64,000 nucleotides of DNA from Kofleriaceae bacterium (lineage in GTDB: Bacteria; Myxococcota_A; Polyangia; Haliangiales; Haliangiaceae), in assembly GCA_024762925.1 (NCBI GenBank), contig JANTGM010000019.1:1-64000 (forward strand). The letters run 5' to 3'. Under the pieces are notes generated by a model. That model had not been told where the DNA came from. It was given only the letters and a program-made list of their open reading frames with translations, and made no database searches. The translations under genes were made by a program, and so were the position numbers. Below, in pieces: positions 1 to 64,000 of the stretch. Positions within the stretch are counted from its first letter, which is position 1. Each line of letters opens with the position of its first letter.

Positions 1-291
1 CCTTGCTTGCCCCAGCAAGGTCGTCCTTCGCGCCTTGTCAAAGAACGAGCTCCCGTCGCCAGCACATTTCTATTCCTCTGAGCCGCACACTAGTGTGCGA
101 TTCATGAACATAGAACGCGCTCACTCGTCTTCTCGCCCGCTGGAGAGACGGGCTCTGCCAGTCTTCTTCATTGTCCCTCGGTCGCTTGCCCCAGCAAACT
201 TGTATCTCGATACGCTCCACTTCCTTGCGCCTTGCCAGAAAACGAGTTCTTGGCGCGATCTTCCGGTCAATCATTTCGATCTGCACACTAG
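1..291 (+). repeat. Tandem ~200-bp non-coding repeat units bounded by ACACTAG
   Basis: Two imperfect units lie head to tail. The first is cut by the left edge (1-85), the second runs from CACACTAG at 86 to CACACTAG at 284. Shared blocks include GCTTGCCCCAGCAA at 5 and 184, and CGCCTTG..A.AACGAG at about 31 and 229. A further copy lies inverted at 10915-11098. Open frames across it (35-295 plus, 38-436 minus) show no protein-like character, so I read this as a dispersed intergenic repeat of unknown function. Confidence 0.6.
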
Positions 292-330
292 CTAGAGCGG
301 ATCTCACAACCTCACAGCCCGGCCGATCCT

Positions 331-378
331 GAGTCAGTGACTCTGGGTTGCTCGTGACTTGCCCTGACCATCTGGTCA
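331..378. promoter_or_regulatory. Two short palindromes upstream of the barrel gene
   Basis: GAGTCA-G-TGACTC (331-343) and TGACCA-TC-TGGTCA (365-378) are perfect 6-bp inverted repeats about 100-140 bp upstream of the gene at 470. They have the size of transcription-factor half-site pairs. No regulator is identified and I saw no convincing promoter boxes nearby. The rest of 292-469 contains nothing else I can name. Confidence 0.3.
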
Positions 379-469
379 CGGTGTGAACACGCGGACACGG
401 TGAATCTGCTGCAAACTGCGGAAACGTCACACACAAGAGGGCGGCACAACACGTGCAAAAAGACAGGGC

Positions 470-1063
470 ATGAGTTATCGCCGCGCCAAACCAGCTCTCA
501 CCATCCTCCCCCTAGTTCTCGGATCCCTCCTCCTGCTTGGCGCGGGCGAAGCTCAGGCGGATGGCTACATTGGCGCCGGCATTGGCGCCGGTGGGGAATT
601 GAGAGGTGACCTCTCGGACCACTTCACCACCGATGAAGACACAAGCAGCTCACGTATCCTTGTCGGCGAGCGTTTTGGAGCGTTGGCAGTCGAGGGCTCG
701 CTCTTTGGTAGCCAGCTTCGTGGAGCCAGCGGATTTTCTGGCGAGGGCGACTTCGCGACCATCTCCTTGGGCGTCGACCTCAAGTACTACATAGGCCTCG
801 TTGGCGGTCTTGAGGGCTATGGCAAGATCGGTATCAACAAGACCTGGCTCAGCGGTCCTGCTGCCATGGAGGACTGGGGCTATGAAGGACGCGGCCAGGA
901 AATTGGCGTCGGACTACAGTACAACATCAACTTGCCACTCACCCAAGTGGGCTTGTGGCTCGACTACACAGCGCAGAACACGAACTTGCGCGATAGTGGC
1001 GAAGTTCAAGCCCTAGATGGATCTATTGAGATGGTCAACCTTGGCGTCTCCCTCGGGTTCTAG
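470..1063 (+). CDS. Secreted outer-membrane beta-barrel-like protein
   Basis: A 197-residue protein with a classical signal peptide: basic MSYRRAKP start, a leucine-rich core, and a cleavage-like site after GEAQA near residue 30. The mature part is glycine-rich with alternating hydrophobic and aromatic residues, and it ends in LGVSLGF with a terminal Phe, as expected for an outer-membrane beta-barrel. The family is not recognised beyond that. It sits alone upstream of lolD and bamA, separated from lolD by about 170 bp holding an inverted repeat. The ATG at 470 has an AGG a few bases upstream and gives the full signal peptide. The function is unknown; a role as a small porin or structural barrel is an inference from composition. 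Confidence 0.65.
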   Translation: MSYRRAKPALTILPLVLGSLLLLGAGEAQADGYIGAGIGAGGELRGDLSDHFTTDEDTSSSRILVGERFGALAVEGSLFGSQLRGASGFSGEGDFATISLGVDLKYYIGLVGGLEGYGKIGINKTWLSGPAAMEDWGYEGRGQEIGVGLQYNINLPLTQVGLWLDYTAQNTNLRDSGEVQALDGSIEMVNLGVSLGF

Positions 1064-1087
1064 CCCGCCCAACGTCCCTTAGAGTTC

Positions 1088-1136
1088 GCGGCCGCTTCGC
1101 CGGATTGGTTACAAGCCGATCTTGTCAAGCGGCCGC
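1088..1136. repeat. 10-bp inverted repeat after the barrel gene
   Basis: GCGGCCGCTT (1088-1097) and AAGCGGCCGC (1127-1136) are perfectly complementary, with a 29-base loop, starting 24 bases after the stop of the barrel gene. It could act as a transcript-end hairpin, although no T-run follows. It separates that gene from the lolD-bamA operon. Confidence 0.4.
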
Positions 1137-1183
1137 TTCCGTATTCGGGGCAACCGACCTGCGCCAAGTGGAGTCCCAACCGA

Positions 1184-1212
1184 TTGACAGCCTCGGATCC
1201 CCTAAGTAAGTT
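1184..1212 (+). promoter_or_regulatory. Candidate sigma-70 promoter of the lolD-bamA operon
   Basis: A perfect -35 TTGACA (1184-1189) is followed after 17 bases by TAAGTT (1207-1212, three matches to TATAAT). Transcription would begin near 1219, just ahead of a GGGA Shine-Dalgarno at about 1226 and the ATG at 1235. The in-frame TTG at 1184 is this -35 box, so it is unlikely to be a start codon. Confidence 0.4.
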
Positions 1213-1234
1213 CCGGGACTCTTTCGGGAAATCG

Positions 1235-1960
1235 ATGGAAACCAGTACAGACAAGCGTCCAGCAGACCCTGAAGGGGGCGCTCGCATTTGCGTGAAAGAC
1301 CTCTGCAAGTCTTTTGAACATGGTGGTCGCACACTGCACGTTCTTAACAACCTCTCGTTTGAATTGGACAAAGGGGTCATGGCAGCCATCATGGGCGCAT
1401 CTGGAGCTGGCAAGTCCACGCTCTTGCACGTACTTGGCACACTGGATTTGCCAACCAGCGGATCGATTCTCTTTAATGGTGAGTCGGTCACAAGCATGGG
1501 ACCCACAAGACTCGCAGAGTTTCGCAATCGATCGATAGGCTTTGTCTTTCAGTTCCACCACTTGCTGCCTGAGTTCACAGCGCTTGAGAATGTCATGATG
1601 CCATGTTTCATCAATCGCATGGATGCGGGAGTGGCCCAGAAGAAAGCGCGTGCGATTCTAGACAGGGTAGGGCTGTCAAAGCGCCTCACTCACAGACCTG
1701 GTGAGCTGAGCGGCGGCGAGCAGCAGCGCGTGGCCCTTGCGCGGGCGATGGTCCTCGAGCCACCACTCCTGCTGGCAGATGAGCCGACGGGCAACCTCGA
1801 TACACACACCGGCAAAGAGATTCACGATCTCTTTGTTGAACTCAATCGCGAACGCGGAACCACTATGCTCATCGTGACCCACAACCCGAAGCTGGCCGAG
1901 ATGATGCCAAGCTGCTTGCGAATGGAAGATGGAGGGCTCGTCGATGGCGTACTGTCGTAA
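1235..1960 (+). CDS. lolD: Lipoprotein-releasing ABC transporter ATPase LolD
   Basis: A 241-residue ATPase of the LolCDE type, which powers release of lipoproteins from the inner membrane. Visible motifs in order: Walker [10 protein letters not shown], the LolD-typical Q-loop stretch [16 protein letters not shown], signature LSGGEQQR, Walker [13 protein letters not shown], and the switch His in IVTHN. The length matches the family (about 230). I prefer ATG 1235 because GGGA sits 6 bases upstream; the frame extends to a TTG at 1184 that overlaps a likely -35 box. The membrane partner LolC/E is not in the window. The 3' end overlaps the start of bamA by 17 bases, so the two are probably translationally coupled. 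Confidence 0.9.
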
Positions 1961-4415
1961 TCCGCGCTGCCCAAGAGTTTTCCTTGTCGCCACTGTGGTG
2001 GCTCTCGCATTTATGGGATGGGGCAGGGCAGCACGCGCTCAGGGGGCAAGTCCCGACATGCGCTCGGCGCTTAGTGAGGCTTCCGAGCTGCTCGACTTGC
2101 CAGTCGAACAGGTCCAGTTTCGAGGTAATCGCAAAGTTGAGGATGCCGCGATTCGCGTCAACCTCCTCACGAAAGTTGGCACCAAGCTCGATCTCAACAA
2201 AGTCCGGGAAGACATCCGAGCGATGTGGAAGATGGGCTTCTTTGCTGACATCACCGTGGAGGCGTTGCCAAGTGCCAAGGGCGGAGTCGTTGTCATCTTT
2301 GCGGTCAAGGAGAAGCCTTCCGTCCGAAAAATACTGATCTCTGGTAATGATGAACTCGACCTCGAGAAGATTAACGATGTTCTGGACCTCAAACGAGATG
2401 GAATCCTCAATATCACCAAGATCAAGGCCAATCGCACAAAGATTCACGACCTCTATGTGGAAGAGGGCTACTACCTCGCTGGTGTTGAATACGAAGTTAC
2501 AGAGGTAAACGAGGCCGAGGTCGATGTCATCTTCATTATCGACGAGCACAGCAAGGTCGAGATTCGGGAGGTTAGCTTCATTGGAAATGAGAAGATTTCC
2601 GACAAGGAGCTTCGAAGCATTATCCAGACCAGCAAGGGTGGAGCGCTGAGCTTCCTCTCTGATGGCGGTGTGTATCAAGAGGAGATGTTTGAGCGCGACC
2701 TGCTCATGATCACCGCGTACTACTACGATCGCGGCTTCATCAACGTCAAAATTGGTACGCCGCAAATTCGCCTTTCGCGAGACAAAAAGTACATGTACCT
2801 GTCGATTCCCATCGATGAGGGGCCCGTGTTTCAAGTCGGGACGATTGACTTTAAAGGCGACATGATTGGCGATAAGTCGGCCTACTACAATCGCCTCACC
2901 ATCAAGCCGGGCGCGAACTTCAATCGCTCGAAGGTGGGGGCAGACATCGTTAGGCTCAACGACTACTACAAAGATCGAGGCTTCGCGTATGTCAACGTCA
3001 CGCCTCTCACCAATGTCGATCTAGACCGACGGATTGTCGACATCAGCTTCGAGATTGAAAAGGGCAAGAAGGTCTACTTCGAACGCATCAATGTTCGGGG
3101 CAACAGCAAGACGCGAGACAAAGTTGTCCGCCGCGAGATGAAGATCTCCGAAGGCGAACTCTACAATCAAACCAATCTCGAAATCTCCAAGCGTCGCGTA
3201 ACGGCACTCGGGTTCTTCGAGAAGGTCGACATCTCGACCAAGCGTGGCAGCAGTGATGAGTTCATCGTCGTCAACGTCGAGATTGCAGAACGACCAACAG
3301 GGTCGTTTCAAATCGGTGCGGGCTTCTCCTCAGTGGAGAGCTTCATCGCACAAGCGCAGATTTCTCAAAACAACCTTTTTGGTCGCGGCCAGACGTTGTC
3401 GTTGCAGGCTCAGCTCTCAGGGCTTCGTCAACTGTTCTTGCTGCGGTTCGTGGAGCCGTGGTTCTTGGACACTCGTTGGACGTTTGCCTTCGACGTCTTC
3501 AATCAGGTCCGCGCCTTTAGTGGCTTTGCGAGAAATGCGGTTGGTGGAAACCTCACCTGGGGCTACCCACTCAGTTTCGAGTCGCGTGCCTTCCTCACTT
3601 ACAAACTGGAGGATGTGAGCGTAACGACAAGCAGTGGCGGCTTCACAAACATCGGTGCGATTCAGGAACCGGTTGAGGCAGACAGCGTCGCGAACCTCTT
3701 TCGCGGTGGTATCACCTCGTCCTTGCGCGCCTCCATCAACTACGACTCGCGCAACAACCGGCTCTTCCCAACTGGCGGCTGGTACCACAATGCCTTTGTT
3801 GAGATCGCAGACGAGTTTACCGGTTCGCAGAACATCTTTGTGCGCTACGGAGGTTTCTCCCGCCACTACCAACCTCTCTTTGGTCCCTTCATTCTCAAGA
3901 CCAACGCTGAGATCGGTGTCACAACCAGCCGTGACCCACTTGGCGTACCGATTACCGAGCGCTACCTAATTGGTGGCATCAATAATGTGCGCGGCTTTGC
4001 ACCTCGTTCGCTAGGTCCACAGCTCCGGGTCTCTCAACCCGGTGATATTGGGCAGCCTCTGCGCAATCTACCGCTTGGTGGCAACATGCAACTTATCTGG
4101 AATAGTGAGATCGAATTCCCGCTATTTAAGCAAGTAGGCATCTCTGGGGTTGTCTTCTTCGACGCAGGAAACGCCTACAACCTTGAGGAGCGATACTGCA
4201 GTGGCAGCTTTCAGACGGGTGATGTCTCAGCCAAGTTCGATCCCTGCTTTGACTTCCCGAACTCAATTCTCAAGGGAATTCGGACATCTGTTGGCTTTGG
4301 CTTCCGCTGGTTTTCACCAATTGGTCCACTGCGATTTGAATGGGGTATCCCTCTGGATCGTCAGGAGGGGGAACAGCCGCTTGTCTTTGAATTCACAATC
4401 GGAAATTTCTTCTAA
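1944..4415 (+). CDS. bamA: Outer membrane protein assembly factor BamA
   Basis: An 823-residue Omp85-family protein that folds and inserts outer-membrane barrels. A signal peptide (cleavage near RAARAQG) precedes a series of POTRA domains over roughly residues 50-420, recognisable from repeats such as V..I.I.GN and the Y...GY/GF elements. A C-terminal 16-strand barrel follows, with the diagnostic VRGF loop-6 motif near residue 680 and a terminal Phe. ATG 1944 is chosen over ATG 1929 because GGAGGG at 1931-1936 is ideally placed for it. It overlaps the end of lolD and is followed by ompH, the usual envelope-biogenesis order. The size is normal for the family. Confidence 0.95.
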
Positions 4416-4489
4416 CCTGAAGGCTTGAGTGTTAACTGTGCGTGCCCCAAGTGAGTGATGGCTTGGAGTGCAAACTGCTGGAGAATCTA

Positions 4490-5005
4490 ATGAATCGTAA
4501 CTTTGCTATCGCTTTACTCGGACTATGCTTTGTTGTTGGGGGCTTTGTCCGCGCGGAAGCTCAAGCTGGATCCTCAGGAGCTGTCGCGTTCGTCGACTTG
4601 CAGCGCACACTCAATGAAACTGGTGCAGGCAAGGCTGCTAAGAAGCGCCTCGAGAACACAAAGAAGAAGCGTCAGCGCGAACTCGACAAGGAGCAAAAGG
4701 CGCTTCAGAAGGCTGCTACGGAGCTAGAGAAACAGCGCATGATGCTCAAGCCCGCTGTGCTTCAACAGCGCGAGCGTGAACTACAGCAGAAGTACGTGAA
4801 GCTGCAAGAGACATACATGCAGCTGCAACAGGGGCTCGTTGCCGAAGAGGGCAAACTCGTAAAAGAGATTTTTGCCAAAGCGGCGCCCGCCATCAAAGCT
4901 GTCGCCAAGGAAAAGGGCTACGTCATGGTGCTCGACAAGAGCATGGTGCTCTGGGCTGGCAATGGCCTAGACATTACGAGCGCAGTGAACAAGCGCATTA
5001 AGTAG
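4490..5005 (+). CDS. ompH: Periplasmic chaperone OmpH/Skp
   Basis: A 171-residue protein with a signal peptide (cleavage near EAQA), the family-opening motif [13 protein letters not shown], and a long charged, Gln/Lys/Glu-rich coiled coil over about residues 50-120. This is the tentacle architecture of Skp/OmpH chaperones, which carry unfolded barrel proteins to BamA. ATG 4490 has GGAGA seven bases upstream; an in-frame GTG at 4442 would add residues before the signal peptide and is disfavoured. It lies 74 bases after bamA, its functional partner. Confidence 0.88.
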
Positions 5006-5027
5006 CCTTCGGCGCTTGGCAAGTTGG

Positions 5028-5047
5028 CATCGCGAAAGCTCGCGATG
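5028..5047 (+). terminator. Hairpin between ompH and fabZ
   Basis: CATCGCGA-AAGC-TCGCGATG is a perfect 8-bp stem with a 4-base loop, 22 bases after the ompH stop. Only a weak T-rich stretch follows, so it may be a partial terminator or a processing/attenuation hairpin rather than a full stop. Confidence 0.4.
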
Positions 5048-5097
5048 TCGTTTGCCGTTCTGCTGAGCAAACGCCTTTTGTGATACATAGGGACGCA

Positions 5098-5544
5098 ATG
5101 AGCGAATCTAGCGCGATTGGTCCTGCGGAAATTCTGTCGATTCTTCCGCACCGATATCCCTTCTTGATGATCGACAAAGTCATTTCCGTGACACCCGAGA
5201 AGATTGTCGCGATTAAGAACGCCAGCTATGGGGAGCCACACTTTCAGGGCCACTTCCCAGGCATGCCAGTTATGCCCGGAGTGCTGCAGGTCGAGGCCAT
5301 GGCGCAGGCGGGTGGCATTCTCGCTGCGCGAAGCGGCGACTTTGATCCCGAAACGCAAGTTGTCTATTTCATGGCAATCGATAAGGTGAAGTTTCGCCGG
5401 CCTGTGAAGCCTGGCGACCAGATTTCTATCGAAGTGGAACCACTTCGAAAGGGTCGTATCTGGAAGATGCGTGGCGAGTGCAAGGTCGATGGCACCGTTG
5501 TGAGCCAGGGAGAGTTTCTCGCGACCATGGCACCGCGCGAGTGA
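5098..5544 (+). CDS. fabZ: 3-hydroxyacyl-[acyl-carrier-protein] dehydratase FabZ
   Basis: A 148-residue hot-dog-fold dehydratase of type II fatty-acid synthesis, converting 3-hydroxyacyl-ACP to trans-2-enoyl-ACP in the cytoplasm. The hallmark stretch [12 protein letters not shown] near the N-terminus, the catalytic His in [12 protein letters not shown] and the catalytic Glu in LQVEAMAQ are intact. ATG 5098 (MSESS) has AGGGA just upstream and is preferred over an upstream GTG at 5080. In many Gram-negatives fabZ sits between lpxD and lpxA; here neither is present. The TGA overlaps the GTG of the next gene, which implies coupling. Confidence 0.93.
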
Positions 5545-6935
5545 TACGCACGTTCTCACTGCGGCTGGCCACGATACTTGTTGCTGTTGTCTTGCTGCCG
5601 GCGCTTGGCCCTGGTTGCGACAAGGACTCGGTTGAGCAGCAGCGCCTTACTCGAAGCAGTGACAAGCCCGCTGTGGTCCTCGTTGGAGAGACGGAGACGG
5701 GCGTTGACGTACTTGCCGAAGTGGAACCGAACAACGAAGTCTCCCAGGCACAGCTACTCAACACGGCGACTGCAGCACGCGGCATCCTGGAAGGCAGCGA
5801 TGACATCGACCGCTATCAGGTAGTTCCACAAGCAACCGGACTGCTCTTTGTGGACGTGAGCGGAGGAGCTGGTGCCGACCTAATGGTCTCGTTGCACGAT
5901 GCAGCCGGCGATGTCCTCGCGAAGTCGGACCGCGGTCCCACGGGAACCTCCGAGGGACTTGCGGGGTTTGGCGTGGAGGCAGGCAAAACGTATCAAGTCG
6001 TTGTTGGAGAGTTTGTTGGCCGCAAGTTGCGCAAGGCGGGCGGCCGCCAGGGGCCATCGGGCCAGTACCAAGTCTCGTGGAGGGTCGAGGAAGATGCCGA
6101 GGCCGGATTTGAGCGCGAGCCGAACGAAGAACTCTCCGGTGCCAGCGAGATTCGTATCGGGGAAGAGCGGCGCGGCTTTGTTGGCTGGGCAGGAGACAAA
6201 GACCTTTGGCGTCTTCCAATCACAGGTTTTGGTGAAATTGTGGTCGACCCAGAAGCGCGTACTACTTCGAAAGAAGCGCTGCACATTGTGCTGTCGCCCG
6301 TGCCTGGTGTCGCAACACGTCTTGCACTCTTAGACCCGGCAGGGAATGCCATCGTCGAGCGCGCCACTGGCAAGGGCGAAGAGCTCGCTCTAAGAAATTT
6401 TCTTCCCGAAGTGGGAGTCGACTCCTACACTATTCGCATTGGTGGTAAATCGTCGAACCCAGAAGAGAGCTACGTGCTGCGGGTTGATATCGCCGAAGTT
6501 GGCCCGGGTACCGAAGAGGAACCCAACGACACACAGGCGGCAGCGACGCCCGTGGGAGTGGCCGATTCAAGCTTGTTCATTGCCCGCGGTGAGCTTGTAG
6601 AGGGGGACGTGGACTACTTCCAGTTGGCGCCCGTGACCCACGATCGCATCTTGGAGTTGCGCCTCTCAGGGCCAGCGAAGGCGGATCTCGATATTAGCGT
6701 TGTTGCCGAAAGCGGAGCGATCCTCGGAGAAGGGGTGACTGCGGTGACCGGTGAGAGTGAAGTGCTCTCTCAGGTGCCAGTGGGGCAGGGGCTCTCGCCA
6801 CTACTCAAGGTGCACGCCAAGAAACTTAAGGGGCCGGCAGCCTACGAGCTCTCGCTCTCATTGATGCGCGGTACGGCTGCTCCACCTGTACCGCCTCGGA
6901 TTGTTGTTCCCAATAGTCCATCGCAGCTGGAATAG
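5541..6935 (+). CDS. Secreted protein with three PPC-like (EPND-type) repeats
   Basis: A 464-residue protein starting at GTG 5541, which overlaps the fabZ stop as GTGA. An N-terminal hydrophobic segment ends in ALGPGC (Cys26), a possible but imperfect lipobox. The mature part has three related modules, each opened by an E-x-EPN motif (EVEPNNE, EREPNEE, EEEPNDT) followed by a D-D/G-D-x-D-x-Y/W/F block. This is the pattern of bacterial pre-peptidase C-terminal (PPC) beta-sandwich domains found on secreted proteins. No protease or other catalytic domain is attached. A cell-surface structural role is inferred; the substrate is unknown. Confidence 0.65.
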
Positions 6936-7046
6936 CGCCGAGCGTCGCTCACGGACGGATTGCTTCTGTGGTGATTCATGGGAACTCTCCGCGTCTACCC
7001 TGACACACAGGCCTCTTAACTACGCAATTGTCGGTGGAAACGGTCC

Positions 7047-7062
7047 TGGCACAGGGGCTGCT
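7047..7062 (+). promoter_or_regulatory. Candidate sigma-54 (-24/-12) promoter
   Basis: TGGCAC at the -24 position and CTGCT at -12 are arranged with exactly GG-N10-GC (GG 7048-7049, GC 7060-7061), close to the TGGCACG-N4-TTGCW consensus. The predicted start near 7073 leaves a leader of about 27 bases including the GAGGAGA Shine-Dalgarno of the gene at 7100. Confidence 0.45.
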
Positions 7063-7099
7063 CTTTCACGGGGAAACACCAACCCCTGAGGAGAGAATC

Positions 7100-8050
7100 A
7101 TGAGCACCATTTCGAAAATCACCAAGAGTATCCTTTTTACGACCATGCTGACCGCTGCAGCTTGCTCAAACGGCAAACCTGTTGAGGCACCCGTGGAGTC
7201 TGAGCCAACGGCGTTCCCGGAGTCTGCAAGCAAGGCAGAGTCAGAGAATCTCACAGCACAGCTTCCTGCGACCTCCCCCGAGCCATCTCCAATGATCGAA
7301 GCAGCACCGGCGCAAGACACCATTGTGGTTCCCGAGCCTGAGAAGTTTTCTGAATGGATGGGTCGAGGCCGTATGCGCTTTCAATCGCAAGATCTGGAAG
7401 GTGCGTTGGGAGACTACCGGACTGCCGTCGAGAAGCGGCCGGAATCGCAACATGCACAAATCCAGCTCGCACGAACGCTCCTGGCCATGGGGCGGGGCGG
7501 TGAGGCGAGAGAGCATGCGGAAGCGGCCGTCGAGATCGATGGAACTTCGAGCTTTGCATGGAACACCATGGGACGAGTTGAACTGGCCGAGGGAGAGAAC
7601 GATGCTGCCATTGCATCCTTCGAGCGCTCTGCACAGGAGGATGCCGACAACTCGTATGCATGGAATAATCTAGGGTTTGTTCTGATCGAAGAAGAACTCT
7701 ACGAAGAGGCAGTGAGCGCTCTTGAGGAAGCAGCCACAGGAGCCACGCCAAAGGCGTATATGTGGAACAACCTTGGCATGGCGTATGAGCACCTCGATCA
7801 GATCGAACTTGCCCGAGCAGCCTATCGACAGGCTAGTACTGGCGGCTCAGCGAAAGCTCTAGCCAACTTCCAGCGACTCGAGGGGGTTGTATCGCTGATT
7901 GCTTCGGGCAACGAAGATGTGGCTCCTGAAAACACCGGTGAGGGGGCACAGCCTCCATCGGAAGAGGGGGCAGAGCCTAGCGTGGCAAGCACGGAGGAGC
8001 CAGAAGCGATGAGTGAGGGGCTTGAGATTGCGGAGGTACAAGAGCCGTAG
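7100..8050 (+). CDS. TPR-repeat lipoprotein
   Basis: A 316-residue lipoprotein. A basic N-terminus and hydrophobic stretch end in the lipobox TAAAC (Cys about residue 22). A Glu/Pro/Ala-rich linker follows, then about four tetratricopeptide repeats over residues 85-250, recognisable by W...G......G.Y..A pattern helices (WNTMG, WNNLG, WNNLGMAYEH). The tail is acidic and low-complexity. ATG 7100 is chosen because GAGGAGA lies 5 bases upstream; the frame opens earlier at 7028 without a signal sequence. Probably an envelope scaffold; partners are unknown. Confidence 0.75.
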   Translation: MSTISKITKSILFTTMLTAAACSNGKPVEAPVESEPTAFPESASKAESENLTAQLPATSPEPSPMIEAAPAQDTIVVPEPEKFSEWMGRGRMRFQSQDLEGALGDYRTAVEKRPESQHAQIQLARTLLAMGRGGEAREHAEAAVEIDGTSSFAWNTMGRVELAEGENDAAIASFERSAQEDADNSYAWNNLGFVLIEEELYEEAVSALEEAATGATPKAYMWNNLGMAYEHLDQIELARAAYRQASTGGSAKALANFQRLEGVVSLIASGNEDVAPENTGEGAQPPSEEGAEPSVASTEEPEAMSEGLEIAEVQEP

Positions 8051-8077
8051 CCCAACATAGACGCGTTCTGCGATGAG

Positions 8078-8096
8078 CCCCGAGGACGTCTCGGGG
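8078..8096 (+). terminator. Terminator-like hairpin after the TPR lipoprotein gene
   Basis: CCCCGAG-GACGT-CTCGGGG forms a perfect 7-bp GC stem, 28 bases after the stop at 8050, followed by TCCGTTTGGG. The hairpin covers an in-frame ATG at 8073 of the next open frame, which argues that the true start of the MFS gene lies downstream. Confidence 0.5.
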
Positions 8097-8138
8097 TCCG
8101 TTTGGGTTTCGGTCTTCGGGCCCGGTACAGTCGGTGCT

Positions 8139-9359
8139 GTGCGGACCAAGACATCAGCGCTTTGGTATGTGCTGGGACTTTTGGCGCTAGCGAACTTCTT
8201 GCACTACGCCAATCGCAATGTGGTTATCACGATGTACGGCGACCTTCGAAGCCTCTTCGACTTCGACGATGGCGAACTCGGTCTCCTCACAAGCGTCTTC
8301 ATGGTGACGCATGGGCCGGCCACAATCTTCTTTGGTTGGCTCTCAGACCGAGTTTCGAGACGCAAGGTTCTCGCGTCGGGCTTGATGATCTGGAGTGCGG
8401 CGGCGGCGCTCACCGCGTTGACGGATGGGGTCTTCAGCGTACTCGTTCTACGAGCGATTGTCGGGCTTGGAACTGCCGCCTGTGTTCCTGTAGCCAATGC
8501 ACTGATTTGTGACTTCGTGCCGGCGGAGCGAAAGGCGCGTGCCGTGGCGATGTTCAACCTCGGGCTGTTCTTTGGTGGAGCTGCGGGCACACTCATCGGC
8601 AAGAAGCTCGGGTTTCCGCCCGCGTTTCTCGTACTTGGGTTGCCTGGGATTGCCGTTGCAATCTTGGTGTTGAAGCTGCGCCTCGGGGAAGGTGAGGATC
8701 GTTTTTCTGAACGCTCAACGAAGAGAGCCCCGCGAAAAGGCGCGGGAGCGATTCGTTTTCTGCTCGCACTTCCGACCTACCGTTGGACGCTCTTTGGCGC
8801 GGTCTTCATGGCCTTCTCCGCCGGAGGCTATCTCGCCTGGTTCTTTGATTTTCTAGAAGGGAGCAAGGGCGCCGATGAGAACGAAGCCCTGTTTGTTCTA
8901 GGAGTCTCTCTCGTGACGGGTCTGGGCGGCGTGCTAGCAGGGGGCTGGGTCGCCGATAGACTGCTGACGTATATGCCGCATGGTCGCCAGGCTGCCGCCG
9001 CTATCGGAATCGCAGCGTCCGTACCGCTCGCGCTCACCGTCATCTACCTACCGTTGGGCGCTGGCTTCTACATCGCTTCCTGGCTGCTGATGTTCACTAT
9101 CAACTGGTACCACGGGCCTTTGGTGGCTTCTGTTGATGACCTTGTGCCAAGAGAAGAAGCGGGGCTCGCACAAGGACTCTACATTGCGGCCATGCACCTA
9201 TGTGGCACGGCGCCTTCGTCTTTCTTGGTTGGCCGCTTGGCGCAGCACTATGACCTGCAGACCGCGCTTTTGCTGCCAACGATCACGATGGTACTCGCAG
9301 CACTCTGCTTCGTCGCAAGCTTTGGCAGCGTCAAACGATCGGTCGTGGTACAACGCTGA
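8139..9359 (+). CDS. Major facilitator superfamily transporter (Spinster-like)
   Basis: A 406-residue inner-membrane protein with about 12 hydrophobic segments. Segment 1 contains LANFLHYANRNV, resembling the start of Spinster-type MFS proteins, and the loop 2-3 signature GWLSDRVSRRKVL matches the MFS consensus GxLaDrxGrr. The substrate cannot be read from the sequence; related proteins carry lipids, sugars or organic acids. GTG 8139 is preferred because the upstream ATG at 8073 lies inside a hairpin and would add a non-membrane tail, but the start is uncertain. The stop is followed within two bases by the next gene's start. Confidence 0.8.
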   Translation: MRTKTSALWYVLGLLALANFLHYANRNVVITMYGDLRSLFDFDDGELGLLTSVFMVTHGPATIFFGWLSDRVSRRKVLASGLMIWSAAAALTALTDGVFSVLVLRAIVGLGTAACVPVANALICDFVPAERKARAVAMFNLGLFFGGAAGTLIGKKLGFPPAFLVLGLPGIAVAILVLKLRLGEGEDRFSERSTKRAPRKGAGAIRFLLALPTYRWTLFGAVFMAFSAGGYLAWFFDFLEGSKGADENEALFVLGVSLVTGLGGVLAGGWVADRLLTYMPHGRQAAAAIGIAASVPLALTVIYLPLGAGFYIASWLLMFTINWYHGPLVASVDDLVPREEAGLAQGLYIAAMHLCGTAPSSFLVGRLAQHYDLQTALLLPTITMVLAALCFVASFGSVKRSVVVQR

Positions 9360-9360
9360 A

Positions 9361-10068
9361 GTGTTGGCCAGCAACGCAACGAAAGGACTCTTGCCGCTCC
9401 CATCTGTAGGACGCTCGCTCGTTCGTGGAATGCTTGTTGTGGGATTGCTAGCTGGCTGTGGACCTGCAAGTGCTTCTCCCGAAGCAGCGCTACACAGCTA
9501 TGCTCAGGCATTGCGTGAAGGCAAGGTGGGGCAGGCCTATGGCCTGATGTCTGCGGAGTTTCGCGCGAAGCACAGTCGCGAGGAATTCGCAGCCATGATT
9601 CGCAACAACAAAGCGGAGGCGGAACAAACAGCTGAGCGACTGTCTGTTGAAGAGGGCTCCGTTGCGATTCGTGCAGAGCTCAAGTACGGCTATGACGAGA
9701 CGTTGCAGCTTCGCAAAGAGGCTGGTTCCTGGAAGATTGCCACAAATCCATTGATGTTCTATAGCCAGGCAACCCCACGTGACACGGTGCGCTCGTTTGT
9801 CCGTGCCTACACACTCAAGCGATGGGACGTCATGTTGCGTTTTGTGCCCGCTAAGTACCGCGAGAACATGACTGTTGCGATGGTAGAGAAGCAGTTTGAT
9901 GGCCCCCGCAAAGACGAGATGCGGGAGATGATGGAGACTGTGCGCGTAAACCTAAACGCACCAACCTCTGACACCCAGTCCGAGAATCAAGCTAGGCTCC
10001 GATATGGGGAAACGTACGAGGTAGAGCTCGTACGTGAGCAGGGCGTGTGGAAGATCAAGCGTCTATAG
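9361..10068 (+). CDS. Lipoprotein with two NTF2-like (DUF4878-type) domains
   Basis: A 235-residue protein from GTG 9361, one base after the MFS stop. A basic N-terminus and a short hydrophobic segment end in the lipobox LLAGC. Two tandem copies of the same fold follow. Each opens with SPEAALHSYAQAL- or TPRDTVRSFVRAY-like helices and ends with a strand carrying G.WKI, the pattern of small NTF2-like lipoprotein domains. ATG 9430 is too close to the lipobox to give a proper n-region. Function unknown; ligand binding or a scaffold role in the periplasm is possible. Confidence 0.65.
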   Translation: MLASNATKGLLPLPSVGRSLVRGMLVVGLLAGCGPASASPEAALHSYAQALREGKVGQAYGLMSAEFRAKHSREEFAAMIRNNKAEAEQTAERLSVEEGSVAIRAELKYGYDETLQLRKEAGSWKIATNPLMFYSQATPRDTVRSFVRAYTLKRWDVMLRFVPAKYRENMTVAMVEKQFDGPRKDEMREMMETVRVNLNAPTSDTQSENQARLRYGETYEVELVREQGVWKIKRL

Positions 10069-10557
10069 CGCCTCATGATTCTTTTTTCCTGCGTCGAATT
10101 GGCTTCAAGGTGACATGTGGATCAGAGGTCTTGTGACCTCGCTCTGTGGCCCAATCCGGGCCCTGGGTGTGCACATCCGTCACGCATAGGTAAATGCATA
10201 ATAATCCTTGATTAAATGGGGATCTTGGCAAAGAACATGGGCCTGCTTCTTGGGGTTGCCATCTCCCTATGTCATGATCAGATTGTTCTCATGAAACAGC
10301 GAGGGCAGAGTTCGCCACTCATATCAGCAACTTGAGTATTCAAAGATCCCGGTCAGATTTAGGGCCCGGCTCTTGCACACTAAGAGGGAAAGCACCATTC
10401 GGGCCCTGCATATTCAGAACATCCCGTTTGTGCCGAACAAGGATATTGAGGACAGAAACTTCGAATCGAATCGCCTCCCTATCCGTCTCAACTACAAACA
10501 ACAACCGCATCCTCACTTAACCCAAATCGCAACCTGACAACTCAAAGGTGAACGCCA
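10069..10557. other. Non-coding region with several short hairpins
   Basis: Nearly 490 bases without a credible gene (the open frame at 10332-10520 has no protein-like features). It holds GAGGTC-TTGT-GACCTC (10125-10140), GGCCC-AATCC-GGGCC near 10149-10163, and the nested element at 10362-10406 described separately. A weak promoter-like pair, TTGAGT (10333) and CAGATT 16 bases later, could start a transcript near 10361 leading to the small ORF at 10558. Confidence 0.4.
10362..10406 (+). ncRNA. Candidate structured leader of the small ORF
   Basis: An outer stem GGGCCCG (10362-10368) / CGGGCCC (10400-10406) encloses an inner hairpin CTCTT-GCACACT-AAGAG (10370-10386). The element lies about 150 bases upstream of the 58-residue ORF. 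It may be a leader structure or small RNA; no known riboswitch class is recognised. Confidence 0.3.
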
Positions 10558-10734
10558 ATGCTTGAACCATGGATCATCGAAGAAATTCGCCGTCGCGAGG
10601 ACGAGAGGAATCGCGAGAGGGATGCACGTCGTATTCAACTACCGCTCTATGATGAGCAACGAGGTGATGAGACCCCTGCGCTTAAGGAAAAAGAAGAGCA
10701 GCCATCCCGCGGCGTCGTCGTAATCGATCTCTAA
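10558..10734 (+). CDS. Small Arg/Glu-rich protein of 58 residues
   Basis: The frame starts at ATG 10558 with AAAGGTG eight bases upstream. It opens with MLEPWIIEEIRRREDERN, continues as a strongly charged helix, then a short IQLPLYDE segment, and closes with RGVVVIDL. From memory this matches a small protein seen in Myxococcota and other phyla: an ExxIIExIRRRExE head, a PL.. middle and an RGVxxIDF-type tail. No function is known to me. A strong intrinsic terminator follows 55 bases after the stop, which supports a real transcription unit. It is short, so the call rests on the RBS, terminator and remembered similarity. Confidence 0.65.
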   Translation: MLEPWIIEEIRRREDERNRERDARRIQLPLYDEQRGDETPALKEKEEQPSRGVVVIDL

Positions 10735-10748
10735 TCCCCATCCAACCA

Positions 10749-10815
10749 CTTTCACTTGTGAAAGCGCCCCCTCACGCTGGGGGGAAAGAGGCTCTCCGCT
10801 AGGAGGGCCTTTTTT
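10749..10815 (+). terminator. Intrinsic terminator with two preceding hairpins
   Basis: GGCTCTCC-GCTA-GGAGGGCC (10790-10809) followed by TTTTTT (10810-10815) is a textbook rho-independent terminator with an 8-bp stem. It is preceded by CTTTCAC-TT-GTGAAAG (10749-10764) and a CCCCC/GGGGG hairpin (10767-10783). It ends the transcript of the 58-residue ORF. Confidence 0.85.
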
Positions 10816-10914
10816 GATCGTCTGGATAGGTTGCGTTGGCACGTGGGCTCCCTGAGAAGAACCCCAAGATTCGAATCGGGCCCTTGCTTGCAACTGCTGC
10901 AACGAACGCCGTTG

Positions 10915-11098
10915 CTAGTGTCTAGTTCATTGACATTGGCCATCAGAAACGAAGAGAGTTCGTTTGCTGGCAAGGCGCGAAGGGAGCTTGCTGGGGCAAG
11001 TGACCGATCAAGCAACGATGAGTGTTGGCTCGTCAACGTGTCCAGCGGCGAGAAGACGTGTGAGCACGCTCAATCTCTTTGAATCACAGCTAGCTAGT
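10915..11098 (-). repeat. Inverted copy of the repeat found at 1-291
   Basis: Read on the minus strand, this stretch aligns with 86-283. It begins ACTAGCTAG, then shares GCTCAC.CGTCTTCTCGCC, then CTTGCCCCAGCAA, then CGCCTTGCCAGCAAACGA, and ends at ACACTAG (10915-10921). It lacks a short internal segment of the plus-strand copy. The remaining bases of 10816-10914 hold nothing I recognise; the TTCGAAT at about 10870 is not flanked by a tRNA T-stem. The repeat just touches the 3' end of the barrel gene at 11094. Confidence 0.6.
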
Positions 11099-11684
11099 AT
11101 GTGTACCGCATGTGGGCCGAAACACTAACGGTATGCATCCGCGCAAACTCCGTGAGATTATTCCACTCGCCTCCCAGCCCAAAGGCGTAGTGACGATTCT
11201 GTAATTGATACTCAAGCCCGCCACCCGCGCCAATTGTGGGAGTGAAGCGCTCACCCGGCTCGAGAATGTCGACAGTCTCCAGGACGTTTGTCGAAACCAT
11301 TGTGTAGCCCAGGCTGCCTTCCGCAAAAACAGCGACCGGACCAATCGAGAGGCTCAGTCGCGCTTCGCCTGCGCCACCATAGAACTGGGTGTACTCACCT
11401 TGAGGAGGACGCGGCAACACAACTTCGTGGCTGGCGATATCAAGTCGGCCTCCAACGCTAAACCACGAGAAGAGGTCGGTTCCCACGCGCAGAGCGAACT
11501 TCGGCCCTTCGTTCGTCCGCCGCTTGGTCTTCCCGACCATCTTCTGGCCACCAACGCTTACCTGGGCGTATGGACCAACCGAGACAGGGCGATCCTCTGC
11601 ATGGGCGGGCAAGGCAAGCGCCGATGCGGCGCCCAGGCTCAAAGCGAGCAGGGCACTACGTACAATTCGTAGCCGACAAAGCAT
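11094..11684 (-). CDS. NfsH/GltH-like outer-membrane beta-barrel protein
   Basis: A 196-residue protein with a signal peptide (cleavage near PAHAEDRP) and a glycine/aromatic alternating mature part (VGPYAQVSVGG, GGAGEARLSLSIG) ending in HMRYTY with a terminal Tyr, typical of a small outer-membrane barrel. It is last in a ten-gene minus-strand operon. The equivalent place in the Myxococcus nfs and glt operons is held by the barrel protein NfsH/GltH, after the AgmX-type protein NfsG/GltG. ATG 11684 is chosen over TTG 11690. Family assignment rests mainly on position and fold; direct similarity was not tested. Confidence 0.6.
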   Translation of the reverse strand: MLCRLRIVRSALLALSLGAASALALPAHAEDRPVSVGPYAQVSVGGQKMVGKTKRRTNEGPKFALRVGTDLFSWFSVGGRLDIASHEVVLPRPPQGEYTQFYGGAGEARLSLSIGPVAVFAEGSLGYTMVSTNVLETVDILEPGERFTPTIGAGGGLEYQLQNRHYAFGLGGEWNNLTEFARMHTVSVSAHMRYTY

Positions 11685-11699
11685 AGACAAACTATAACG

Positions 11700-12518
11700 C
11701 TATGGAGCTTCTTCTTCTGGCGGCGGCGGAACAAAGTCGACAGGCTCGAAGACCGTGAGTTCATCAGCGAGGGCAGCAAGGCCTTCATCGTGAACCAGAT
11801 TGGGCCGAACATGAGAACGAGCACGTAGCGCGTACGCCATGGAAACCCGTCGATTGGTCGTGAGGGCCAAATCCAAGCGAATGAGGCTCGCAAACGCCTT
11901 CGAGGGGATTGCCGTTCCGCCTTCAACCGCGATCTCATCGATGCCGTCATGACTTTCAAGCATGGCTGCAAACGGATTGAGTGCGCCACGGGTAATGAGC
12001 TCCAAATCTAGGGACGCTTCACGAATTTGATCTTCGCGAAACACGCCGCTCAAGGTTCCCCCTGCCGGCACAATGAGCGGAATGTCCCCAGCCAGAGGGG
12101 GGGGCGTTGGCTCTTCCTCTGGATCAACGACGAAGCTTGCAGGAACGTAGGCAAAGTACTCGTTGGCTCCGGTGATGAGAATGCGGACCTGCGCGTCATT
12201 CTCTTCATCGAGATTGGTGATCGTCCATTCGAGTGAGAGGTCGATGTCATCGATGCTGACGAAGGGCACATCAACACCGAGTTCTGCTGCCAATGCAGCG
12301 CGCTCCGTGGCCTCGTCCTCCTCTTCCAATCGCACAGGGAGCAGGAGTTGCACTGGCGGAACTGGCGGTGCCTCATCATCAACGACAGGTGTGGCGATGA
12401 TCGGCTCATCGGGAAAGACGTATCTAGGATCTTCGGCACAGCCTGTGAGAACCGCAGCCACCAAGATTCCGCCAAGTGGCAGAACAGTGAAAGCCGTGTG
12501 TGTGTTTGATGTTCTCAT
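11700..12518 (-). CDS. Lipoprotein of the Nfs/Glt-like operon, no nfs counterpart
   Basis: A 272-residue protein with a signal sequence ending in the lipobox VLTGC. The mature part has Pro/Glu-rich stretches (residues ~45-65 and the C-terminal PPPPEEEAP) around an Ig-like, beta-rich middle with phrases such as LSLEWTITNLDEENDAQV and IVPAGGTLSG. It lies 36 bases after the NfsG/GltG-like gene and about 15 bases before the NfsH/GltH-like gene. The M. xanthus nfs operon, as I recall it, has no gene here; an outer-membrane lipoprotein (GltK) exists in the gliding system, but equivalence is speculation. Probably anchored in the outer membrane. Confidence 0.6.
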   Translation of the reverse strand: MRTSNTHTAFTVLPLGGILVAAVLTGCAEDPRYVFPDEPIIATPVVDDEAPPVPPVQLLLPVRLEEEDEATERAALAAELGVDVPFVSIDDIDLSLEWTITNLDEENDAQVRILITGANEYFAYVPASFVVDPEEEPTPPPLAGDIPLIVPAGGTLSGVFREDQIREASLDLELITRGALNPFAAMLESHDGIDEIAVEGGTAIPSKAFASLIRLDLALTTNRRVSMAYALRARSHVRPNLVHDEGLAALADELTVFEPVDFVPPPPEEEAP

Positions 12519-12554
12519 GGGAGATCCTCGTATGTTGGGTACCTAGTGTTGCGC

Positions 12555-13973
12555 CTATTTCTGACCAAAGATGAAGGGGAAGTTAACCGTAGCGCTGCCT
12601 CCGCCCTTTGGAGATGGGAACTTCATTCGGCTAACCTCGCGAACAACACAGTCCTCAACTCGCCCATTGCGCATTGTGGTGCTTCGAACTTGCGGCCGTT
12701 GCACTGTGCCAGAGCTATCGATCTTCCACTTGACGACTACCTTGCCGCCAAGCCCTTTGTTGCGCTGCAGCTCGCGTGAATAACACGACTGAATTGCGCG
12801 AGCGCGAGTTCTCACGACCTTCATGATTTGGTCTTGTGTGAGGCCGCCAAGGCTTCCAGAGGGCTTGTTCAGCTTGACCTTGATGGCGACTTCCTTGACG
12901 CCCTTGCCACCAGGAGTGCCCTTCGCAGCCCGCTTGCCGCCCGTGTTGAGCTTTCCTTGTGTGCGCACGTCGGCATGGGCGCTTCCATCGCCACCAGTTC
13001 CTTTGCCGGTGCCCTTCGTGAGTGTTCCGGTGCCTTTGCCAGGTCCAACCCCTGTGCCCGAGCCGTCACCAAAGCCCATTGCTGAGCCGTCATTTCGCGG
13101 GCCGCTTAGACGCGCCAGAGCTGTTCCCAACTTCTTGTCAAAGCCTCCTCGGTTGCGCACTTTCTCAAACGCGTCGCGACTCTTTTTGTTGAGCAGTCCA
13201 ACCTGGATCTTCTCAGGCAGTGCCTCGTCTGGCTCACCTTTGTCTGGTGCCTCGTCACGCTGTCGCTCTTTTTTGCCCTCACCGCCACTCTTGCCTGCTG
13301 AGCCAACAGTGGAAGCGGGCTTTGCTTTCTCTTCACCAGTTTCTGTGCCCGCCTTGACCTCTTCAGGCTGCATCTCGATAACGGGGGCTGGGCGGTTGAT
13401 AAGGTAGTTTGCAACCAGATCGCGTCGACCAGGCCAGAGAAACCCCTGCCCAAGGGGCTCGTGAATGGCCAAGGCGTAGATTAGAAAGAAGCCAACTAAG
13501 ACGACCGCAAAGGCAAATGCCGGTAAGAGAAGTTCTGTGTCGCGAACGATCGGACTTCGGGGGAGCTCGGGACTCTTCTTAATGAACTGAAAGAAGATAC
13601 TGTGGTCACCAGAAGAATCCAGGTGAATGACGCCGAAATCGCCCGCTGCAATGCTCTGTCCTCGAAAGCCGCCAGGTTCTGCCGTTCCTGAGCCCATCGC
13701 CCCAACGAAATCTTTGACTTGCTGCTTTGACTTGCCCAGCTCAACTTCGCCACTCATGCCAGAGCCTAGGGTCATGACATAGCCGCGAGCTCCCGGCCGA
13801 AAAATGGCAAAGTCATCTGGCAGGCCAAGGTCTGGCGTGACGATTGTTGCGGTGCCCGTGGTTCCAAGGGTGACTTCCTGAGCCTCCCCGAAAACGGTGT
13901 CTGACATGACTTCGTCACGCCAGATGTAACTAACCCGAAGAACAGGCGCGCCTACTGGGGTAGGTTCGCTCAT
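12555..13973 (-). CDS. NfsG/GltG-like energy-transducing protein with AgmX/PglI C-terminal domain
   Basis: A 472-residue inner-membrane protein. Residues 1-135 form a cytoplasmic beta-rich, FHA-like domain (VFGEAQEVTLG, LPDDFAIFRPG, YVMTLG). One membrane segment lies at about 146-170. A long Lys/Pro/Gly-rich periplasmic linker (GKGTGTLTKGTGKG) leads to an AgmX/PglI C-terminal domain at about 370-472: RARAIQSCYSRELQ, KIDSSGTV and a second Cys in VEDCVV. In Myxococcus such TonB-like proteins link the proton-driven AglRQS motor to outer-membrane components. The ATG overlaps the preceding stop as ATGA. No motor genes are visible in this window. Confidence 0.78.
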   Translation of the reverse strand: MSEPTPVGAPVLRVSYIWRDEVMSDTVFGEAQEVTLGTTGTATIVTPDLGLPDDFAIFRPGARGYVMTLGSGMSGEVELGKSKQQVKDFVGAMGSGTAEPGGFRGQSIAAGDFGVIHLDSSGDHSIFFQFIKKSPELPRSPIVRDTELLLPAFAFAVVLVGFFLIYALAIHEPLGQGFLWPGRRDLVANYLINRPAPVIEMQPEEVKAGTETGEEKAKPASTVGSAGKSGGEGKKERQRDEAPDKGEPDEALPEKIQVGLLNKKSRDAFEKVRNRGGFDKKLGTALARLSGPRNDGSAMGFGDGSGTGVGPGKGTGTLTKGTGKGTGGDGSAHADVRTQGKLNTGGKRAAKGTPGGKGVKEVAIKVKLNKPSGSLGGLTQDQIMKVVRTRARAIQSCYSRELQRNKGLGGKVVVKWKIDSSGTVQRPQVRSTTMRNGRVEDCVVREVSRMKFPSPKGGGSATVNFPFIFGQK

Positions 13974-14368
13974 AGACCCTCCTCCGAGATGGAGCGGACC
14001 ATTTCTGGAACGAAGGAACGCCGCCGCAATGAGGCACGGTGGAGTTCCTCACTCGCTCGGTCGAGAAAGTAGAGGAGTTGAGGCGTGCGCATGCTGGCGC
14101 CGAGATTGAGGCCGGTGAAGTCGAAGACTTGGTTCTTGCCTCCGCTCTTGTTCTTGCTTTCCTTCACCGAAGCCACGGCCCGGGTCTTCCTATCCTTGCC
14201 CCTGCGACGCTTCCGACGTTGCGCATCAGAAACCGAAGGTGCAGCAATCATCATTGCGATGAACACGACAAGTACAGTGTGAGGGCGCAAGCGTGCACTC
14301 CGACCTACCTTGCTCACTACATGATAGGGGGCGCTACCCACCCGCATCCGATTTTCGAGGGGGCTCAT
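13970..14368 (-). CDS. NfsF/GltF-position small secreted protein
   Basis: A 132-residue protein with a signal or anchor segment at about residues 30-48 (VLVVFIAMMIAAPSVSDAQ), then a very basic stretch (RRKRRRGKDRKTR) and a C-terminal region with LLYFLDRASEELHRASLRRRSFVPEMVRS. Its start overlaps the preceding gene and its stop overlaps the next, both as ATGA, so it is a real operon member. It holds the place of nfsF/gltF between the TPR lipoprotein and the AgmX-type protein. No domain is recognised. The FVPEMVRSI helix ending recalls a peptide meant for docking, which is only an impression. Confidence 0.65.
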   Translation of the reverse strand: MSPLENRMRVGSAPYHVVSKVGRSARLRPHTVLVVFIAMMIAAPSVSDAQRRKRRRGKDRKTRAVASVKESKNKSGGKNQVFDFTGLNLGASMRTPQLLYFLDRASEELHRASLRRRSFVPEMVRSISEEGL

Positions 14369-15522
14369 TCCCCCAGCTCCTTTCGTAGTTCCACAGCTTC
14401 CTTACGCTTGGAGTGCTTCGACGAACTGCCCTGCAGGTACCGGTCCAACGCTGCGATCGCCTTGTCGTCATCCATCACAAAATCCATTTCTAAGATTGCC
14501 AGATTAAAGAGGGCGTCGGACCGCACTCGCTTGCGGCTTGCAGGGTTGTTGGCCACAGCATTCCATGTTTTCCGCGCTGCATCGTGCTCTCCTGCGCCGC
14601 GCTGGGCAACACCCAAAGCAACGCGCACATCTTGGTCGCTCGGCACGATTGCAGCGATGGCTTCTAGTTCCAACTTTGCCCCCTGGTAGTCGCCTGCATC
14701 GAGCAGGACGTTTGCTTTGTTGAAACGCGTATCTATGTAGTTTGGGTCTAAATCTGCGGCCTTGTCGAAATAGGAAAACGCCAGCTGGTCATCGCCTTCA
14801 CCCATCGCTACTAAGGCCAGCGCGTTGTAGATTGCCGGATCTTTGTCATTGATCGCCATCGCCTTCCCCAGTACGAGTTTTGCGAGCTCGTCGCGCCCTT
14901 GCGCGAGATAGATAAGCCCTAGCTCCACCATGATTGGGGCACTTGCGCCTCCAACCCGCAGTCCTTCGCGAAGCAGGTCGAGCCCGTCTTCGTAGTCTCC
15001 ACTTGCCCGCAACAGAGATGCCGCGCGGGCATACGAATCGACCGAACTAGGCTCGAGCTCGATGAGTTTGCGGTAGGCCTTGGCTGCCTTCTTGTTGTTA
15101 CCACTGAGCCTGTAGGCTTCTGCTTGGCCAGCCATTGCAGCACGATGAGTCGGGTTGATTTTAAGAGTTTTACCGAATGCCTCAGCCGCCCCTTCAACTT
15201 CTCCCTCTGCTAACAGAAGCGCGCCTAGGTTGTGCCACGCTTCCCAGAGGTTTTCATCAAGCTCCAACGCGTTCCTAAAGCGCTTCATCGCCTTCTCGTG
15301 GGCGTTGGGCCCACCAAGCTTTAAGGCGCGTAGGGCCGAGTCAAACTGCCGCAGTGCCCGAGGGTTCACAGGTGGCAGTTTTGGAGCCTCCTTTGCTCCC
15401 TTTCCAACGCTTCGGCTCTGACTTCCACCACAGGCGGCGAAGCTTCCACTCGTGAGTAGAAGAGCCACCCCGAGAGCCAGGGCCGGTGACGAGACAAGGT
15501 TTCGGAGCCGCTTGCTAGTCAT
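14365..15522 (-). CDS. NfsE/GltE-like TPR lipoprotein
   Basis: A 385-residue protein. The N-terminal hydrophobic segment ends in SFAAC (lipobox), followed by GGSQ. From about residue 55 to the end come some nine tetratricopeptide repeats ([42 protein letters not shown] and others). ATG 15522 gives the signal peptide and overlaps the upstream stop by 8 bases; the open frame extends further upstream without meaning. Position, TPR content and lipid anchor match NfsE/GltE (AglT), an outer-membrane lipoprotein of the Myxococcus sporulation and gliding complexes. Confidence 0.75.
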
Positions 15523-18500
15523 CGCGAACCACCTCCCGCATGAGGTCGATCGACGGAGTTCGATCACCGAGTCGCATGGGCTCCCTCGCTTCCTTGGAGG
15601 GTGGGAACTGGCTCGCCGCCATGCGTCCCAGCGCCGACCGCAGCTTCTTGGTGTAGTCATTGTAGACCTTGAGGTCGATAGCCTTCTTGTAGCCCGTGGT
15701 GTAGAGGTCGATTGCGCGCTCTTCGATGGTGATGACCTCATTGTCCAAAGCGTCGCGATACATCTGCGCTTCGTCTTCGCTCAAGCCATTGGGCGTTGGG
15801 GCTTCTCGCAGTGATGTTGCGAATTCTTCCATTACGGATCCGATGCGGTAGAGGGCCGCGGTCGACCACGATGGATCGCCAAATTCCACGACGTCGAGAT
15901 AGATGAGGGAGGCTTTCTCGAGCAGCCGCATTTTTTGCTTTAGTGCGTTGTCGAGTTTGCGCGGCTTTACATCAAGCGAGACTCGGTCGTACTGGCGGTA
16001 GAGAAGCTCGCCTTGGTAGTAGCGAGCCTCGGCAGCAAAGCCTCGGTTGCGCTTCGCTGAGTCCCCTTTGAGCCTCTTAAACGCCTTTAGAGTCGCTTCT
16101 AGTTGTTTGTTGGCGCGCTTGTACTGCCCCAGTTTGTAGGCGGCGCGCCCTGCGTGTGCGAGGGCCTCGATCTGATGCGCATCACCATTGTACTTGCGCA
16201 AGTACTCCTGATACGCCTTCTCGGCTTTACCATCCTGGCCTGCCGCCTCGTAGACAACAGCGACTCGGAAGGCAACTTCCGCTGCGTCCTTCTTGGTGTT
16301 GCGAAAGCGCTTTGCATAGGCTTGGTAGTGCGCGATTGCCCGCTTGTTTTGCCCAAGCGCCTGTCGGAGAACTCCGGCATTGAAGAGGGCGTCGGCGCCC
16401 TTCTTGCTCTTCGGGAACTTCTCCGTAGTTAGCTCATATGCTTCGGCAGCGCGTTCAAAGTAGGCCATCGATTCGTAGACCACGCCCGCGGTAAACGCTG
16501 CCTCCAAAGCTAGCTTATGCTTAGGATAGCGATCCACAACGCTTAGATAGGTGTCTGCTGCTTGTTCTGGACGTTTCGCCTTCTCGAGCAAGACGGCAGC
16601 ATTGAATGTGGATTGTGGCGCAAGTTCGTGGTCTGGGAACTCTTTGGGCACTCGTAGGTAGAAGCCTGCTGCCTTCACAAAATCCCCAGTCTCAGCATAT
16701 TTCTCACCCGACTTGCCAATCGATTCAACAATGAGGCGGTCAAGTCGGTCTTGTTGTTCCGGCGACTGGAAGCCCTTTGCGTCGCGCAACTTGCGAGCCC
16801 AGTCCTCAATATTCTCGTAGTCTTCTCCTTTGTTGAGCGCGTCGAGAATGCGATCGCCTGCTGCACCCGCGTTTGGATGATTGGGGTACTTGGTGACAAT
16901 GAGGCCAAAGCGCTTGATGGCTTCGTCATAGTCGGCGTAGTCATAGAAGAGCTGGCCATTTTCGTAGATCACGCCAACCAGCTCTGGATCCGCTGGGAAG
17001 AGAGTCGCATAGAGGTCCGTGGCTTCGGCGAACTTGCGATCAACGGGGAGGAGTTCGCGTTGCTTGGTCGTGTCAACAGAAGCGGGCCGAGCCTTGCGAT
17101 AGGCGGCCATTGCTTTCAGCAGCGCATCCTTGTGCCACTTGCCAACCGGGGAAGACTTGCCGACCGCCAGGTACTCATCGCCTGCAGCTTCAAGCTTCCC
17201 CAGCTTAAAGAAGAGGATCTCCGCGTGGAGGAAACGTACCTCGGTAGCGCGCTTGTGATCAGAAAAACTCTCAAGGTAGAAGCCGTACGTGTCGGCTGCC
17301 TGCGCATACACTTTCTTGTCTGGTTGGCCTTGGCTGCGTTCAAGGGCCTGGGCCTCAGCGTGAAACCCCTTGGCCATTGTGCGGACCAAGCGCTCGGACG
17401 ATTCGTATGAGCGCTTGACAGTCTTCTTGTGCTGAGAGTTCTCCTTCGCCCATGCGCTGCCAGGCTTGTAGTCTTCGACCAAGATTTTGATTTCGGCCAT
17501 CGCTTTTGGGCGATCGAGACTCTCAAGATATGCATCGACGATCTGGCGCTGATACGCAGCAGCTTTGATGCTGCTTGGATTCTCCTCAATGAGAAAGCGA
17601 TATGCTTCGATGGAGCGCTCGTAGTCGCCCTGGGTGAAGAAGACTTCGGCTAGGCGCACGATAACGGACTTGGAATACCGCTCACCGCCAATGGAGGCCA
17701 AGAACGCAAAGACGTCCGCTGCCTTGATATTTGGGTCTTCGGTGAATACCAGGACGAGGTAGTCGAGGGCCTCGTCGCGTAGCTGCGATCTGCGCTTCCT
17801 CTCTCGCTCTGTGCCGCTGCGTTCGGCTTCTGCGGCTAGGTCCAAGACCAACTTGAAGCGCTTGGCGGCTTGGTCGGTATCGCCTAACTTCCAATCGCAC
17901 CACGCGGTCTTGAAGAGAGCGAGATCGTAGCTCTCAGAGTCAGGGCGGGAAAGGACCTGGCTATATGCCTCACGTGCTTCGCTCCACTTTCCAGCCGAGA
18001 AAAAGTGCTCGCCGATCATGAGCCACGACTCGCCGTAGAGCGGGGATGTAGGGTAGTTCTGCACAACCTTCGCAAAGAACTGAAGGGCCTCTTCTCGGCG
18101 GCCATCCTCTTGCGAGGCAAAGCCCACGAGATACAAGACGAGGTCTGTTCGGCGGAATTTCGGGTGGTCTGCAAGCAGCGTGCGATAGAGCTCCTCGCTC
18201 TCCTTGAAGGACAGTGTAGGTTCCTTCTTGGGCTTCTTGCAGTCATCCTTGTCCTGGCGACATTTTTCGAGCGCGCGGTCATGACGCTCCATGTCAACGA
18301 GGTATTGCCGTCGGCTGTCCTCCCAGAGCAACTCTGCAAGCTTGAAAAGGCCTTCGGCGCGACCGTCACCTGTCGGTTCGGACTTCAGAAATTCTCTGAG
18401 TAGCCCGATCGCTTCATCGCGCTTGGCATCAACCTTCTTCTCGACCTTTAGAAGCCGCTTGCGCAGTATCTTAGGGAGTCTTGGGGCCTCTGGAACGGGG

Positions 18501-18652
18501 GGGCGCTTGCGGACATAGAGATCGCCTGCAGCACTCTTGTCGAGGCGAACTTCGTTGAGTTCTTGCGCGGAAACACCACCGGCGAGTCCGAGAAGAGTGC
18601 TTCCAGCCACGAAGGTGGAGAGAGCGATTGCTAGTGTACTTGCTCGTCTCAC
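15515..18652 (-). CDS. NfsD/GltD-like large periplasmic TPR protein
   Basis: A 1045-residue protein with a signal peptide (cleavage near GVSAQ) followed almost entirely by TPR-like helical hairpins of the YbgF/BamD type, with repeated phrases such as [23 protein letters not shown]. It starts at GTG 18652, which overlaps the preceding TGA as GTGA; a TTG at 18658 is the alternative. In size (over 1000 residues), repeat content and position it corresponds to NfsD/GltD, the large periplasmic scaffold in the Myxococcus machines. It is one of the longest genes in the window and leaves no gap to its neighbours. Confidence 0.78.
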
Positions 18653-20676
18653 CGCCAACCCTCGTATTCGTCTTTCCAGTACTCGCCCTCAAAAGGCCAG
18701 AATTCTTCGTCGTCACCAATGAGGCCCTGTTCCCAGAGTTGTCCATGTAACTCGGCTGGGAACCGCCCCGACGAAAGGTCCTGGACTTCAATCTCGAGCC
18801 GACGTTTCTGCCCGATCACAGCATCGATTTTGCCAAGCTTTGCCTTATCAAGAACACGCTTAGTCTCGATGTAGAGGCCTTCAAGGGCATTCTTTGCCAT
18901 CGTATCCGCCGTGTTTTCCAGGCGCAGCAAAAGCTCCTTCGCTGCGCTCTCGAGCTCCTTCGATTGGGCAAGGTCGCTGCGGACAAGGGGCTTGAGACCA
19001 TCAGGCGTTGCCTCTTCGTCGGCGATGGCAACAGCTTCCGCCGCGGCGACAGCTCGTGACTCAAGCACATCAATCTCTGAATCGATTTGAGCGAGGCGTT
19101 GGGTTTCTTCTTCTGCATCGGCGCCTTCGATTTCGCCGTCGCGCTTCGCTCTTCGAAGATTGGCTCGAGCTTTCTCAACTTGGTCGCGCAAGCGCTGTAG
19201 GTCACCCACCAACGCCTGGCCTTCGAGTGCTTCTGCCTGCTCAAACGACTGCTCTTCGCTGTTTGAGCGAACTTTCACTCGTCCAAGCTGCTTCCCGAGC
19301 CCCTGCCATGTCTGAACGACGTGGGGAGCGCCACCTGAGGCTCGGCGCAAACCGGAGACGGCCTCATGGACCCGAACAAAGCCTTCGTTGAAGCGCAGAA
19401 GAGCGAGTACGCGATCACTCTTGCTCGCTAGCTTCTCGGTGAGTTGCTCATCGGGCTCGGCCTTCTCCGCGCGCCATCGCTTCAGCGCCTTGTCAAAGAG
19501 TTGGCTTCGTTTGCGTGGATTTTCACGAATGCTTTCGATTTCTTTGACGATGGGGGCGAGGTCCTTTACGAGATCGTCATAGTAGTTCTGAGCATCTGTA
19601 AACTCACAGTCGGCGAGCTCGACGTAGCCAGCCAAGAGCCTCGCCTCAGGAATGAGCGGCGAGTTTGGAAACTGGCGAATGAAGTCGTTTACCAAGTCTC
19701 TCGAGGTGGGGAGCTCACGTTTCTGGTACATGGACCAGGCTGCCTCAAAGAGCGCGTCGCCGAGCTTGTCTGAGTCCTCTGGGATCTGGAAATAGTGATA
19801 ATAGGCGTTGTCGTAGTTGTCAGTTTCGTGGGCAATGCGCGCTAGGCCCAGCCGAGCAAGGTCTTTGATTCGGAAGTAGCGTTCGTCCACAACAAAGGTG
19901 TACTTGCCATCGTCTGGCGTATCGGAAATCTCACAGAAGGCCTCTGCCGCGTCGGCAAACTCACCTTTGCGTGTTCGGATTACACCGCGTAGGTAGAGTG
20001 CCGAGCTGTAGAGTCGGCTCTTGCGTGAAATCTTAACAAGCTCGGCTTCTGCTGCGGAGAAGTTGCCCTCTTCGTAGGCCGCCCGTGCTCGTAGATATGC
20101 ACGCTCTCCACTCACGCCAGGAGGAACCGGCTCGTTCAGTTTGAGCGACTCGAGCTGCCTTAGGACACTCTTCGGTTGCTTTGTTAGCAGGGCAATGTCT
20201 ACGGCCTTGCGATGAGCTGGTGCGAAATACAGTGTGCTAGGGCCCGACGACATGGTCTTGAGCAAGTAGGTCAGGGCAGCGTCATAGGCTCCAGAGCGGC
20301 TAAGCGCCACACCCAAGTAGTACTGGCTATTTTGAAACTCTACGAAGTCTTCTAGCCCCTCGTAGCGTGGCGATTCGACGATTGCGTACAGTGCCACAGC
20401 CGCGTCCTCGTAGGCACCACTGCGAAGGAGGGACTCCGCTCGGCGCAGTTCCGCGATTAGGGTGTCGCGCGAGCCAGATTCGATATCGAGATTTCCGCTC
20501 TTCTGGAGTTCCTCAAAGTAGTCCCCAACGGTTGGCGATGCCTTCTCGTCACCAGTGAACGCTGGGGCTTCTGAGGCCTCTTGTGCCTGCGCTGTGGTTC
20601 CCCCAAGCGCGATAGCGCCCAAACCCAGAGCGCCAACAAACCCGAGTTTAGCTCCGATGTGTCTTGGCAGGCGCAT
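18649..20676 (-). CDS. NfsC/GltC-like TPR protein
   Basis: A 675-residue secreted protein: signal peptide (cleavage near TAQAQE), TPR-like helices at about 70-350, a coiled-coil region at about 470-620 ([32 protein letters not shown]), and a striking aromatic C-terminus, [18 protein letters not shown]. Length and order match NfsC/GltC, a periplasmic TPR component that in Myxococcus works with the GltA/GltB barrels. It overlaps its upstream neighbour by 29 bases and the downstream gene by 4, so it is firmly part of the operon. Confidence 0.75.
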
Positions 20677-21427
20677 GCTTGCGTAGCTCCCCTGTTCGCT
20701 TTACATGGTCAGTCTTCTTGTCACTTCGCTTCTTGGACTTGACGGAAACGTCGAGGTGAAGTTGGTAGCTACCTCGCTCTTTCTTTTTCCACTTGTAGGC
20801 AATGTCGCCGCTGTCCTCGGCTCGCACGCGCACATCGAGATCCTTGCCTTGGATCGCTTGTACGACAAAGCTGTTGTCGATAACGCTGGTGAAGCGTTGG
20901 TCATCCTTGCCGGTTGCCTCAAGACGAATGCTGATTTGGTGACGGCCCGGCGCGATGTAGCCTTCGAAGCGCGGCGCTTTGTCGGATGACACCGTGCCTT
21001 CGCTGTCGTCGTAGATGTTGGCGCCGTCCAGTCGGATGGTGGCGCGAGTGATCGTGTAGTAGCGCGCTGAGGTGTAGTTGAGGCCAATCGACAGTCGGGT
21101 GGAGTAAAGCGCGCTGGCAACGGCCGATGCGCGTGCTTTGGACTGAAAGAGACGATCGCGAAGTTTGAAGTACTCTGCTCGCAATGTCGCTAAATCTTCG
21201 CCGGCAGAGGCCTCCGAGCTCGGCTCTTCTGTCGCGGTTGGCTCTTCTCCTTCTGGTGGTGTTTCGTCGCCATCGCCATCGCCATCGCCATCGATGGGCT
21301 CGCCGTCAATGGTTTCACCTGAATCATCGGGCGCGCTCGCCGGCTCATCGTCGGGCTGTTTGGCCTCGACGTGAGCGGGTAGGGACAGAGCGAAGAAGAC
21401 TAGAAAGAGTTTTGATAGGCCGCGCAT
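20648..21427 (-). CDS. Secreted protein with acidic Gly-Asp repeat, inserted in the nfs-like operon
   Basis: A 259-residue protein with a signal peptide (cleavage near VEAK), then an acidic low-complexity segment containing DGDGDGDGDE encoded by a GCCATC-type hexamer repeat near 21270-21296. A coiled-coil helix (residues ~80-105) and a beta-rich domain follow, with an amphipathic phrase YIAPGRHQISIRLEATGKD typical of PEGA/carbohydrate-like beta folds. The C-terminus is very basic (KSKKRSDKKTDHVKR). It sits between the barrel genes and the NfsC-like gene; the Myxococcus nfs operon has no gene here that I recall. Function unknown. Confidence 0.65.
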   Translation of the reverse strand: MRGLSKLFLVFFALSLPAHVEAKQPDDEPASAPDDSGETIDGEPIDGDGDGDGDETPPEGEEPTATEEPSSEASAGEDLATLRAEYFKLRDRLFQSKARASAVASALYSTRLSIGLNYTSARYYTITRATIRLDGANIYDDSEGTVSSDKAPRFEGYIAPGRHQISIRLEATGKDDQRFTSVIDNSFVVQAIQGKDLDVRVRAEDSGDIAYKWKKKERGSYQLHLDVSVKSKKRSDKKTDHVKRTGELRKHAPAKTHRS

Positions 21428-21476
21428 CGCATGATCCTTGGCGTAGGGGCCCGCGCAAATGCGGGCAAGAACAGTT

Positions 21477-22181
21477 CTAATTAGAGAAGGGGAGGAAGAC
21501 CGACAAACCCGCTGTGAGTGATAGGTCGTTTACTAAGAAATTTTCGTCGAGAAGCTCTTGCCGGAAAACGTGATTGCGCAGGTCTACGCGCAACGCCACT
21601 GCTTCTCCAAGGAAGAGCTTTGATCCTAGACCGGCTACGCCAGCAGCGCCACGACTAGTGGCGGAGTCTACGACTCCAACACCCATGTCGAGATGTAGGT
21701 CAAAGCGGGCAATCGTGCCTCCAAGTCGTAGCTTGCCGTACACAGGAGTCCAAAGCAGGAGGCTCTCCACGAAGCGTACTTGCGCATAGTTGTCCTCAAG
21801 AACCGTGCCGCGTTCGTCTTCAATCGCCCGAATCACATCGGCATTGGCATGAGTAAATGCACCGCCGATTTCTACGGCTGTGCTCTCTGTCATGTGGAAT
21901 GTGTAGGACCCAACTAGCGAGTAGGTACCCGAGAAGAGATCGGAGACGTAGTAACCACCACCGAAAGAAAACTCGTGTCGCGCCTGCTTCACGAAAAGTC
22001 GGTCAACTGTGCCGCGCCGTTTACGCTTAACCGCGAGGCGGTTTGCAATCGCCTTATCGATGCACTGCTCGGTGGGGTGGAACGCAATGTCGCCTCTCTC
22101 GTCTGCATGAGCCGAAGGAGCTTGTGCGATGGTGGCACTGGCAATCGCGATCAGCGCGATAGGGGCTAGGCTGAGCTTCAT
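21477..22181 (-). CDS. NfsB/GltB-like outer-membrane beta-barrel protein
   Basis: A 234-residue protein with a signal peptide (cleavage near SAHADE) and an outer-membrane barrel of the type found beside Glt/Nfs systems (OMP_myx_plus-like): [36 protein letters not shown], then [12 protein letters not shown] and a final [11 protein letters not shown] 22181 overlaps the TGA of the upstream paralogue as ATGA. It is a clear paralogue of the next gene upstream: both share the (K/R)-F-x-x-x-GG-x-Y-x-SDL-S pattern, WTP/WSPI.KLR, and FRFDLRD/RVDLRN. The pair fits NfsA/NfsB (GltA/GltB). Confidence 0.72.
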
Positions 22182-22948
22182 AGTCCTGTTGGGATCCACA
22201 ACGCCAATCCGAGCGTGGCCATGAGGTTGTTTGTTAGTCGAGTTTCAGCGACCGCTTCTTGGACCAAGACAACGTCACGCAAGTCAAAACGGAACGTCAC
22301 CCATTGCGTCGTGTAGAGTTCAAGTGCAACGCCTGCCTGGGCCGCAATGCCCTGCACACTGTTGTGAAAGAAGCGACCGCCACCGGCAGTGAAGACGATG
22401 TCCGAGTGAATAATGCTATCGGTGGTCCGAAGCTTGGCGTGGATTGGAGACCATACAAGACCCGCTAGGCCCAAATAGCCGGTGCCTGGCTTGAATCGGT
22501 CGTCTCCGAAAAACTCTGCCAAAGGCGCATCGAGATCCAAGGCGACGGGCGTGCGGTCAACCGAGAACTCGAGCCCCAAGTCTTCGGTGATGAAGAACGC
22601 GAGTGCTCCGCCGAAAGCGTAGGACGAGGAGAGGAGGTCGGATGCGTAGAGACCACCCCGCGCCACGAGCTCCACTTGCCCCCTTTTTTGAAACTCGCGT
22701 TTCTGAACACCTCGAGGCCGAAGGCTCTGGCCGAGCTCACCGGTGATGCTCTGATCGAGACAGTTGGGAATCGGCACTTCGGAAGGGCGCGAAGCTTCGG
22801 ACGTATCTTCGTGCTCTGACTCGGATGCAGCATTGGGCAACTCTTGAGCGTCTACAGCTTCCGCACCAGTGAGCAGTGGAATACCCGCATGGGCAGCACA
22901 GAGAACGGCAAGTGCGGTGCAGTACCTAGCGGCCTTGGTAGAGAGCAC
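22178..22948 (-). CDS. NfsA/GltA-like outer-membrane beta-barrel protein, first gene of the operon
   Basis: A 256-residue protein starting at GTG 22948 with a long signal peptide (cleavage near AVDAQE), a Glu/Ser-rich spacer, then a barrel matching its downstream neighbour: [50 protein letters not shown]. It is first in the ten-gene operon and faces the FHA sigma-54 activator across 113 bases. In Myxococcus the two barrels form outer-membrane parts of the sporulation (Nfs) or gliding (Glt) machine. Which of the pair is A or B cannot be decided from the sequence alone. Confidence 0.7.
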
Positions 22949-22962
22949 GGTGCAAGCCTACC

Positions 22963-23021
22963 CCCGGTCAGAACACCGGGTCAATTTGCCGACGCGAAGT
23001 CTGAGTTTGCCCACAGGTGGG
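22963..23021. promoter_or_regulatory. Palindromes between the nfs-like operon and its divergent activator
   Basis: CCCGGT-CAGAAC-ACCGGG (22963-22980) and CCCAC-AG-GTGGG (23010-23021) are perfect inverted repeats in the 113-base divergent spacer, which makes them operator candidates. A TTGACG follows at 23022 on the plus strand without a clear -10. Confidence 0.35.
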
Positions 23022-23061
23022 TTGACGAACGACAAGAATCAAATCGTGCACGTTCGCTAGG

Positions 23062-24447
23062 ATGAGGGCGCAAAGCGAGCTAGCATTCCACACCGTGGCA
23101 GACGTCTCCGGAACTCGAATTCAACGCGATGGTGGTGTTCCAACCGTCAATTTGCGGCAGTGCAAGCTCGTGGTGCTCAAGGGGCCAGAGCGAGGCAGTG
23201 AGCATGTGGTTCAAGGAGAAGTGATTCGGGTTGGCAAGGGCGAAGACAATGATCTCGTCATAACCGATGAGACCGTCTCGCGTTACCATTTTGAGATTGT
23301 GCGCGATGCGAAGGGCTATCTGCTTCGCGATTTGCAGTCGACCAATGGCACATTTCTCGATGGTGCGGAAATCCGCGAGGCCTACATTCGGGCAGGAGCC
23401 GTAATCGCCGCAGGGGCCGCAGAACTCAAATTCAGCCCGTTTGAAGAGCGCATCCAGATTCTACCATCCGAGAAGGAAAAACTCGGCAGCATGGTGGGGC
23501 GCTCGCAGAAGGTTCGTCAGATTTTTGGGCTTATTGAGCGAATTGCCCCCACGGATGCCACAGTACTCATAGAAGGAGAAACAGGCACAGGTAAAGACAT
23601 TCTTGCGCGAAGCATTCACCAGCTATCAAAGCGCAAAGATGCTCCGTTTGTCGTGGTGGACTGTGGTGCCGTCTCAGGAACTCTGATCGAGAGTGAGCTT
23701 TTTGGACACGAAAAGGGGGCGTTCACGGGTGCGAGTACCCAGAGGTTGGGAGCCTTTGAATACGCCAATGGCGGCACGGTGTTCCTCGACGAACTCGGTG
23801 AGCTGTCACTTGATCTGCAGCCCAAACTGCTAAGGGTGCTAGAGCAGCGGGAGATTCGCAGGGTAGGTGGATCACAGACCATCAAAGTGGACCTTCGGGT
23901 GATTGCGGCAACACGCATGGACCTACGAAGTGAAATTGAGAAGGGGAAGTTTCGAGAGGATCTCTATTTCCGACTCAACGTGGTGCCGATCGTGTCACCT
24001 GCGCTCCGAGATCGGAAAGATGATATCCCTCTGCTGGTTCGCCACTTTCTCAAGGATCTCGCACATGAGGATGCCCCTGAACTGACGGAAGCGAGTCTTG
24101 CCGCGCTCATGGCCCATGATTGGCCAGGCAACGTTCGGGAGCTAAGAAATGTTCTGGAGCGCGCGCTGGCCCTCCGAGCCGATCCGGGCACCCTTGTGGC
24201 GCCCTTGGGTGAGCAGCGAGGTTTCAGCCAAGCCGCTCCACAAGGGCCCGGCTTCACCTTTGAGGAAGGCATCTCGTTCCGTGAGCAGAAGGAACGTTGG
24301 ACCGACGAGTTTGAGTCAAAGTACCTCAGGTGGTTGTTGGAAGGCGCAAGTGGCAATATCTCGAAGGCGGCGCGAGCAGCTGATATGGACCGAAAGTACC
24401 TTCACAAGCTGCTCAAGAAACACGATATCGATCCCCGTGATCTCTAG
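23062..24447 (+). CDS. FHA-domain sigma-54-dependent transcriptional activator
   Basis: A 461-residue activator. Residues ~35-125 form an FHA phosphothreonine-binding domain with intact R56-x-G58, S73-R74-x-H76 and N95-G96 motifs. A AAA+ domain follows (~140-370): Walker A GETGTGKD, the sigma-54-contacting GAFTGA loop, Walker [11 protein letters not shown] and WPGNVREL. The C-terminus has a Fis-type HTH ([24 protein letters not shown]). It has no receiver domain, so the input is probably Ser/Thr-kinase phosphorylation read by FHA. It is transcribed away from the nfs-like operon and may regulate it. ATG 23062 has only a weak AGG upstream. Confidence 0.9.
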
Positions 24448-24486
24448 CGGTTCAGCCATCGCGGAGCTGGGGGGCAACTCCAGGTC

Positions 24487-25791
24487 TCAGTATCGGAAGA
24501 GCATGCCAAGCTGTAGCGTGAATGCATCAACAGCTTGACCACTTGAGAGGAACTGGCGATCGATTCCCTCGCGATTGTCTTCGATGGGATCGGCAGGAAG
24601 CTCATCGAGCAAGTAGACCTCGGCTTTGAGGTTGAAGCTCACTTCGTCAAAGACACCCAGAACGTTTCCGCCGTTTTCATCGAATTTGATGTAGCTAAAC
24701 TTCATGCCACCGACGATGTTGCGGATGGCACCAAGCTCGCGGTCGCCTGTGAAGTACTCGCCAGCGCTGCCTTCCGTTTCGTAGAAAAATGCATCCTTAA
24801 AGAATGTCGCCTCGGACTGCTGGTAGATGCGTGCATTGGTTCTGAGCAGTAGGCTGTTGCCGAAGTACTGGCTATAGCCCAAGCCAAGCGTGACGGAGTT
24901 GACACCCCAGGTATCTGTGTAGCCCCGTGCCATTGCGTGCATTGCACTCTTGATGCTGGGCAAGTACTTGTTCACACGGGCCATAAGAGCAACCCGGCCC
25001 CGCACATCAGGCAAATGCTCTTGTGCCTCGACTCCAGAGACGCGCACACGTCGATAGGGATTACTCTGAAACCCGCGTGCAACTTGGCCATAGAGCCCGA
25101 ATTGCGCAACGACGGAAGGGGAGATGTTTTGCGTAACGGTTGCTTGCGTCGTATCAAATGAGAGGTCGCGCCAAACACTGTCACCCGCAACGTCTTTGCC
25201 GAGAAGAAACTTCTGCTTCTCACAGGCCTGTTGCCCAGTAAGAGGCCTTCGCTCGAGTGCTGTCGCCATGCCATTGTCGAAGTCGCAAACCTGATCAAAG
25301 CCGTGGTTGTAGCTGAGTGCGAGAGCGGTGTTCTTGCCGGGCAAGTCGACCTTTGCACTAGCACCAACACCAATCGAGTTGTAGTCACGCTCGCTGCCAA
25401 TGTTGCCTGAGATACTCAGAGTGGAGCGCGAGCCGTAGAACGTGATGCCTGTGGTTGCGGCGTGACGAAGGTCTTTAAAGGTGGTTGCCGAAGAGACAGC
25501 GTCGGTGGAGTAGACAGCTGCGGTGGCTCCACTCACAGCATCAGCCGAGTACCCAATATCGAGTGTCGTATTGTCTCCAGCATCGACGCCAATGTCGAAT
25601 TGTGGATGCACGACCGTGAGGCCCCCAAGGTTGCCCTTGCGCTTCTCTTGGTACCAAGTGGTTGTGCTGTCTACGCGATCTTCGGCGTGGGCTTGCGCAA
25701 GCGAAGAGGGCGCAACAACCCCAGCCAGGGCTGGCAGTACAATAGGAAGTGCCATGTAGGCCAGTCCAAGGAAGCTCGCTGAACGTTTCAT
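24487..25791 (-). CDS. DUF3570 family outer-membrane protein
   Basis: A 434-residue protein with a signal peptide (cleavage near AQAHAED) and a long beta-rich chain that reads as an outer-membrane barrel: alternating strands such as TTLDIGYSADAVSGAT, SRSTLSISGNIGSERDYNS, VNSVTLGLGYSQYFG, and a terminal MLFRY. The SADAVSGAT..VYSTDAVSSAT phrases and the partner gene (DUF4266) identify the DUF3570 family. ATG 25791 is chosen from the signal peptide; the frame extends upstream over the neighbour. DUF3570/DUF4266 pairs often lie near ApbE flavin transferases and redox proteins, but no function is established. Confidence 0.8.
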   Translation of the reverse strand: MKRSASFLGLAYMALPIVLPALAGVVAPSSLAQAHAEDRVDSTTTWYQEKRKGNLGGLTVVHPQFDIGVDAGDNTTLDIGYSADAVSGATAAVYSTDAVSSATTFKDLRHAATTGITFYGSRSTLSISGNIGSERDYNSIGVGASAKVDLPGKNTALALSYNHGFDQVCDFDNGMATALERRPLTGQQACEKQKFLLGKDVAGDSVWRDLSFDTTQATVTQNISPSVVAQFGLYGQVARGFQSNPYRRVRVSGVEAQEHLPDVRGRVALMARVNKYLPSIKSAMHAMARGYTDTWGVNSVTLGLGYSQYFGNSLLLRTNARIYQQSEATFFKDAFFYETEGSAGEYFTGDRELGAIRNIVGGMKFSYIKFDENGGNVLGVFDEVSFNLKAEVYLLDELPADPIEDNREGIDRQFLSSGQAVDAFTLQLGMLFRY

Positions 25792-25804
25792 GCGCGAGTC
25801 GTAC

Positions 25805-26089
25805 CTAGTTGCAGCCACAGCCGCCGCCACCTGTGCCTCGGCCGCCAGCGGAACCTTCGCGGTTGGACAAGATGTGTTCATCAGCAGATGTCTCTTGGCC
25901 ATCTGCATCGAACTGCATGATGCGATCTGCGAGAAATTCCTTTTCACTGGCACGTACAGCCTGCTTGCCGCACGCACCGAATAGGAAACCCGTCGCAAGC
26001 ACGCACGCAAGAATGAGCTTGGTGCGTCCACTTGGGATGTTTGTTGCCTTAGAAGAAGATTGCCAAGCCACCGCTATACTCCTGTCCAT
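25805..26089 (-). CDS. DUF4266 small lipoprotein
   Basis: Up to 94 residues. The hydrophobic segment LILACVLATGFLFGAC carries the lipobox FGAC. The mature part is ASEKEFLADRIM, then DEHILSNREGSAGG, and ends GGGGCGCN. The REGS.GG...GGGGCGCN tail is the hallmark of DUF4266. It overlaps the upstream SH3 gene by about 40 bases from ATG 26089; GTG 26071 is an alternative start. The terminal Cys-rich tail suggests a metal or redox site, which is an inference. It directly precedes its regular partner, the DUF3570 protein. Confidence 0.85.
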   Translation of the reverse strand: MDRSIAVAWQSSSKATNIPSGRTKLILACVLATGFLFGACGKQAVRASEKEFLADRIMQFDADGQETSADEHILSNREGSAGGRGTGGGGCGCN

Positions 26090-26825
26090 TGGACGCTTGA
26101 TCCGGGTCGTGAATCGTCCAGTTCCGGAAATCCAAACGCAACGTGATTTGTTTCTTTAGAGTGATTTCAAAGCCACCGCCAGCGACGAGGGCATAGAGTG
26201 TTTCTGGGTCTTGTGTGAAATTGTCTGCTTTGGGTCGTAGATGCGCAGCTCCCACGCCGGCATGCATGTAGGGGCCAATCGCAGCACCCGGCAGCATGCG
26301 AAGGGTCCAGCCGATGCCCCCAAGAAAGAGGTCTTCCTGTTGGCGTGGGCTCAGGCCAACAAATCCTTCAAGGGCGAAATAGGGGTCAATAAGCCAGGCT
26401 GGGCGAAGGAGAAATGTGCCTTCGCCATCAAGTGTGCCAGCGGAAAACGAAATTTCAACATCTGCATATGGCACTGGGGAGGGCCCCAAGAGCGTGTCGG
26501 AGATAGCACCGCCAATCCGCGAGAAGAACCCTTTCTCCACGTCATCAACAACCTCGAAGGGGAAGACGAGTTCTCCAAAAATCCACCCCGTCGTTCCGTC
26601 GTCCAAGCGCACTTGGTACCAGTAGTTTTGCGTGCTGCGATCGAGTACTTCGAGCACATCTCCGCGCTCGGCAAAATACACACTACGGTATTGAGCGGAA
26701 GGTCCGGTGTGTACGGGGGCATCGTGACTGATGACGCGGAGATAGGCCTCCGCCTTGGCCTGCCTAGGAGAGGCGAGAAGAACTCCCAAAACGAGCACCA
26801 GGGATAGCCAAATTGTTCGTCTCAT
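26049..26825 (-). CDS. SH3-domain outer-membrane beta-barrel-like protein
   Basis: A 258-residue protein with a signal peptide (cleavage near AKAE). Residues ~28-90 form a bacterial SH3 domain (APVHTGPSAQYRSVYFAERGDVLEVL, WYQVRLDDGTTGWIFGELV). The rest is a glycine/aromatic beta-strand region ending in AIFF, consistent with an eight-strand barrel (YFALEGFVGLSPR, IGPYMHAGVGAAH, ITLRLDFRNW). ATG 26825 overlaps the upstream TGA as ATGA. A peptidoglycan- or peptide-binding SH3 attached to an outer-membrane barrel is inferred. Confidence 0.7.
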   Translation of the reverse strand: MRRTIWLSLVLVLGVLLASPRQAKAEAYLRVISHDAPVHTGPSAQYRSVYFAERGDVLEVLDRSTQNYWYQVRLDDGTTGWIFGELVFPFEVVDDVEKGFFSRIGGAISDTLLGPSPVPYADVEISFSAGTLDGEGTFLLRPAWLIDPYFALEGFVGLSPRQQEDLFLGGIGWTLRMLPGAAIGPYMHAGVGAAHLRPKADNFTQDPETLYALVAGGGFEITLKKQITLRLDFRNWTIHDPDQASNGQEYSGGLAIFF

Positions 26826-27292
26826 TCGGTCACAAACCAATCGAGGAAGACAAGTTCAGACTCGCTGCCTGGAGCAAAGAGCTCGCCGCCACCGTGGCTA
26901 TCCACGCCGCTCATAGGCTTTGTGAGCAGGGAGCTAGCCTGGGGGGTGCCGCAGTTTAGAAAGCGCGTTGTCACGTTGTAGTTGGCCGTGAAATCGATCG
27001 GTGGATTGACTGAGACGCGAAACGCAGAACGACCGTTTTCGAGCTGGTGACATCCACCCTCGGCTACGCACGATTTTGCTTCGTCTGCGGTTGCGATAAA
27101 TTCTGGCCAGATGAATTCTTCGAAGTAGGCAGGGTCTGGACGACAGGCACCCGGGGAGACCGGTGTTTCTCCCAAGTCAACAGTTGGGCATGCGGAGAGC
27201 AGGGTACTCGCGAGCGCAACGCCCATCGCGCCCAGCCCAATGCGTGACATTCGGTCAGGCACGCTCGCGTTTGAATCGGGTACTCGGTTCAT
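26822..27292 (-). CDS. Lipoprotein with PSCyt-like Cys-His motif
   Basis: A 156-residue lipoprotein, ATG 27292, with lipobox LLSAC. The mature part has F..FIWPEFI followed by SCVAEGGCHQ, an atypical C-x5-C-H motif, then SAFRVSVNP and a C-terminal PMSGVDSHGGGELFAPGSESELVFLDWF. This recalls the planctomycete-type cytochrome c modules common in myxobacterial lipoproteins (C..xGCH, then G.H.GG, ....I..W). Covalent haem binding is uncertain because the Cys spacing is not CxxCH. It is the first gene of the SH3-DUF4266-DUF3570 operon. Confidence 0.6.
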   Translation of the reverse strand: MNRVPDSNASVPDRMSRIGLGAMGVALASTLLSACPTVDLGETPVSPGACRPDPAYFEEFIWPEFIATADEAKSCVAEGGCHQLENGRSAFRVSVNPPIDFTANYNVTTRFLNCGTPQASSLLTKPMSGVDSHGGGELFAPGSESELVFLDWFVTE

Positions 27293-27458
27293 CGCCACCG
27301 GAATGGTACACAGGTCGTGGGTGTTGGCGCCAGATTCGCTCCAAGTTGATTCAGGATGTACATCCACCTACAGTGGGGGCGAGTCGCTTGCTGCCGAGAG
27401 GTGCCTGACGGTATCGTTGAGTGCCTTGTCTGAAGACGGACTACATCGCCCAGCGACG

Positions 27459-30215
27459 ATGGTTGAGGGGGAGAAGACCGAGCCAAACGTTCATCCACCG
27501 CGTGCTCGTGCTGAGAGCCAGATTCCGGACATTCTCTTTAAGGGACCGTCGGGACTTGAGCATGACCGAGCGGCAACTCGCATGCAGACTTCGGATCCCT
27601 TCAGTCTCCGCGGAATGCGAAGCCCACTCGTTGGGCGTGACGCAGAACTCAAAGAAATGAAGGCCGCCGTGTCCGAGTCGGCAACGTCAAGTCGGCCAGG
27701 ACTCATCACCGTGGTGGGCAATCAGGGAACAGGGAAGAGTCGTCTCATCGATGAGCTGCTTCATGGGCTTCCAAGTCAGACTCTCTTCTATCGCTGCTCG
27801 GCCGTTCGAAACGGAGCTCGATACAGCACCATCGCCAGGCTCTTGCGTGCCCGTTTCGCAATCTCAGAGAGCGCCACGGAGGGAGAGCTTGTTGCTGAGT
27901 TCAGGCGTGAAGTTCAGGAGGTCTTTGGTGACCAGAGGGTTGCCGAGGTGCTTCATGTACTCGGAGGTTTTCTGAATCTTCAATTCCCCGACTCACCATT
28001 TTTACGAGTCCTGTCGGAGAATCCAAAACAGTACGAAGAAGTGGCCAGGACGGTTTTGCGCCGCTTTGTCCAAGTCGATGGCAGCCACGGCCCTATCGTC
28101 TTGGTCGTAGATGACCTGCAGTGGGCGGATGAGGGTAGCCTCTCACTCTTGAGAGAATTAAGCACCTCGTTGCACGACTCCGCGGTGACGCTCTTGGTAG
28201 GAACGCGTCCAGAATTGATGGTGAGCACCGCTGACTGGGGCACAGATGTGGAGCAACACTTGCGAATCGAATTGCGCAACCTCGATGACGGTGACGCTGA
28301 GGCGATGTTTCGCTCCATGCTCAGCCGCTGCGATTTCATCCCCCCGGAGATCGTCGAAGACGCCGTGGAAATGACGGGCGGTAATGCCTACTTCCTAGAC
28401 CAGCTTGTGCGCCTCTTTCTCGCCAATGGCACGATCAACGCCGATGTCACTCCGTGGCAAATCGATGCAGACCGCGCGATGGAGACCGATCTTCCGATAA
28501 CAGTGGAAGAGGCGATCGAGGCGCGGATCGCCGCCTTGGAAGAGGACGAGCGTGCTGTGCTCGAGAAAGGGGCGGTGTTTGGCAACGTGTTTTGGATTGG
28601 CTCGATCGTTGCGCTATCGAGAATTGAGCTGGCACGAGCAACCGAGGAGGCCGGTCCTACAGCGCCCGCTGGCCCGCTCGATTATAACTGGAGCGATCGA
28701 GGAGAGGCCATCCGCCGCGGGGTAACTCAGTGCATTGAAGAGTTGGTGGACAGAGACTACTTGCTTCGGCTCGATGCAGAAGACTCGACAGTTGCAGGAG
28801 ATGTTGAGCTTGTCTTCAAACACAACCTCGAGCGAGAACTCATTGCAAATAGCACAGAGCGAGGCAAGCTCGGTCGATACCACCGGCTTGCCGCGCAGTG
28901 GATAGAGACCAAGAGTGCTGCGCGTTCCGAAGAGCAACTCGAATTCCTTGGGCAGCTCTACGAGCGAGGTGGCGACAAGCGCCGTGCGGCCCACAGCTAC
29001 ATTGCTGGCGGCAACAAGGCGAGCGCGCGATACGCAAACGAGCAAGCCGTTGAGCTGTACCGCAAAGGCCTGGAGCTTCTCGAAGAAGATGACGGCGTTG
29101 TCTTGCTAGATGCTCTCCACAACCTCGGTGCTGTCCTCGATCTGATAGGCGAAACCGCGGAGGCGCAACGTCACTTCAGCCGGATGCTCCGGCATGCTTG
29201 GCTTCTTGACCATCGTTCCAAGGGCGGAGCAGCTCACAATCGACTTGGCCGCATTCACCGGCGCCTCGGAGAGTACGATCAAGCGATGGCGCACCTGCGT
29301 TCGGCGCACGATTTGTTCAAGGCGGCCAACGACAAGCGTGGCATCGCAGGAACGCTCGATGACATCGGGCAAGTACACTGGTTGCGCGGTGTGTATGCGC
29401 AAGCCTTAGAGTTTCACCGGCAAGCCTTGGCGTTCCGAAGAGCAATCGGTGACTCTCGATCGATCGCACTATCGCTGGCCAACATTGGGCGAGTGCATCG
29501 CGAAACGGGGGAGTTTAAGGCGGCCTCCAGGCAGTTTCACGAAGCGCTTGGTTTGCGCCGGGAGATTGGTGATACGGCCGGGGTGATCCAATCGTTGTGC
29601 GATCTGGCTGGTGTGCACAGCGCGGATGGCGAATCGAAAGAGGCCCTCGCCATGTTTGAAGAGGCACGCAAGAGTGCAGCGGCAATTGGCGACAAGCTCG
29701 CGCTCACACAGGTGCTATCTGGACTCGGACAGTGCCAGGCAGCGAGTGGGCAGTTCTCGGATGCGATTGAGAGCCTTCTCGAAGGAAAGTCGATAGCTCG
29801 TGGCTTGGGCAACTTGCCTGGAGCTGCGGAGTGCTACCGCCATTTGGCGGAGACCTACCTGCGAATCGGTGATGGTGCGCAGGCACTGGACAATGCAAAG
29901 CGCTCCCTCAACCTCGGCACGAAGATCGGCTCTAGGTTTCATGTTGGTAGCGCGCATCGGGTCATGGCGGAAGCAACGTTTCGGGTTGGACGTTCTGCCA
30001 GTGACTTGCAAGCCGCGGATGAGCACTTCCAGAAGGCAATCGAGATCTTGTCTGGAATGAAGCACGAACTTGAGCTCGCCCGCACCTACCGTTCCTATGC
30101 TGTGCATCGCGAGCACACTGGGAACGTGGAGGAGGCCGAGAGACTCCGGCGGCAATCTGATGCCATCTTTGGTCGTCTGCGAGGGACGGCCGCTCCTGAG
30201 CAAGAAGCACCATAG
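27459..30215 (+). CDS. AAA/NACHT-like ATPase with TPR repeats
   Basis: A cytoplasmic protein of about 918 residues. The ATPase core carries Walker A GNQGTGKSR, Walker B IVLVVDDLQWADE and GTRPEL, the AAA_16/MalT-type signalling ATPase seen in large regulators. From about residue 520 to the end it is built of TPRs, many of the 40-residue kinesin-light-chain/Tpr_12 kind (ALEFHRQALAFRRAIGDSRSIALSLANIGRVHRETG). No kinase, cyclase or DNA-binding domain is attached, although such domains often accompany this architecture in myxobacteria. ATG 27459 is preferred because the longer frame (27240) overlaps the divergent lipoprotein gene. A partner protein is expected. Confidence 0.75.
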   Translation: MVEGEKTEPNVHPPRARAESQIPDILFKGPSGLEHDRAATRMQTSDPFSLRGMRSPLVGRDAELKEMKAAVSESATSSRPGLITVVGNQGTGKSRLIDELLHGLPSQTLFYRCSAVRNGARYSTIARLLRARFAISESATEGELVAEFRREVQEVFGDQRVAEVLHVLGGFLNLQFPDSPFLRVLSENPKQYEEVARTVLRRFVQVDGSHGPIVLVVDDLQWADEGSLSLLRELSTSLHDSAVTLLVGTRPELMVSTADWGTDVEQHLRIELRNLDDGDAEAMFRSMLSRCDFIPPEIVEDAVEMTGGNAYFLDQLVRLFLANGTINADVTPWQIDADRAMETDLPITVEEAIEARIAALEEDERAVLEKGAVFGNVFWIGSIVALSRIELARATEEAGPTAPAGPLDYNWSDRGEAIRRGVTQCIEELVDRDYLLRLDAEDSTVAGDVELVFKHNLERELIANSTERGKLGRYHRLAAQWIETKSAARSEEQLEFLGQLYERGGDKRRAAHSYIAGGNKASARYANEQAVELYRKGLELLEEDDGVVLLDALHNLGAVLDLIGETAEAQRHFSRMLRHAWLLDHRSKGGAAHNRLGRIHRRLGEYDQAMAHLRSAHDLFKAANDKRGIAGTLDDIGQVHWLRGVYAQALEFHRQALAFRRAIGDSRSIALSLANIGRVHRETGEFKAASRQFHEALGLRREIGDTAGVIQSLCDLAGVHSADGESKEALAMFEEARKSAAAIGDKLALTQVLSGLGQCQAASGQFSDAIESLLEGKSIARGLGNLPGAAECYRHLAETYLRIGDGAQALDNAKRSLNLGTKIGSRFHVGSAHRVMAEATFRVGRSASDLQAADEHFQKAIEILSGMKHELELARTYRSYAVHREHTGNVEEAERLRRQSDAIFGRLRGTAAPEQEAP

Positions 30216-30217
30216 CT

Positions 30218-31471
30218 GTGTCTGACGAGCAAACGATGAAAGCCAAAGTCCCAGGCCCGGTCTGTGGCGCGTGCACGACTCTGCGCGAGGCCGGCTTCGA
30301 GGCCTGGGTGGTGGGCGGTGCGGTGCGCGACCTGGTTTTAGGGAAAACTCCTAGTGACTGGGATGTGGCGAGTGATGCACTGCCCGAAGAGGTGCTAACC
30401 CTATTTGAGCGCACAGTCGCCACTGGGCTGCAACATGGGACCGTGACTGTTCTTCTTGGGCCCGGGTCCAATCGCACCCCCGTGGAAATCACGACGTTCC
30501 GCGGCGAAGGAGCATACTCGGACTCTCGGCGGCCCGACAGTGTGCACTTTGGAGTACCACTGGACGAGGACCTCAAACGACGTGACTTTGTCATGAATGC
30601 CATGGCTTTCGATCCCATTGAGGGCAAGGTGCACGACCCGTTTGATGGAGTTGGCGATCTTCGAAACCGGGTAATTCGCGCCGTAGGAGTGGCAGAGAAG
30701 CGGTTTGCGGAGGATGGGCTCCGTGTGATGCGCGCGGTTCGATTTGTGTCGACTCTCGACTTTGCGCTGGATGCGGATACCGAATCTGCCATTGGCACAG
30801 CGCTCGATGCTCTGTCCAAGGTAGCGATGGAGCGAGTGCGAGTCGAGTTGCTCAAGCTGTTAGCGGGACCTGCTGCTGTGCGTGCGTTGCTCGTAGCCGA
30901 GAAGAGCGGGGTCCTCAAGACGGTCTTGCCACAGCTTACTCACGATGCATTCGAGGATGCCTTGGCGCGAATCAAGGTGGCCCCACAGGACCCAGTTCTG
31001 CGGCTGGCGACGCTTCTTTGGGGTGTTCCTATCGATTCGCTCGACGACTTGCTTCGACATCTAAAAATGAGCAATGAGGAGCGCAAGAGAATCTTGAGTG
31101 CGTTGCGGCATATGGATGGGTTTAAGACCTTGCTCGAGCCAGAACATCAAGTGAGAGAATTTCTTAGTATGGTAGGGCGCCAGACTGCGCCCGATGTGCT
31201 TCGAATTGCCATGCAAGAGGCCAAACGGACGCAAGATTCGACGCTTGAGGCAGCGGTGCTTCACGCCGAGGCAATACTTGCTAGCGATGTAGCACTGGAA
31301 ATTGGTGACCTGGCAATCTCCGGTGGGCGAGTCATGGAGCTAGCGGGCGTTCGCGGGCCTGTTGTTGGAGAGACCTTGCGGAGGCTTCTTGTGCAGGTGC
31401 TCGAGGATCCGGCTCGGAATCAGATTGCCTTTCTCGAACGTGCAGCGGCAGATCTAATCTCGCGTGGGTGA
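30218..31471 (+). CDS. CCA-adding enzyme / poly(A) polymerase family nucleotidyltransferase
   Basis: A 417-residue class II nucleotidyltransferase. The core motifs are GGAVRDLVLG, the metal-binding DWDVAS (D-x-D), RRDFVMNAMAFDP, and the downstream EDGLRVMRAVRF helix. The C-terminal half is helical, as in the family. The members either add CCA to tRNA 3' ends or add poly(A); the sequence alone does not tell which. The start is GTG 30218, two bases after the previous stop. The 3' end overlaps the convergent ATP-grasp gene by 18 bases. Confidence 0.88.
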   Translation: MSDEQTMKAKVPGPVCGACTTLREAGFEAWVVGGAVRDLVLGKTPSDWDVASDALPEEVLTLFERTVATGLQHGTVTVLLGPGSNRTPVEITTFRGEGAYSDSRRPDSVHFGVPLDEDLKRRDFVMNAMAFDPIEGKVHDPFDGVGDLRNRVIRAVGVAEKRFAEDGLRVMRAVRFVSTLDFALDADTESAIGTALDALSKVAMERVRVELLKLLAGPAAVRALLVAEKSGVLKTVLPQLTHDAFEDALARIKVAPQDPVLRLATLLWGVPIDSLDDLLRHLKMSNEERKRILSALRHMDGFKTLLEPEHQVREFLSMVGRQTAPDVLRIAMQEAKRTQDSTLEAAVLHAEAILASDVALEIGDLAISGGRVMELAGVRGPVVGETLRRLLVQVLEDPARNQIAFLERAAADLISRG

Positions 31472-32866
31472 GAGCCGGGCCCGGGCATCGACGACCAGAG
31501 CGCCTTGGCCTTGATTGCCAACAATGACGCGGTTGAGCTCCACCGAAACCAGGCGCGGGGTATTGGCCACCATGTGCGAGGCGTTGAGAAGGAGTGATGC
31601 GAGCGCGGTCCAATCGGGATCCGTATCACCCGCGCGACTGGCGACCACATGCCGTGCCATGGTGTCAGCATCGATTTGCCGAAGCGGGGCCAAGGCAGCC
31701 GCAGGTTCTTGATGGCCGCGTTGGTAGAGGAAGCACACAAGGCCGATGGCACCCATGGGCCGAAAATGCACCTGAACCTCGCGTCCCCGCATGGGTGTTT
31801 CTCTGATGATCACCGCTTCCGAATTGGCTCTGGCGCATACCGAGGAAAATGAGCGTCGAACATCAGCTGCGGTCGCTACGTCAGAGATCACAAGAGCCCC
31901 CTCTGGCTCACTGGGCTGCTGTGGTCCCCACGCTTTGATTTGGACGGGGTAGCCCGCCTTCTTGGCAATTCGGGTGGCGGCTGAGGGAGTGGTCGCCACT
32001 GCCTGTCGAGTGATCGAAACCCCATAGCTTGATAGCAATACCTTGCACTCGTGATCGCCGGCTGTGTCGGCAAGCTTATCGAGCTGCCGCTCGAAGCGGT
32101 CCATGTCGAATTCCTCGCTTGGGGCATCGTCGGCTGAAGCGCGTGAATCGCCTGCTGCAATGCGGCGGCTTGCCTGACCTGCTGCTTCGGCAGCTGCAAG
32201 AGAATTCCCAAGTCCGACAAGGGCAGCCTTGGCGCTAGCAACCACTCCGATCGGAATGTAGAGGGCCCCCGTCTTAGGGGGGCTTGTCGGCGTCGTGTCG
32301 GTGAGAACGAAGTCGGTCACTTGATCGCCATCGATACCGGCACTTGGAGAAAACCTCTCACCCAGAGCCTCTGCACGCTTTTGCAGGGCCGCTGCCGATA
32401 TTGCAAGCCATGCGCCCGGTTCGGCGACAATCGCGCCCTGTGGGCCGCTCGGGACCCCATGGGCTGCGAGGAGAATCACGCACTCAAGCCAGATATCGGG
32501 GGCTCGAAGTACAATGGCCCCACGCGCGCGAAGCAATGCGAGGCTGGCTGCGTGTTCATCGCCACTTCGCGTGGGTGTTTTTGCGCGGCGGGGAGGAGCA
32601 TAAGGAACGAGGACGATTGGGGGAACGCCTCGGCTCGCGTGCCTCGCGACACGTTCTGCAAGCTGCACGGCATGCTTGCCAGAGGGCACGCCCTCCAAAA
32701 CCATGCAAAGTACACTTTCGTCTGTGGACTCTTCTGACGCAGCCAGAGAGGCAATTGCGCTGCGAACCACCATAACGCCACGTGCGAGCAGGGCCGCTTC
32801 GCATTGCGAAGCCAGCGAATTCTCTGGGGCCGCGAGATGTGCCCGCGCATTGGGTTTTGAGGACAC
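31454..32866 (-). CDS. Degenerate ADP-forming acyl-CoA synthetase-like protein (ATP-grasp)
   Basis: A 470-residue protein. The N-terminal half resembles the CoA-ligase lid part of ADP-forming acyl-CoA synthetases (GVPSGPQGAIVAEPGAW). The C-terminal part resembles their ATP-grasp subunit: CKVLLSSYGVSITRQAVATTPSAATRIAKKAGYPVQIK, a GREVQVHFR segment and VSVELNRVIV...ALVVDAR. The N-terminal Rossmann CoA-binding domain and the phospho-His loop are not visible, so acyl-CoA synthesis is doubtful. The GTG start overlaps the stop of the EtfA-like gene (TAGTG). A regulatory or altered function is inferred. Confidence 0.6.
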   Translation of the reverse strand: MSSKPNARAHLAAPENSLASQCEAALLARGVMVVRSAIASLAASEESTDESVLCMVLEGVPSGKHAVQLAERVARHASRGVPPIVLVPYAPPRRAKTPTRSGDEHAASLALLRARGAIVLRAPDIWLECVILLAAHGVPSGPQGAIVAEPGAWLAISAAALQKRAEALGERFSPSAGIDGDQVTDFVLTDTTPTSPPKTGALYIPIGVVASAKAALVGLGNSLAAAEAAGQASRRIAAGDSRASADDAPSEEFDMDRFERQLDKLADTAGDHECKVLLSSYGVSITRQAVATTPSAATRIAKKAGYPVQIKAWGPQQPSEPEGALVISDVATAADVRRSFSSVCARANSEAVIIRETPMRGREVQVHFRPMGAIGLVCFLYQRGHQEPAAALAPLRQIDADTMARHVVASRAGDTDPDWTALASLLLNASHMVANTPRLVSVELNRVIVGNQGQGALVVDARARLSPTRD

Positions 32867-34017
32867 TACGGAGTCCAGAGCCCGTCATCGCGGAGGCGAC
32901 CGAGTAGCTCCGACGGGTCTGAGAACAATTCTGTTGCGTCGGGGCAAGGCCGGAAGGTATTTGCAGCCACCGGTGTGAGGGCAAGGTGCTGCATGGGATG
33001 GCTAGGCAGACAGGCCGCAGGTTCGCATTCTGAGATCGCATCCAGTAACGCTGAAAGAGTCTCAGCTAGCGGCCCCAAGAGGGCATAGCGCGAGGCGGAA
33101 ACGGAGGAGTTGCGCGGTGAGAGGCCCAAAGAAACAATCTGCGTGCCCAGCGCGATGGCCGAGAGATGGCGATCCTCTCCATCGTCTCCACAGCAGATGT
33201 AGAGCCTCGGCGCAATGGTGTGACCATCTTGATCCACGATGCTGGTGTTGGTGTTGGTTTGCGATGCCAGCGCCTGGGTCGATACAAGGGGAGCACCTAG
33301 CACCGATGCCAATGCCCGAACCTGCGTAAGAACTGGCAAAGCCTCGATACCTGCGCACACGACGATAGGGCCATCGAGCCGTGGGTCGGAAACCTCTGGT
33401 TGTGTGGGCATGTCTGTTCCGGGCAGTGTGTCGAAACTCCGTGGGGCTTTGAAAAAGATTACATCCGCATCATCTTGGCCCTTGGTCGGCGTTACGCCAG
33501 CGATGGAGATGGTCGCGATCACCGGAGCAATGCTCTTGCTGAGACTCACGTTTCGGCAGGTGCGACGGTTTGGACTTCGCTCCTCAAGAAGGACGTCGCC
33601 CTCTGGAAGAAAATGCGCCTGCACCCCATGCATCACTGTGGCAGCGAGATGGGCTGCGAGGAGAGGTGCGATTGCAGTTCCCCGCGGAGCACAATCGAGC
33701 AAAACCAAGTTTGGGGAAAGCGCGTCACAAACCGCCATCATTGCAGCGGCCAGGTGACTGGTCTGGTGGGAGTTCCCGGGGAGCTGAGAACCCTCATCCG
33801 GCGTTCCAAAACTCAGCAGGACGACTTTGTCAGCGCCCGCAAGGCCAGCCTCTGAAATCCAAGTATCGTTGTCGTTGTCATCGTCATTCTCGGAAGCAAC
33901 CGCGTAGAGCGTCGCACCAAGATGGCTTGCGATACGCCGACCTTGGGCCAGAATCTGCTTGGACCTTGGCGCGAGGCTTGCGCCCCGCCTGTCCATGAAT
34001 ACCAAGATGCTGGCCAC
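32866..34017 (-). CDS. Degenerate electron-transfer-flavoprotein alpha-like protein
   Basis: A 383-residue protein, GTG start, with the EtfA two-part layout: an N-terminal alpha/beta domain (ILVFMDRRGASLAPRSKQILAQGRRIASHLGATLYAV, PNLVLLDCAPRGTAIAPLLAAHL) and a C-terminal FAD-domain remnant. In EtfA the latter reads TGKxVxPxLYIAxGISGAIQH; here it is DGHTIAPRLYICCGDDGEDRH, so the GISGAIQ flavin loop is lost. No EtfB partner is adjacent. It lies between a Rieske gene and the ATP-grasp gene in one operon. Standard electron-transfer-flavoprotein activity is doubtful. Confidence 0.6.
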   Translation of the reverse strand: MASILVFMDRRGASLAPRSKQILAQGRRIASHLGATLYAVASENDDDNDNDTWISEAGLAGADKVVLLSFGTPDEGSQLPGNSHQTSHLAAAMMAVCDALSPNLVLLDCAPRGTAIAPLLAAHLAATVMHGVQAHFLPEGDVLLEERSPNRRTCRNVSLSKSIAPVIATISIAGVTPTKGQDDADVIFFKAPRSFDTLPGTDMPTQPEVSDPRLDGPIVVCAGIEALPVLTQVRALASVLGAPLVSTQALASQTNTNTSIVDQDGHTIAPRLYICCGDDGEDRHLSAIALGTQIVSLGLSPRNSSVSASRYALLGPLAETLSALLDAISECEPAACLPSHPMQHLALTPVAANTFRPCPDATELFSDPSELLGRLRDDGLWTP

Positions 34018-34051
34018 GTATATCGAACGCTAGCCGACTCCTAGCGAGGGA

Positions 34052-34438
34052 TCAAATATGCGGCGGCTTCTGGGCGTGGCATGGCACCGATATCCCAGCT
34101 CGACTCAAGCACTGACCTGTTCGACCGTCAAATTCCCAGCCGTGCCGCGCACACACAATCGCCTCGCCTTCAATAAACCCATCCGAGAGCAGCCCCCCAT
34201 CGTGTGGGCATAGGTCGGCTAGGACGACGAGTTTGCCACTGTCGAGCCGCCCGACGGCGAGGGCCTCGCCCTGGTCTTGCGCTGCCAGGAGTTGGCCGAC
34301 AGAACAGGCTTGGGCAGCGTCGGCAAGAGGAAGTCGCTTGGGCTCACAGCGCCGAAGTGCGCTCGGCTTGCTTGGAAATTCGGCTTCCGCGTCTTCGGGA
34401 GAGAGCAGGGCCATGAGCTCTTCTTGTATGTCTCCCAT
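34052..34438 (-). CDS. Rieske [2Fe-2S] ferredoxin-like protein
   Basis: A 128-residue cytoplasmic protein with the two cluster-binding boxes C-P-H-D-G-G (residues ~80) and C-A-R-H-G-W-E-F-D (residues ~99) around a compact beta fold, as in Rieske ferredoxins and small NirD/BphA3-like proteins. An N-terminal extension of about 30 residues is acidic. No signal peptide or membrane anchor. It starts 2 bases after the aroC stop and is followed by the EtfA-like gene, suggesting a shared redox pathway, which is an inference. Confidence 0.82.
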   Translation of the reverse strand: MGDIQEELMALLSPEDAEAEFPSKPSALRRCEPKRLPLADAAQACSVGQLLAAQDQGEALAVGRLDSGKLVVLADLCPHDGGLLSDGFIEGEAIVCARHGWEFDGRTGQCLSRAGISVPCHAQKPPHI

Positions 34439-34440
34439 GT

Positions 34441-35529
34441 CTAGCGCACCTCTCCAACTTGCGCTCGATGCAAGAGAATGTGGTCGGCGAGCACAAGACG
34501 GAACATCGCTTCGACAATGGGAATCGCCCTTGGCAATACACAGGGGTCGTGCCTTCCACGTGCTGCGAGCGTTGTGGCCTCACCATCGATGGTGACGGTC
34601 TCTTGGGCCTGCAAGATCGTCGCTGTTGGTTTGAACGCCACGCGAAGGTCGATGTTCTCGCCGTTGCTAATGCCACCTTGAATCCCGCCAGAGAAATTGG
34701 TTCGGGTGCGAATGCGCCCGGTGTCATCCGTATAGAAGACGTCGTTGTGGGCGGAGCCAAGCATCTTGGTGCCCGAGAAGCCTGACCCCACTTCGAAGCC
34801 CTTGGCGGCGGGCAGGCTGAGCATGGCAGCACCCAAGCATGCTTCGAGCTTGTCAAAGACCGGTGAGCCAAGCCCCACGGGAACACCGCGAGCAACTGCG
34901 CCAACCACCCCACCGACGGAATCGCCCGCTTTGCGAATTGCGTCAATGTGGTCAAACATGGTTGCGGCCATAGCAGCATCGGGGCACCGCACCGGATTGG
35001 CTTCCACTTGATCCAGGGTCACGGTTGTTGCGTCAACACTTGCAACCAGGTCTCCGACACTCGCAACCCATGCGAGCACTTCAATTCCCGCAGCAGCGAG
35101 GATTTGTTGGGCGATTGCGCCTGCTGCTACTCGCCCGATGGTCTCCCGGGCGCTTGCACGGCCTCCTCCCTCAACGCTTCGGATTCCGTACTTCTTCTGA
35201 TACGTGAAGTCTGCGTGCGAAGGCCGAAACTTCTCGCGCATCTCGCTGTAGTCTTTGCTGCGAGCGTCTTTGTTGCGAACCATGAGCGCGATGGACGTGC
35301 CCGTCGAAAGGCCCCCATCCACACCCGAGAGGATTTCAACCTCGTCTCCCTCTTTTCGCTGCGTCGTGATGCGACTTTGGCCAGGCTTGCGGCGATCCAA
35401 CTCGCGCTGAATGGCCTGGACATCGACCGGAAGTCGGGGAGGGCAGCCATCGATGACAACGCCAACCGCGGGCCCGTGTGACTCTCCAAAGGTGGTGATC
35501 TGGAAGAGTCGTCCAAAGCGATTTCCCAT
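34441..35529 (-). CDS. aroC: Chorismate synthase
   Basis: A 362-residue enzyme that converts EPSP to chorismate with reduced FMN, the last step of the shikimate pathway. Signatures are present along the chain: [15 protein letters not shown] near the N-terminus, the [13 protein letters not shown] segment, [10 protein letters not shown] (substrate and flavin binding), and [12 protein letters not shown] with the FKPT that follows. Length is normal. It is first in a minus-strand operon with the Rieske, EtfA-like and ATP-grasp genes, which have no evident link to aromatic amino-acid synthesis. Confidence 0.96.
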
Positions 35530-35598
35530 GTTGCCAGCCTACCAGGATTGGCATTGGCTCAGGTGGCACCGAGCGTTGTGCGCGCTTAGAATGTGCGC

Positions 35599-36024
35599 AT
35601 GCCCGGAACGCTTCGGTATCTCATTGCTGCGCTTGCCCTCTCGCTGGCAGGCCTAGCGTGCCCGGCAAGTCGTCCTATGCAGGTGCCACCTGCTGCAGCA
35701 CCTGTGATCTCGGATGTGCCAGCTGGACAGGGCCAGTCGAGCGAACCGGGCTCGGTGGATATGAGTCCAATTGATACGGGGGGAAGGCCAGACGGAGCTG
35801 CCTGTTTTAGCAGTCAAAACTGCCTCAGCAACACTTGTGAGGGAGCGAGCTGCGATTCCAGCCGGCCCGGTACCTGTGTGCCGCCAGAGCGCGCCTGTAC
35901 GACGGACATGGTCGAGTTCTGCGGGTGTGATGGTAAGACCTTCCTTGGCTCCTCAAGTTGCCCTGGGGAGGCGTTCTCTGCTCGTGGACCATGCCCGGGT
36001 GAAACTGGCGCATCTGTCGAATGA
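35599..36024 (+). CDS. Cys-rich lipoprotein with Kazal-like C-terminus
   Basis: A 141-residue protein (ATG 35599; a GTG lies two codons upstream). Hydrophobic segment ending in the lipobox GLAC. A Pro/Ser-rich linker precedes a Cys-rich region (ACFSSQNCLSNTCEGASC) and then CGCDGKTFLGSSSCPGEAFSARGPC. This last part follows the Kazal serine-protease-inhibitor pattern C-G-C-D-G-x-T-F/Y...C...A.....G-x-C. Surface-exposed protease inhibition is a possibility, but many such bacterial modules have no demonstrated activity. Confidence 0.65.
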   Translation: MPGTLRYLIAALALSLAGLACPASRPMQVPPAAAPVISDVPAGQGQSSEPGSVDMSPIDTGGRPDGAACFSSQNCLSNTCEGASCDSSRPGTCVPPERACTTDMVEFCGCDGKTFLGSSSCPGEAFSARGPCPGETGASVE

Positions 36025-36168
36025 GATCCGTGATCGTAGCTGTGCTGAACGGATATGCCGTAGGTAAAAGTACTACTTTGCTGCGGAATCGAAAAATGCT
36101 GGCCCTGAGAACTGGGCAAGTGGTCAATATCTCGGGATACTATCAAGTGCTACGAGCTGAACATCACC

Positions 36169-38955
36169 ATGGTTAACGCATCACTACCCACCGTCGATGA
36201 ACTCACTGCTCTCGAACAAGCCTTTCGCCGCGATCCGGTGTCAAGCTTCACTGGGTTGGCCAACTGCTTATTGCAGCTTGGTCGTGCAGAAGACGCCATG
36301 CAGGTTTGCGCGCAAGGACTGCAAGCTGCGCCCTCAAATCTGGAAGGCAGGTTGTATTTAGGGCGTGCTCTAGCAGCGTTGCACCGATGGAAGGAAGCGC
36401 AGGCTGAACTCCTGAAAGTCGTAAAGGCGGATCGCAACAATAGCGTGGGGTTCCGGCTTCTAGGTGAAGTTCTGATGCGCCGCAATGACTTCGAGCGAGC
36501 GTTGCCCGTGCTACAGCACGCTCAGAACCTAAACCCTTCGGACTCCGAACTCCTGGGACTCGTGCGCCGTGCTCGAGATGGACATCCGCTCGATCCGCCA
36601 GCACCAGTGCCAACGCCCATGCAGCCAGTTGGGGGGTACGGGGCGCAGGCGGCGCAGGCTCCTGCTGCGGCAGCCATGCCGCTTCGTGTGCCCGAGCCGC
36701 AAAGACCACCACCCGCCGCGCCGCCGGCCCTTGGTCGGTTGGAGCTGGCTCAGAAACAGGTGCGCCCAAATGTGCCAAGCGATCGCGTATCTGCGGCGGT
36801 CTCTAACGACCGACGTGGAGCGGATGCGCCCGAGTTTGCTCCTATCGAGCACCACAAGGCGCCACCTCCGGAAAACCCCTTGGCGCCAATGCCGCCACAA
36901 CAGCCCGGGTCTGCCCGGCCGTCGGCTCCTCCTGGTGCACCCGGTGCCCCCACGGCGGCGCCCGCTGTTCGCCCGCGTTTGATTCCCGCTGCAAAGCCCA
37001 AAGACGCTGCGCAAGAGGGGCTTCGTGTCTCGGCAGCGGCTGGTGAGCAGTACCTCAATCAACTGCTCATGGGGGGGTTGCTCGATGTGCCCAATGTGCG
37101 CGTTGAGGAAGCCCATTACGATCCTGGCCCAGGCAAGCGCTGGGGCCGATCCGCTTCTCGCATCTTCATCTACCTTTTTGTCATCCTGTTGGCGGCAGGA
37201 TCGGGCAGTGGCGTTTGGTATTGGTATGCGCAGAAACAGGTGGATGCGGACATTGCTCGCTACCTAGAGAGCGCGAAGGCGCTTGTTGATAGCGGTGATC
37301 GCGGAGACCTGGCCAAGGCTGGAGAAGAAGCGAAGAAGGCTTTGGAGCGCGACACTTCGGATGCCTACACCATGGCCGTCCTAGCTGAGGTCACAAGTCT
37401 CTCCACACTGCTGTATGGAGAGTACACGCCCGCAGAAGTTCAGCGTGCGGTTAACTCTGTGGCTAGGAAGATTACTGAGCCCGGGCAAAAGGGGTATCGC
37501 GAGCTGGTTATCGCAAGCTCTGCCAACGCTCTCTCCGAAGTTCCGGAGCTCACGGAAGACGCGGATGCCCGACTTTTAGGTGCGCAGAAGCAACTCAAAG
37601 AATGGCTGGAACGTTCGCCTGATGATCGCTTGGCTCGTTGGCTTCTGGGCCGCGCCTTGTTGGTTGGAGGAAGCCGCACGGCTGCGAAGGCCGCTTTTGC
37701 ACAGGCTCATGCCAATGGCGAAGGGCCCGCAATTGCCACGGTCGACTTGGCCAACTTTCATCTCGATGAAGGCGAGTTTGATACCGCGATGAAGTTGTAC
37801 GACGATGCGCTCAGCCGTTCCCAAAATCACGCCTTAGCATTCGTTGGCCGGTCACTGGCGAGGTCTGAGCGGAGAATCGAGGCGCAAGAGGCTATGGCCG
37901 ACATCAGCATTGGGCTCGCGCAAGCTGGTGGTTCCAAGCTGATTGCCTGGAAAGAGCTTGCCATGTCAGGCGCCTCGCAATCCCTTGGCGACTATGAAGC
38001 CTTTGCCACTTCGCTCAACAACGCAAGTGCTGACAATGGCCCGCAAGACCCGCGATTCCTAGCGCGAATCGGCCTTGCACGTGTCTCACAGGGCCGCATT
38101 GTTGATGCGGCTGGAGTGCGCGGCACCATCCGCTGGTTTGCGGCGGATCCAGAGAGCCACCCACTGGTCGCGCTACTCGATGTCGAACTCTTGATGGCTC
38201 GTGGCCTTCCCAAAGCGGCCCTTGAGGCCTTGGGCGATACATCGGGTTTCCGTGCGGCAACGCTTCGTGGACGCGCGCTGTTTGATACAGGCGACGTGGC
38301 TGGCGCACTCGCAGCCTTCGAAGAGGCATTAGAAGTTTCCCCAGAAGACATTGAGCTGCAGGCTTGGACGGAAGCTGCGCGCATGGTTTCGACAACGGGA
38401 ACCGAGAGGCGCAAGGCCGATGAGGCTCTCGATAGCCTGGGACGCAAGGCGACAACCAAGACTGCGCGTTTTGTGCATGGTATGGCTCTGGCGGCGGTCG
38501 GGAAAAGCGAGCTTGCGGAAGACAAACTCAAGAAGTCTGTCGAGGACATCACGGAGGCATTCCCGAACCCACTTGCCTATCGCTCTTACCTCGCGCTTGG
38601 TCGAATTGCCTTCGCGAAAGGCGATTCTGCATCCGCGCTCAAGTCTCTCGAAGCGGCCTCTGAGAGCAATCCTGGGTACCTACCGACGCGAGACTTGCTA
38701 GGTCAGGTCCTTGTGGACTCAGATCCTGCCAAAGCGATGGAGAACCTAAACGATGTCTTTGATGCGGGGGTTGCTACAATTGGCTCGGAAATCGCGCTCG
38801 CAAGGGCCATCATGAAGACAAGCGGCAACAAGGCCGAAGCGACGAGTGCAATTCGCCGAGCGAAGGAGCGAGGGGCATCTGATGCGAGTCTCCAGAAGGC
38901 CATCGAAGAGGTGGACCCGGGGCTCTACGAAGAACTCGGAGTTCCTGCGCCATAG
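36169..38955 (+). CDS. Large TPR protein with internal membrane segment
   Basis: A 928-residue protein. The N-terminal TPRs (residues ~10-130) are cytoplasmic, followed by a Pro/Ala-rich linker (~135-270), then KPKDAAQEGLRVSAAAGEQYLNQLL, and one membrane segment near 330-350 (IFIYLFVILLAAGSGSGVWYWY). After it come a second helical TPR-rich region to the end (ALVDSGDRGDLAKAGEEAKKAL, ALAAFEEALEVSPEDIELQAW). No signal peptide. ATG 36169 has a weak RBS. The layout suggests an inner-membrane scaffold with TPR domains on both sides. No family function is recognised. Confidence 0.7.
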   Translation: MVNASLPTVDELTALEQAFRRDPVSSFTGLANCLLQLGRAEDAMQVCAQGLQAAPSNLEGRLYLGRALAALHRWKEAQAELLKVVKADRNNSVGFRLLGEVLMRRNDFERALPVLQHAQNLNPSDSELLGLVRRARDGHPLDPPAPVPTPMQPVGGYGAQAAQAPAAAAMPLRVPEPQRPPPAAPPALGRLELAQKQVRPNVPSDRVSAAVSNDRRGADAPEFAPIEHHKAPPPENPLAPMPPQQPGSARPSAPPGAPGAPTAAPAVRPRLIPAAKPKDAAQEGLRVSAAAGEQYLNQLLMGGLLDVPNVRVEEAHYDPGPGKRWGRSASRIFIYLFVILLAAGSGSGVWYWYAQKQVDADIARYLESAKALVDSGDRGDLAKAGEEAKKALERDTSDAYTMAVLAEVTSLSTLLYGEYTPAEVQRAVNSVARKITEPGQKGYRELVIASSANALSEVPELTEDADARLLGAQKQLKEWLERSPDDRLARWLLGRALLVGGSRTAAKAAFAQAHANGEGPAIATVDLANFHLDEGEFDTAMKLYDDALSRSQNHALAFVGRSLARSERRIEAQEAMADISIGLAQAGGSKLIAWKELAMSGASQSLGDYEAFATSLNNASADNGPQDPRFLARIGLARVSQGRIVDAAGVRGTIRWFAADPESHPLVALLDVELLMARGLPKAALEALGDTSGFRAATLRGRALFDTGDVAGALAAFEEALEVSPEDIELQAWTEAARMVSTTGTERRKADEALDSLGRKATTKTARFVHGMALAAVGKSELAEDKLKKSVEDITEAFPNPLAYRSYLALGRIAFAKGDSASALKSLEAASESNPGYLPTRDLLGQVLVDSDPAKAMENLNDVFDAGVATIGSEIALARAIMKTSGNKAEATSAIRRAKERGASDASLQKAIEEVDPGLYEELGVPAP

Positions 38956-38981
38956 GGTGGTAGTCGAATCGGGTGGTAGTC
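38955..38981. repeat. 11-bp direct repeat after the TPR gene
   Basis: GGGTGGTAGTC occurs twice (38955-38965 and 38971-38981), separated by GAATC, in the 63-base gap between two convergent genes. No function is evident. Confidence 0.4.
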
Positions 38982-39018
38982 TAGGAGTTCGGCAGCGCCG
39001 GGCTTCATCGGCCCAACA

Positions 39019-41052
39019 CTACTTGCGGGCCCGCAAGAGGCGCTCAAAGGCTTCGGCGGCAGCTTGCGATAACACGGTTAGGTGCTCCTCGAAGATCGCG
39101 TCATAGCTGCCCAAGCCAAACAAGACGCCAATCACGCGATCGCGAATGGCGATTGGGACTCCCAAAACATCGAATGCATCAGGCATGTCCAAGTCCTGCG
39201 CGAACTTCTTTGTGACGTCATCTTCGATTGGCCCGTTGTAGGGCAAGCGCATCCGCACGATGTCGCGGAAGGTTGAGTCCTCATCCACTCCGATGCTGCT
39301 TCGCGCATCGTCCGTGCAACCGTGAAGCAACCAGGTTGTGAGGTCGTCTTGGCGAAGCGCCAAGAATCCTGTGCGCTCAAAGGCCATGTCGAGAAAGCTG
39401 AGAATTGGTTCGAGTATGCCTCGCTTGTCTTCTGCGCCATCGATCGCACGGAGGGCCACAAGCAGCTTGCTGGCTGACTCGGTTAGGTTGGATTGGGTTA
39501 CCGCCCTGGGAGTGTCGCTGCGAACCGTTGCGTCACCCGCAGCCGAGACCACGATTGGCACCGATGGATCGTGGGTGTTGATTTGGGTTGTCACCGCGTC
39601 GTTGTCATCAACCGCTATTGGGACGCTATCGTTGAAATCTTCATAGGCCTGCGGCCGGGCACCAAGAAAGCCCGGGGGAATGGTGGTGCCGGGAGGGCCC
39701 CATTCGCCGCCGACCATGTCGATGCTGCGTGCGATTGGCGAACCCTGGTGTGCCTCGCTCGCAGCCTCTGGCTTGCGCTCAGCTGACTTCGCTGGGTTTG
39801 CGGCTTTTGGCTCCTCGGGCTTGGCGTCGCGGATTGTCTTGTGAGCGAAGTCGTTGTCCCTAACATCCGAATCCAGAGCGGCAGGTGCAATCTCTGGCTC
39901 GGCACCAAGCTCCTCTGCATCGGCATGGAGCCGTGGAGACTCCTCTGTGGGCTCATCTGGCTCTTGTTGCTCAGAACCGGTTTCCTGAATCTCCTTGGCA
40001 AGCGCGGCAGTTTTCAAGGTGCCGCTGTCTTCGGGCAGCCCCGCGGAGATTTCCAGAAGCCCGGATTGTGCGTGCTCAGCGAGCGCCTTTTGAATTGGAG
40101 AGTCGCTGCCAATGGCACCAAGCCCAAGGCTCGTCTGCCGTGAGACCCGACGCTTGCGATCCTTTGTGTCCAGAATAATGGGCCCAGATTTCTCGACATC
40201 GAGCGTATTTTTGATGCTCGAAAGGAGAATTGGCGCGGTGTCAGTCCCACGTTCAACTTCCTGTACGATGGCCGGTTCGTCGCCGAGATTGACTTGAATC
40301 CCAGGAGCCGAATCCATCTTGCGCTCGGGTTTTGGCACACTTTCAAACTCTCCCGCTCTTGCGAAAAGTTCTGGTGGGCTCGGGTGTTGGTTTGGTGGTC
40401 GTTTTACCTTCCGCGTTTTTAGCGGGCCCGTAGATTCCTCGTCTTTGCCTTCAACTTTGCCAGGCTTCGAAGTCTTCTGGCGCTTCACTTTGAGTGGGCG
40501 GGGCCGAGTCTTCATTGGCGCGGTTTGTAGCGTTGGATCACTCTCCGCAGCTTCGGCGAGCATTCTGCCTTCCACATCGGGCCACGTGCCATCGGCAACG
40601 AGCTCTCGGTACAGCTCTGTCTCTTGCTTGTAGTAGTGCGCCAAGCACCACGCAATTTGCGCCTGTGTGGCCACGGCACGCATCACATAGCTCCCGGTAA
40701 AGAAGCTAATCTCCTCAGCGGCCCTGGTGTCGCTAGGATCCGACATGATCAGCGTGAGATTGCCATCGGCGTCCAGCGCAACAGGGACCGAGCGAAACTC
40801 TGTGGCCATGTCGGCGGGCACCCGCTCAAGAAGCCCTGAACTTAAGCGTGTGAGTTCGGAAGGGTTGATCCGCGGTATCAGGAGGCGGCTGCGGTAGAAG
40901 GCCGTTAGATCTTCATCGCCTAGGTGGCCGCTGCGCACGAGTTCTTCGGGAACGGTGCCCCCGTCATTGCGCACCGCCTGGCGGGCGCGATCGAGCTGAT
41001 CCGGGTCAACCAAACCAGCGCGTAGTAGCAATGAACCAACGTCGTCAGCCAT
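39019..41052 (-). CDS. MshEN (GspE N-terminal)-GAF domain protein
   Basis: A 677-residue cytoplasmic protein. Residues ~1-150 match the N-terminal domain of secretion ATPases (GSLLLRAGLVDPDQLDRARQ, GTVPEELVRSGHLGDEDLTAFYRSRL, PVALDADGNLTLIMSDPSD), a fold that binds c-di-GMP in some MshE proteins. A long low-complexity, Glu/Pro/Lys-rich linker (~165-480) leads to a GAF-like domain (~510-675) with KLLVALRAIDGAEDKRGILEPILSFLDMAFERTGFLALR and VLGVPIAIRDRVIGVLFGLG. The secretion ATPase domain is absent. A signalling role for surface motility or secretion is inferred. Confidence 0.7.
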   Translation of the reverse strand: MADDVGSLLLRAGLVDPDQLDRARQAVRNDGGTVPEELVRSGHLGDEDLTAFYRSRLLIPRINPSELTRLSSGLLERVPADMATEFRSVPVALDADGNLTLIMSDPSDTRAAEEISFFTGSYVMRAVATQAQIAWCLAHYYKQETELYRELVADGTWPDVEGRMLAEAAESDPTLQTAPMKTRPRPLKVKRQKTSKPGKVEGKDEESTGPLKTRKVKRPPNQHPSPPELFARAGEFESVPKPERKMDSAPGIQVNLGDEPAIVQEVERGTDTAPILLSSIKNTLDVEKSGPIILDTKDRKRRVSRQTSLGLGAIGSDSPIQKALAEHAQSGLLEISAGLPEDSGTLKTAALAKEIQETGSEQQEPDEPTEESPRLHADAEELGAEPEIAPAALDSDVRDNDFAHKTIRDAKPEEPKAANPAKSAERKPEAASEAHQGSPIARSIDMVGGEWGPPGTTIPPGFLGARPQAYEDFNDSVPIAVDDNDAVTTQINTHDPSVPIVVSAAGDATVRSDTPRAVTQSNLTESASKLLVALRAIDGAEDKRGILEPILSFLDMAFERTGFLALRQDDLTTWLLHGCTDDARSSIGVDEDSTFRDIVRMRLPYNGPIEDDVTKKFAQDLDMPDAFDVLGVPIAIRDRVIGVLFGLGSYDAIFEEHLTVLSQAAAEAFERLLRARK

Positions 41053-41105
41053 GAGCGAGAAGAAACCAGCGACAGATCATGTAGTGTAGAGCAGCGCAAA
41101 GTCAA

Positions 41106-42257
41106 ATGTCAGTACCCACACAGAAATCTACGCGTAGCTATTTTGATTACAACGCAACCTCGCCGCTTGCACCCGGGGTGTTGGAGGCCGTCCTGGAAGC
41201 TCTCAAGGTCGTGGGGAACCCCAGCAGCCCTCATCGGGAAGGGCGCAGGGCGCAGGCGCTTCTAGACTCCGCGCGTGAAACCGTGGCAGCGGCAATTGGC
41301 GCCGAAGCTCTCGACTTGGTGTTCACCTCAGGCGGCACCGAAGCCAATCACTTGGGACTTGTGGGCTTGGCGAGAGCTGTGAACAGGCCAGGACCTGTGC
41401 TTCTTCCTCCAACCGTACATCCATCACTCTACGCAGCAGGTGAGGCTGCCGGTGCAGAGCGAGGTGGCATGGTGACATTGAGAGCTAGCACCGATGGAAC
41501 GCTCGATTTGGCAGCAGCAGAGAAGGTGCTGGCATCCTCAAAGGCACGGGTCCTTGCGCTCTCATTGGCGAATCACGAACTTGGCAGTGTGGAGGATCTG
41601 GCAGCCGTGTCTGGGCTCTGCAGATCTGCTGGTTGTCTGCTTTTCTGTGACGCCGTACAGGGATTTGGACGCCTTGAGGTCGCCTCGCTCCTACCGTTTG
41701 TCGATGGCCTGAGTCTCTCGGCGCACAAGATTGGAGGGCCCAAGGGGGTGGGGGCGCTCTGGCTCAGGCCGGGGCCGTCAGTGGAGAGCTTGATTGGAGG
41801 CGGAAAGCAGGAGTCGGGAAGACGTCCAGGGACGCAGGCGGTTGCTTTGATTGCGGGGTTTGCCGCGGCTTGTGACACGCTGCCAGTGCGACTCGCGGAT
41901 GCCCCACGGCAAGCGGATCTGCGCGATTCGCTGGCGATGGGTCTCGAGGAATTGGGCGCAGTTTTACACTCCAGCTCCGAGGGCCTGTGCAACACAGTTC
42001 TCGTGCGATTCCCTGGTGTTCCTGGCGAACTTCTAGTCACAGGCCTGGACTTGGTTGGAGTGGCGGCCTCCACGGGTGCGGCCTGTTCCTCGGGAACCAC
42101 TGAGGCGTCTTCAGTCTTGCTTGGAATTGGGCTCAGCAAAACGGAGGCAATGGAGGCCCTGCGACTCTCAATTGGGCCAGATACCACTGCTGTGGAAGTG
42201 CAATCGCTCCTCCAGCTCATGCCCCCGATCCTCGAGCGCGCGAAGGCATTTGGCTAG
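41106..42257 (+). CDS. Cysteine desulfurase (NifS/IscS family)
   Basis: A 383-residue PLP enzyme that removes sulfur from cysteine for Fe-S clusters or thiolation. It shows YFDYNATSPLAPGV at the start, SGGTEANHLG, SAHKIGGPKGVGALW (PLP Lys about 208), RRPGTQ and the mobile-loop cysteine in TGAACSSG (about 326). The conserved His/Ser of the usual H-P-A-V motif reads VHPSL here. It starts 53 bases from the divergent MshEN-GAF gene. No iscU or other Fe-S assembly genes lie next to it, so the sulfur acceptor is unknown. Confidence 0.9.
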   Translation: MSVPTQKSTRSYFDYNATSPLAPGVLEAVLEALKVVGNPSSPHREGRRAQALLDSARETVAAAIGAEALDLVFTSGGTEANHLGLVGLARAVNRPGPVLLPPTVHPSLYAAGEAAGAERGGMVTLRASTDGTLDLAAAEKVLASSKARVLALSLANHELGSVEDLAAVSGLCRSAGCLLFCDAVQGFGRLEVASLLPFVDGLSLSAHKIGGPKGVGALWLRPGPSVESLIGGGKQESGRRPGTQAVALIAGFAAACDTLPVRLADAPRQADLRDSLAMGLEELGAVLHSSSEGLCNTVLVRFPGVPGELLVTGLDLVGVAASTGAACSSGTTEASSVLLGIGLSKTEAMEALRLSIGPDTTAVEVQSLLQLMPPILERAKAFG

Positions 42258-42269
42258 CCCCTGAGCGCC

Positions 42270-42299
42270 TTGACATACGCGAGTTTACTGGGCTATTCC
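42270..42299 (+). promoter_or_regulatory. Candidate sigma-70 promoter of the acyl-CoA operon
   Basis: A perfect TTGACA (42270-42275) is followed after 18 bases by TATTCC (42294-42299, half-matching TATAAT). Transcription would start near 42306, leaving a leader of about 75 bases before the thiolase ATG at 42382. Confidence 0.4.
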
Positions 42300-42381
42300 C
42301 TCCATGCTCAGCCCTCCAGCTGAGCTCTCGAAGGCGCGGGCCGCGGGTTCCTGCCACTCACCATTTCTCGGAGAAACGCCC

Positions 42382-43557
42382 ATGCGCGATGTCGTTATTG
42401 TTAGTGCCGCTCGAACGCCGATCGGCTCCTTCCTCTCTTCTCTTTCCAGCGTGCCAGCAACAGAGCTCGGCTCTATCGCAATTCGCGCCGCTCTCCAGCG
42501 GGCGGATATCGGTGCCAGTGATGTCGGCGAGCTCTACATGGGGTGCGTGCTGCCTGCAGGCTTGGGACAAGCTCCCGCACGACAGGCAGCCATCGGCGCT
42601 GGGCTCGATAAGAGCACTCCTTGCACCACGGTCAACAAGGTCTGCGGTTCTGGGCTCAAGACGGTCGTGCTCGCAGCCCAGGCAATTGCCTGTGGTGATG
42701 TGGATGTGGCCGTCGCTGGGGGCATGGAGAATATGTCTCAAGCGCCCCACGTGCAGCGTGGGCTTCGCACTGGCATCAAGATGGGAAACTTCCAAACCAT
42801 CGACTCAATGGTCAACGATGGCCTTTGGGATGTGTACAACGATCAGCACATGGGCAACTGTGCTGAGCTCTGTGCTTCGGAAAAGGGCATTTCGCGAGAG
42901 GCGCAAGATGCCTTTGCGATTGAGAGTTACAAGCGCGCCCAGGCGGCGATTGGCGATGGTCTCTTTGCAGAGGAAATTGTCCCAGTCACGATCAAGGGAC
43001 GAAAGGGGGATGTTGTTGTCGACACGGATGAAGAGCCTGGCCGCGGAAAGCCCGAGAAGCTTCCCACGCTGCGCACAGCATTTCAGAAAGACGGCACCGT
43101 TACTGCCGGCAACGCCTCCTCGCTCAATGATGGCGCGGCGGCTGTGGTACTGATGTCAGCCGATGAGGCCAGGAAGCGTGGGCTCACTCCGCTCGCGAAG
43201 ATCGTCTCTTGGGGGCACCACGCTCAAGACCCCGAGTGGTTCACCACAGCTCCTGCCGCCTCAATTGAGAAGGCCTGTGAGAAGGCGCAATGGAAGCCCA
43301 CGGATGTGGACCTTTGGGAAATCAACGAAGCGTTTTCTGTCGTTTCTCTAATCAACAATCAACTGCTCTCACTCGATAGCAGCAAGGTAAACGTCGATGG
43401 CGGTGCGGTTGCACTTGGTCACCCCATTGGCGCCTCGGGAACCCGCATCTTGGTCACGCTACTTCACGCGATGAAACGGCGAGACGCCAAGACCGGCGGG
43501 GCAAGCCTGTGCATTGGCGGCGGCGAGGGAATTACTCTCATGGTGGAGCGAGACTAA
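42382..43557 (+). CDS. Acetyl-CoA acetyltransferase (thiolase)
   Basis: A 391-residue thiolase that cleaves 3-ketoacyl-CoA or condenses acetyl-CoA. The acyl-carrying Cys is in KVCGSGLK (about residue 88), the catalytic His in GHPIGASGTR, and the second Cys in LCIGGGEG. ATG 42382 has CGGAGA about eight bases upstream; the frame opens at 42304 without purpose. Its stop overlaps the next ATG by one base (TAATG), so it is coupled to the dehydrogenase. Short-chain (acetoacetyl-CoA) specificity is likely given the CoA-transferase in the window. Confidence 0.93.
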   Translation: MRDVVIVSAARTPIGSFLSSLSSVPATELGSIAIRAALQRADIGASDVGELYMGCVLPAGLGQAPARQAAIGAGLDKSTPCTTVNKVCGSGLKTVVLAAQAIACGDVDVAVAGGMENMSQAPHVQRGLRTGIKMGNFQTIDSMVNDGLWDVYNDQHMGNCAELCASEKGISREAQDAFAIESYKRAQAAIGDGLFAEEIVPVTIKGRKGDVVVDTDEEPGRGKPEKLPTLRTAFQKDGTVTAGNASSLNDGAAAVVLMSADEARKRGLTPLAKIVSWGHHAQDPEWFTTAPAASIEKACEKAQWKPTDVDLWEINEAFSVVSLINNQLLSLDSSKVNVDGGAVALGHPIGASGTRILVTLLHAMKRRDAKTGGASLCIGGGEGITLMVERD

Positions 43558-44429
43558 TGGCTGATATTCAGACAATTGGCGTCATTGGCGCTGGCCAAAT
43601 GGGCCGGGGCATTGCCCAGGTGGCAGCACAGGCGGGCTTGGACGTTGTGCTTCTCGATGCAAACCTCGAGATGGCTCAGAAATCTACTGAGAGGCTAGGT
43701 CGTGCGCTCGATCGTCTTGTGGCCAAGGAGAAGATCACCATTGAAGAGCGCACCGAAGCACTTGCACGCATCACTCCTCGCTCTGACTACAAAGACCTCG
43801 CTCCTTGCGATTTTGTCGTAGAAGCAGCTCCCGAGCGCGAGGATATCAAACTCGAGATCTTTACCAAGCTGAGCGAAGTGACGAAGAAGGAAGCCATCTT
43901 GGCGTCCAACACATCGTCCATTTCGATCACGAAAATTGGCGCCTGCACGGATCGGCCTGAAAAGGTCATTGGGATGCACTTTATGAACCCTGTGCCGGTC
44001 ATGAAGCTCGTCGAAATCGTGCGAGGCCTGCCCACTGATGACGCGACCTTTGAGGCAACGGTTGCGCTGGCAAAGCGCTTCAACAAGACGACGGTTGCCG
44101 CTCGCGACATCCCAGGCTTTATCGTCAATCGCGTGCTCATCCCGCTCATCAACGAGGCCTGCTTTGCGCTCTACGAGGGGCTTGGAACCGTTGAGGACAT
44201 CGACGTTGGCGTCAAGCTCGGCCTCAATCACCCGATGGGGCCCTTGGAACTCTCCGATCTTATCGGCCTCGATACATGTCTGGCGATTGCGAATGTGTTG
44301 CACACCGAACTCGGTGACGATAAGTACCGGCCGTGTCCGTTGCTCAAGCAGCATGTCGCCGCAGGATGGCTTGGACGCAAGGCCGGCCGAGGCTTCTACA
44401 CCTACGATGCGCAAGGGAAGAAGGCGTAG
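43557..44429 (+). CDS. 3-hydroxybutyryl-CoA dehydrogenase
   Basis: A 290-residue NAD(P)-dependent enzyme oxidising 3-hydroxyacyl-CoA to the ketoacyl-CoA. The Rossmann motif GVIGAGQMGRGIAQ opens the chain. The family motif MHFMNPVPVMKLVEIVRG carries the catalytic His, and FIVNRVLIPLINEACFALYEG opens the C-terminal dimer domain. It is short (about 290), so it is the stand-alone dehydrogenase and not the fused FadB type. Overlaps both neighbours by one base. Confidence 0.93.
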   Translation: MADIQTIGVIGAGQMGRGIAQVAAQAGLDVVLLDANLEMAQKSTERLGRALDRLVAKEKITIEERTEALARITPRSDYKDLAPCDFVVEAAPEREDIKLEIFTKLSEVTKKEAILASNTSSISITKIGACTDRPEKVIGMHFMNPVPVMKLVEIVRGLPTDDATFEATVALAKRFNKTTVAARDIPGFIVNRVLIPLINEACFALYEGLGTVEDIDVGVKLGLNHPMGPLELSDLIGLDTCLAIANVLHTELGDDKYRPCPLLKQHVAAGWLGRKAGRGFYTYDAQGKKA

Positions 44430-45208
44430 TGCAATACGATCTGCTCACGGTCGCGATTGCCGACCACATTGCAACCGTCACGATCAATCGGCCTGATGCG
44501 CTCAACGCTCTGAGCCCGCAACTTCTCACCGAGCTCTCGATTGCGGTCGCAGAGCTTGAGGGCCACGATGAAGTGGGAATCGTGGTCTTGACGGGCGCGG
44601 GCAAAGCGTTCGTGGCGGGTGCTGATATCGCAGAGATGCAGGGCATGGACTCAGTCGATGCGGCCGCATTTGCCGAATATGGAGGCAATGTTGGCCGCGC
44701 CATCGAAGAGTCTGGCAAGGCGTACATTGCCGCGGTGAATGGCTTTGCATTGGGCGGAGGATGCGAGCTGGCTCTTGCGTGTGACTTCATCTACGCTTCG
44801 GCAAAAGCAAAACTCGGCCAACCCGAAGTGAAACTTGGGGTGATTCCCGGCTTTGGAGGCACACAGCGGCTCGCTCGGAGAGTTGGGGTGGCCAAGGCAA
44901 AGGAACTCATTTTCACAGGTGACATCATCGCCGCTGATGAGGCCTTGCGCATTGGGCTGGTAGACAAGGTAGTCGAGCCCGAAGCTCTTATGGAAACTGT
45001 CTCCACAACGGCAAAGAAGATCCTCGCAAACGGTCCTCTTGCAGTTGCCGCAGCAAAGCGAACGATTCACGAAGGCCTCTCCATGACGTTGGAGCAAGGC
45101 AATCGCCTGGAGCAACTTGCCTTTGCAAACCTATTTAGCACCGATGACCAAAGCGAAGGCATGGCGGCGTTTCTAGAGAAACGCGAACCCGCATTTCGCG
45201 GCAGCTAG
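44429..45208 (+). CDS. Enoyl-CoA hydratase (crotonase family)
   Basis: A 259-residue crotonase-fold enzyme hydrating 2-enoyl-CoA. Visible: ATVTINRPDALNALS, the oxyanion-hole segments AFVAGADIAEM and NGFALGGGCELALACDF, and LGVIPGFGGTQRLAR with the catalytic Glu region (QPEVKLG). GTG 44429 overlaps the upstream TAG (TAGTG). An upstream start at 44333 lies inside the dehydrogenase gene and is disfavoured. Confidence 0.92.
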   Translation: MQYDLLTVAIADHIATVTINRPDALNALSPQLLTELSIAVAELEGHDEVGIVVLTGAGKAFVAGADIAEMQGMDSVDAAAFAEYGGNVGRAIEESGKAYIAAVNGFALGGGCELALACDFIYASAKAKLGQPEVKLGVIPGFGGTQRLARRVGVAKAKELIFTGDIIAADEALRIGLVDKVVEPEALMETVSTTAKKILANGPLAVAAAKRTIHEGLSMTLEQGNRLEQLAFANLFSTDDQSEGMAAFLEKREPAFRGS

Positions 45209-45232
45209 CGCACGGAAGATGAGGTAGAGACC

Positions 45233-46378
45233 GTGAATTTTAGTCTTAGCGAAGAACAACAATTTCTACAGAAGACCGCTCGGGATTTTGCTCGAAGTGA
45301 AGTGTTGCCACAGGCAGCCAAAATCGATGCCGAGCACAAGCATCCCAAAGAGATTGTCGACAAGATGGCCCAGATAGGGCTGATGGGCATTGCGGTCTCC
45401 GATGAGCACGGTGGTTCGGGTATGGACAATGTCTCGTACGTACTGGCCATTGAAGAGATTGCTCGTGCATGTGCGTCAACTGCGGTCATCATGAGCGTCA
45501 ACAACTCGCTGGTCTGTGACCCGATTTCACGCTATGGCTCCGACGCGCAGAAGGCGAAGTGGTTGCCGCTCTTGGCTTCTGGCAAAAAACTCGGCTGCTT
45601 TGCTATCTCGGAACCGGAGGCTGGGTCGGATGCAGCTGCGCAAACCACCCTGGCGACGCTTGAGGGCGATGAGTGGGTTATCAGCGGCACGAAGAACTGG
45701 ATCACAAATGGTCCTGTGGCCGATGTCTGTGTGCTCATGGCAATGACTGACAAGAGCCAGGGGCATCGCGGCATCAGCGCGTTTCTCTTGCCGATGGATG
45801 CGCCGGGCGTGAGCACCTCGCCACCAGACGAGAAACTCGGCATTCGCGGTTCCAAATCCTGCCAAATTTTTCTTGAGAACGTTCGCCTGCCCAAAGACGC
45901 GCTCCTTGGTGCGCTCGGCAAGGGCTTTGGGGTTGCGATGAGCACGCTCGACGGCGGCCGAATTGGCATCGCTGCGCAGGCACTTGGCATCGCTCGCGCT
46001 TGCCTTGAAGACGGTCTCGAGTATTCGCTACAGAGAAAAACCTTTGGCAAGCCAATCGCCGAGCATCAGTCCATTCAGTGGAAGCTGGCAGACATGGCGA
46101 CGGAAGTCGATGCGGCCAGGTTGTTGGTGCTGAAGGCTGCGCATCTCAAAGATACGGGTAAGCCTTACGGCAAAGCTGCCGCGATCGCAAAGCTCTTTGC
46201 CTCCGATATCGCGAACAAAGCTGGACGCGAGTGCATCCAGATCTTTGGTGGCAACGGCTTCGTTACCGAGTACCCCGCAGAACGACACTTTCGGGATGCG
46301 AAGATTACTGAGATCTACGAGGGCACCAGCGAGATTCAACGCCTGGTGATCACCAACTACCTGCGGAAGGAGGCTTGA
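45233..46378 (+). CDS. Short-chain acyl-CoA dehydrogenase
   Basis: A 381-residue FAD enzyme of beta-oxidation. GTG start with GAGGTAGAGA upstream. It shows the N-terminal FSLSEEQQFLQKTARDFA, the FAD-binding CFAISEPEAGSDA and WVISGTKNWITNG, GGRIGIAAQALGIA, and the catalytic Glu in TEIYEGTSEIQRLVI near the C-terminus, a position typical of short/medium-chain members such as butyryl-CoA dehydrogenase. No electron-transfer-flavoprotein genes lie beside it. It is followed two bases later by a lipoprotein gene. Confidence 0.93.
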   Translation: MNFSLSEEQQFLQKTARDFARSEVLPQAAKIDAEHKHPKEIVDKMAQIGLMGIAVSDEHGGSGMDNVSYVLAIEEIARACASTAVIMSVNNSLVCDPISRYGSDAQKAKWLPLLASGKKLGCFAISEPEAGSDAAAQTTLATLEGDEWVISGTKNWITNGPVADVCVLMAMTDKSQGHRGISAFLLPMDAPGVSTSPPDEKLGIRGSKSCQIFLENVRLPKDALLGALGKGFGVAMSTLDGGRIGIAAQALGIARACLEDGLEYSLQRKTFGKPIAEHQSIQWKLADMATEVDAARLLVLKAAHLKDTGKPYGKAAAIAKLFASDIANKAGRECIQIFGGNGFVTEYPAERHFRDAKITEIYEGTSEIQRLVITNYLRKEA

Positions 46379-46379
46379 T

Positions 46380-46811
46380 ATGGCGAGCGTGAAATGGTTG
46401 AGCGGTGCGGTTCTTGGAATGGCAATGGTCGCTGGCTGCGGCGGCGGAGAGAAAAAGGTCGCCGAGCCTGAACCGGAGATCGAGGAGCCCGAGGACGAAG
46501 GCGAGGAGCTTATCCCGGAAGAGAAGTTTGAGGAGATTCAAAGCACCTTTGAGCGCAAGGCATCAACGGTAGCTCGGTGTTTTCCTATTGCGGTGGAGTC
46601 GGGAGAAGTCGACAAGAATGAGCGCATCGCAGTGAGCCTCGGGCTGACGATCAACCCTGATGGCTCTCCGACGAAGCTTGAGATTCTGGGTGCGAGCAAG
46701 CGCTCGGCCACCCTTGAGAAGTGTGTTATCGAATCGGTGTCACGCTGGCAGTTCACTACCTTGCCGCGGGCCATCCAGTATTCGTACGGCTTCAAACTAC
46801 AGAGCTTCTAA
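46380..46811 (+). CDS. Lipoprotein with AgmX-type C-terminal domain (I)
   Basis: A 143-residue lipoprotein (lipobox VAGC, then GGG and an acidic EPEPEIEEPEDEGEE linker). Residues ~50-143 form one AgmX-type domain: Q.....KASTVARCFPIAVE, SLGLTINPDGSPTKLEIL, TLEKCVIESVSRWQFTTLP. The Cys pair (ARCF, EKCV) about 55-60 residues apart is the same as in the NfsG-like protein of this window. ATG 46380 has GGAGG seven bases upstream and overlaps no gene. Why it sits in a beta-oxidation operon is unclear. Confidence 0.72.
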   Translation: MASVKWLSGAVLGMAMVAGCGGGEKKVAEPEPEIEEPEDEGEELIPEEKFEEIQSTFERKASTVARCFPIAVESGEVDKNERIAVSLGLTINPDGSPTKLEILGASKRSATLEKCVIESVSRWQFTTLPRAIQYSYGFKLQSF

Positions 46812-46820
46812 GGGAACGCT

Positions 46821-47621
46821 ATGCCTCGAAACGAGAACATTGTCTTGCCATTGGCGCTGCTCGCCATCGGCCTTGTTGTGCCAGGTTGTGGTGGAGCTGA
46901 GAAAACGTCTGAGTCTGCCGCTGTCGATGTGAACGAAATCGAGCAGGACGATGAAGGTCCAACACGTCGTAGATCGCGCGTTCCAGGTATGGACGACGAC
47001 GATGATGATGACGACGATGATGTCTCAATCGAAGGGCTAAAGGGGCACCTCGACCCTTACGATATCCAAGTAGGTATGGAAGGCCATTCCTCAGCGCTTG
47101 CCACGTGTTTTCAGGTCGAAGCCAAGCACAAGAAGTTCCTTGGCGGGCAAGTCGAACTGAGTTTCACGATCGCCAGAGATGGAACCGTGAAGAGCGTGCG
47201 TGCCACAAAGAGCAGTGTCGGGTCGTGGCCCGTCGAAAAGTGCCTCTTGGCCGAGAGCCGCACAATGAAATTCAAAAAGCCGAAGGGAGGGGAGGCAGAC
47301 TTCAGCTTGCCGCTCGACTTCGAGGCGCGGCGCAGCGCGAATTGGTGGACCGAAGAGAAAGCCGAAGGCGCGATTGGCGTGCTGGCCAAAGAGCTCTCCG
47401 CTTGTTCGGGCGAAGCGGGCTCGGCTGAACCACGCAATGTCTGGGTCACGCTCTATCTCGGCAATCGAGGTGTTGTGGAATCGGTTGGTTTTGCTTCACC
47501 ACACACAGCGGGCATTGACACAGCTTGGGCGGATTGCGCTCAGTCGCGGGTGCGTGCTTGGACCCTAGTTGACCCGCTTGGCAAGATTGCCAAGTTGGGA
47601 TTTCGCTACAACCCGGAGTAA
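46821..47621 (+). CDS. Lipoprotein with AgmX-type domains (II) and poly-Asp tract
   Basis: A 266-residue lipoprotein (lipobox VPGC). A ten-Asp tract (about residues 58-67, encoded near 46993-47022) separates the anchor from an AgmX-type domain with ALATCFQVEAKHKKF, SFTIARDGTVKSV and PVEKCLLAESRTMKF. A second, weaker copy lies at about 180-266 (ELSACSGEAG, VTLYLGNRGVVESV, WADCAQSRVRAW). It follows the preceding lipoprotein by nine bases and is clearly related to it. Anchored in an envelope membrane; partner unknown. Confidence 0.7.
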   Translation: MPRNENIVLPLALLAIGLVVPGCGGAEKTSESAAVDVNEIEQDDEGPTRRRSRVPGMDDDDDDDDDDVSIEGLKGHLDPYDIQVGMEGHSSALATCFQVEAKHKKFLGGQVELSFTIARDGTVKSVRATKSSVGSWPVEKCLLAESRTMKFKKPKGGEADFSLPLDFEARRSANWWTEEKAEGAIGVLAKELSACSGEAGSAEPRNVWVTLYLGNRGVVESVGFASPHTAGIDTAWADCAQSRVRAWTLVDPLGKIAKLGFRYNPE

Positions 47622-47624
47622 CAG

Positions 47625-48776
47625 GTGGACTTCTCACTAAACGACGAGCAAGAACTGATTCGCCAAACGGCGCGCGATTTCGCGCAGCGAGAGCTTGCGC
47701 CCAAGGCCGCAGCCCGCGACCTGAGCGGCGAATTCCCAGTGGCCGAGCTAAAAGCGCTAGCCGAACTTGGCCTCATGGGTGTCAACGTGCCCGAAGCCTT
47801 TGGCGGGGCAGAAGCTGGCGCGATGGCGTTCTCCGTGGTCATGCAGGAGCTGGCAAAGGCCGATGCCTCTGTTGCGGTCACTGTCTCAGTCACGAACATG
47901 GTCGCTGAACTCATCAGTGCGTTTGGAACCGAAGAGCAAAAGAAGAAGCACGTTTCCAAGCTCACCAGTGGTGAGGCAGTTTGTGGTGCCTTCGCACTTA
48001 GCGAGCCACAAGCCGGCTCGGACCCTGCTGCCATGAAAACCACCGCAACCAAGGTGGATGGCGGGTGGAAGCTCAAGGGCAACAAACAGTGGATTAGTCA
48101 TGGCGACAAAGCTGGTGTCATAGTTGTTTGGGCGCTCACGAACAAGGATGCGGGCACTCGAGGGATTAGTGCGTTTCTCGTCGAAGGTGGCGCGCCCGGT
48201 CTTGCAGTGATTAGTGCGGAGCACAAGATGGGGCTCCGTGGTTCCACGACTGTTCAGCTTGGTTTCGATGATGTCTTCGTTGGCGAAGACGCAATGCTGG
48301 GCACCGAGGGGATGGGCTTTCGCCTTGCAATGGCAGCGTTGGATGGTGGCCGAATTGGCATTTCATCCCAGGCACTGGGCGTTGCAGCAGCCGCGCTAGA
48401 GGTCTCGCTCGCTTATGCCAACGAACGTGAGCAGTTTGGCCAACCCATCATTCGACACCAAGCCATTGCCAACAAGCTTGCCGATATGGCGACGAAGCTA
48501 GAGGCCTCGAAGCTGCTAACAGAGCGGGCTGCCTGGATGAAGGATCAGAAAATTCCCTTTTCGAAAGAAGCCTCGATGGCAAAGGTGTTCACAACCGAGA
48601 AGGCCTGCGAGATTTGCGACGAGGCCATCCAAATCCACGGCGGCAATGGATACACGCAGGACTTTCCACTGGAGCGATTCTATCGCGATGTACGCGTGAC
48701 TCGAATCTACGAAGGCACCAGCGAAATCCAGCGCATCGTCATTGCGCGCCAACTGATCAAAGAAGCATCAAACTAG
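47625..48776 (+). CDS. Acyl-CoA dehydrogenase (second copy)
   Basis: A 383-residue acyl-CoA dehydrogenase related to the gene at 45233 but clearly distinct. GTG 47625 start, three bases after the lipoprotein stop. It carries ALSEPQAGSDPAAM, GNKQWISHGDKA, RIGISSQALGVA and the catalytic Glu in TRIYEGTSEIQRIVI. Two short-chain enzymes in one operon suggest different chain or branch preferences, for example butyryl- versus isovaleryl- or isobutyryl-CoA; the substrate is not readable here. Confidence 0.93.
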   Translation: MDFSLNDEQELIRQTARDFAQRELAPKAAARDLSGEFPVAELKALAELGLMGVNVPEAFGGAEAGAMAFSVVMQELAKADASVAVTVSVTNMVAELISAFGTEEQKKKHVSKLTSGEAVCGAFALSEPQAGSDPAAMKTTATKVDGGWKLKGNKQWISHGDKAGVIVVWALTNKDAGTRGISAFLVEGGAPGLAVISAEHKMGLRGSTTVQLGFDDVFVGEDAMLGTEGMGFRLAMAALDGGRIGISSQALGVAAAALEVSLAYANEREQFGQPIIRHQAIANKLADMATKLEASKLLTERAAWMKDQKIPFSKEASMAKVFTTEKACEICDEAIQIHGGNGYTQDFPLERFYRDVRVTRIYEGTSEIQRIVIARQLIKEASN

Positions 48777-48787
48777 CGGAGCCCGAG

Positions 48788-49198
48788 ATGAGCGATACAC
48801 AGCGGAAACGACGTATTCTTGTAGCTAAGCCCGGCCTCGACGGCCACGATCGGGGGGCCAAGGTGGTAGCTCGAGCGCTGGCTGACGCCGGGCATGAAGT
48901 GGTCTACACCGGGCTTCACCAAACACCGACGATGATCGCAACCGCTGCGGTTCAAGAAGCAGTGGATGCGGTTGGCCTTTCCATCATGTCGGGGGCCCAC
49001 ATGACACTGTTTCCTGCGGTTATCGAAGCGCTCAAGAAGCAGGGCGCAGAGGACGTGGTGGTGTTTGGTGGGGGCATTATTCCCGATGAGGATGTGGTGG
49101 AACTCCTAGCCAATGGCGTCGCAAAGATCTTCAAGCCGGGCGCCTCGACACAGGAAATTGGTCAATGGGTTACCGACAACGTATCTGTGCAGGACTAG
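48788..49198 (+). CDS. Methylmalonyl-CoA mutase B12-binding subunit
   Basis: A 136-residue stand-alone cobalamin-binding domain: RILVAKPGLDGHDRGAKVVA with the D18-x-H20-x-x-G23 motif that gives the cobalt-coordinating His, then SIMSGAHMTLFP and VVFGGGIIPDEDV. It pairs with the large subunit at 55890-57476 to make a split mutase. ATG 48788 has CGGAG upstream, 11 bases after the dehydrogenase stop. The next gene starts inside its 3' end (49165). Confidence 0.92.
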   Translation: MSDTQRKRRILVAKPGLDGHDRGAKVVARALADAGHEVVYTGLHQTPTMIATAAVQEAVDAVGLSIMSGAHMTLFPAVIEALKKQGAEDVVVFGGGIIPDEDVVELLANGVAKIFKPGASTQEIGQWVTDNVSVQD

Positions 49199-50385
49199 CG
49201 CTCGCACTTGCATGTGGCGGATCGACAAAGACGTCGACCCCACCTGTGCCGACGGTGCCGGACGGTGGCACGGAGGCCGAAGTGGAAGCGATGCAAATTC
49301 AGAGCATCGCTTCGGCGCTCAACGAGTTTAGCCCTGCTGTGCACACCTGCTGGGCACGTGGTGCTGCAGACAATTTGAAACTCGAGGGACAGGTTGTGAT
49401 CGCGCTGGAGATCGGCGAGGGCGGCTCATCCACGGCAACGCTTGTCGAAGAGAACGTGGGCGACTCCGTTCTCACCGACTGCCTTCTCGCGTTGTGGAAA
49501 AGCTACAAGTGGCCAGATGTGTTTGCTGCTGGCGATCGAATTCGACTGCCACCCTTCGACTTTGTGGCGCCGCCCGCTCAGTACAGCGTGGCGCTGCCGC
49601 ACGTGCCAGTCTACGAGATTGCAGGTGGCACCATGACAGCTCAAGTGCTCATCGACGAGCAGAACACCGGCAACGGGCAAGCTGCAATGACTGTGCTCAC
49701 TGCCAAGCCTGGCTCGAGCGTGCCCCTGCACACGCACTCCAGCGCAGAACTCCTATTTGTTCTGAGAGGCGAGGGCGCGGTGCTCGGAGTTGGTGGTCCA
49801 CAGGCCGTTGAAGCAGGGAGCGCTGTATACATTCCAGCGGGAGTGGTGCACGGTTTTTCTCACAGCGGCGACGAGGACACAGAGCTTGTGCAGCTCTATG
49901 CTCCAGGAGGCCCCGAGGGCAGATTTCGCGATGCTTCGAAGACCGCGGGCACCACGGTGTTCACGGGCAAGCTTCCGAGGCGCGGCGCAAAACCCGTGGT
50001 GCGAACAGCTGCGCAGTCTAAGACGTATGCCATCGCCGAAGGCAAGGCAAACGTACGCATCATCCTTGATGAAGACATCTCGGGAGATGCAGCAGCGTAT
50101 ATAGGAGCCCTAACCGCGGGGGTAGGCGCAGAAATTCCGCTGCACCGCCATGCGAACTCTTCTGAGTATCTCTTGGTGCTGGAAGGTGCAGCAGCAATGC
50201 AGGTAGCGGGACGTGCAGTTCGGGTACAAGCGGGAGATGCCGTTCAGGTGCCCGCCACGGTCGAGCACGGTGCGCGCATCGTTGGTTCCGAGGATTTCAA
50301 GGCATTGCAGTTCTACGCACCTGCGGGACCGGAACAGCGTTTCAAGAGCAGCGAGGCAGCGGCTGCCGTGGAAAGAGGACAATAA
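49165..50385 (+). CDS. Lipoprotein: AgmX-type domain fused to two cupin domains
   Basis: A 406-residue lipoprotein (lipobox LALAC). Residues ~40-135 form an AgmX-type domain with FSPAVHTCWARGAADN, VIALEIGEGGSS and VLTDCLLALWKSYKWP, the same Cys pair as its operon mates. Two cupins follow: ~155-250 (PLHTHSSAELLFVLRGEGAVLG, YIPAGVVHGF) and ~300-395 (PLHRHANSSEYLLVLEGAAAMQ, VPATVEHGAR), each with the H-x-H...E...H metal motif. It overlaps the B12 subunit gene by 34 bases. A periplasmic sensor, storage or metal-dependent enzyme is possible; no function is recognised. Confidence 0.68.
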   Translation: MGYRQRICAGLALALACGGSTKTSTPPVPTVPDGGTEAEVEAMQIQSIASALNEFSPAVHTCWARGAADNLKLEGQVVIALEIGEGGSSTATLVEENVGDSVLTDCLLALWKSYKWPDVFAAGDRIRLPPFDFVAPPAQYSVALPHVPVYEIAGGTMTAQVLIDEQNTGNGQAAMTVLTAKPGSSVPLHTHSSAELLFVLRGEGAVLGVGGPQAVEAGSAVYIPAGVVHGFSHSGDEDTELVQLYAPGGPEGRFRDASKTAGTTVFTGKLPRRGAKPVVRTAAQSKTYAIAEGKANVRIILDEDISGDAAAYIGALTAGVGAEIPLHRHANSSEYLLVLEGAAAMQVAGRAVRVQAGDAVQVPATVEHGARIVGSEDFKALQFYAPAGPEQRFKSSEAAAAVERGQ

Positions 50386-51320
50386 TGCGAATCGACAAGG
50401 TCCTGGAAGGCGACATTCGCTCGGCAGCTCGTCTAATGCGAGACCTCGATGATCGAGTTCCCTCCGCCATCGAGGAACTCAAGGCTCTCTATCCGCACAC
50501 AGGCAACGGGTACATCATTGGCATCACGGGCAATCCAGGCGCGGGAAAGTCGACACTGGTCGACTCGCTGATCAGTGTCTATCGGAATGCCAGCCTTCGC
50601 GTCGGCGTGGTCTGCGTCGATCCCACCTCGCCGTTTTCCGGGGGCGCAATCTTGGGCGATCGAATTCGCATGCAACGCCACGCTAGTGACTCGGGTGTCT
50701 TCATTCGCTCTTTGGCAACTCGTGGACAATTGGGCGGCTTGTCTCGTTCGACGTTCGATGTCGCATCGGTGCTCGATGCGATGGGCTTTGATCGAATCAT
50801 CATTGAGACCGTGGGTGTTGGACAGGATGAAATCGAGGTCATGAAGACGGCCTACACGTCGGTCGTTGTGACTGTGCCGGGTCTTGGCGATGACATTCAG
50901 GCGATCAAAGCAGGCATTCTTGAGATCGCCGATGTGCTCGTCGTCAACAAAGCGGATCGAGAGGGGGCGGACCGAGCAGTGCGAGACCTCTTTCATATGC
51001 TCGATCTGCGTGGGGGTGTCGGGCGACAGGAAGTCGAGATCGTCAAGTGCATCGCGACCCTCGGTACCCGTGAGGAGTCTGGCATCGCTGATGTCGCCAA
51101 GGCGATTGATAGCCACCGTGGCCGTATGGGACAGCAGGAGGATGCTCGGCGCAAAGAGCGCGCAAAGGCCCATATTGCTGAGCTTGTGCGCGGTATGCTA
51201 GCCGACCGAGCAGATGCAACCCTGCGCGCTCAGGGCGGCTTAGACGGCCTTGCCGATGGTGTAGTGCGCGGGGAGCAAGACCCCTACACAGCTGCAGAGT
51301 CGGTTCTCAAGAGCTTGTAG
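50385..51320 (+). CDS. meaB: Methylmalonyl-CoA mutase-associated GTPase MeaB
   Basis: A 311-residue G3E-family GTPase that loads and protects the cobalamin cofactor of methylmalonyl-CoA mutase. It shows YIIGITGNPGAGKSTLVDSL (P-loop), CVDPTSPFSGGAILGDRIRMQRH, DRIIIETVGVGQDEIEVM (switch regions typical of MeaB/ArgK) and NKAD. The ATG overlaps the previous stop (TAATG). The neighbouring B12-binding subunit confirms the role. It ends the operon. Confidence 0.94.
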   Translation: MRIDKVLEGDIRSAARLMRDLDDRVPSAIEELKALYPHTGNGYIIGITGNPGAGKSTLVDSLISVYRNASLRVGVVCVDPTSPFSGGAILGDRIRMQRHASDSGVFIRSLATRGQLGGLSRSTFDVASVLDAMGFDRIIIETVGVGQDEIEVMKTAYTSVVVTVPGLGDDIQAIKAGILEIADVLVVNKADREGADRAVRDLFHMLDLRGGVGRQEVEIVKCIATLGTREESGIADVAKAIDSHRGRMGQQEDARRKERAKAHIAELVRGMLADRADATLRAQGGLDGLADGVVRGEQDPYTAAESVLKSL

Positions 51321-51347
51321 GGCGGTGACGGGTCTCACGTCGCGATC

Positions 51348-51363
51348 TGGCTTGGGCAGTGCT
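51348..51363 (+). promoter_or_regulatory. Weak candidate sigma-54 promoter
   Basis: TGGCTTG...GTGCT with exact GG-N10-GC spacing (GG 51349-51350, GC 51361-51362) lies 46 bases before the lipoprotein ATG at 51410. The match is weaker than the site at 7047 and could be chance. Confidence 0.22.
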
Positions 51364-51409
51364 AGAATCATGTCTTGCGTTTAGCCTAACCACTTGCTGT
51401 AGGACCGTT

Positions 51410-52114
51410 ATGTTTCAACTCTCTCGCTTTGCTGCCCTTGCCGTCGGACTTACACTCGTGAGCGGGTGTGGCCTCATCGATCCGGATATTGCCGACTTCG
51501 ACCTCAGCCTTCCCGAGAAGGAAATCGTAGTCGACACCAGCACCTGGCAGCTCACTGACGACGCAACGATGCCCGCTATCGATTGCACGGAGAGCGCGGG
51601 AATCTGTTCGTTGGGTATCACCGAGTTGTGCGGCGCGGATGGCATCTGCTTTGGTACCTGCAATGAAGCAAAGACATGCGACGTCAAAGTGCTAGTCAAC
51701 CTTTGGCACAGCTTCGACCTCGCTAGGGAAAAACCCGAACTCCAGGAGATCGAAGGCCAGCCACTTGTCTCGATCACCGTCAACAGCATCGCGTACAAGG
51801 TCACGGAGAATACGATGAATGTCGCTACCCCGGAGATGACGGTCTACGTTGCTCCTGAGGGCGTGATGTCTCCTGGCGACCCCGGTGCCGAGGCCATTGG
51901 GACGTTGCCTCCGATCCCTGCGGGTACGACGATCGAGGGGCAAGATGTTGTCCTTACCGAGAATGGTCGCGAGCGACTGGCCGCGTATATGAAGAGCTAC
52001 TCTCAGCCGTTCAACATCATCGTTGGCACCGACGTCGATATCCAGGCCGGCGACGAGGTACCAACCGGGACTCTCACCGCCGTTGTGATGGTCACAGCCG
52101 TGGCTGGCATCTAG
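51410..52114 (+). CDS. Secreted lipoprotein of unknown function
   Basis: A 234-residue lipoprotein (lipobox LVSGC). An early segment carries three Cys-rich phrases (DCTESAGICSLG, LCGADGICFGTCNEAKTC), then a beta-rich domain with VLVNLWHSFDLAR..., IEGQPLVSITVNSIAYKVTENTMNVATPEMTVYVAP and a valine-rich C-terminus. ATG 51410 is taken from the signal peptide, with AGGAC just upstream; the frame opens earlier at 51359. No family is recognised. It stands alone between meaB and the flavoprotein. Confidence 0.65.
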   Translation: MFQLSRFAALAVGLTLVSGCGLIDPDIADFDLSLPEKEIVVDTSTWQLTDDATMPAIDCTESAGICSLGITELCGADGICFGTCNEAKTCDVKVLVNLWHSFDLAREKPELQEIEGQPLVSITVNSIAYKVTENTMNVATPEMTVYVAPEGVMSPGDPGAEAIGTLPPIPAGTTIEGQDVVLTENGRERLAAYMKSYSQPFNIIVGTDVDIQAGDEVPTGTLTAVVMVTAVAGI

Positions 52115-52258
52115 CGAACGCTTGCACGCAAGGGGTGGTTTCGCGTCTTCAGTTCTGTGGGGCTATCGACACCGGCCCCAGGCTATGGCTAGATCGCAAT
52201 TCGCCTTTCAGGTGTACAACAGGTTGACGTGCAGACAGCAGGTGATACCTAGTCGCTG

Positions 52259-53473
52259 GTGGAACGCAGTCCCGATTACGATGTGATTGTCGCTGGTGCA
52301 GGGCCGGCGGGCATCGCTGTTGCCGCACGTCTGGTCCAGAAAGGCCGGGGACAGCGCATTCTCGTTCTCGACCGATATCATTTTCCGCGGGACAAACCTT
52401 GTGGTGGTGCTCTCACGGGCCACATGCGTCCAGTCATGAAAACACTCGACCTTGCGATTCGGGTGGATCACGTGCCGTGCCCAGATGCGGTCGTTCGTTG
52501 TGGGAGTTTTGAACGACGGGTACAGATGGGGCAGAGCGTCGACGTCATCCGGCGAGAAGACTTTGATGCAGACTTGGTGGCGCAGGCGCGAGAAGCGGGC
52601 GTCACGGTGCTGGAAGGCGAAGGCCTGGTTTCCTACGAGCGTGACGAGGAGGGCGTAAGGGTCAAGACCTCAGCCAAGCGCGAGCTCCGCGCCAAGGTGC
52701 TTGTGGGCGCAGATGGCGCAGCCTCACGGGTTCGCAAGCAGATACTCAACAACGCAAAGGAGACCCCGCATCGGCTCTTTGTCGCGGAACTCAACGTGCC
52801 CGCGCCCAGAGGCTTGGAGACGAGCATGGTCTACGACTTTGGGCTTATGAGCCGCGGTCTCTGTGGCTATGTGTGGCTCTTTCCTGCGCCTGACAATCGC
52901 CTCAACGTGGGGCTTATGCACTACCCCAATCGCAAGAAGAGCCTCAGTGGACGCGAACTCACGGCGCTGCTTGCCGAGGGCGTGCGTCCCTATGGTGTCG
53001 AGCTTCCGGCCAAAGGAGTGCGCGGTTGGCCGGTTTGGGGCTATCACCCCGATGCGAAAATTTCTGAGCCGCGCGTTGTCACTGTTGGTGATGCTGCTGG
53101 CATTGATGGGCTCACCGGTGAGGGCATTGCGGTCGCGATGGAGCAAGCTGTAGTCGCCGGGGACTGCATTGAAGAGGCACTCGAATCAGGAAATGTGGCG
53201 TTCGCTACCTATCGAAAGAAGATTCGGCGGGCCACCGTGGGCAGAGAGCTCGCGCTCGATCGCTGGTTGGCAAAGCTACTCTACGGTAGCGGCCGCTGGC
53301 GCGATTGGCTCGCCCTTGTTCTTCTGGATGAGAAGGTGCTGGAGATGTATGCCCGCCGGGTGGATGGCACCGAGGTGCTCGCCGATCAGAAGCTTCGACT
53401 CTACGGTGCGCTATGTCGTCACAGCCTTGTGCGTGGGCGCCGTCTCCGCAAGCTCGCCGAGCACATGAGCTAG
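52259..53473 (+). CDS. Geranylgeranyl reductase-family FAD oxidoreductase
   Basis: A 404-residue flavoprotein. The dinucleotide-binding motif VAGAGPAGIAVAARL (G13-x-G15-x-x-G18) is followed by the family signature PRDKPCGG (Cys48), then GADGAASRVRKQ and VGDAAGIDGLTGEGIAVAMEQA. This is the GGR family, which reduces isoprenoid chains or oxidises other lipids and polyketides with FAD. No substrate can be read. The GTG start has no strong Shine-Dalgarno; a weak TTGACG/TACCTA pair upstream could place the transcript start at the codon itself. Confidence 0.85.
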   Translation: MERSPDYDVIVAGAGPAGIAVAARLVQKGRGQRILVLDRYHFPRDKPCGGALTGHMRPVMKTLDLAIRVDHVPCPDAVVRCGSFERRVQMGQSVDVIRREDFDADLVAQAREAGVTVLEGEGLVSYERDEEGVRVKTSAKRELRAKVLVGADGAASRVRKQILNNAKETPHRLFVAELNVPAPRGLETSMVYDFGLMSRGLCGYVWLFPAPDNRLNVGLMHYPNRKKSLSGRELTALLAEGVRPYGVELPAKGVRGWPVWGYHPDAKISEPRVVTVGDAAGIDGLTGEGIAVAMEQAVVAGDCIEEALESGNVAFATYRKKIRRATVGRELALDRWLAKLLYGSGRWRDWLALVLLDEKVLEMYARRVDGTEVLADQKLRLYGALCRHSLVRGRRLRKLAEHMS

Positions 53474-53488
53474 GCCAGCACGGACCTG

Positions 53489-55147
53489 CTATGCGACGAG
53501 TGCGGCCTCGATGAGCGAGAGAAGGTCCAGCGGGGCAAAGGGCTTGGCGATCGAGCGGATGTGCCCAGCGAGTTCCCTGGGCTCTGTCGCTTCGTTGTTG
53601 TATCCGGACATCATGATGATAGGCATGTCGGGGGTATCCGCTAGCACCTTGCGGACAAACTCATACCCTCCCATGCGAGGCATCACCACATCGGTGAGAA
53701 CCAGCGAAACATTGCTCGCCGCTTGAAATGCGCGCAAACCACTCTCGCCGTTGTCTGCCTCAAGGACTGAGTAACCACGAGACTTCAGCACTCGAACCAC
53801 GGCCAGGCGAACCGCAGGTTGGTCCTCAACGACGAGGACGGTTCCATGTGCTGGCACATCCGGTGGAGCGCGTCTTGGTGGAGTGGGCTGGCTGCTAGCT
53901 GAGCCAACGTATCGAGGCAGGAGGATCTCAAACCGTGCACCTTGCCCAGGTTTGCTGGCAATCTCAATAGAGCCCTTTGACCGGGTGACGAACCCATAGA
54001 CCTGCGCCAGGCCGAGTCCTGTGCCTTTGCCCGCTTCCTTAGTTGTGAAGAACGGTTCAAAGATGTGCTCTTGCATCTTGGGGCTAAGGCCGGAACCTGT
54101 GTCTTCCATTGTGAGCTTGATGAACTCCCCTCTGCCTCTGTGGTCATCAAGATCGCCTGCCATGACCTCGTTGGTTGTTGAGATCGTGAGCGTGCCCCCA
54201 TCGCTCATGGCATCGCGCGCGTTGAGAGCTATGTTGAGAATCGCTTGCTCAAGCTGACTCTCGTCGACACAGGTCGCCCAGATGTCTTCTGAGAGCAGGG
54301 TATTGAGTTCCACTGTGGAACCGATGGTTCGCCGCAGCATGTGATCGATGCCTAGGACGACATCATTGACAGATACGGGGCTTGGTTTGCCGGCTTTCTG
54401 GGCCGAAAACGCGAGCAGCTGTGAGGTGAGCCGAGAAGCTCGTTCCGCAGCGGCTAGGATTTCGTCCACTTCCTCCTCGCCCTCCGCATCGCCCTCAAGT
54501 CGTTGGCGCACGAAGTAGCCCATGTTCATGATCGCGGTGAGTACATTGTTGAAGTCGTGGGCGACTCCGCCTGCAAGCTGCCCCACAGCTTTGAGCCTCT
54601 GCGCTTGCGCCAACTGGCTCTCCAGCTGCTTGCGACGACGTAGGTCGGTCCAGACGGCTCGCCACCGCGAGTTAGAGCGTGCAAAGGACCCACCCAGACT
54701 GGCCTCGATTTGCTGGCCGTCCTTGGTTATCATGATGACTTCGTGCTGGGTGGTCTTCCCTTGGCTCAGAATATCTCGGAGTAGCGGCCAGTCTTGCTCT
54801 GCATGAAAGTCGCGTAGCGAACGGCCTATGATTTCCTCTTTGTGGTATCCAAGGACAGAGGCCAGAGTGTCGTTGCACTTGAGGATATGTCGAGAATTGA
54901 CGTCGACGGAGGCGAACATCGCCGGTGCGTTCTCGTACAGATCGACGGAATCCTCCAAAAGTCCCTCAGCCTTTTGCCGCAGCGAGGATTGCTTCTCTAA
55001 CTCCTCTCCCAACATGTTTAGCGCAGCGCCCAGTGCGTCAATGTCGTCGTCACTCTGAGGGGACGGCATACGCGCGCTTGAGTCTCCTTGCGCCAGTCGA
55101 ATGGCGAGTTCGATGATGGCGGCGATTCGCGGGTCGTTGGAGCTCAC
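53489..55147 (-). CDS. PAS hybrid histidine kinase with receiver domain
   Basis: A 552-residue cytoplasmic sensor kinase. It has an N-terminal coiled coil, a PAS domain at about 70-175 ([23 protein letters not shown]), the phosphoacceptor box [12 protein letters not shown] (His197), an ATPase domain with N (ALNARDAM) and G boxes ([22 protein letters not shown]), and a C-terminal receiver domain ([13 protein letters not shown], acceptor Asp486 in [11 protein letters not shown]). The GTG start overlaps the STAS-like gene's stop as GTGA. No output regulator is adjacent. Confidence 0.92.
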
Positions 55148-55530
55148 TTTGAAGCTGCGAAGAGCCAGGCCATTGCTTTGTCCTCGCTGGCAAAAAGTTG
55201 AACCGGGTAGCGCGGGCGCGATACGCGGGTAAAGAAATTGCCGATGACCGCTGACACGGGTCCTCCGACCACCACTGCCAGCCGTGTGACATAGTCTGCG
55301 ATGTAGTCAGCAGCTGCAACTTGGCGCGCTGTGCGATCCATGCTCCGAAGCTGCCTTGTGTCGATGAGAATCGCCATCCGTCGACCGATCGTCGTCATCG
55401 CTAGCTCGTGCATTTCTCGAATATGGGCGGCAGTGATGTCCATATCCTTGCGGAGAACGACCCGAAGAAGCCCTCCCTCCTCGACGGTGAGATGGCCGCC
55501 TTCAACCTCATACTCCTCCAATACGGCCAC
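55144..55530 (-). CDS. STAS/SpoIIAA-like regulatory protein
   Basis: A 128-residue cytoplasmic protein (GTG start) with alternating beta/alpha pattern: LLRVVLRKDMDITAAHIREMHELAMTTIG, then RRMAILIDTRQLRSMDRTAR, YVTRLAVVVGGPVSAVIGNFF and PVQLFASEDKAMAWL. The D-T-R and F-x-x-E-x-x-A-x-x-W-L ending recall STAS/SpoIIAA-like domains found beside sensor kinases. It is translationally coupled to the hybrid kinase, so it may gate that kinase; this is inferred. Confidence 0.6.
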   Translation of the reverse strand: MAVLEEYEVEGGHLTVEEGGLLRVVLRKDMDITAAHIREMHELAMTTIGRRMAILIDTRQLRSMDRTARQVAAADYIADYVTRLAVVVGGPVSAVIGNFFTRVSRPRYPVQLFASEDKAMAWLFAASK

Positions 55531-55889
55531 AGCAGGTTGATCCTCTCACATTCTGCGCAATGCCGGGGGATGGATACCCGAATGTCGGGCTTAACTGTCT
55601 ACAAGAGCCCGAAGTTCGCAGAGAGAAGGCTGTTGCCGGGGGCCGAGACGATGATGTGCTCGGTCTCGACGCTCATTCGTGTCTTGGTGAAACACGTAAC
55701 CTCTTGACGATTTGTGTGTGTTGCTTCTCCACTCTCATCAAACTTCCAGGCCACGCTGCCTGGTGCTCCTATGTCGAGCTGCCGACTCTGGAAACCCGTA
55801 GCACCTCGAAGGGAAATAGCCGTGGGCGGCTGGTACCCTGCTGCGGTGGAGTCGACTGCCCTGGCGACGGGGGGCGCATGTCCAGGAGG
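55531..55889. other. Non-coding spacer between the mutase and STAS-like genes
   Basis: About 360 bases without a credible gene; the open frame 55560-56351 runs antisense into the mutase gene and looks artefactual. It contains CCCGA-ATG-TCGGG (55577-55589) and CCAGGC-CACGCT-GCCTGG (55746-55763), which may form part of the mutase transcript's 3' region. No terminator with a T-run is seen. Confidence 0.4.
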
Positions 55890-57476
55890 TTAGCTCTGTT
55901 GGTGGGTGCCGAAGACGTCGCGCATGACATCCGAGATCTCGCCGATGGTGGCCATGGCTGTGACGGCTCCCAGGATGCTCTCCACGAGGTTGCCTTGCCC
56001 CTCGGCCCGATCCCGCAAGGCCCGCAGCGCCCTATCAGTTTCGTCTTGGTTGCGGCGGCTTCGCAGTGCTCGAAGTCGCTCCACTTGCTCGCGCTCGAGT
56101 GCGGGGTTGGACTTGGCAAGGTCAACGTGTGCGCCATCATCACTGCGGAACTCATTGGTCCCCACGACAATGCGCTCGTTTCGCTCGACAGCCAACTGAT
56201 GCTCGTATGCTCGTCGTTCGATTTTCTTTTGTTGAAACCCTTGCTCGATAGCCTGGGTTGCGCCGCCCATTTCGTCAATACGCGCGATGTAGTCCAATGC
56301 GCGGGCCTCGATGGTGTCGGTCAACGACTCAACAGCATAGGAGCCTGCTAGCGGGTCAATAAAGTCGGCGACGCCAGACTCGTGAGCAATGACCTGCTGG
56401 GTCCGCAGCGCAAGAGTCGCGGAGTGCTCAGAGGGCAGGGCCAAAGCCTCGTCGTAGGAGTTTGTGTGTAAACTCTGAGTTCCTCCGAGGACCGCAGCAA
56501 GGGCCTGTATAGTTACCCTTGGAACATTTACTAGGGGTTGTTCTGCCTGCAGAGTGACGCCGGCCGTCTGGGTGTGAAATCTCAGTAGAAGGCTCTTTGG
56601 GTTCTTTGCACCAAACCGCTCGCGCATCAGACGAGACCACATGCGCCGCGCGGCGCGGAACTTGGCGACCTCTTCAAGGAAGTTGTTGTGCACATTGAAG
56701 AAGAATGCGAGCCGGGGAGCAAAGGCATCGATGTCCAACCCTGCATCGAGAGCTGCTTGCACATAGGCGATGCCATTACTGAGTGTGAAAGCGACCTCCT
56801 GCACGGCGTCCGAACCAGCTTCGCGAATGTGATATCCGGAGATTGAGATCGTGTTCCAACGTGGCACCTGTTCGTTGCAAAAGAGAAAGGTGTCGGTGAT
56901 GAGACGCATGGATGACGCAGGCGGGTAGATGTACGTGCCTCTCGCGATGTACTCCTTGAGGATGTCGTTCTGAATGGTGCCTGCCAACTTGTCGCGCGGA
57001 ATTCCGCGCTCATCGCCAACAGCAACATAGAGCGAGAGCAAGATTGCTGCGGTGGAATTGATGGTCATCGAAGTCGAGACCTTGTCGAGGGGAATGCCAT
57101 CGAAGAGAACGCGCATGTCCTCGATGGAGTCAATTGCGACGCCAACCTTGCCGATTTCCCCGTGTGCCAACTCGTGATCCGAGTCGCGGCCCATTTGTGT
57201 GGGCAGGTCAAAGGCAACGCTCAGGCCTTTGGAGCCCGCGTCAAGCAGGTACTTGTAGCGCTCGTTGGATTCCTTTGCGGTTCCGAATCCGGCGTACTGG
57301 CGCATGGTCCAAAGTCGACCCCGGTACATGGTTTCTCGGACGCCACGGGTGTACGGGTATGTCCCCGGATCGCCCAAATCTCGGTCATACTCCAGACCGT
57401 CGACGTCGGCAGGCCTATAGCAGCCCTTGATTTCAAGGTCAGCATCGGTGGCAAAGCGCTCCTTGCGTGTGCTCAT
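55890..57476 (-). CDS. Methylmalonyl-CoA mutase large (catalytic) subunit
   Basis: A 528-residue TIM-barrel catalytic subunit lacking the C-terminal B12 domain, which is supplied by the gene at 48788. It shows [31 protein letters not shown], the [17 protein letters not shown] segment and [15 protein letters not shown]. The Tyr in RQYAGF and Arg in ARGTYIYPP correspond, as far as I recall, to the methylmalonyl-CoA-selecting residues (isobutyryl-CoA mutases carry Phe and Gln). ATG 57476 overlaps the scoB stop as ATGA. Its split partner lies 6.7 kb away on the other strand. Confidence 0.92.
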
Positions 57477-58135
57477 GAGAAACTCATTTCCTTGCACTCT
57501 GGGCTAATCGCGAGCGGCGCTTCAGTGGCTGCGACCACGTCTTCCACGGTGATGCCAGGTGCCAGCTCTTTGAGCACCAGCGAGGCGTTCTCCACATCGA
57601 TGACCGCCATGTCGGTGATGATCTGATGCACGACTTCGATGCCCGTTAGGGGCAGATTGCACTCTTTGAGAATCTTGGGATCCCCGTTTCGGGTCACGTG
57701 TTCCATCATAATGATCACACGGCGAGCGCCAGCCACAAGGTCCATCGCGCCACCCATGCCCTTGACCATCTTGCCCGGAATCATCCAGTTTGCCAGGTCG
57801 CCTTTGGCCGAGATTTGCATCGCACCAAGGATGGCCATGTCAATATGTCCACCGCGAATCATGGCGAAGGACTCCGCCGAGTCGAAGTACACCGAGCCCG
57901 GAATCTCGGAGACCGTTTGTTTGCCAGCATTGATAAGGTCAGGATCCTCATCGCCTTCATAGGGGAAGGGGCCAATCCCTAGCATGCCGTTCTCCGACTG
58001 CAGCACGACCTCCACACCAGCTGGCACGAAGTTGGGGACAAGCGTAGGCATTCCGATTCCCAGATTCACATAAAAGCCGTCCTTTAGCTCTTGGGCGGCT
58101 CGGCTGGCAATTTGATCGCGCGTTAACTTGTTCAT
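57473..58135 (-). CDS. scoB: 3-oxoacid CoA-transferase subunit B
   Basis: A 220-residue beta subunit of a succinyl-CoA:3-ketoacid or acetate-type CoA-transferase, which activates acetoacetate using succinyl-CoA. It has [19 protein letters not shown] and the catalytic Glu in [14 protein letters not shown], followed by [13 protein letters not shown] and [17 protein letters not shown]. It overlaps subunit A at its start and the mutase at its end by 4 bases each. Downstream production of succinyl-CoA by the mutase suits a ketone-body pathway, which is an inference. Confidence 0.93.
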
Positions 58136-58830
58136 GATCGGGGCCTCGTGGTGCGTTGCTCGATGGGCTTTTCGTAGTCTTTGCCGACAAAAATTCTCTG
58201 GACGTAGACGGAAGGCGTGTGAATCTGATCGGGCTCAAGCTCTCCGACGTCTACGAGTTCTTCTACTTCGACAATGGTGACCTTGCCCGCCGTAGCCATG
58301 ATTGCATTGAAGTTGCGAGCGGTCTTCCGAAACACCAAATTGCCCCAGCGGTCGGCCTTCCACGCCTTGATGAGAGCGAAGTCGGCGCGCAAGGCACGTT
58401 CCAGAACACAGTTGACGCCGCCTACTTCGCGGGTCTCCTTGCCTTCTGCGACCTTCGTTCCAAAGCCGGTGGGTGTGAAAAACGCTTCAATGCCCGCGCC
58501 GCCTGCCCGGATGCGTTCGGCCAACGTTCCCTGCGGAGTAAGTTCTACTTGGAGTTCCCCCGAGAGAAACTGTTCAGCAAAAATCGTATTTTCACCAACG
58601 TACGAAGACACCATCTTCTTCACTTGTCCCTGCGCAAGCAGAATCCCCAACCCCTTATCTGTGGTGCCACAGTTGTTGGAGATGATGGTGAGATCCTTGG
58701 TGCCCATTGCGGCTAGGCGCTGGATGCTGTTCTCGGGATTTCCGCACAGACCAAAGCCACCTGACATGAGGGTAGCGCCGTCCTTTAGGTCGAAGAGTGC
58801 GGCCTCGGCATTGTCGTAGACCTTATTCAT
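58132..58830 (-). CDS. scoA: 3-oxoacid CoA-transferase subunit A
   Basis: A 232-residue alpha subunit. Visible: [72 protein letters not shown], the family hallmark. It starts the three-gene minus-strand operon scoA-scoB-mutase, with 88 bases to the divergent DUF62 gene. Confidence 0.93.
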
Positions 58831-58918
58831 CGAGCCGAGAGTAGAGGGGCGGCAGACAGGGTGTCAATTGCGCTTGGGCGGCTGGTGCCCATAGGTTGGC
58901 TCCGGGTACTCTCGACAC

Positions 58919-59695
58919 ATGGCGCTCGTGACTTTGATGACGGATTTGGGGACCGCCGATGGATACGTGGGTGCCATGAAGGGCGTGCTGTATTCGCGTG
59001 CGCCAGGTGTTTGCATCGCCGATATCAGTCATTCGATTCCACGTCACGACATTGGCGCTGCGGCCCATGCGCTAACGAATACGGTTCCGTTTTTTCCCGC
59101 TGGCACGATTCATATTTGCGTGGTTGGCCCAGGCGTGGGCAGCGACAGCAAAGCCGTTCTTGTCATGCACAAAGACCAGATCTTGGTTGGGCCTGACAAC
59201 GGCGTATTCGCGCTTGTTGCGCCGCGCGCCACCAAGGCTTACGAGATTTCGGAGTTGGCGTTCTTGCGCGATCGACCTTCGATGACCTTTAGCGGTCGGG
59301 ATGTTTTTGCTGCCGCAGCGGCGGAATTGGCAAGAGGCGGCAAGCCTGAAGAGGCGGGGCCCCAGGTCGTGTTGCGCGGCCGCCTGCCAGCAGAGCAGTC
59401 GGAAGGGGCCGCGGCCTGTGTTGCCCACATCGATGTCTTTGGAAATCTCATCACAAATATTGCCCGCGCGAAGGTGCCTGCTGGTGCAGGGTTTCGGATT
59501 GCGGGGCGAGACATTGCTGCACTCAGTGAGAGTTACTCGAACGTGGGCACAGGCGAGCTTGTGGCCTATATCGGATCCCGCGACACCCTGGAGTTTGCCA
59601 TTCGCGAAGGCAATGCAGCCGAGACCCTCGGCGCATCACGCGGCACCGTCGTGGAACTGGTCCAGGCCTCGAATGACGAAGGAAGCAGTGAATGA
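58919..59695 (+). CDS. DUF62-fold SAM-dependent protein, catalytic triad replaced
   Basis: A 258-residue member of the SAM hydroxide adenosyltransferase / fluorinase-chlorinase superfamily: LMTDLGTADGYVGAMKGVL, ADISHSIPRHDIGAAAHAL, APDNG-like GPDNGVFALV, TFSGRDVFAAAAAEL and IDVFGNLITNI. In usual family members VDPGVGxxR and TFHGRD supply an Asp-Arg-His triad. Here the equivalents are Gly70 (VGPGVG), Ser77 and Ser125. The known halogenases have other residues there too, but not this set. It is coupled to rlmD (ATGA overlap). Activity is open. Confidence 0.8.
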   Translation: MALVTLMTDLGTADGYVGAMKGVLYSRAPGVCIADISHSIPRHDIGAAAHALTNTVPFFPAGTIHICVVGPGVGSDSKAVLVMHKDQILVGPDNGVFALVAPRATKAYEISELAFLRDRPSMTFSGRDVFAAAAAELARGGKPEEAGPQVVLRGRLPAEQSEGAAACVAHIDVFGNLITNIARAKVPAGAGFRIAGRDIAALSESYSNVGTGELVAYIGSRDTLEFAIREGNAAETLGASRGTVVELVQASNDEGSSE

Positions 59696-60918
59696 GCAAG
59701 CGCCGGCGCCGAATTGAAGTTCTTGTAGAGAGCCTCGCAGCGGGAGGCGATGGTGTTGCGCGTGGGGAGGACGGTCGGGTTACCTTTGTGCCTCGTGCTG
59801 CACCGGGCGACCGCTTGCTTGTTTCGCTCATACAGGAACGCAAGCAATTTGCTCGTGGCAAGCTCGTGAAAGTTCTCGAGCCCTCAGAGTTGCGAGTTGT
59901 GGCCAAGTGCAAGCTCTTCGCGGACGAGCGCTGTGGTGGCTGTCAGTGGCAGCACATCGAGCAGGAGACGCAAGGGGCCGCCAAGCAGTTGATTGTCGAG
60001 GCAGGGCTCCGCAAAGCGATTGCCCGAGGGTTGGAGTGCGCACCACTTCTAGAGCCATGCCCACCGTGGCAATGGCGACGTCGGGCGCGTTTCTCGTTTT
60101 GGGCAGGTGGCCCTCGAGTGCTCGGCTTCTTTCCTCAAGGGGATAAGAAAATTACGGATGTCCAAGAGTGCCCACAGCTTGAAGCCGGCCTGCAAGCTGC
60201 ACTCACAGCAATTCGAACACACCTCTTGCCGGGGCTCTCAGCGCGTGGCGAAGTGTCCGCCGTACTTGGGGCGAATGGTGCATCACATGTTTCTGTGCAT
60301 GGCAGTGCGAGTCGAAAGAGTGTGGAAGCATTGGCAGCTGACCCGGCCATCTCTGGGGTCTCCCATGGCACTCGCACGATGGGAAAGGCCGACGTGCAAC
60401 TTGAGGGGGGAGTGCTTGCAACCGCAGATCGGTTTGCGCAGGCGTCGGCTGCAGGTAACGAAGCGCTTTGCTCTGAGGTTGAAAACGCTGTCGGGCCAGT
60501 AGCCGGCTTGCGTGTTCTTGAACTTTTCGCCGGCAGCGGCAACTTCACGCGGCTGTTTAGCGATGCCAGCGAGGTGGTCGCTATCGAGGCGGCACCGATA
60601 CCGAAGGGGGAATATGCGGGCGGCGCGCGGTGGATTCAAGGAGATGCAGCGACCCGTGCCGCTGAGCTCGTCAAGGCAGGTGAGCGCTTTGATGTCGTCC
60701 TGCTCGACCCTCCTCGCAGTGGTGCCAAGGACGTGTTGGACTCGATCGTAGCGCTGACCCCAAAGCGCGTGGTCTATGTTTCGTGTGACGTAGCGACCTT
60801 GGCTCGCGACATCGAGGTGCTCGTTGCCAAGGGGTACAAGGCAGTTCGCGCCCAGCCAATTGACCTCATGCCGCAGACGGCACAGGTTGAAGTCGTCGCG
60901 GTTCTCGAGCTAGCGTGA
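59692..60918 (+). CDS. rlmD: 23S rRNA (uracil-C5)-methyltransferase RlmD
   Basis: A 408-residue SAM methyltransferase of the TrmA/RlmD family. It has an N-terminal TRAM domain (VESLAAGGDGVARGEDGRVTFVP), an Fe-S site (C73, C81, C84 in CKLFADERCGGC, with C158 in QECPQL), the SAM motif LELFAGSGNFTRLF, DPPRSGAKD, the catalytic Cys365 in VYVSCDVATLARD and a Glu in AQVEVVA near the end. The ATG overlaps the DUF62 stop as ATGA. Its last nine bases overlap the convergent kinase gene. Confidence 0.88.
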   Translation: MSKRRRRIEVLVESLAAGGDGVARGEDGRVTFVPRAAPGDRLLVSLIQERKQFARGKLVKVLEPSELRVVAKCKLFADERCGGCQWQHIEQETQGAAKQLIVEAGLRKAIARGLECAPLLEPCPPWQWRRRARFSFWAGGPRVLGFFPQGDKKITDVQECPQLEAGLQAALTAIRTHLLPGLSARGEVSAVLGANGASHVSVHGSASRKSVEALAADPAISGVSHGTRTMGKADVQLEGGVLATADRFAQASAAGNEALCSEVENAVGPVAGLRVLELFAGSGNFTRLFSDASEVVAIEAAPIPKGEYAGGARWIQGDAATRAAELVKAGERFDVVLLDPPRSGAKDVLDSIVALTPKRVVYVSCDVATLARDIEVLVAKGYKAVRAQPIDLMPQTAQVEVVAVLELA

Positions 60919-62601
60919 GCCCTTGAATCGGCTCGTCACGCTGTCGAGGGCACGGCGCATCTTGCTCGGTGGACGGGCGATGCTCATGCCGCGCTGGTAG
61001 GCGCTGCGCGCCGATGGATCAACTCCATATCGCATGTAGAGTGAGTAGAGGTCATCTACCAACTCAGAAATCCCCGTTGTCCGCAAGTCCCAGCTTTGGC
61101 AGTAGCTATCTGGTTTGTTGCGAATCATGGTTTTGCCAATGATGGCCATGATGGCTGGGTCGATGAGTTCGCCGTTGCCATCGAGGTAGTGCTTGTAGCT
61201 GAAGAAGCGATCGTCAGGAGCGAGGGCCATGCCTTGTTCGTCCGATTTTGGCGCACGCAGGTTCTGAATGATGCCGTACTCGTGCTCCACGTAGCCGAGC
61301 ACAGTGTTGCTCTCGTCCTTCTTCTCCCATTCGATGAATTTTCGAAACGCATCGTAGAGAGTCTTTGGGTTGGCGTAGGCGCCAGAGATGAGATAGTAGA
61401 AGAACGCGCCAAGCGAGTAGATGTCGGCAGGCCGGCCGACGCTCTTTGTTACTTGGGCGCGAACGTTCACCTCAGAGTTTTCCTGAAAAGGCGTTGTTAG
61501 GAGCAAGCGTTTGCGACCTCGGTCGGCACTGGCCACGTGATAGACCTGCGGCCGATTGAAGAGCGAAAATGTGTCGTTCTCGTGAATGTCGATGTAGAAG
61601 TCTTCGAAGAACTCCACTTCTGGAGACCCTTGCTGCACATTGACGAGCAGCTCAAAGGTGTTGATTTCTTGCTCTGGAGACTGAAAGTAGAGTGTGCCAG
61701 GCACTGATTGGTGCGAGGTCATCGAAAGGTCAACATCGGGACCGTGGGCCTTGCCCACGTTGAAATCGGCAAGTTTGACCGTCATCTGCGCACCGCACAG
61801 ATTTGGATCGGGAAGCTTGATGAGCACATTCGCAGGCTTGATGTCGCGGTGCACGGTGTCGCAGACGAGATGCGCATGCTCGATGGCCGTGGCAACCGGA
61901 ATCACGTAGTCAAGTACGCGGAATATGCGCTCACGCATGGGGACGGCAAGCAAGTCATCACGCCGACGCTTGGAACGCGATCCTTTGAGTCGCTCTTCCA
62001 ATGACATGTCGAGCAGCTCCAAAATCATGTAGTCGTTCTCGATGCGATCACGGAGCATCGGGGGAATGAAGTGAGGATTGTCGCCTTCGCCCGATGCCAG
62101 GACCTCGATGATGTTTGGGTGCCCTTGCACGCGCTCAAGGATTTCCTTTTCCATCTGAAACCGCATCTGGTCTTCAACGGACACGCCAGATTGCATGCAC
62201 TTGATGGCAACGTGACGCCGGTAGGAAGTTTTTGATTCGACCCAGCGTTCCTCGCCCAGATATGCCTTGGCAAAACGGCCAGAGCCAAGTTCGATGGGCA
62301 GCCCCGCTTGGTCTAAGACAAATCCGTAGATGCGTGAGCGCGAAACAAAGGGACTTGGCGCTCCTACCGCGCTAGGCTCTGGCACCGGCGCAATGCTGGT
62401 TGACAAGACATCTGGCTCCAGAAAGCCGTTGTGTGTTTGTCCCATTGGTGGCTCATAGGGCGTGTCCTCGTAGGACAATCCATTCTTATGCGCAGCCTCG
62501 TCGCCCGGCCGAGCTTCCTCGCTCGAAGTTGGCGATGTGGGCGTGGCGGGGGGCACGGTGTCATAGGGGAAGTCACCGCCTTTGGGGGGAGTGTTCGTCA
62601 T
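60910..62601 (-). CDS. Ser/Thr protein kinase with DFN motif and insertion
   Basis: A 563-residue kinase. After a disordered N-terminus the core shows the G-loop G106SGRFAKAY, K134 (VAIK), HRDIKPANV (251-259) and ADFNVGK, where the DFG is DFN (279-281). SPE at 308-310 is followed by about 80 extra residues before the alpha-F motif DIYSLG (393). The metal-binding Asp is retained, so activity is likely but altered. ATG 62601 lies four bases after the upstream kinase stop. Substrates are unknown; the FHA activator in this window is one candidate reader of such signalling. Confidence 0.82.
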   Translation of the reverse strand: MTNTPPKGGDFPYDTVPPATPTSPTSSEEARPGDEAAHKNGLSYEDTPYEPPMGQTHNGFLEPDVLSTSIAPVPEPSAVGAPSPFVSRSRIYGFVLDQAGLPIELGSGRFAKAYLGEERWVESKTSYRRHVAIKCMQSGVSVEDQMRFQMEKEILERVQGHPNIIEVLASGEGDNPHFIPPMLRDRIENDYMILELLDMSLEERLKGSRSKRRRDDLLAVPMRERIFRVLDYVIPVATAIEHAHLVCDTVHRDIKPANVLIKLPDPNLCGAQMTVKLADFNVGKAHGPDVDLSMTSHQSVPGTLYFQSPEQEINTFELLVNVQQGSPEVEFFEDFYIDIHENDTFSLFNRPQVYHVASADRGRKRLLLTTPFQENSEVNVRAQVTKSVGRPADIYSLGAFFYYLISGAYANPKTLYDAFRKFIEWEKKDESNTVLGYVEHEYGIIQNLRAPKSDEQGMALAPDDRFFSYKHYLDGNGELIDPAIMAIIGKTMIRNKPDSYCQSWDLRTTGISELVDDLYSLYMRYGVDPSARSAYQRGMSIARPPSKMRRALDSVTSRFKGSR

Positions 62602-62605
62602 GTAT

Positions 62606-64000
62606 TCAGGTCTGCCTTTGCTGTGCGATGGTGTGGGCAGCGCCGCCAAGCCCATAGAGGATGTAACTGTACTTGAGGACGGGGCAGTCGACCAGTACAG
62701 CCCAGGGACACTCCGCAGTTCGCAGACGCACCTGGTGGTTGCCAACCTGAAAGTAGGTGCGATCGCCTGAGCGTTCGCCGAGGCTGATGTGAAGGCGGCC
62801 TACCAGTTGCTTGGATGGAGTTAGCAGGTCCACAAACGCATCGTCATTGAGGTGTACTGCCCGCGATGGCCGTCCATCGACTTTGCTGACGAACGTGGTT
62901 AGGCCTTTGACGTTGATCGTTACATTGTGTGGTGCGCCAGGCGTTGGGGTGAGCGTAAACTGCGCTCGTGTATCCCCCCAGTGCAGTGTTGTGGCTGACT
63001 CCATTTTCACGAACTGGAAGGTGTGGCCGTCGACCTGCTGCGTTTGCCGCATGGGGGTGAGTTCGGTGGCATTGGGATCCACTTTGAGTGGTGATGCTGG
63101 CTTTGGGGTAGGTGTGGGTGTTGGGACCGGCGTTGGCGCTGCGGAGGGCGCAGTCGGTTTCTCGGCCTGCATGGCAGGGCCGATGTTTGCCTCGGTAGCC
63201 TGTGTTGGGAAGCGCCGCGAGATTCGTGGGGCCTGCATCGCGGTCTCAAGCGCAGTTGCGAATTCTTCTGCATCCTGAGGGCGGTCTGCGGCTTTGTATG
63301 CGCAGCTTTCTTGCAGAATGCGAAGTACTGCTGGTCCAACATCCAAGTCCCGGAGGGCGCGACTGGCATTACGCGCTGCGTTTTCTCGCCGCTCGTGAGC
63401 TTCATCGGAGCTGGCGCCCTTACAGATGGCTTTGCCGCTTAGCGCATAGACTGCCAGCAGTGATAACGAGAAAACATCGGCGGGCGGAGAAGCTGGGGCG
63501 CCATCGAGCTGCTCAGGTGCTGCCCAGCTTGGTGAGTACATCGCCAGCGGAAATCCCACGACAACTTGGGTCTCCTGTGCTTGGTATTCAAAGTTTCCCG
63601 TGGTCACCGACTTTGCGATTCCAAAATCGGCAAGCTTGGGCTCACGGTCCCGTCCATCGTTCGTGAAGAGAATGTTCTGCGGTTTGATGTCGCGGTGAAC
63701 AATGCCAAGCCTGTGCGCCTCGGCGAGGGCGTGGCCGAGTTTTCGAATGACTTGCAGCCCAGAGAGAACCGCGAGCGGCCCCTGGTTATGCACCACACTC
63801 GCAAGCGTGCCGCCGCCCATGTATTCAGAAACCTGCACTGGTACCCGGTGCTCACCGCTACTCTTGCGACGCTCAAGGTGGCCGAAATCGTAGATGCGAA
63901 GCGTGTTCGGATGGCCGAGCTTTGAGAGCGCAAAGGCCTCTTGCACAAAGTGTTCGTAGGCGGTATCCCAGATGCCCTTCTCGGTCCCCAGTTTATGGAA
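62606..64000 (-). CDS. Ser/Thr protein kinase, 5' end outside the window
   Basis: The frame is open to the right edge, so the N-terminal lobe with the G-loop and catalytic Lys lies outside. The visible part begins near the alpha-C region (QEAFALSKLGHPNTLRIYDFG) and shows HRDIKPQNILF, ADFGIAK with intact DFG, APEQLDG and DVFSLSLL. A Pro/Thr-rich linker (PTPVPTPTPTPKP) leads to a C-terminal beta-rich domain of about 170 residues with HTFQFVKMESATTLHWGD and LVGRLHISLGE, which I do not recognise. It ends four bases before the second kinase starts. Confidence 0.82.
   Translation of the reverse strand, partial: FHKLGTEKGIWDTAYEHFVQEAFALSKLGHPNTLRIYDFGHLERRKSSGEHRVPVQVSEYMGGGTLASVVHNQGPLAVLSGLQVIRKLGHALAEAHRLGIVHRDIKPQNILFTNDGRDREPKLADFGIAKSVTTGNFEYQAQETQVVVGFPLAMYSPSWAAPEQLDGAPASPPADVFSLSLLAVYALSGKAICKGASSDEAHERRENAARNASRALRDLDVGPAVLRILQESCAYKAADRPQDAEEFATALETAMQAPRISRRFPTQATEANIGPAMQAEKPTAPSAAPTPVPTPTPTPKPASPLKVDPNATELTPMRQTQQVDGHTFQFVKMESATTLHWGDTRAQFTLTPTPGAPHNVTINVKGLTTFVSKVDGRPSRAVHLNDDAFVDLLTPSKQLVGRLHISLGERSGDRTYFQVGNHQVRLRTAECPWAVLVDCPVLKYSYILYGLGGAAHTIAQQRQT

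Follow-up and report, generated by a model that had tools for sequence, protein, structure and literature searches.

The 64,000-nucleotide stretch of DNA analysed here (hereafter the window) belongs to the 6.79-Mb genome of a Kofleriaceae-like myxobacterium. Examination of its open reading frames confirmed the ten genes predicted on the minus strand between 22948 and 11094, which are listed below in the order of transcription with the letters used for them in the text.

A1, 22178..22948, minus strand: outer-membrane beta-barrel of 256 aa, GltA/GltB, NfsA/NfsB type (TIGR04565 OMP_myx_plus, 98.6 bits, cut-off 60; signal peptide)
A2, 21477..22199, minus strand: outer-membrane beta-barrel of 240 aa, GltA/GltB, NfsA/NfsB type (TIGR04565, 101.5 bits, cut-off 60)
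X, 20648..21427, minus strand: periplasmic protein of 259 aa with an acidic linker, a 36-residue helix and an 8-strand beta-sandwich (predicted structure)
C, 18649..20676, minus strand: GltC/NfsC-like periplasmic protein of 675 aa (NF033756 gliding_GltC, 4e-28, 98.5 bits, cut-off 450)
D, 15515..18658, minus strand: GltD/NfsD-like TPR protein of 1047 aa (TPR repeats; match to D of locus L193)
E, 14365..15522, minus strand: GltE/NfsE-like TPR lipoprotein of 385 aa (NF033758 gliding_GltE, 2e-32, 112.5 bits, cut-off 225; lipobox FAAC)
F, 13970..14368, minus strand: GltF/CglF/NfsF-like small basic periplasmic protein of 132 aa (profile match; position)
G, 12555..13973, minus strand: GltG/NfsG-like TonB-type inner-membrane protein of 472 aa (NF033760, 1.3e-38; AgmX/PglI tail)
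K, 11700..12518, minus strand: outer-membrane-type lipoprotein of 272 aa, beta-sandwich (lipobox LTGC; family alignment)
H, 11094..11690, minus strand: small outer-membrane barrel of 198 aa, CglE-like, in the GltH/NfsH position (NF033755 gliding_CglE, 2.7e-10, 40.4 bits, cut-off 70)

The genes are closely packed, with an overlap or a gap of less than 40 bp at eight of the nine junctions. A1 and A2 overlap by 22 bp, X and C by 29 bp, C and D by 10 bp, and both E and F and F and G by 4 bp; the gaps measure 49 bp between A2 and X, 36 bp between G and K and 9 bp between K and H. The overlap of D with E is 8 bp if E begins at the ATG at 15522, which is most likely its start and gives the 385-aa protein with the lipobox, the mechanical start of the frame being at 15741.

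Signal peptides or lipoboxes, together with a single transmembrane helix in G (about residues 152-170), bear out the secreted, lipoprotein and membrane features ascribed to the products from the sequence. The TPR repeats ascribed to three of them are strong in the products at 14365 and 15515 and weak in the 675-aa product at 18649. The expected resemblance of the products at 18649 and 12555 to GltC and GltG was recovered by the profile matches listed above, and that of the product at 15515 to GltD by its alignment with D of L193 (29% over 999 aa, 5e-99), the only Pfam/NCBIfam library models matching this protein being those for TPR. The match of G to NF033760 covers model positions 204-647 only; its tail carries the AgmX/PglI C-terminal domain that had been proposed (NF033768, 105.8 bits against a cut-off of 40), and an FHA domain was absent from G in Pfam and NCBIfam searches. 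A sequence search of the PDB with G returned weak TonB matches only. Domains of the AgmX/PglI C-terminal type also occur elsewhere in the window, on the plus strand, in three neighbouring frames between 46530 and 49557 (46530-46796, 47052-47321 and 49300-49557, the second alone exceeding the curated cut-off), and in another contig of the same genome a single 564-aa frame has three successive tails of this type (C157:7367-8473, L056).

Among the smaller components, H also scores above the Pfam cut-off for PF13505, and the family profile of F aligns with the CglF/C7 F profile at moderate strength (hhalign E 6e-5, probability 65%). Neither X nor K is matched by any Pfam or NCBIfam model. In the model of X most of residues 81-210 have a pLDDT above 80; a fold search returned transthyretin-like and similar topologies with Z about 8, which were read as a common arrangement and not as a relationship. 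K has an invariant R-E motif in its family alignment and a model with a mean pLDDT of 80, for which the fold search gave generic beta-sandwich matches only.

Conservation of the operon and its upstream region

The expectation that the gene order would be conserved in relatives was borne out in Kofleriaceae-type genomes as well as in other families of the Polyangia. The full order A1-A2-X-C-D-E-F-G-K-H was found in eight loci (L123, L125, L129, L134, L135, L160, L161 and L167), L160, L161 and L167 being the more distant among them, and the remaining loci agree with it up to the ends of the sequences or the limits of detection. Less closely related genomes of the class keep the order A2-X-C-D-E-F-G as far as these genes could be detected. 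Relatives of C with 50-72% identity are present in most genomes of the same family, and invariant residues extend across most of the protein in nine loci. Since both sequence and order are conserved in many relatives, a chance arrangement is excluded. Of 239 sampled genomes of the phylum, 30 contain the lineage of C to which the window belongs, and all 30 are in the class of the window. The operon was not found in G006, a genome of the same family that is 97% complete.

Two features lie immediately upstream of the first gene:

22955..22984, minus strand: sigma-70-like box TTGACC-N18-TAGGCT, conserved among relatives, with its end 6 nt upstream of the A1 start codon GTG
23062..24447, plus strand: FHA / sigma-54-type AAA+ activator with a Fis-type HTH, 461 aa (PF00158, 1.5e-70; PF00498, 1.9e-16)

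The divergently transcribed activator adjoins the operon in 35 of the 40 loci with room for it, several of these loci being duplicate entries from the same genome, and its identity within the order (62-77%) is above that of most of the operon proteins. The activator is thus a probable regulator of the system. Its sigma-54 type had raised the suspicion of a sigma-54 promoter before the operon; in 24 upstream regions no such site scored better than in shuffled sequence, and sigma-54 sites show no clear excess in the window. A box of the form TTGAC-N17/18-TANNNT precedes the first gene in 21 of 32 upstream regions (14 of the 24 distinct ones; shuffles gave a mean of 0.015) and typically ends 6-8 nt before a GTG, which suggests housekeeping-type transcription of a leaderless or near-leaderless mRNA, as predicted from the box. 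The divergent activator could nevertheless make expression of the operon conditional, counter to vegetative expression. Beyond the activator, at 24487-26840 on the minus strand, are a DUF3570 protein and an SH3-domain protein, the frame of the SH3 region having a weak OMP_myx_plus match (24.5 bits).

A third Glt-type lineage and its candidate motors

Two further Glt-type modules were identified in the source genome, so that three such systems coexist in one organism. The first, on contig C4 and named after it, contains E, D, a C scoring 321 bits against GltC (about 98 bits for C of the window) and a G scoring 353 bits with an FHA domain. The second, on C7 (L120), has the order X-C-D-E-F-G beside obgE, and its proteins are about 22-25% identical to those of the window operon. 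Apart from the window operon, no Glt-type module of the genome has OMP_myx_plus barrels above the cut-off within its cluster. Another two OMP_myx_plus barrels, adjacent to each other, of 310 and 321 aa and just above the cut-off, were found on contig C13 (C13:9031-10937, L053), away from any C, D, E or G genes; it is possible that these barrels are the outer-membrane partners of the C4 module.

In the phylogenetic tree of C the window operon falls in a clade of its own (100 SH-aLRT), as it does in the tree of D (support 100; 100/100 in the careful D tree). These trees took in no nfs or glt sequence of Myxococcus; the Glt-like kind is represented by L193, in which GltC and CglF both score above their NCBIfam cut-offs and which sits in the C4/Glt-like clade. 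The clade of the window is distinct from that of L193 (100/100, D tree) and also stands apart from another clade, made up of other classes, whose members have barrels; in the D tree the C7-type D lies closest to it (91/95). The equivalog cut-offs of NCBIfam are not reached by the window proteins, which score 98.5 against 450 bits for GltC, 112.5 against 225 for GltE and 133.1 against 650 for GltG. The one GltC-positive genome is the sole member of its class, and none of the 239 genomes of the phylum sample passes the GltJ cut-off. Because C and D form clades of their own, the operon is read as a paralogue of Glt and not as an orthologue; on these sequence comparisons it is the third paralogous Glt-type lineage, so far found only in the class Polyangia.

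The prediction that the motor would be encoded elsewhere agrees with the finding of no MotA/ExbD gene within the 64-kb window and of two Agl-type trios elsewhere in the genome. A useful reference for the assignment of Agl-type motors is provided by a motor-plus-transducer cluster in the metagenome-assembled genome of an uncultured proteobacterium (L175:7207-18148), in which an R-Q-S motor is immediately followed by a barrel, C, D, E and a G with an FHA domain. On comparison of its R protein with the 11 MotA proteins of the source genome, two stood out (2e-36 and 2e-27, the others being 1e-11 or weaker), and both belong to MotA-ExbD-ExbD trios, on contigs C16 and C28, in which every ExbD retains the membrane aspartate. 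A sequence search of the PDB with the motor proteins gave TolQ/ExbB matches only. The two trios occur throughout the family with or without the operon, and both are present in G002, G006, G024 and G026, in which it was not found; assignment of one trio by co-occurrence was therefore rejected. By sequence similarity both trios are the best motor candidates, neither being linked to the operon. The AglRQS motor is common to Glt and Nfs (PMC3858216), and by analogy one motor may possibly serve several modules here.

Comparison with known systems and probable role

The arrangement resembles that of the Nfs system of Myxococcus xanthus (nfsA-H, MXAN_3371-3378), which is likewise one contiguous operon (PMC2875238, PMC3858216) and shares with the window operon, in the same order, two barrels, C, the TPR protein D, the TPR lipoprotein E, a small F, a TonB-type G and a small terminal barrel. 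The content and order noted from the sequence were thus confirmed, with X inserted between the barrels and C, and K between G and H. The description of X and K as two added genes holds relative to nfsA-H; X is shared with C7, where a homologue (25%, 5e-11) stands at the equivalent position. NfsG has an FHA domain (PMC2875238), whereas G of the window lacks one and the operon has a divergent FHA/sigma-54-type regulator; the likeness to Nfs refers to gene content and order.

With the Glt system (GltA-K) and AglRQS of Myxococcus xanthus the operon shares relatives of GltC, GltE, GltG, CglE and CglF and the location of the motor genes, here the two candidate trios, away from the operon. It differs in forming one operon in place of two clusters, in containing neither GltI nor GltJ and in scoring far under the curated cut-offs, with a module closer to Glt (C4) in the same genome. 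An FHA-less G beside an activator that itself carries an FHA domain is a clear departure from the Glt and Nfs systems as well as from the C4 module. The core Agl-Glt systems of Gammaproteobacteria, Geobacter and Fibrobacter (aglRQS with gltC, D, E and G; PMC3169522) share the four transducer genes, whereas in the window the motor genes are unlinked and the barrels, F, H and K are added. The C7 module has X, an FHA-less G and the order C-D-E-F-G in common with the window operon, but neither barrels nor K and H adjoin it. Glt-type genes including barrel genes, sometimes in several copies, are reported from Sorangium, Plesiocystis and Haliangium (PMC3169522). The general kind is therefore already known, while the FHA-less variant containing X and K was not found described in the literature searched.

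The linkage of homologues for C, D, E and G, together with the paired OMP_myx_plus barrels, supports the original prediction of a trans-envelope complex of the Glt/Nfs type; its further description as complete is too strong for an operon in which G is devoid of FHA and GltI and GltJ are missing. The operon probably encodes a transducer that connects inner and outer membrane in a proton-driven surface machine related to Agl-Glt and Nfs, as a third paralogous lineage in the Polyangia. In the working proposed for the Agl-Glt system, the motor would drive the TonB-like GltG, and the periplasmic domain of GltG would reach across the wall to GltA/B in the outer membrane and propel them (PMC5349195, PMC4488436; for the mechanism of the Agl-Glt/Nfs family see also PMC3858216). 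By analogy with this family, an AglRQS-like MotA-ExbD-ExbD motor encoded elsewhere would drive the TonB-like, GltG-type protein at 12555, and its periplasmic tail would make cyclic contacts via C, D and E, with F and X, to the barrels A1 and A2. These, with the lipoprotein K and the barrel H, would be dragged along the cell surface, and a bound cargo, such as an adhesin or a glycan, would travel with them. The sequences establish the gene content and order, the inheritance of the genes as a unit, the separate lineage and the presence of two candidate motors; assembly into one complex, coupling to the motor, transfer of force and the cargo are all inferred from the family. The role is likely to be a surface process of vegetative cells, either gliding or the transport of a surface polymer, the consensus-like box being the only basis for vegetative expression.

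Several readings of that role may be weighed. The operon may tentatively be regarded as the gliding machine of its lineage, a Polyangia counterpart in function of Myxococcus GltA-K that recruits an adhesin, since gliding in Myxococcus requires both GltA and GltB (PMC4488436), no other Glt-type module of the genome has such barrels above the cut-off in its cluster, and a CglE-like barrel and an outer-membrane lipoprotein are gliding-type parts. This falls short of being probable, as the GltC and GltG scores of the C4 module, which has the FHA domain, place it far nearer to Glt, GltJ is missing from the operon and exceeds its cut-off in none of the 239 genomes sampled, and the operon was not found in the 97% complete genome G006 of the same family. 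Transport or remodelling of the envelope apart from cell movement, in which a lipid, polysaccharide or outer-membrane protein is moved along or across the envelope, is a somewhat unlikely explanation: core Glt-type complexes exist in bacteria not known to glide, where their role is unknown (PMC3169522), and the coexistence of three modules in a single genome points to differing cargoes, but the conserved ten-gene unit includes no transport enzyme, glycosyltransferase or transporter.

It is rather unlikely that the operon acts like Nfs, moving glycan strands round the cell for a spore or cyst coat after being switched on in development by the divergent activator. The single contiguous operon in nfsA-H order and the conserved position of the activator fit such a role, against which stand the FHA domain present in NfsG and absent here and the sigma-70-like box, in place of a sigma-54 site, before the operon. 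That the operon is a decaying duplicate without a function of its own, as the presence of two other Glt-type modules might suggest, is extremely improbable with ten open frames, tight overlaps and sequence and order kept across several families. Returning to the preferred reading of a transducer for a proton-driven surface machine, an extension of it is unlikely though worth stating, namely that the Agl-driven envelope machines of the Polyangia include a third one with a function of its own, in which X and K are private parts and the FHA phosphopeptide sensor is on a divergent transcription factor and not on GltG, and which would serve some surface process apart from gliding and spore coating.

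Few systems are known that convert a flow of protons in the inner membrane into motion of objects on the cell surface, and the Agl-Glt/Nfs machines are among them. A separate lineage in a compact ten-gene operon, with accessory parts and a regulator, offers a tractable unit for the study of the other jobs of such a motor and of the parts that set its cargo.
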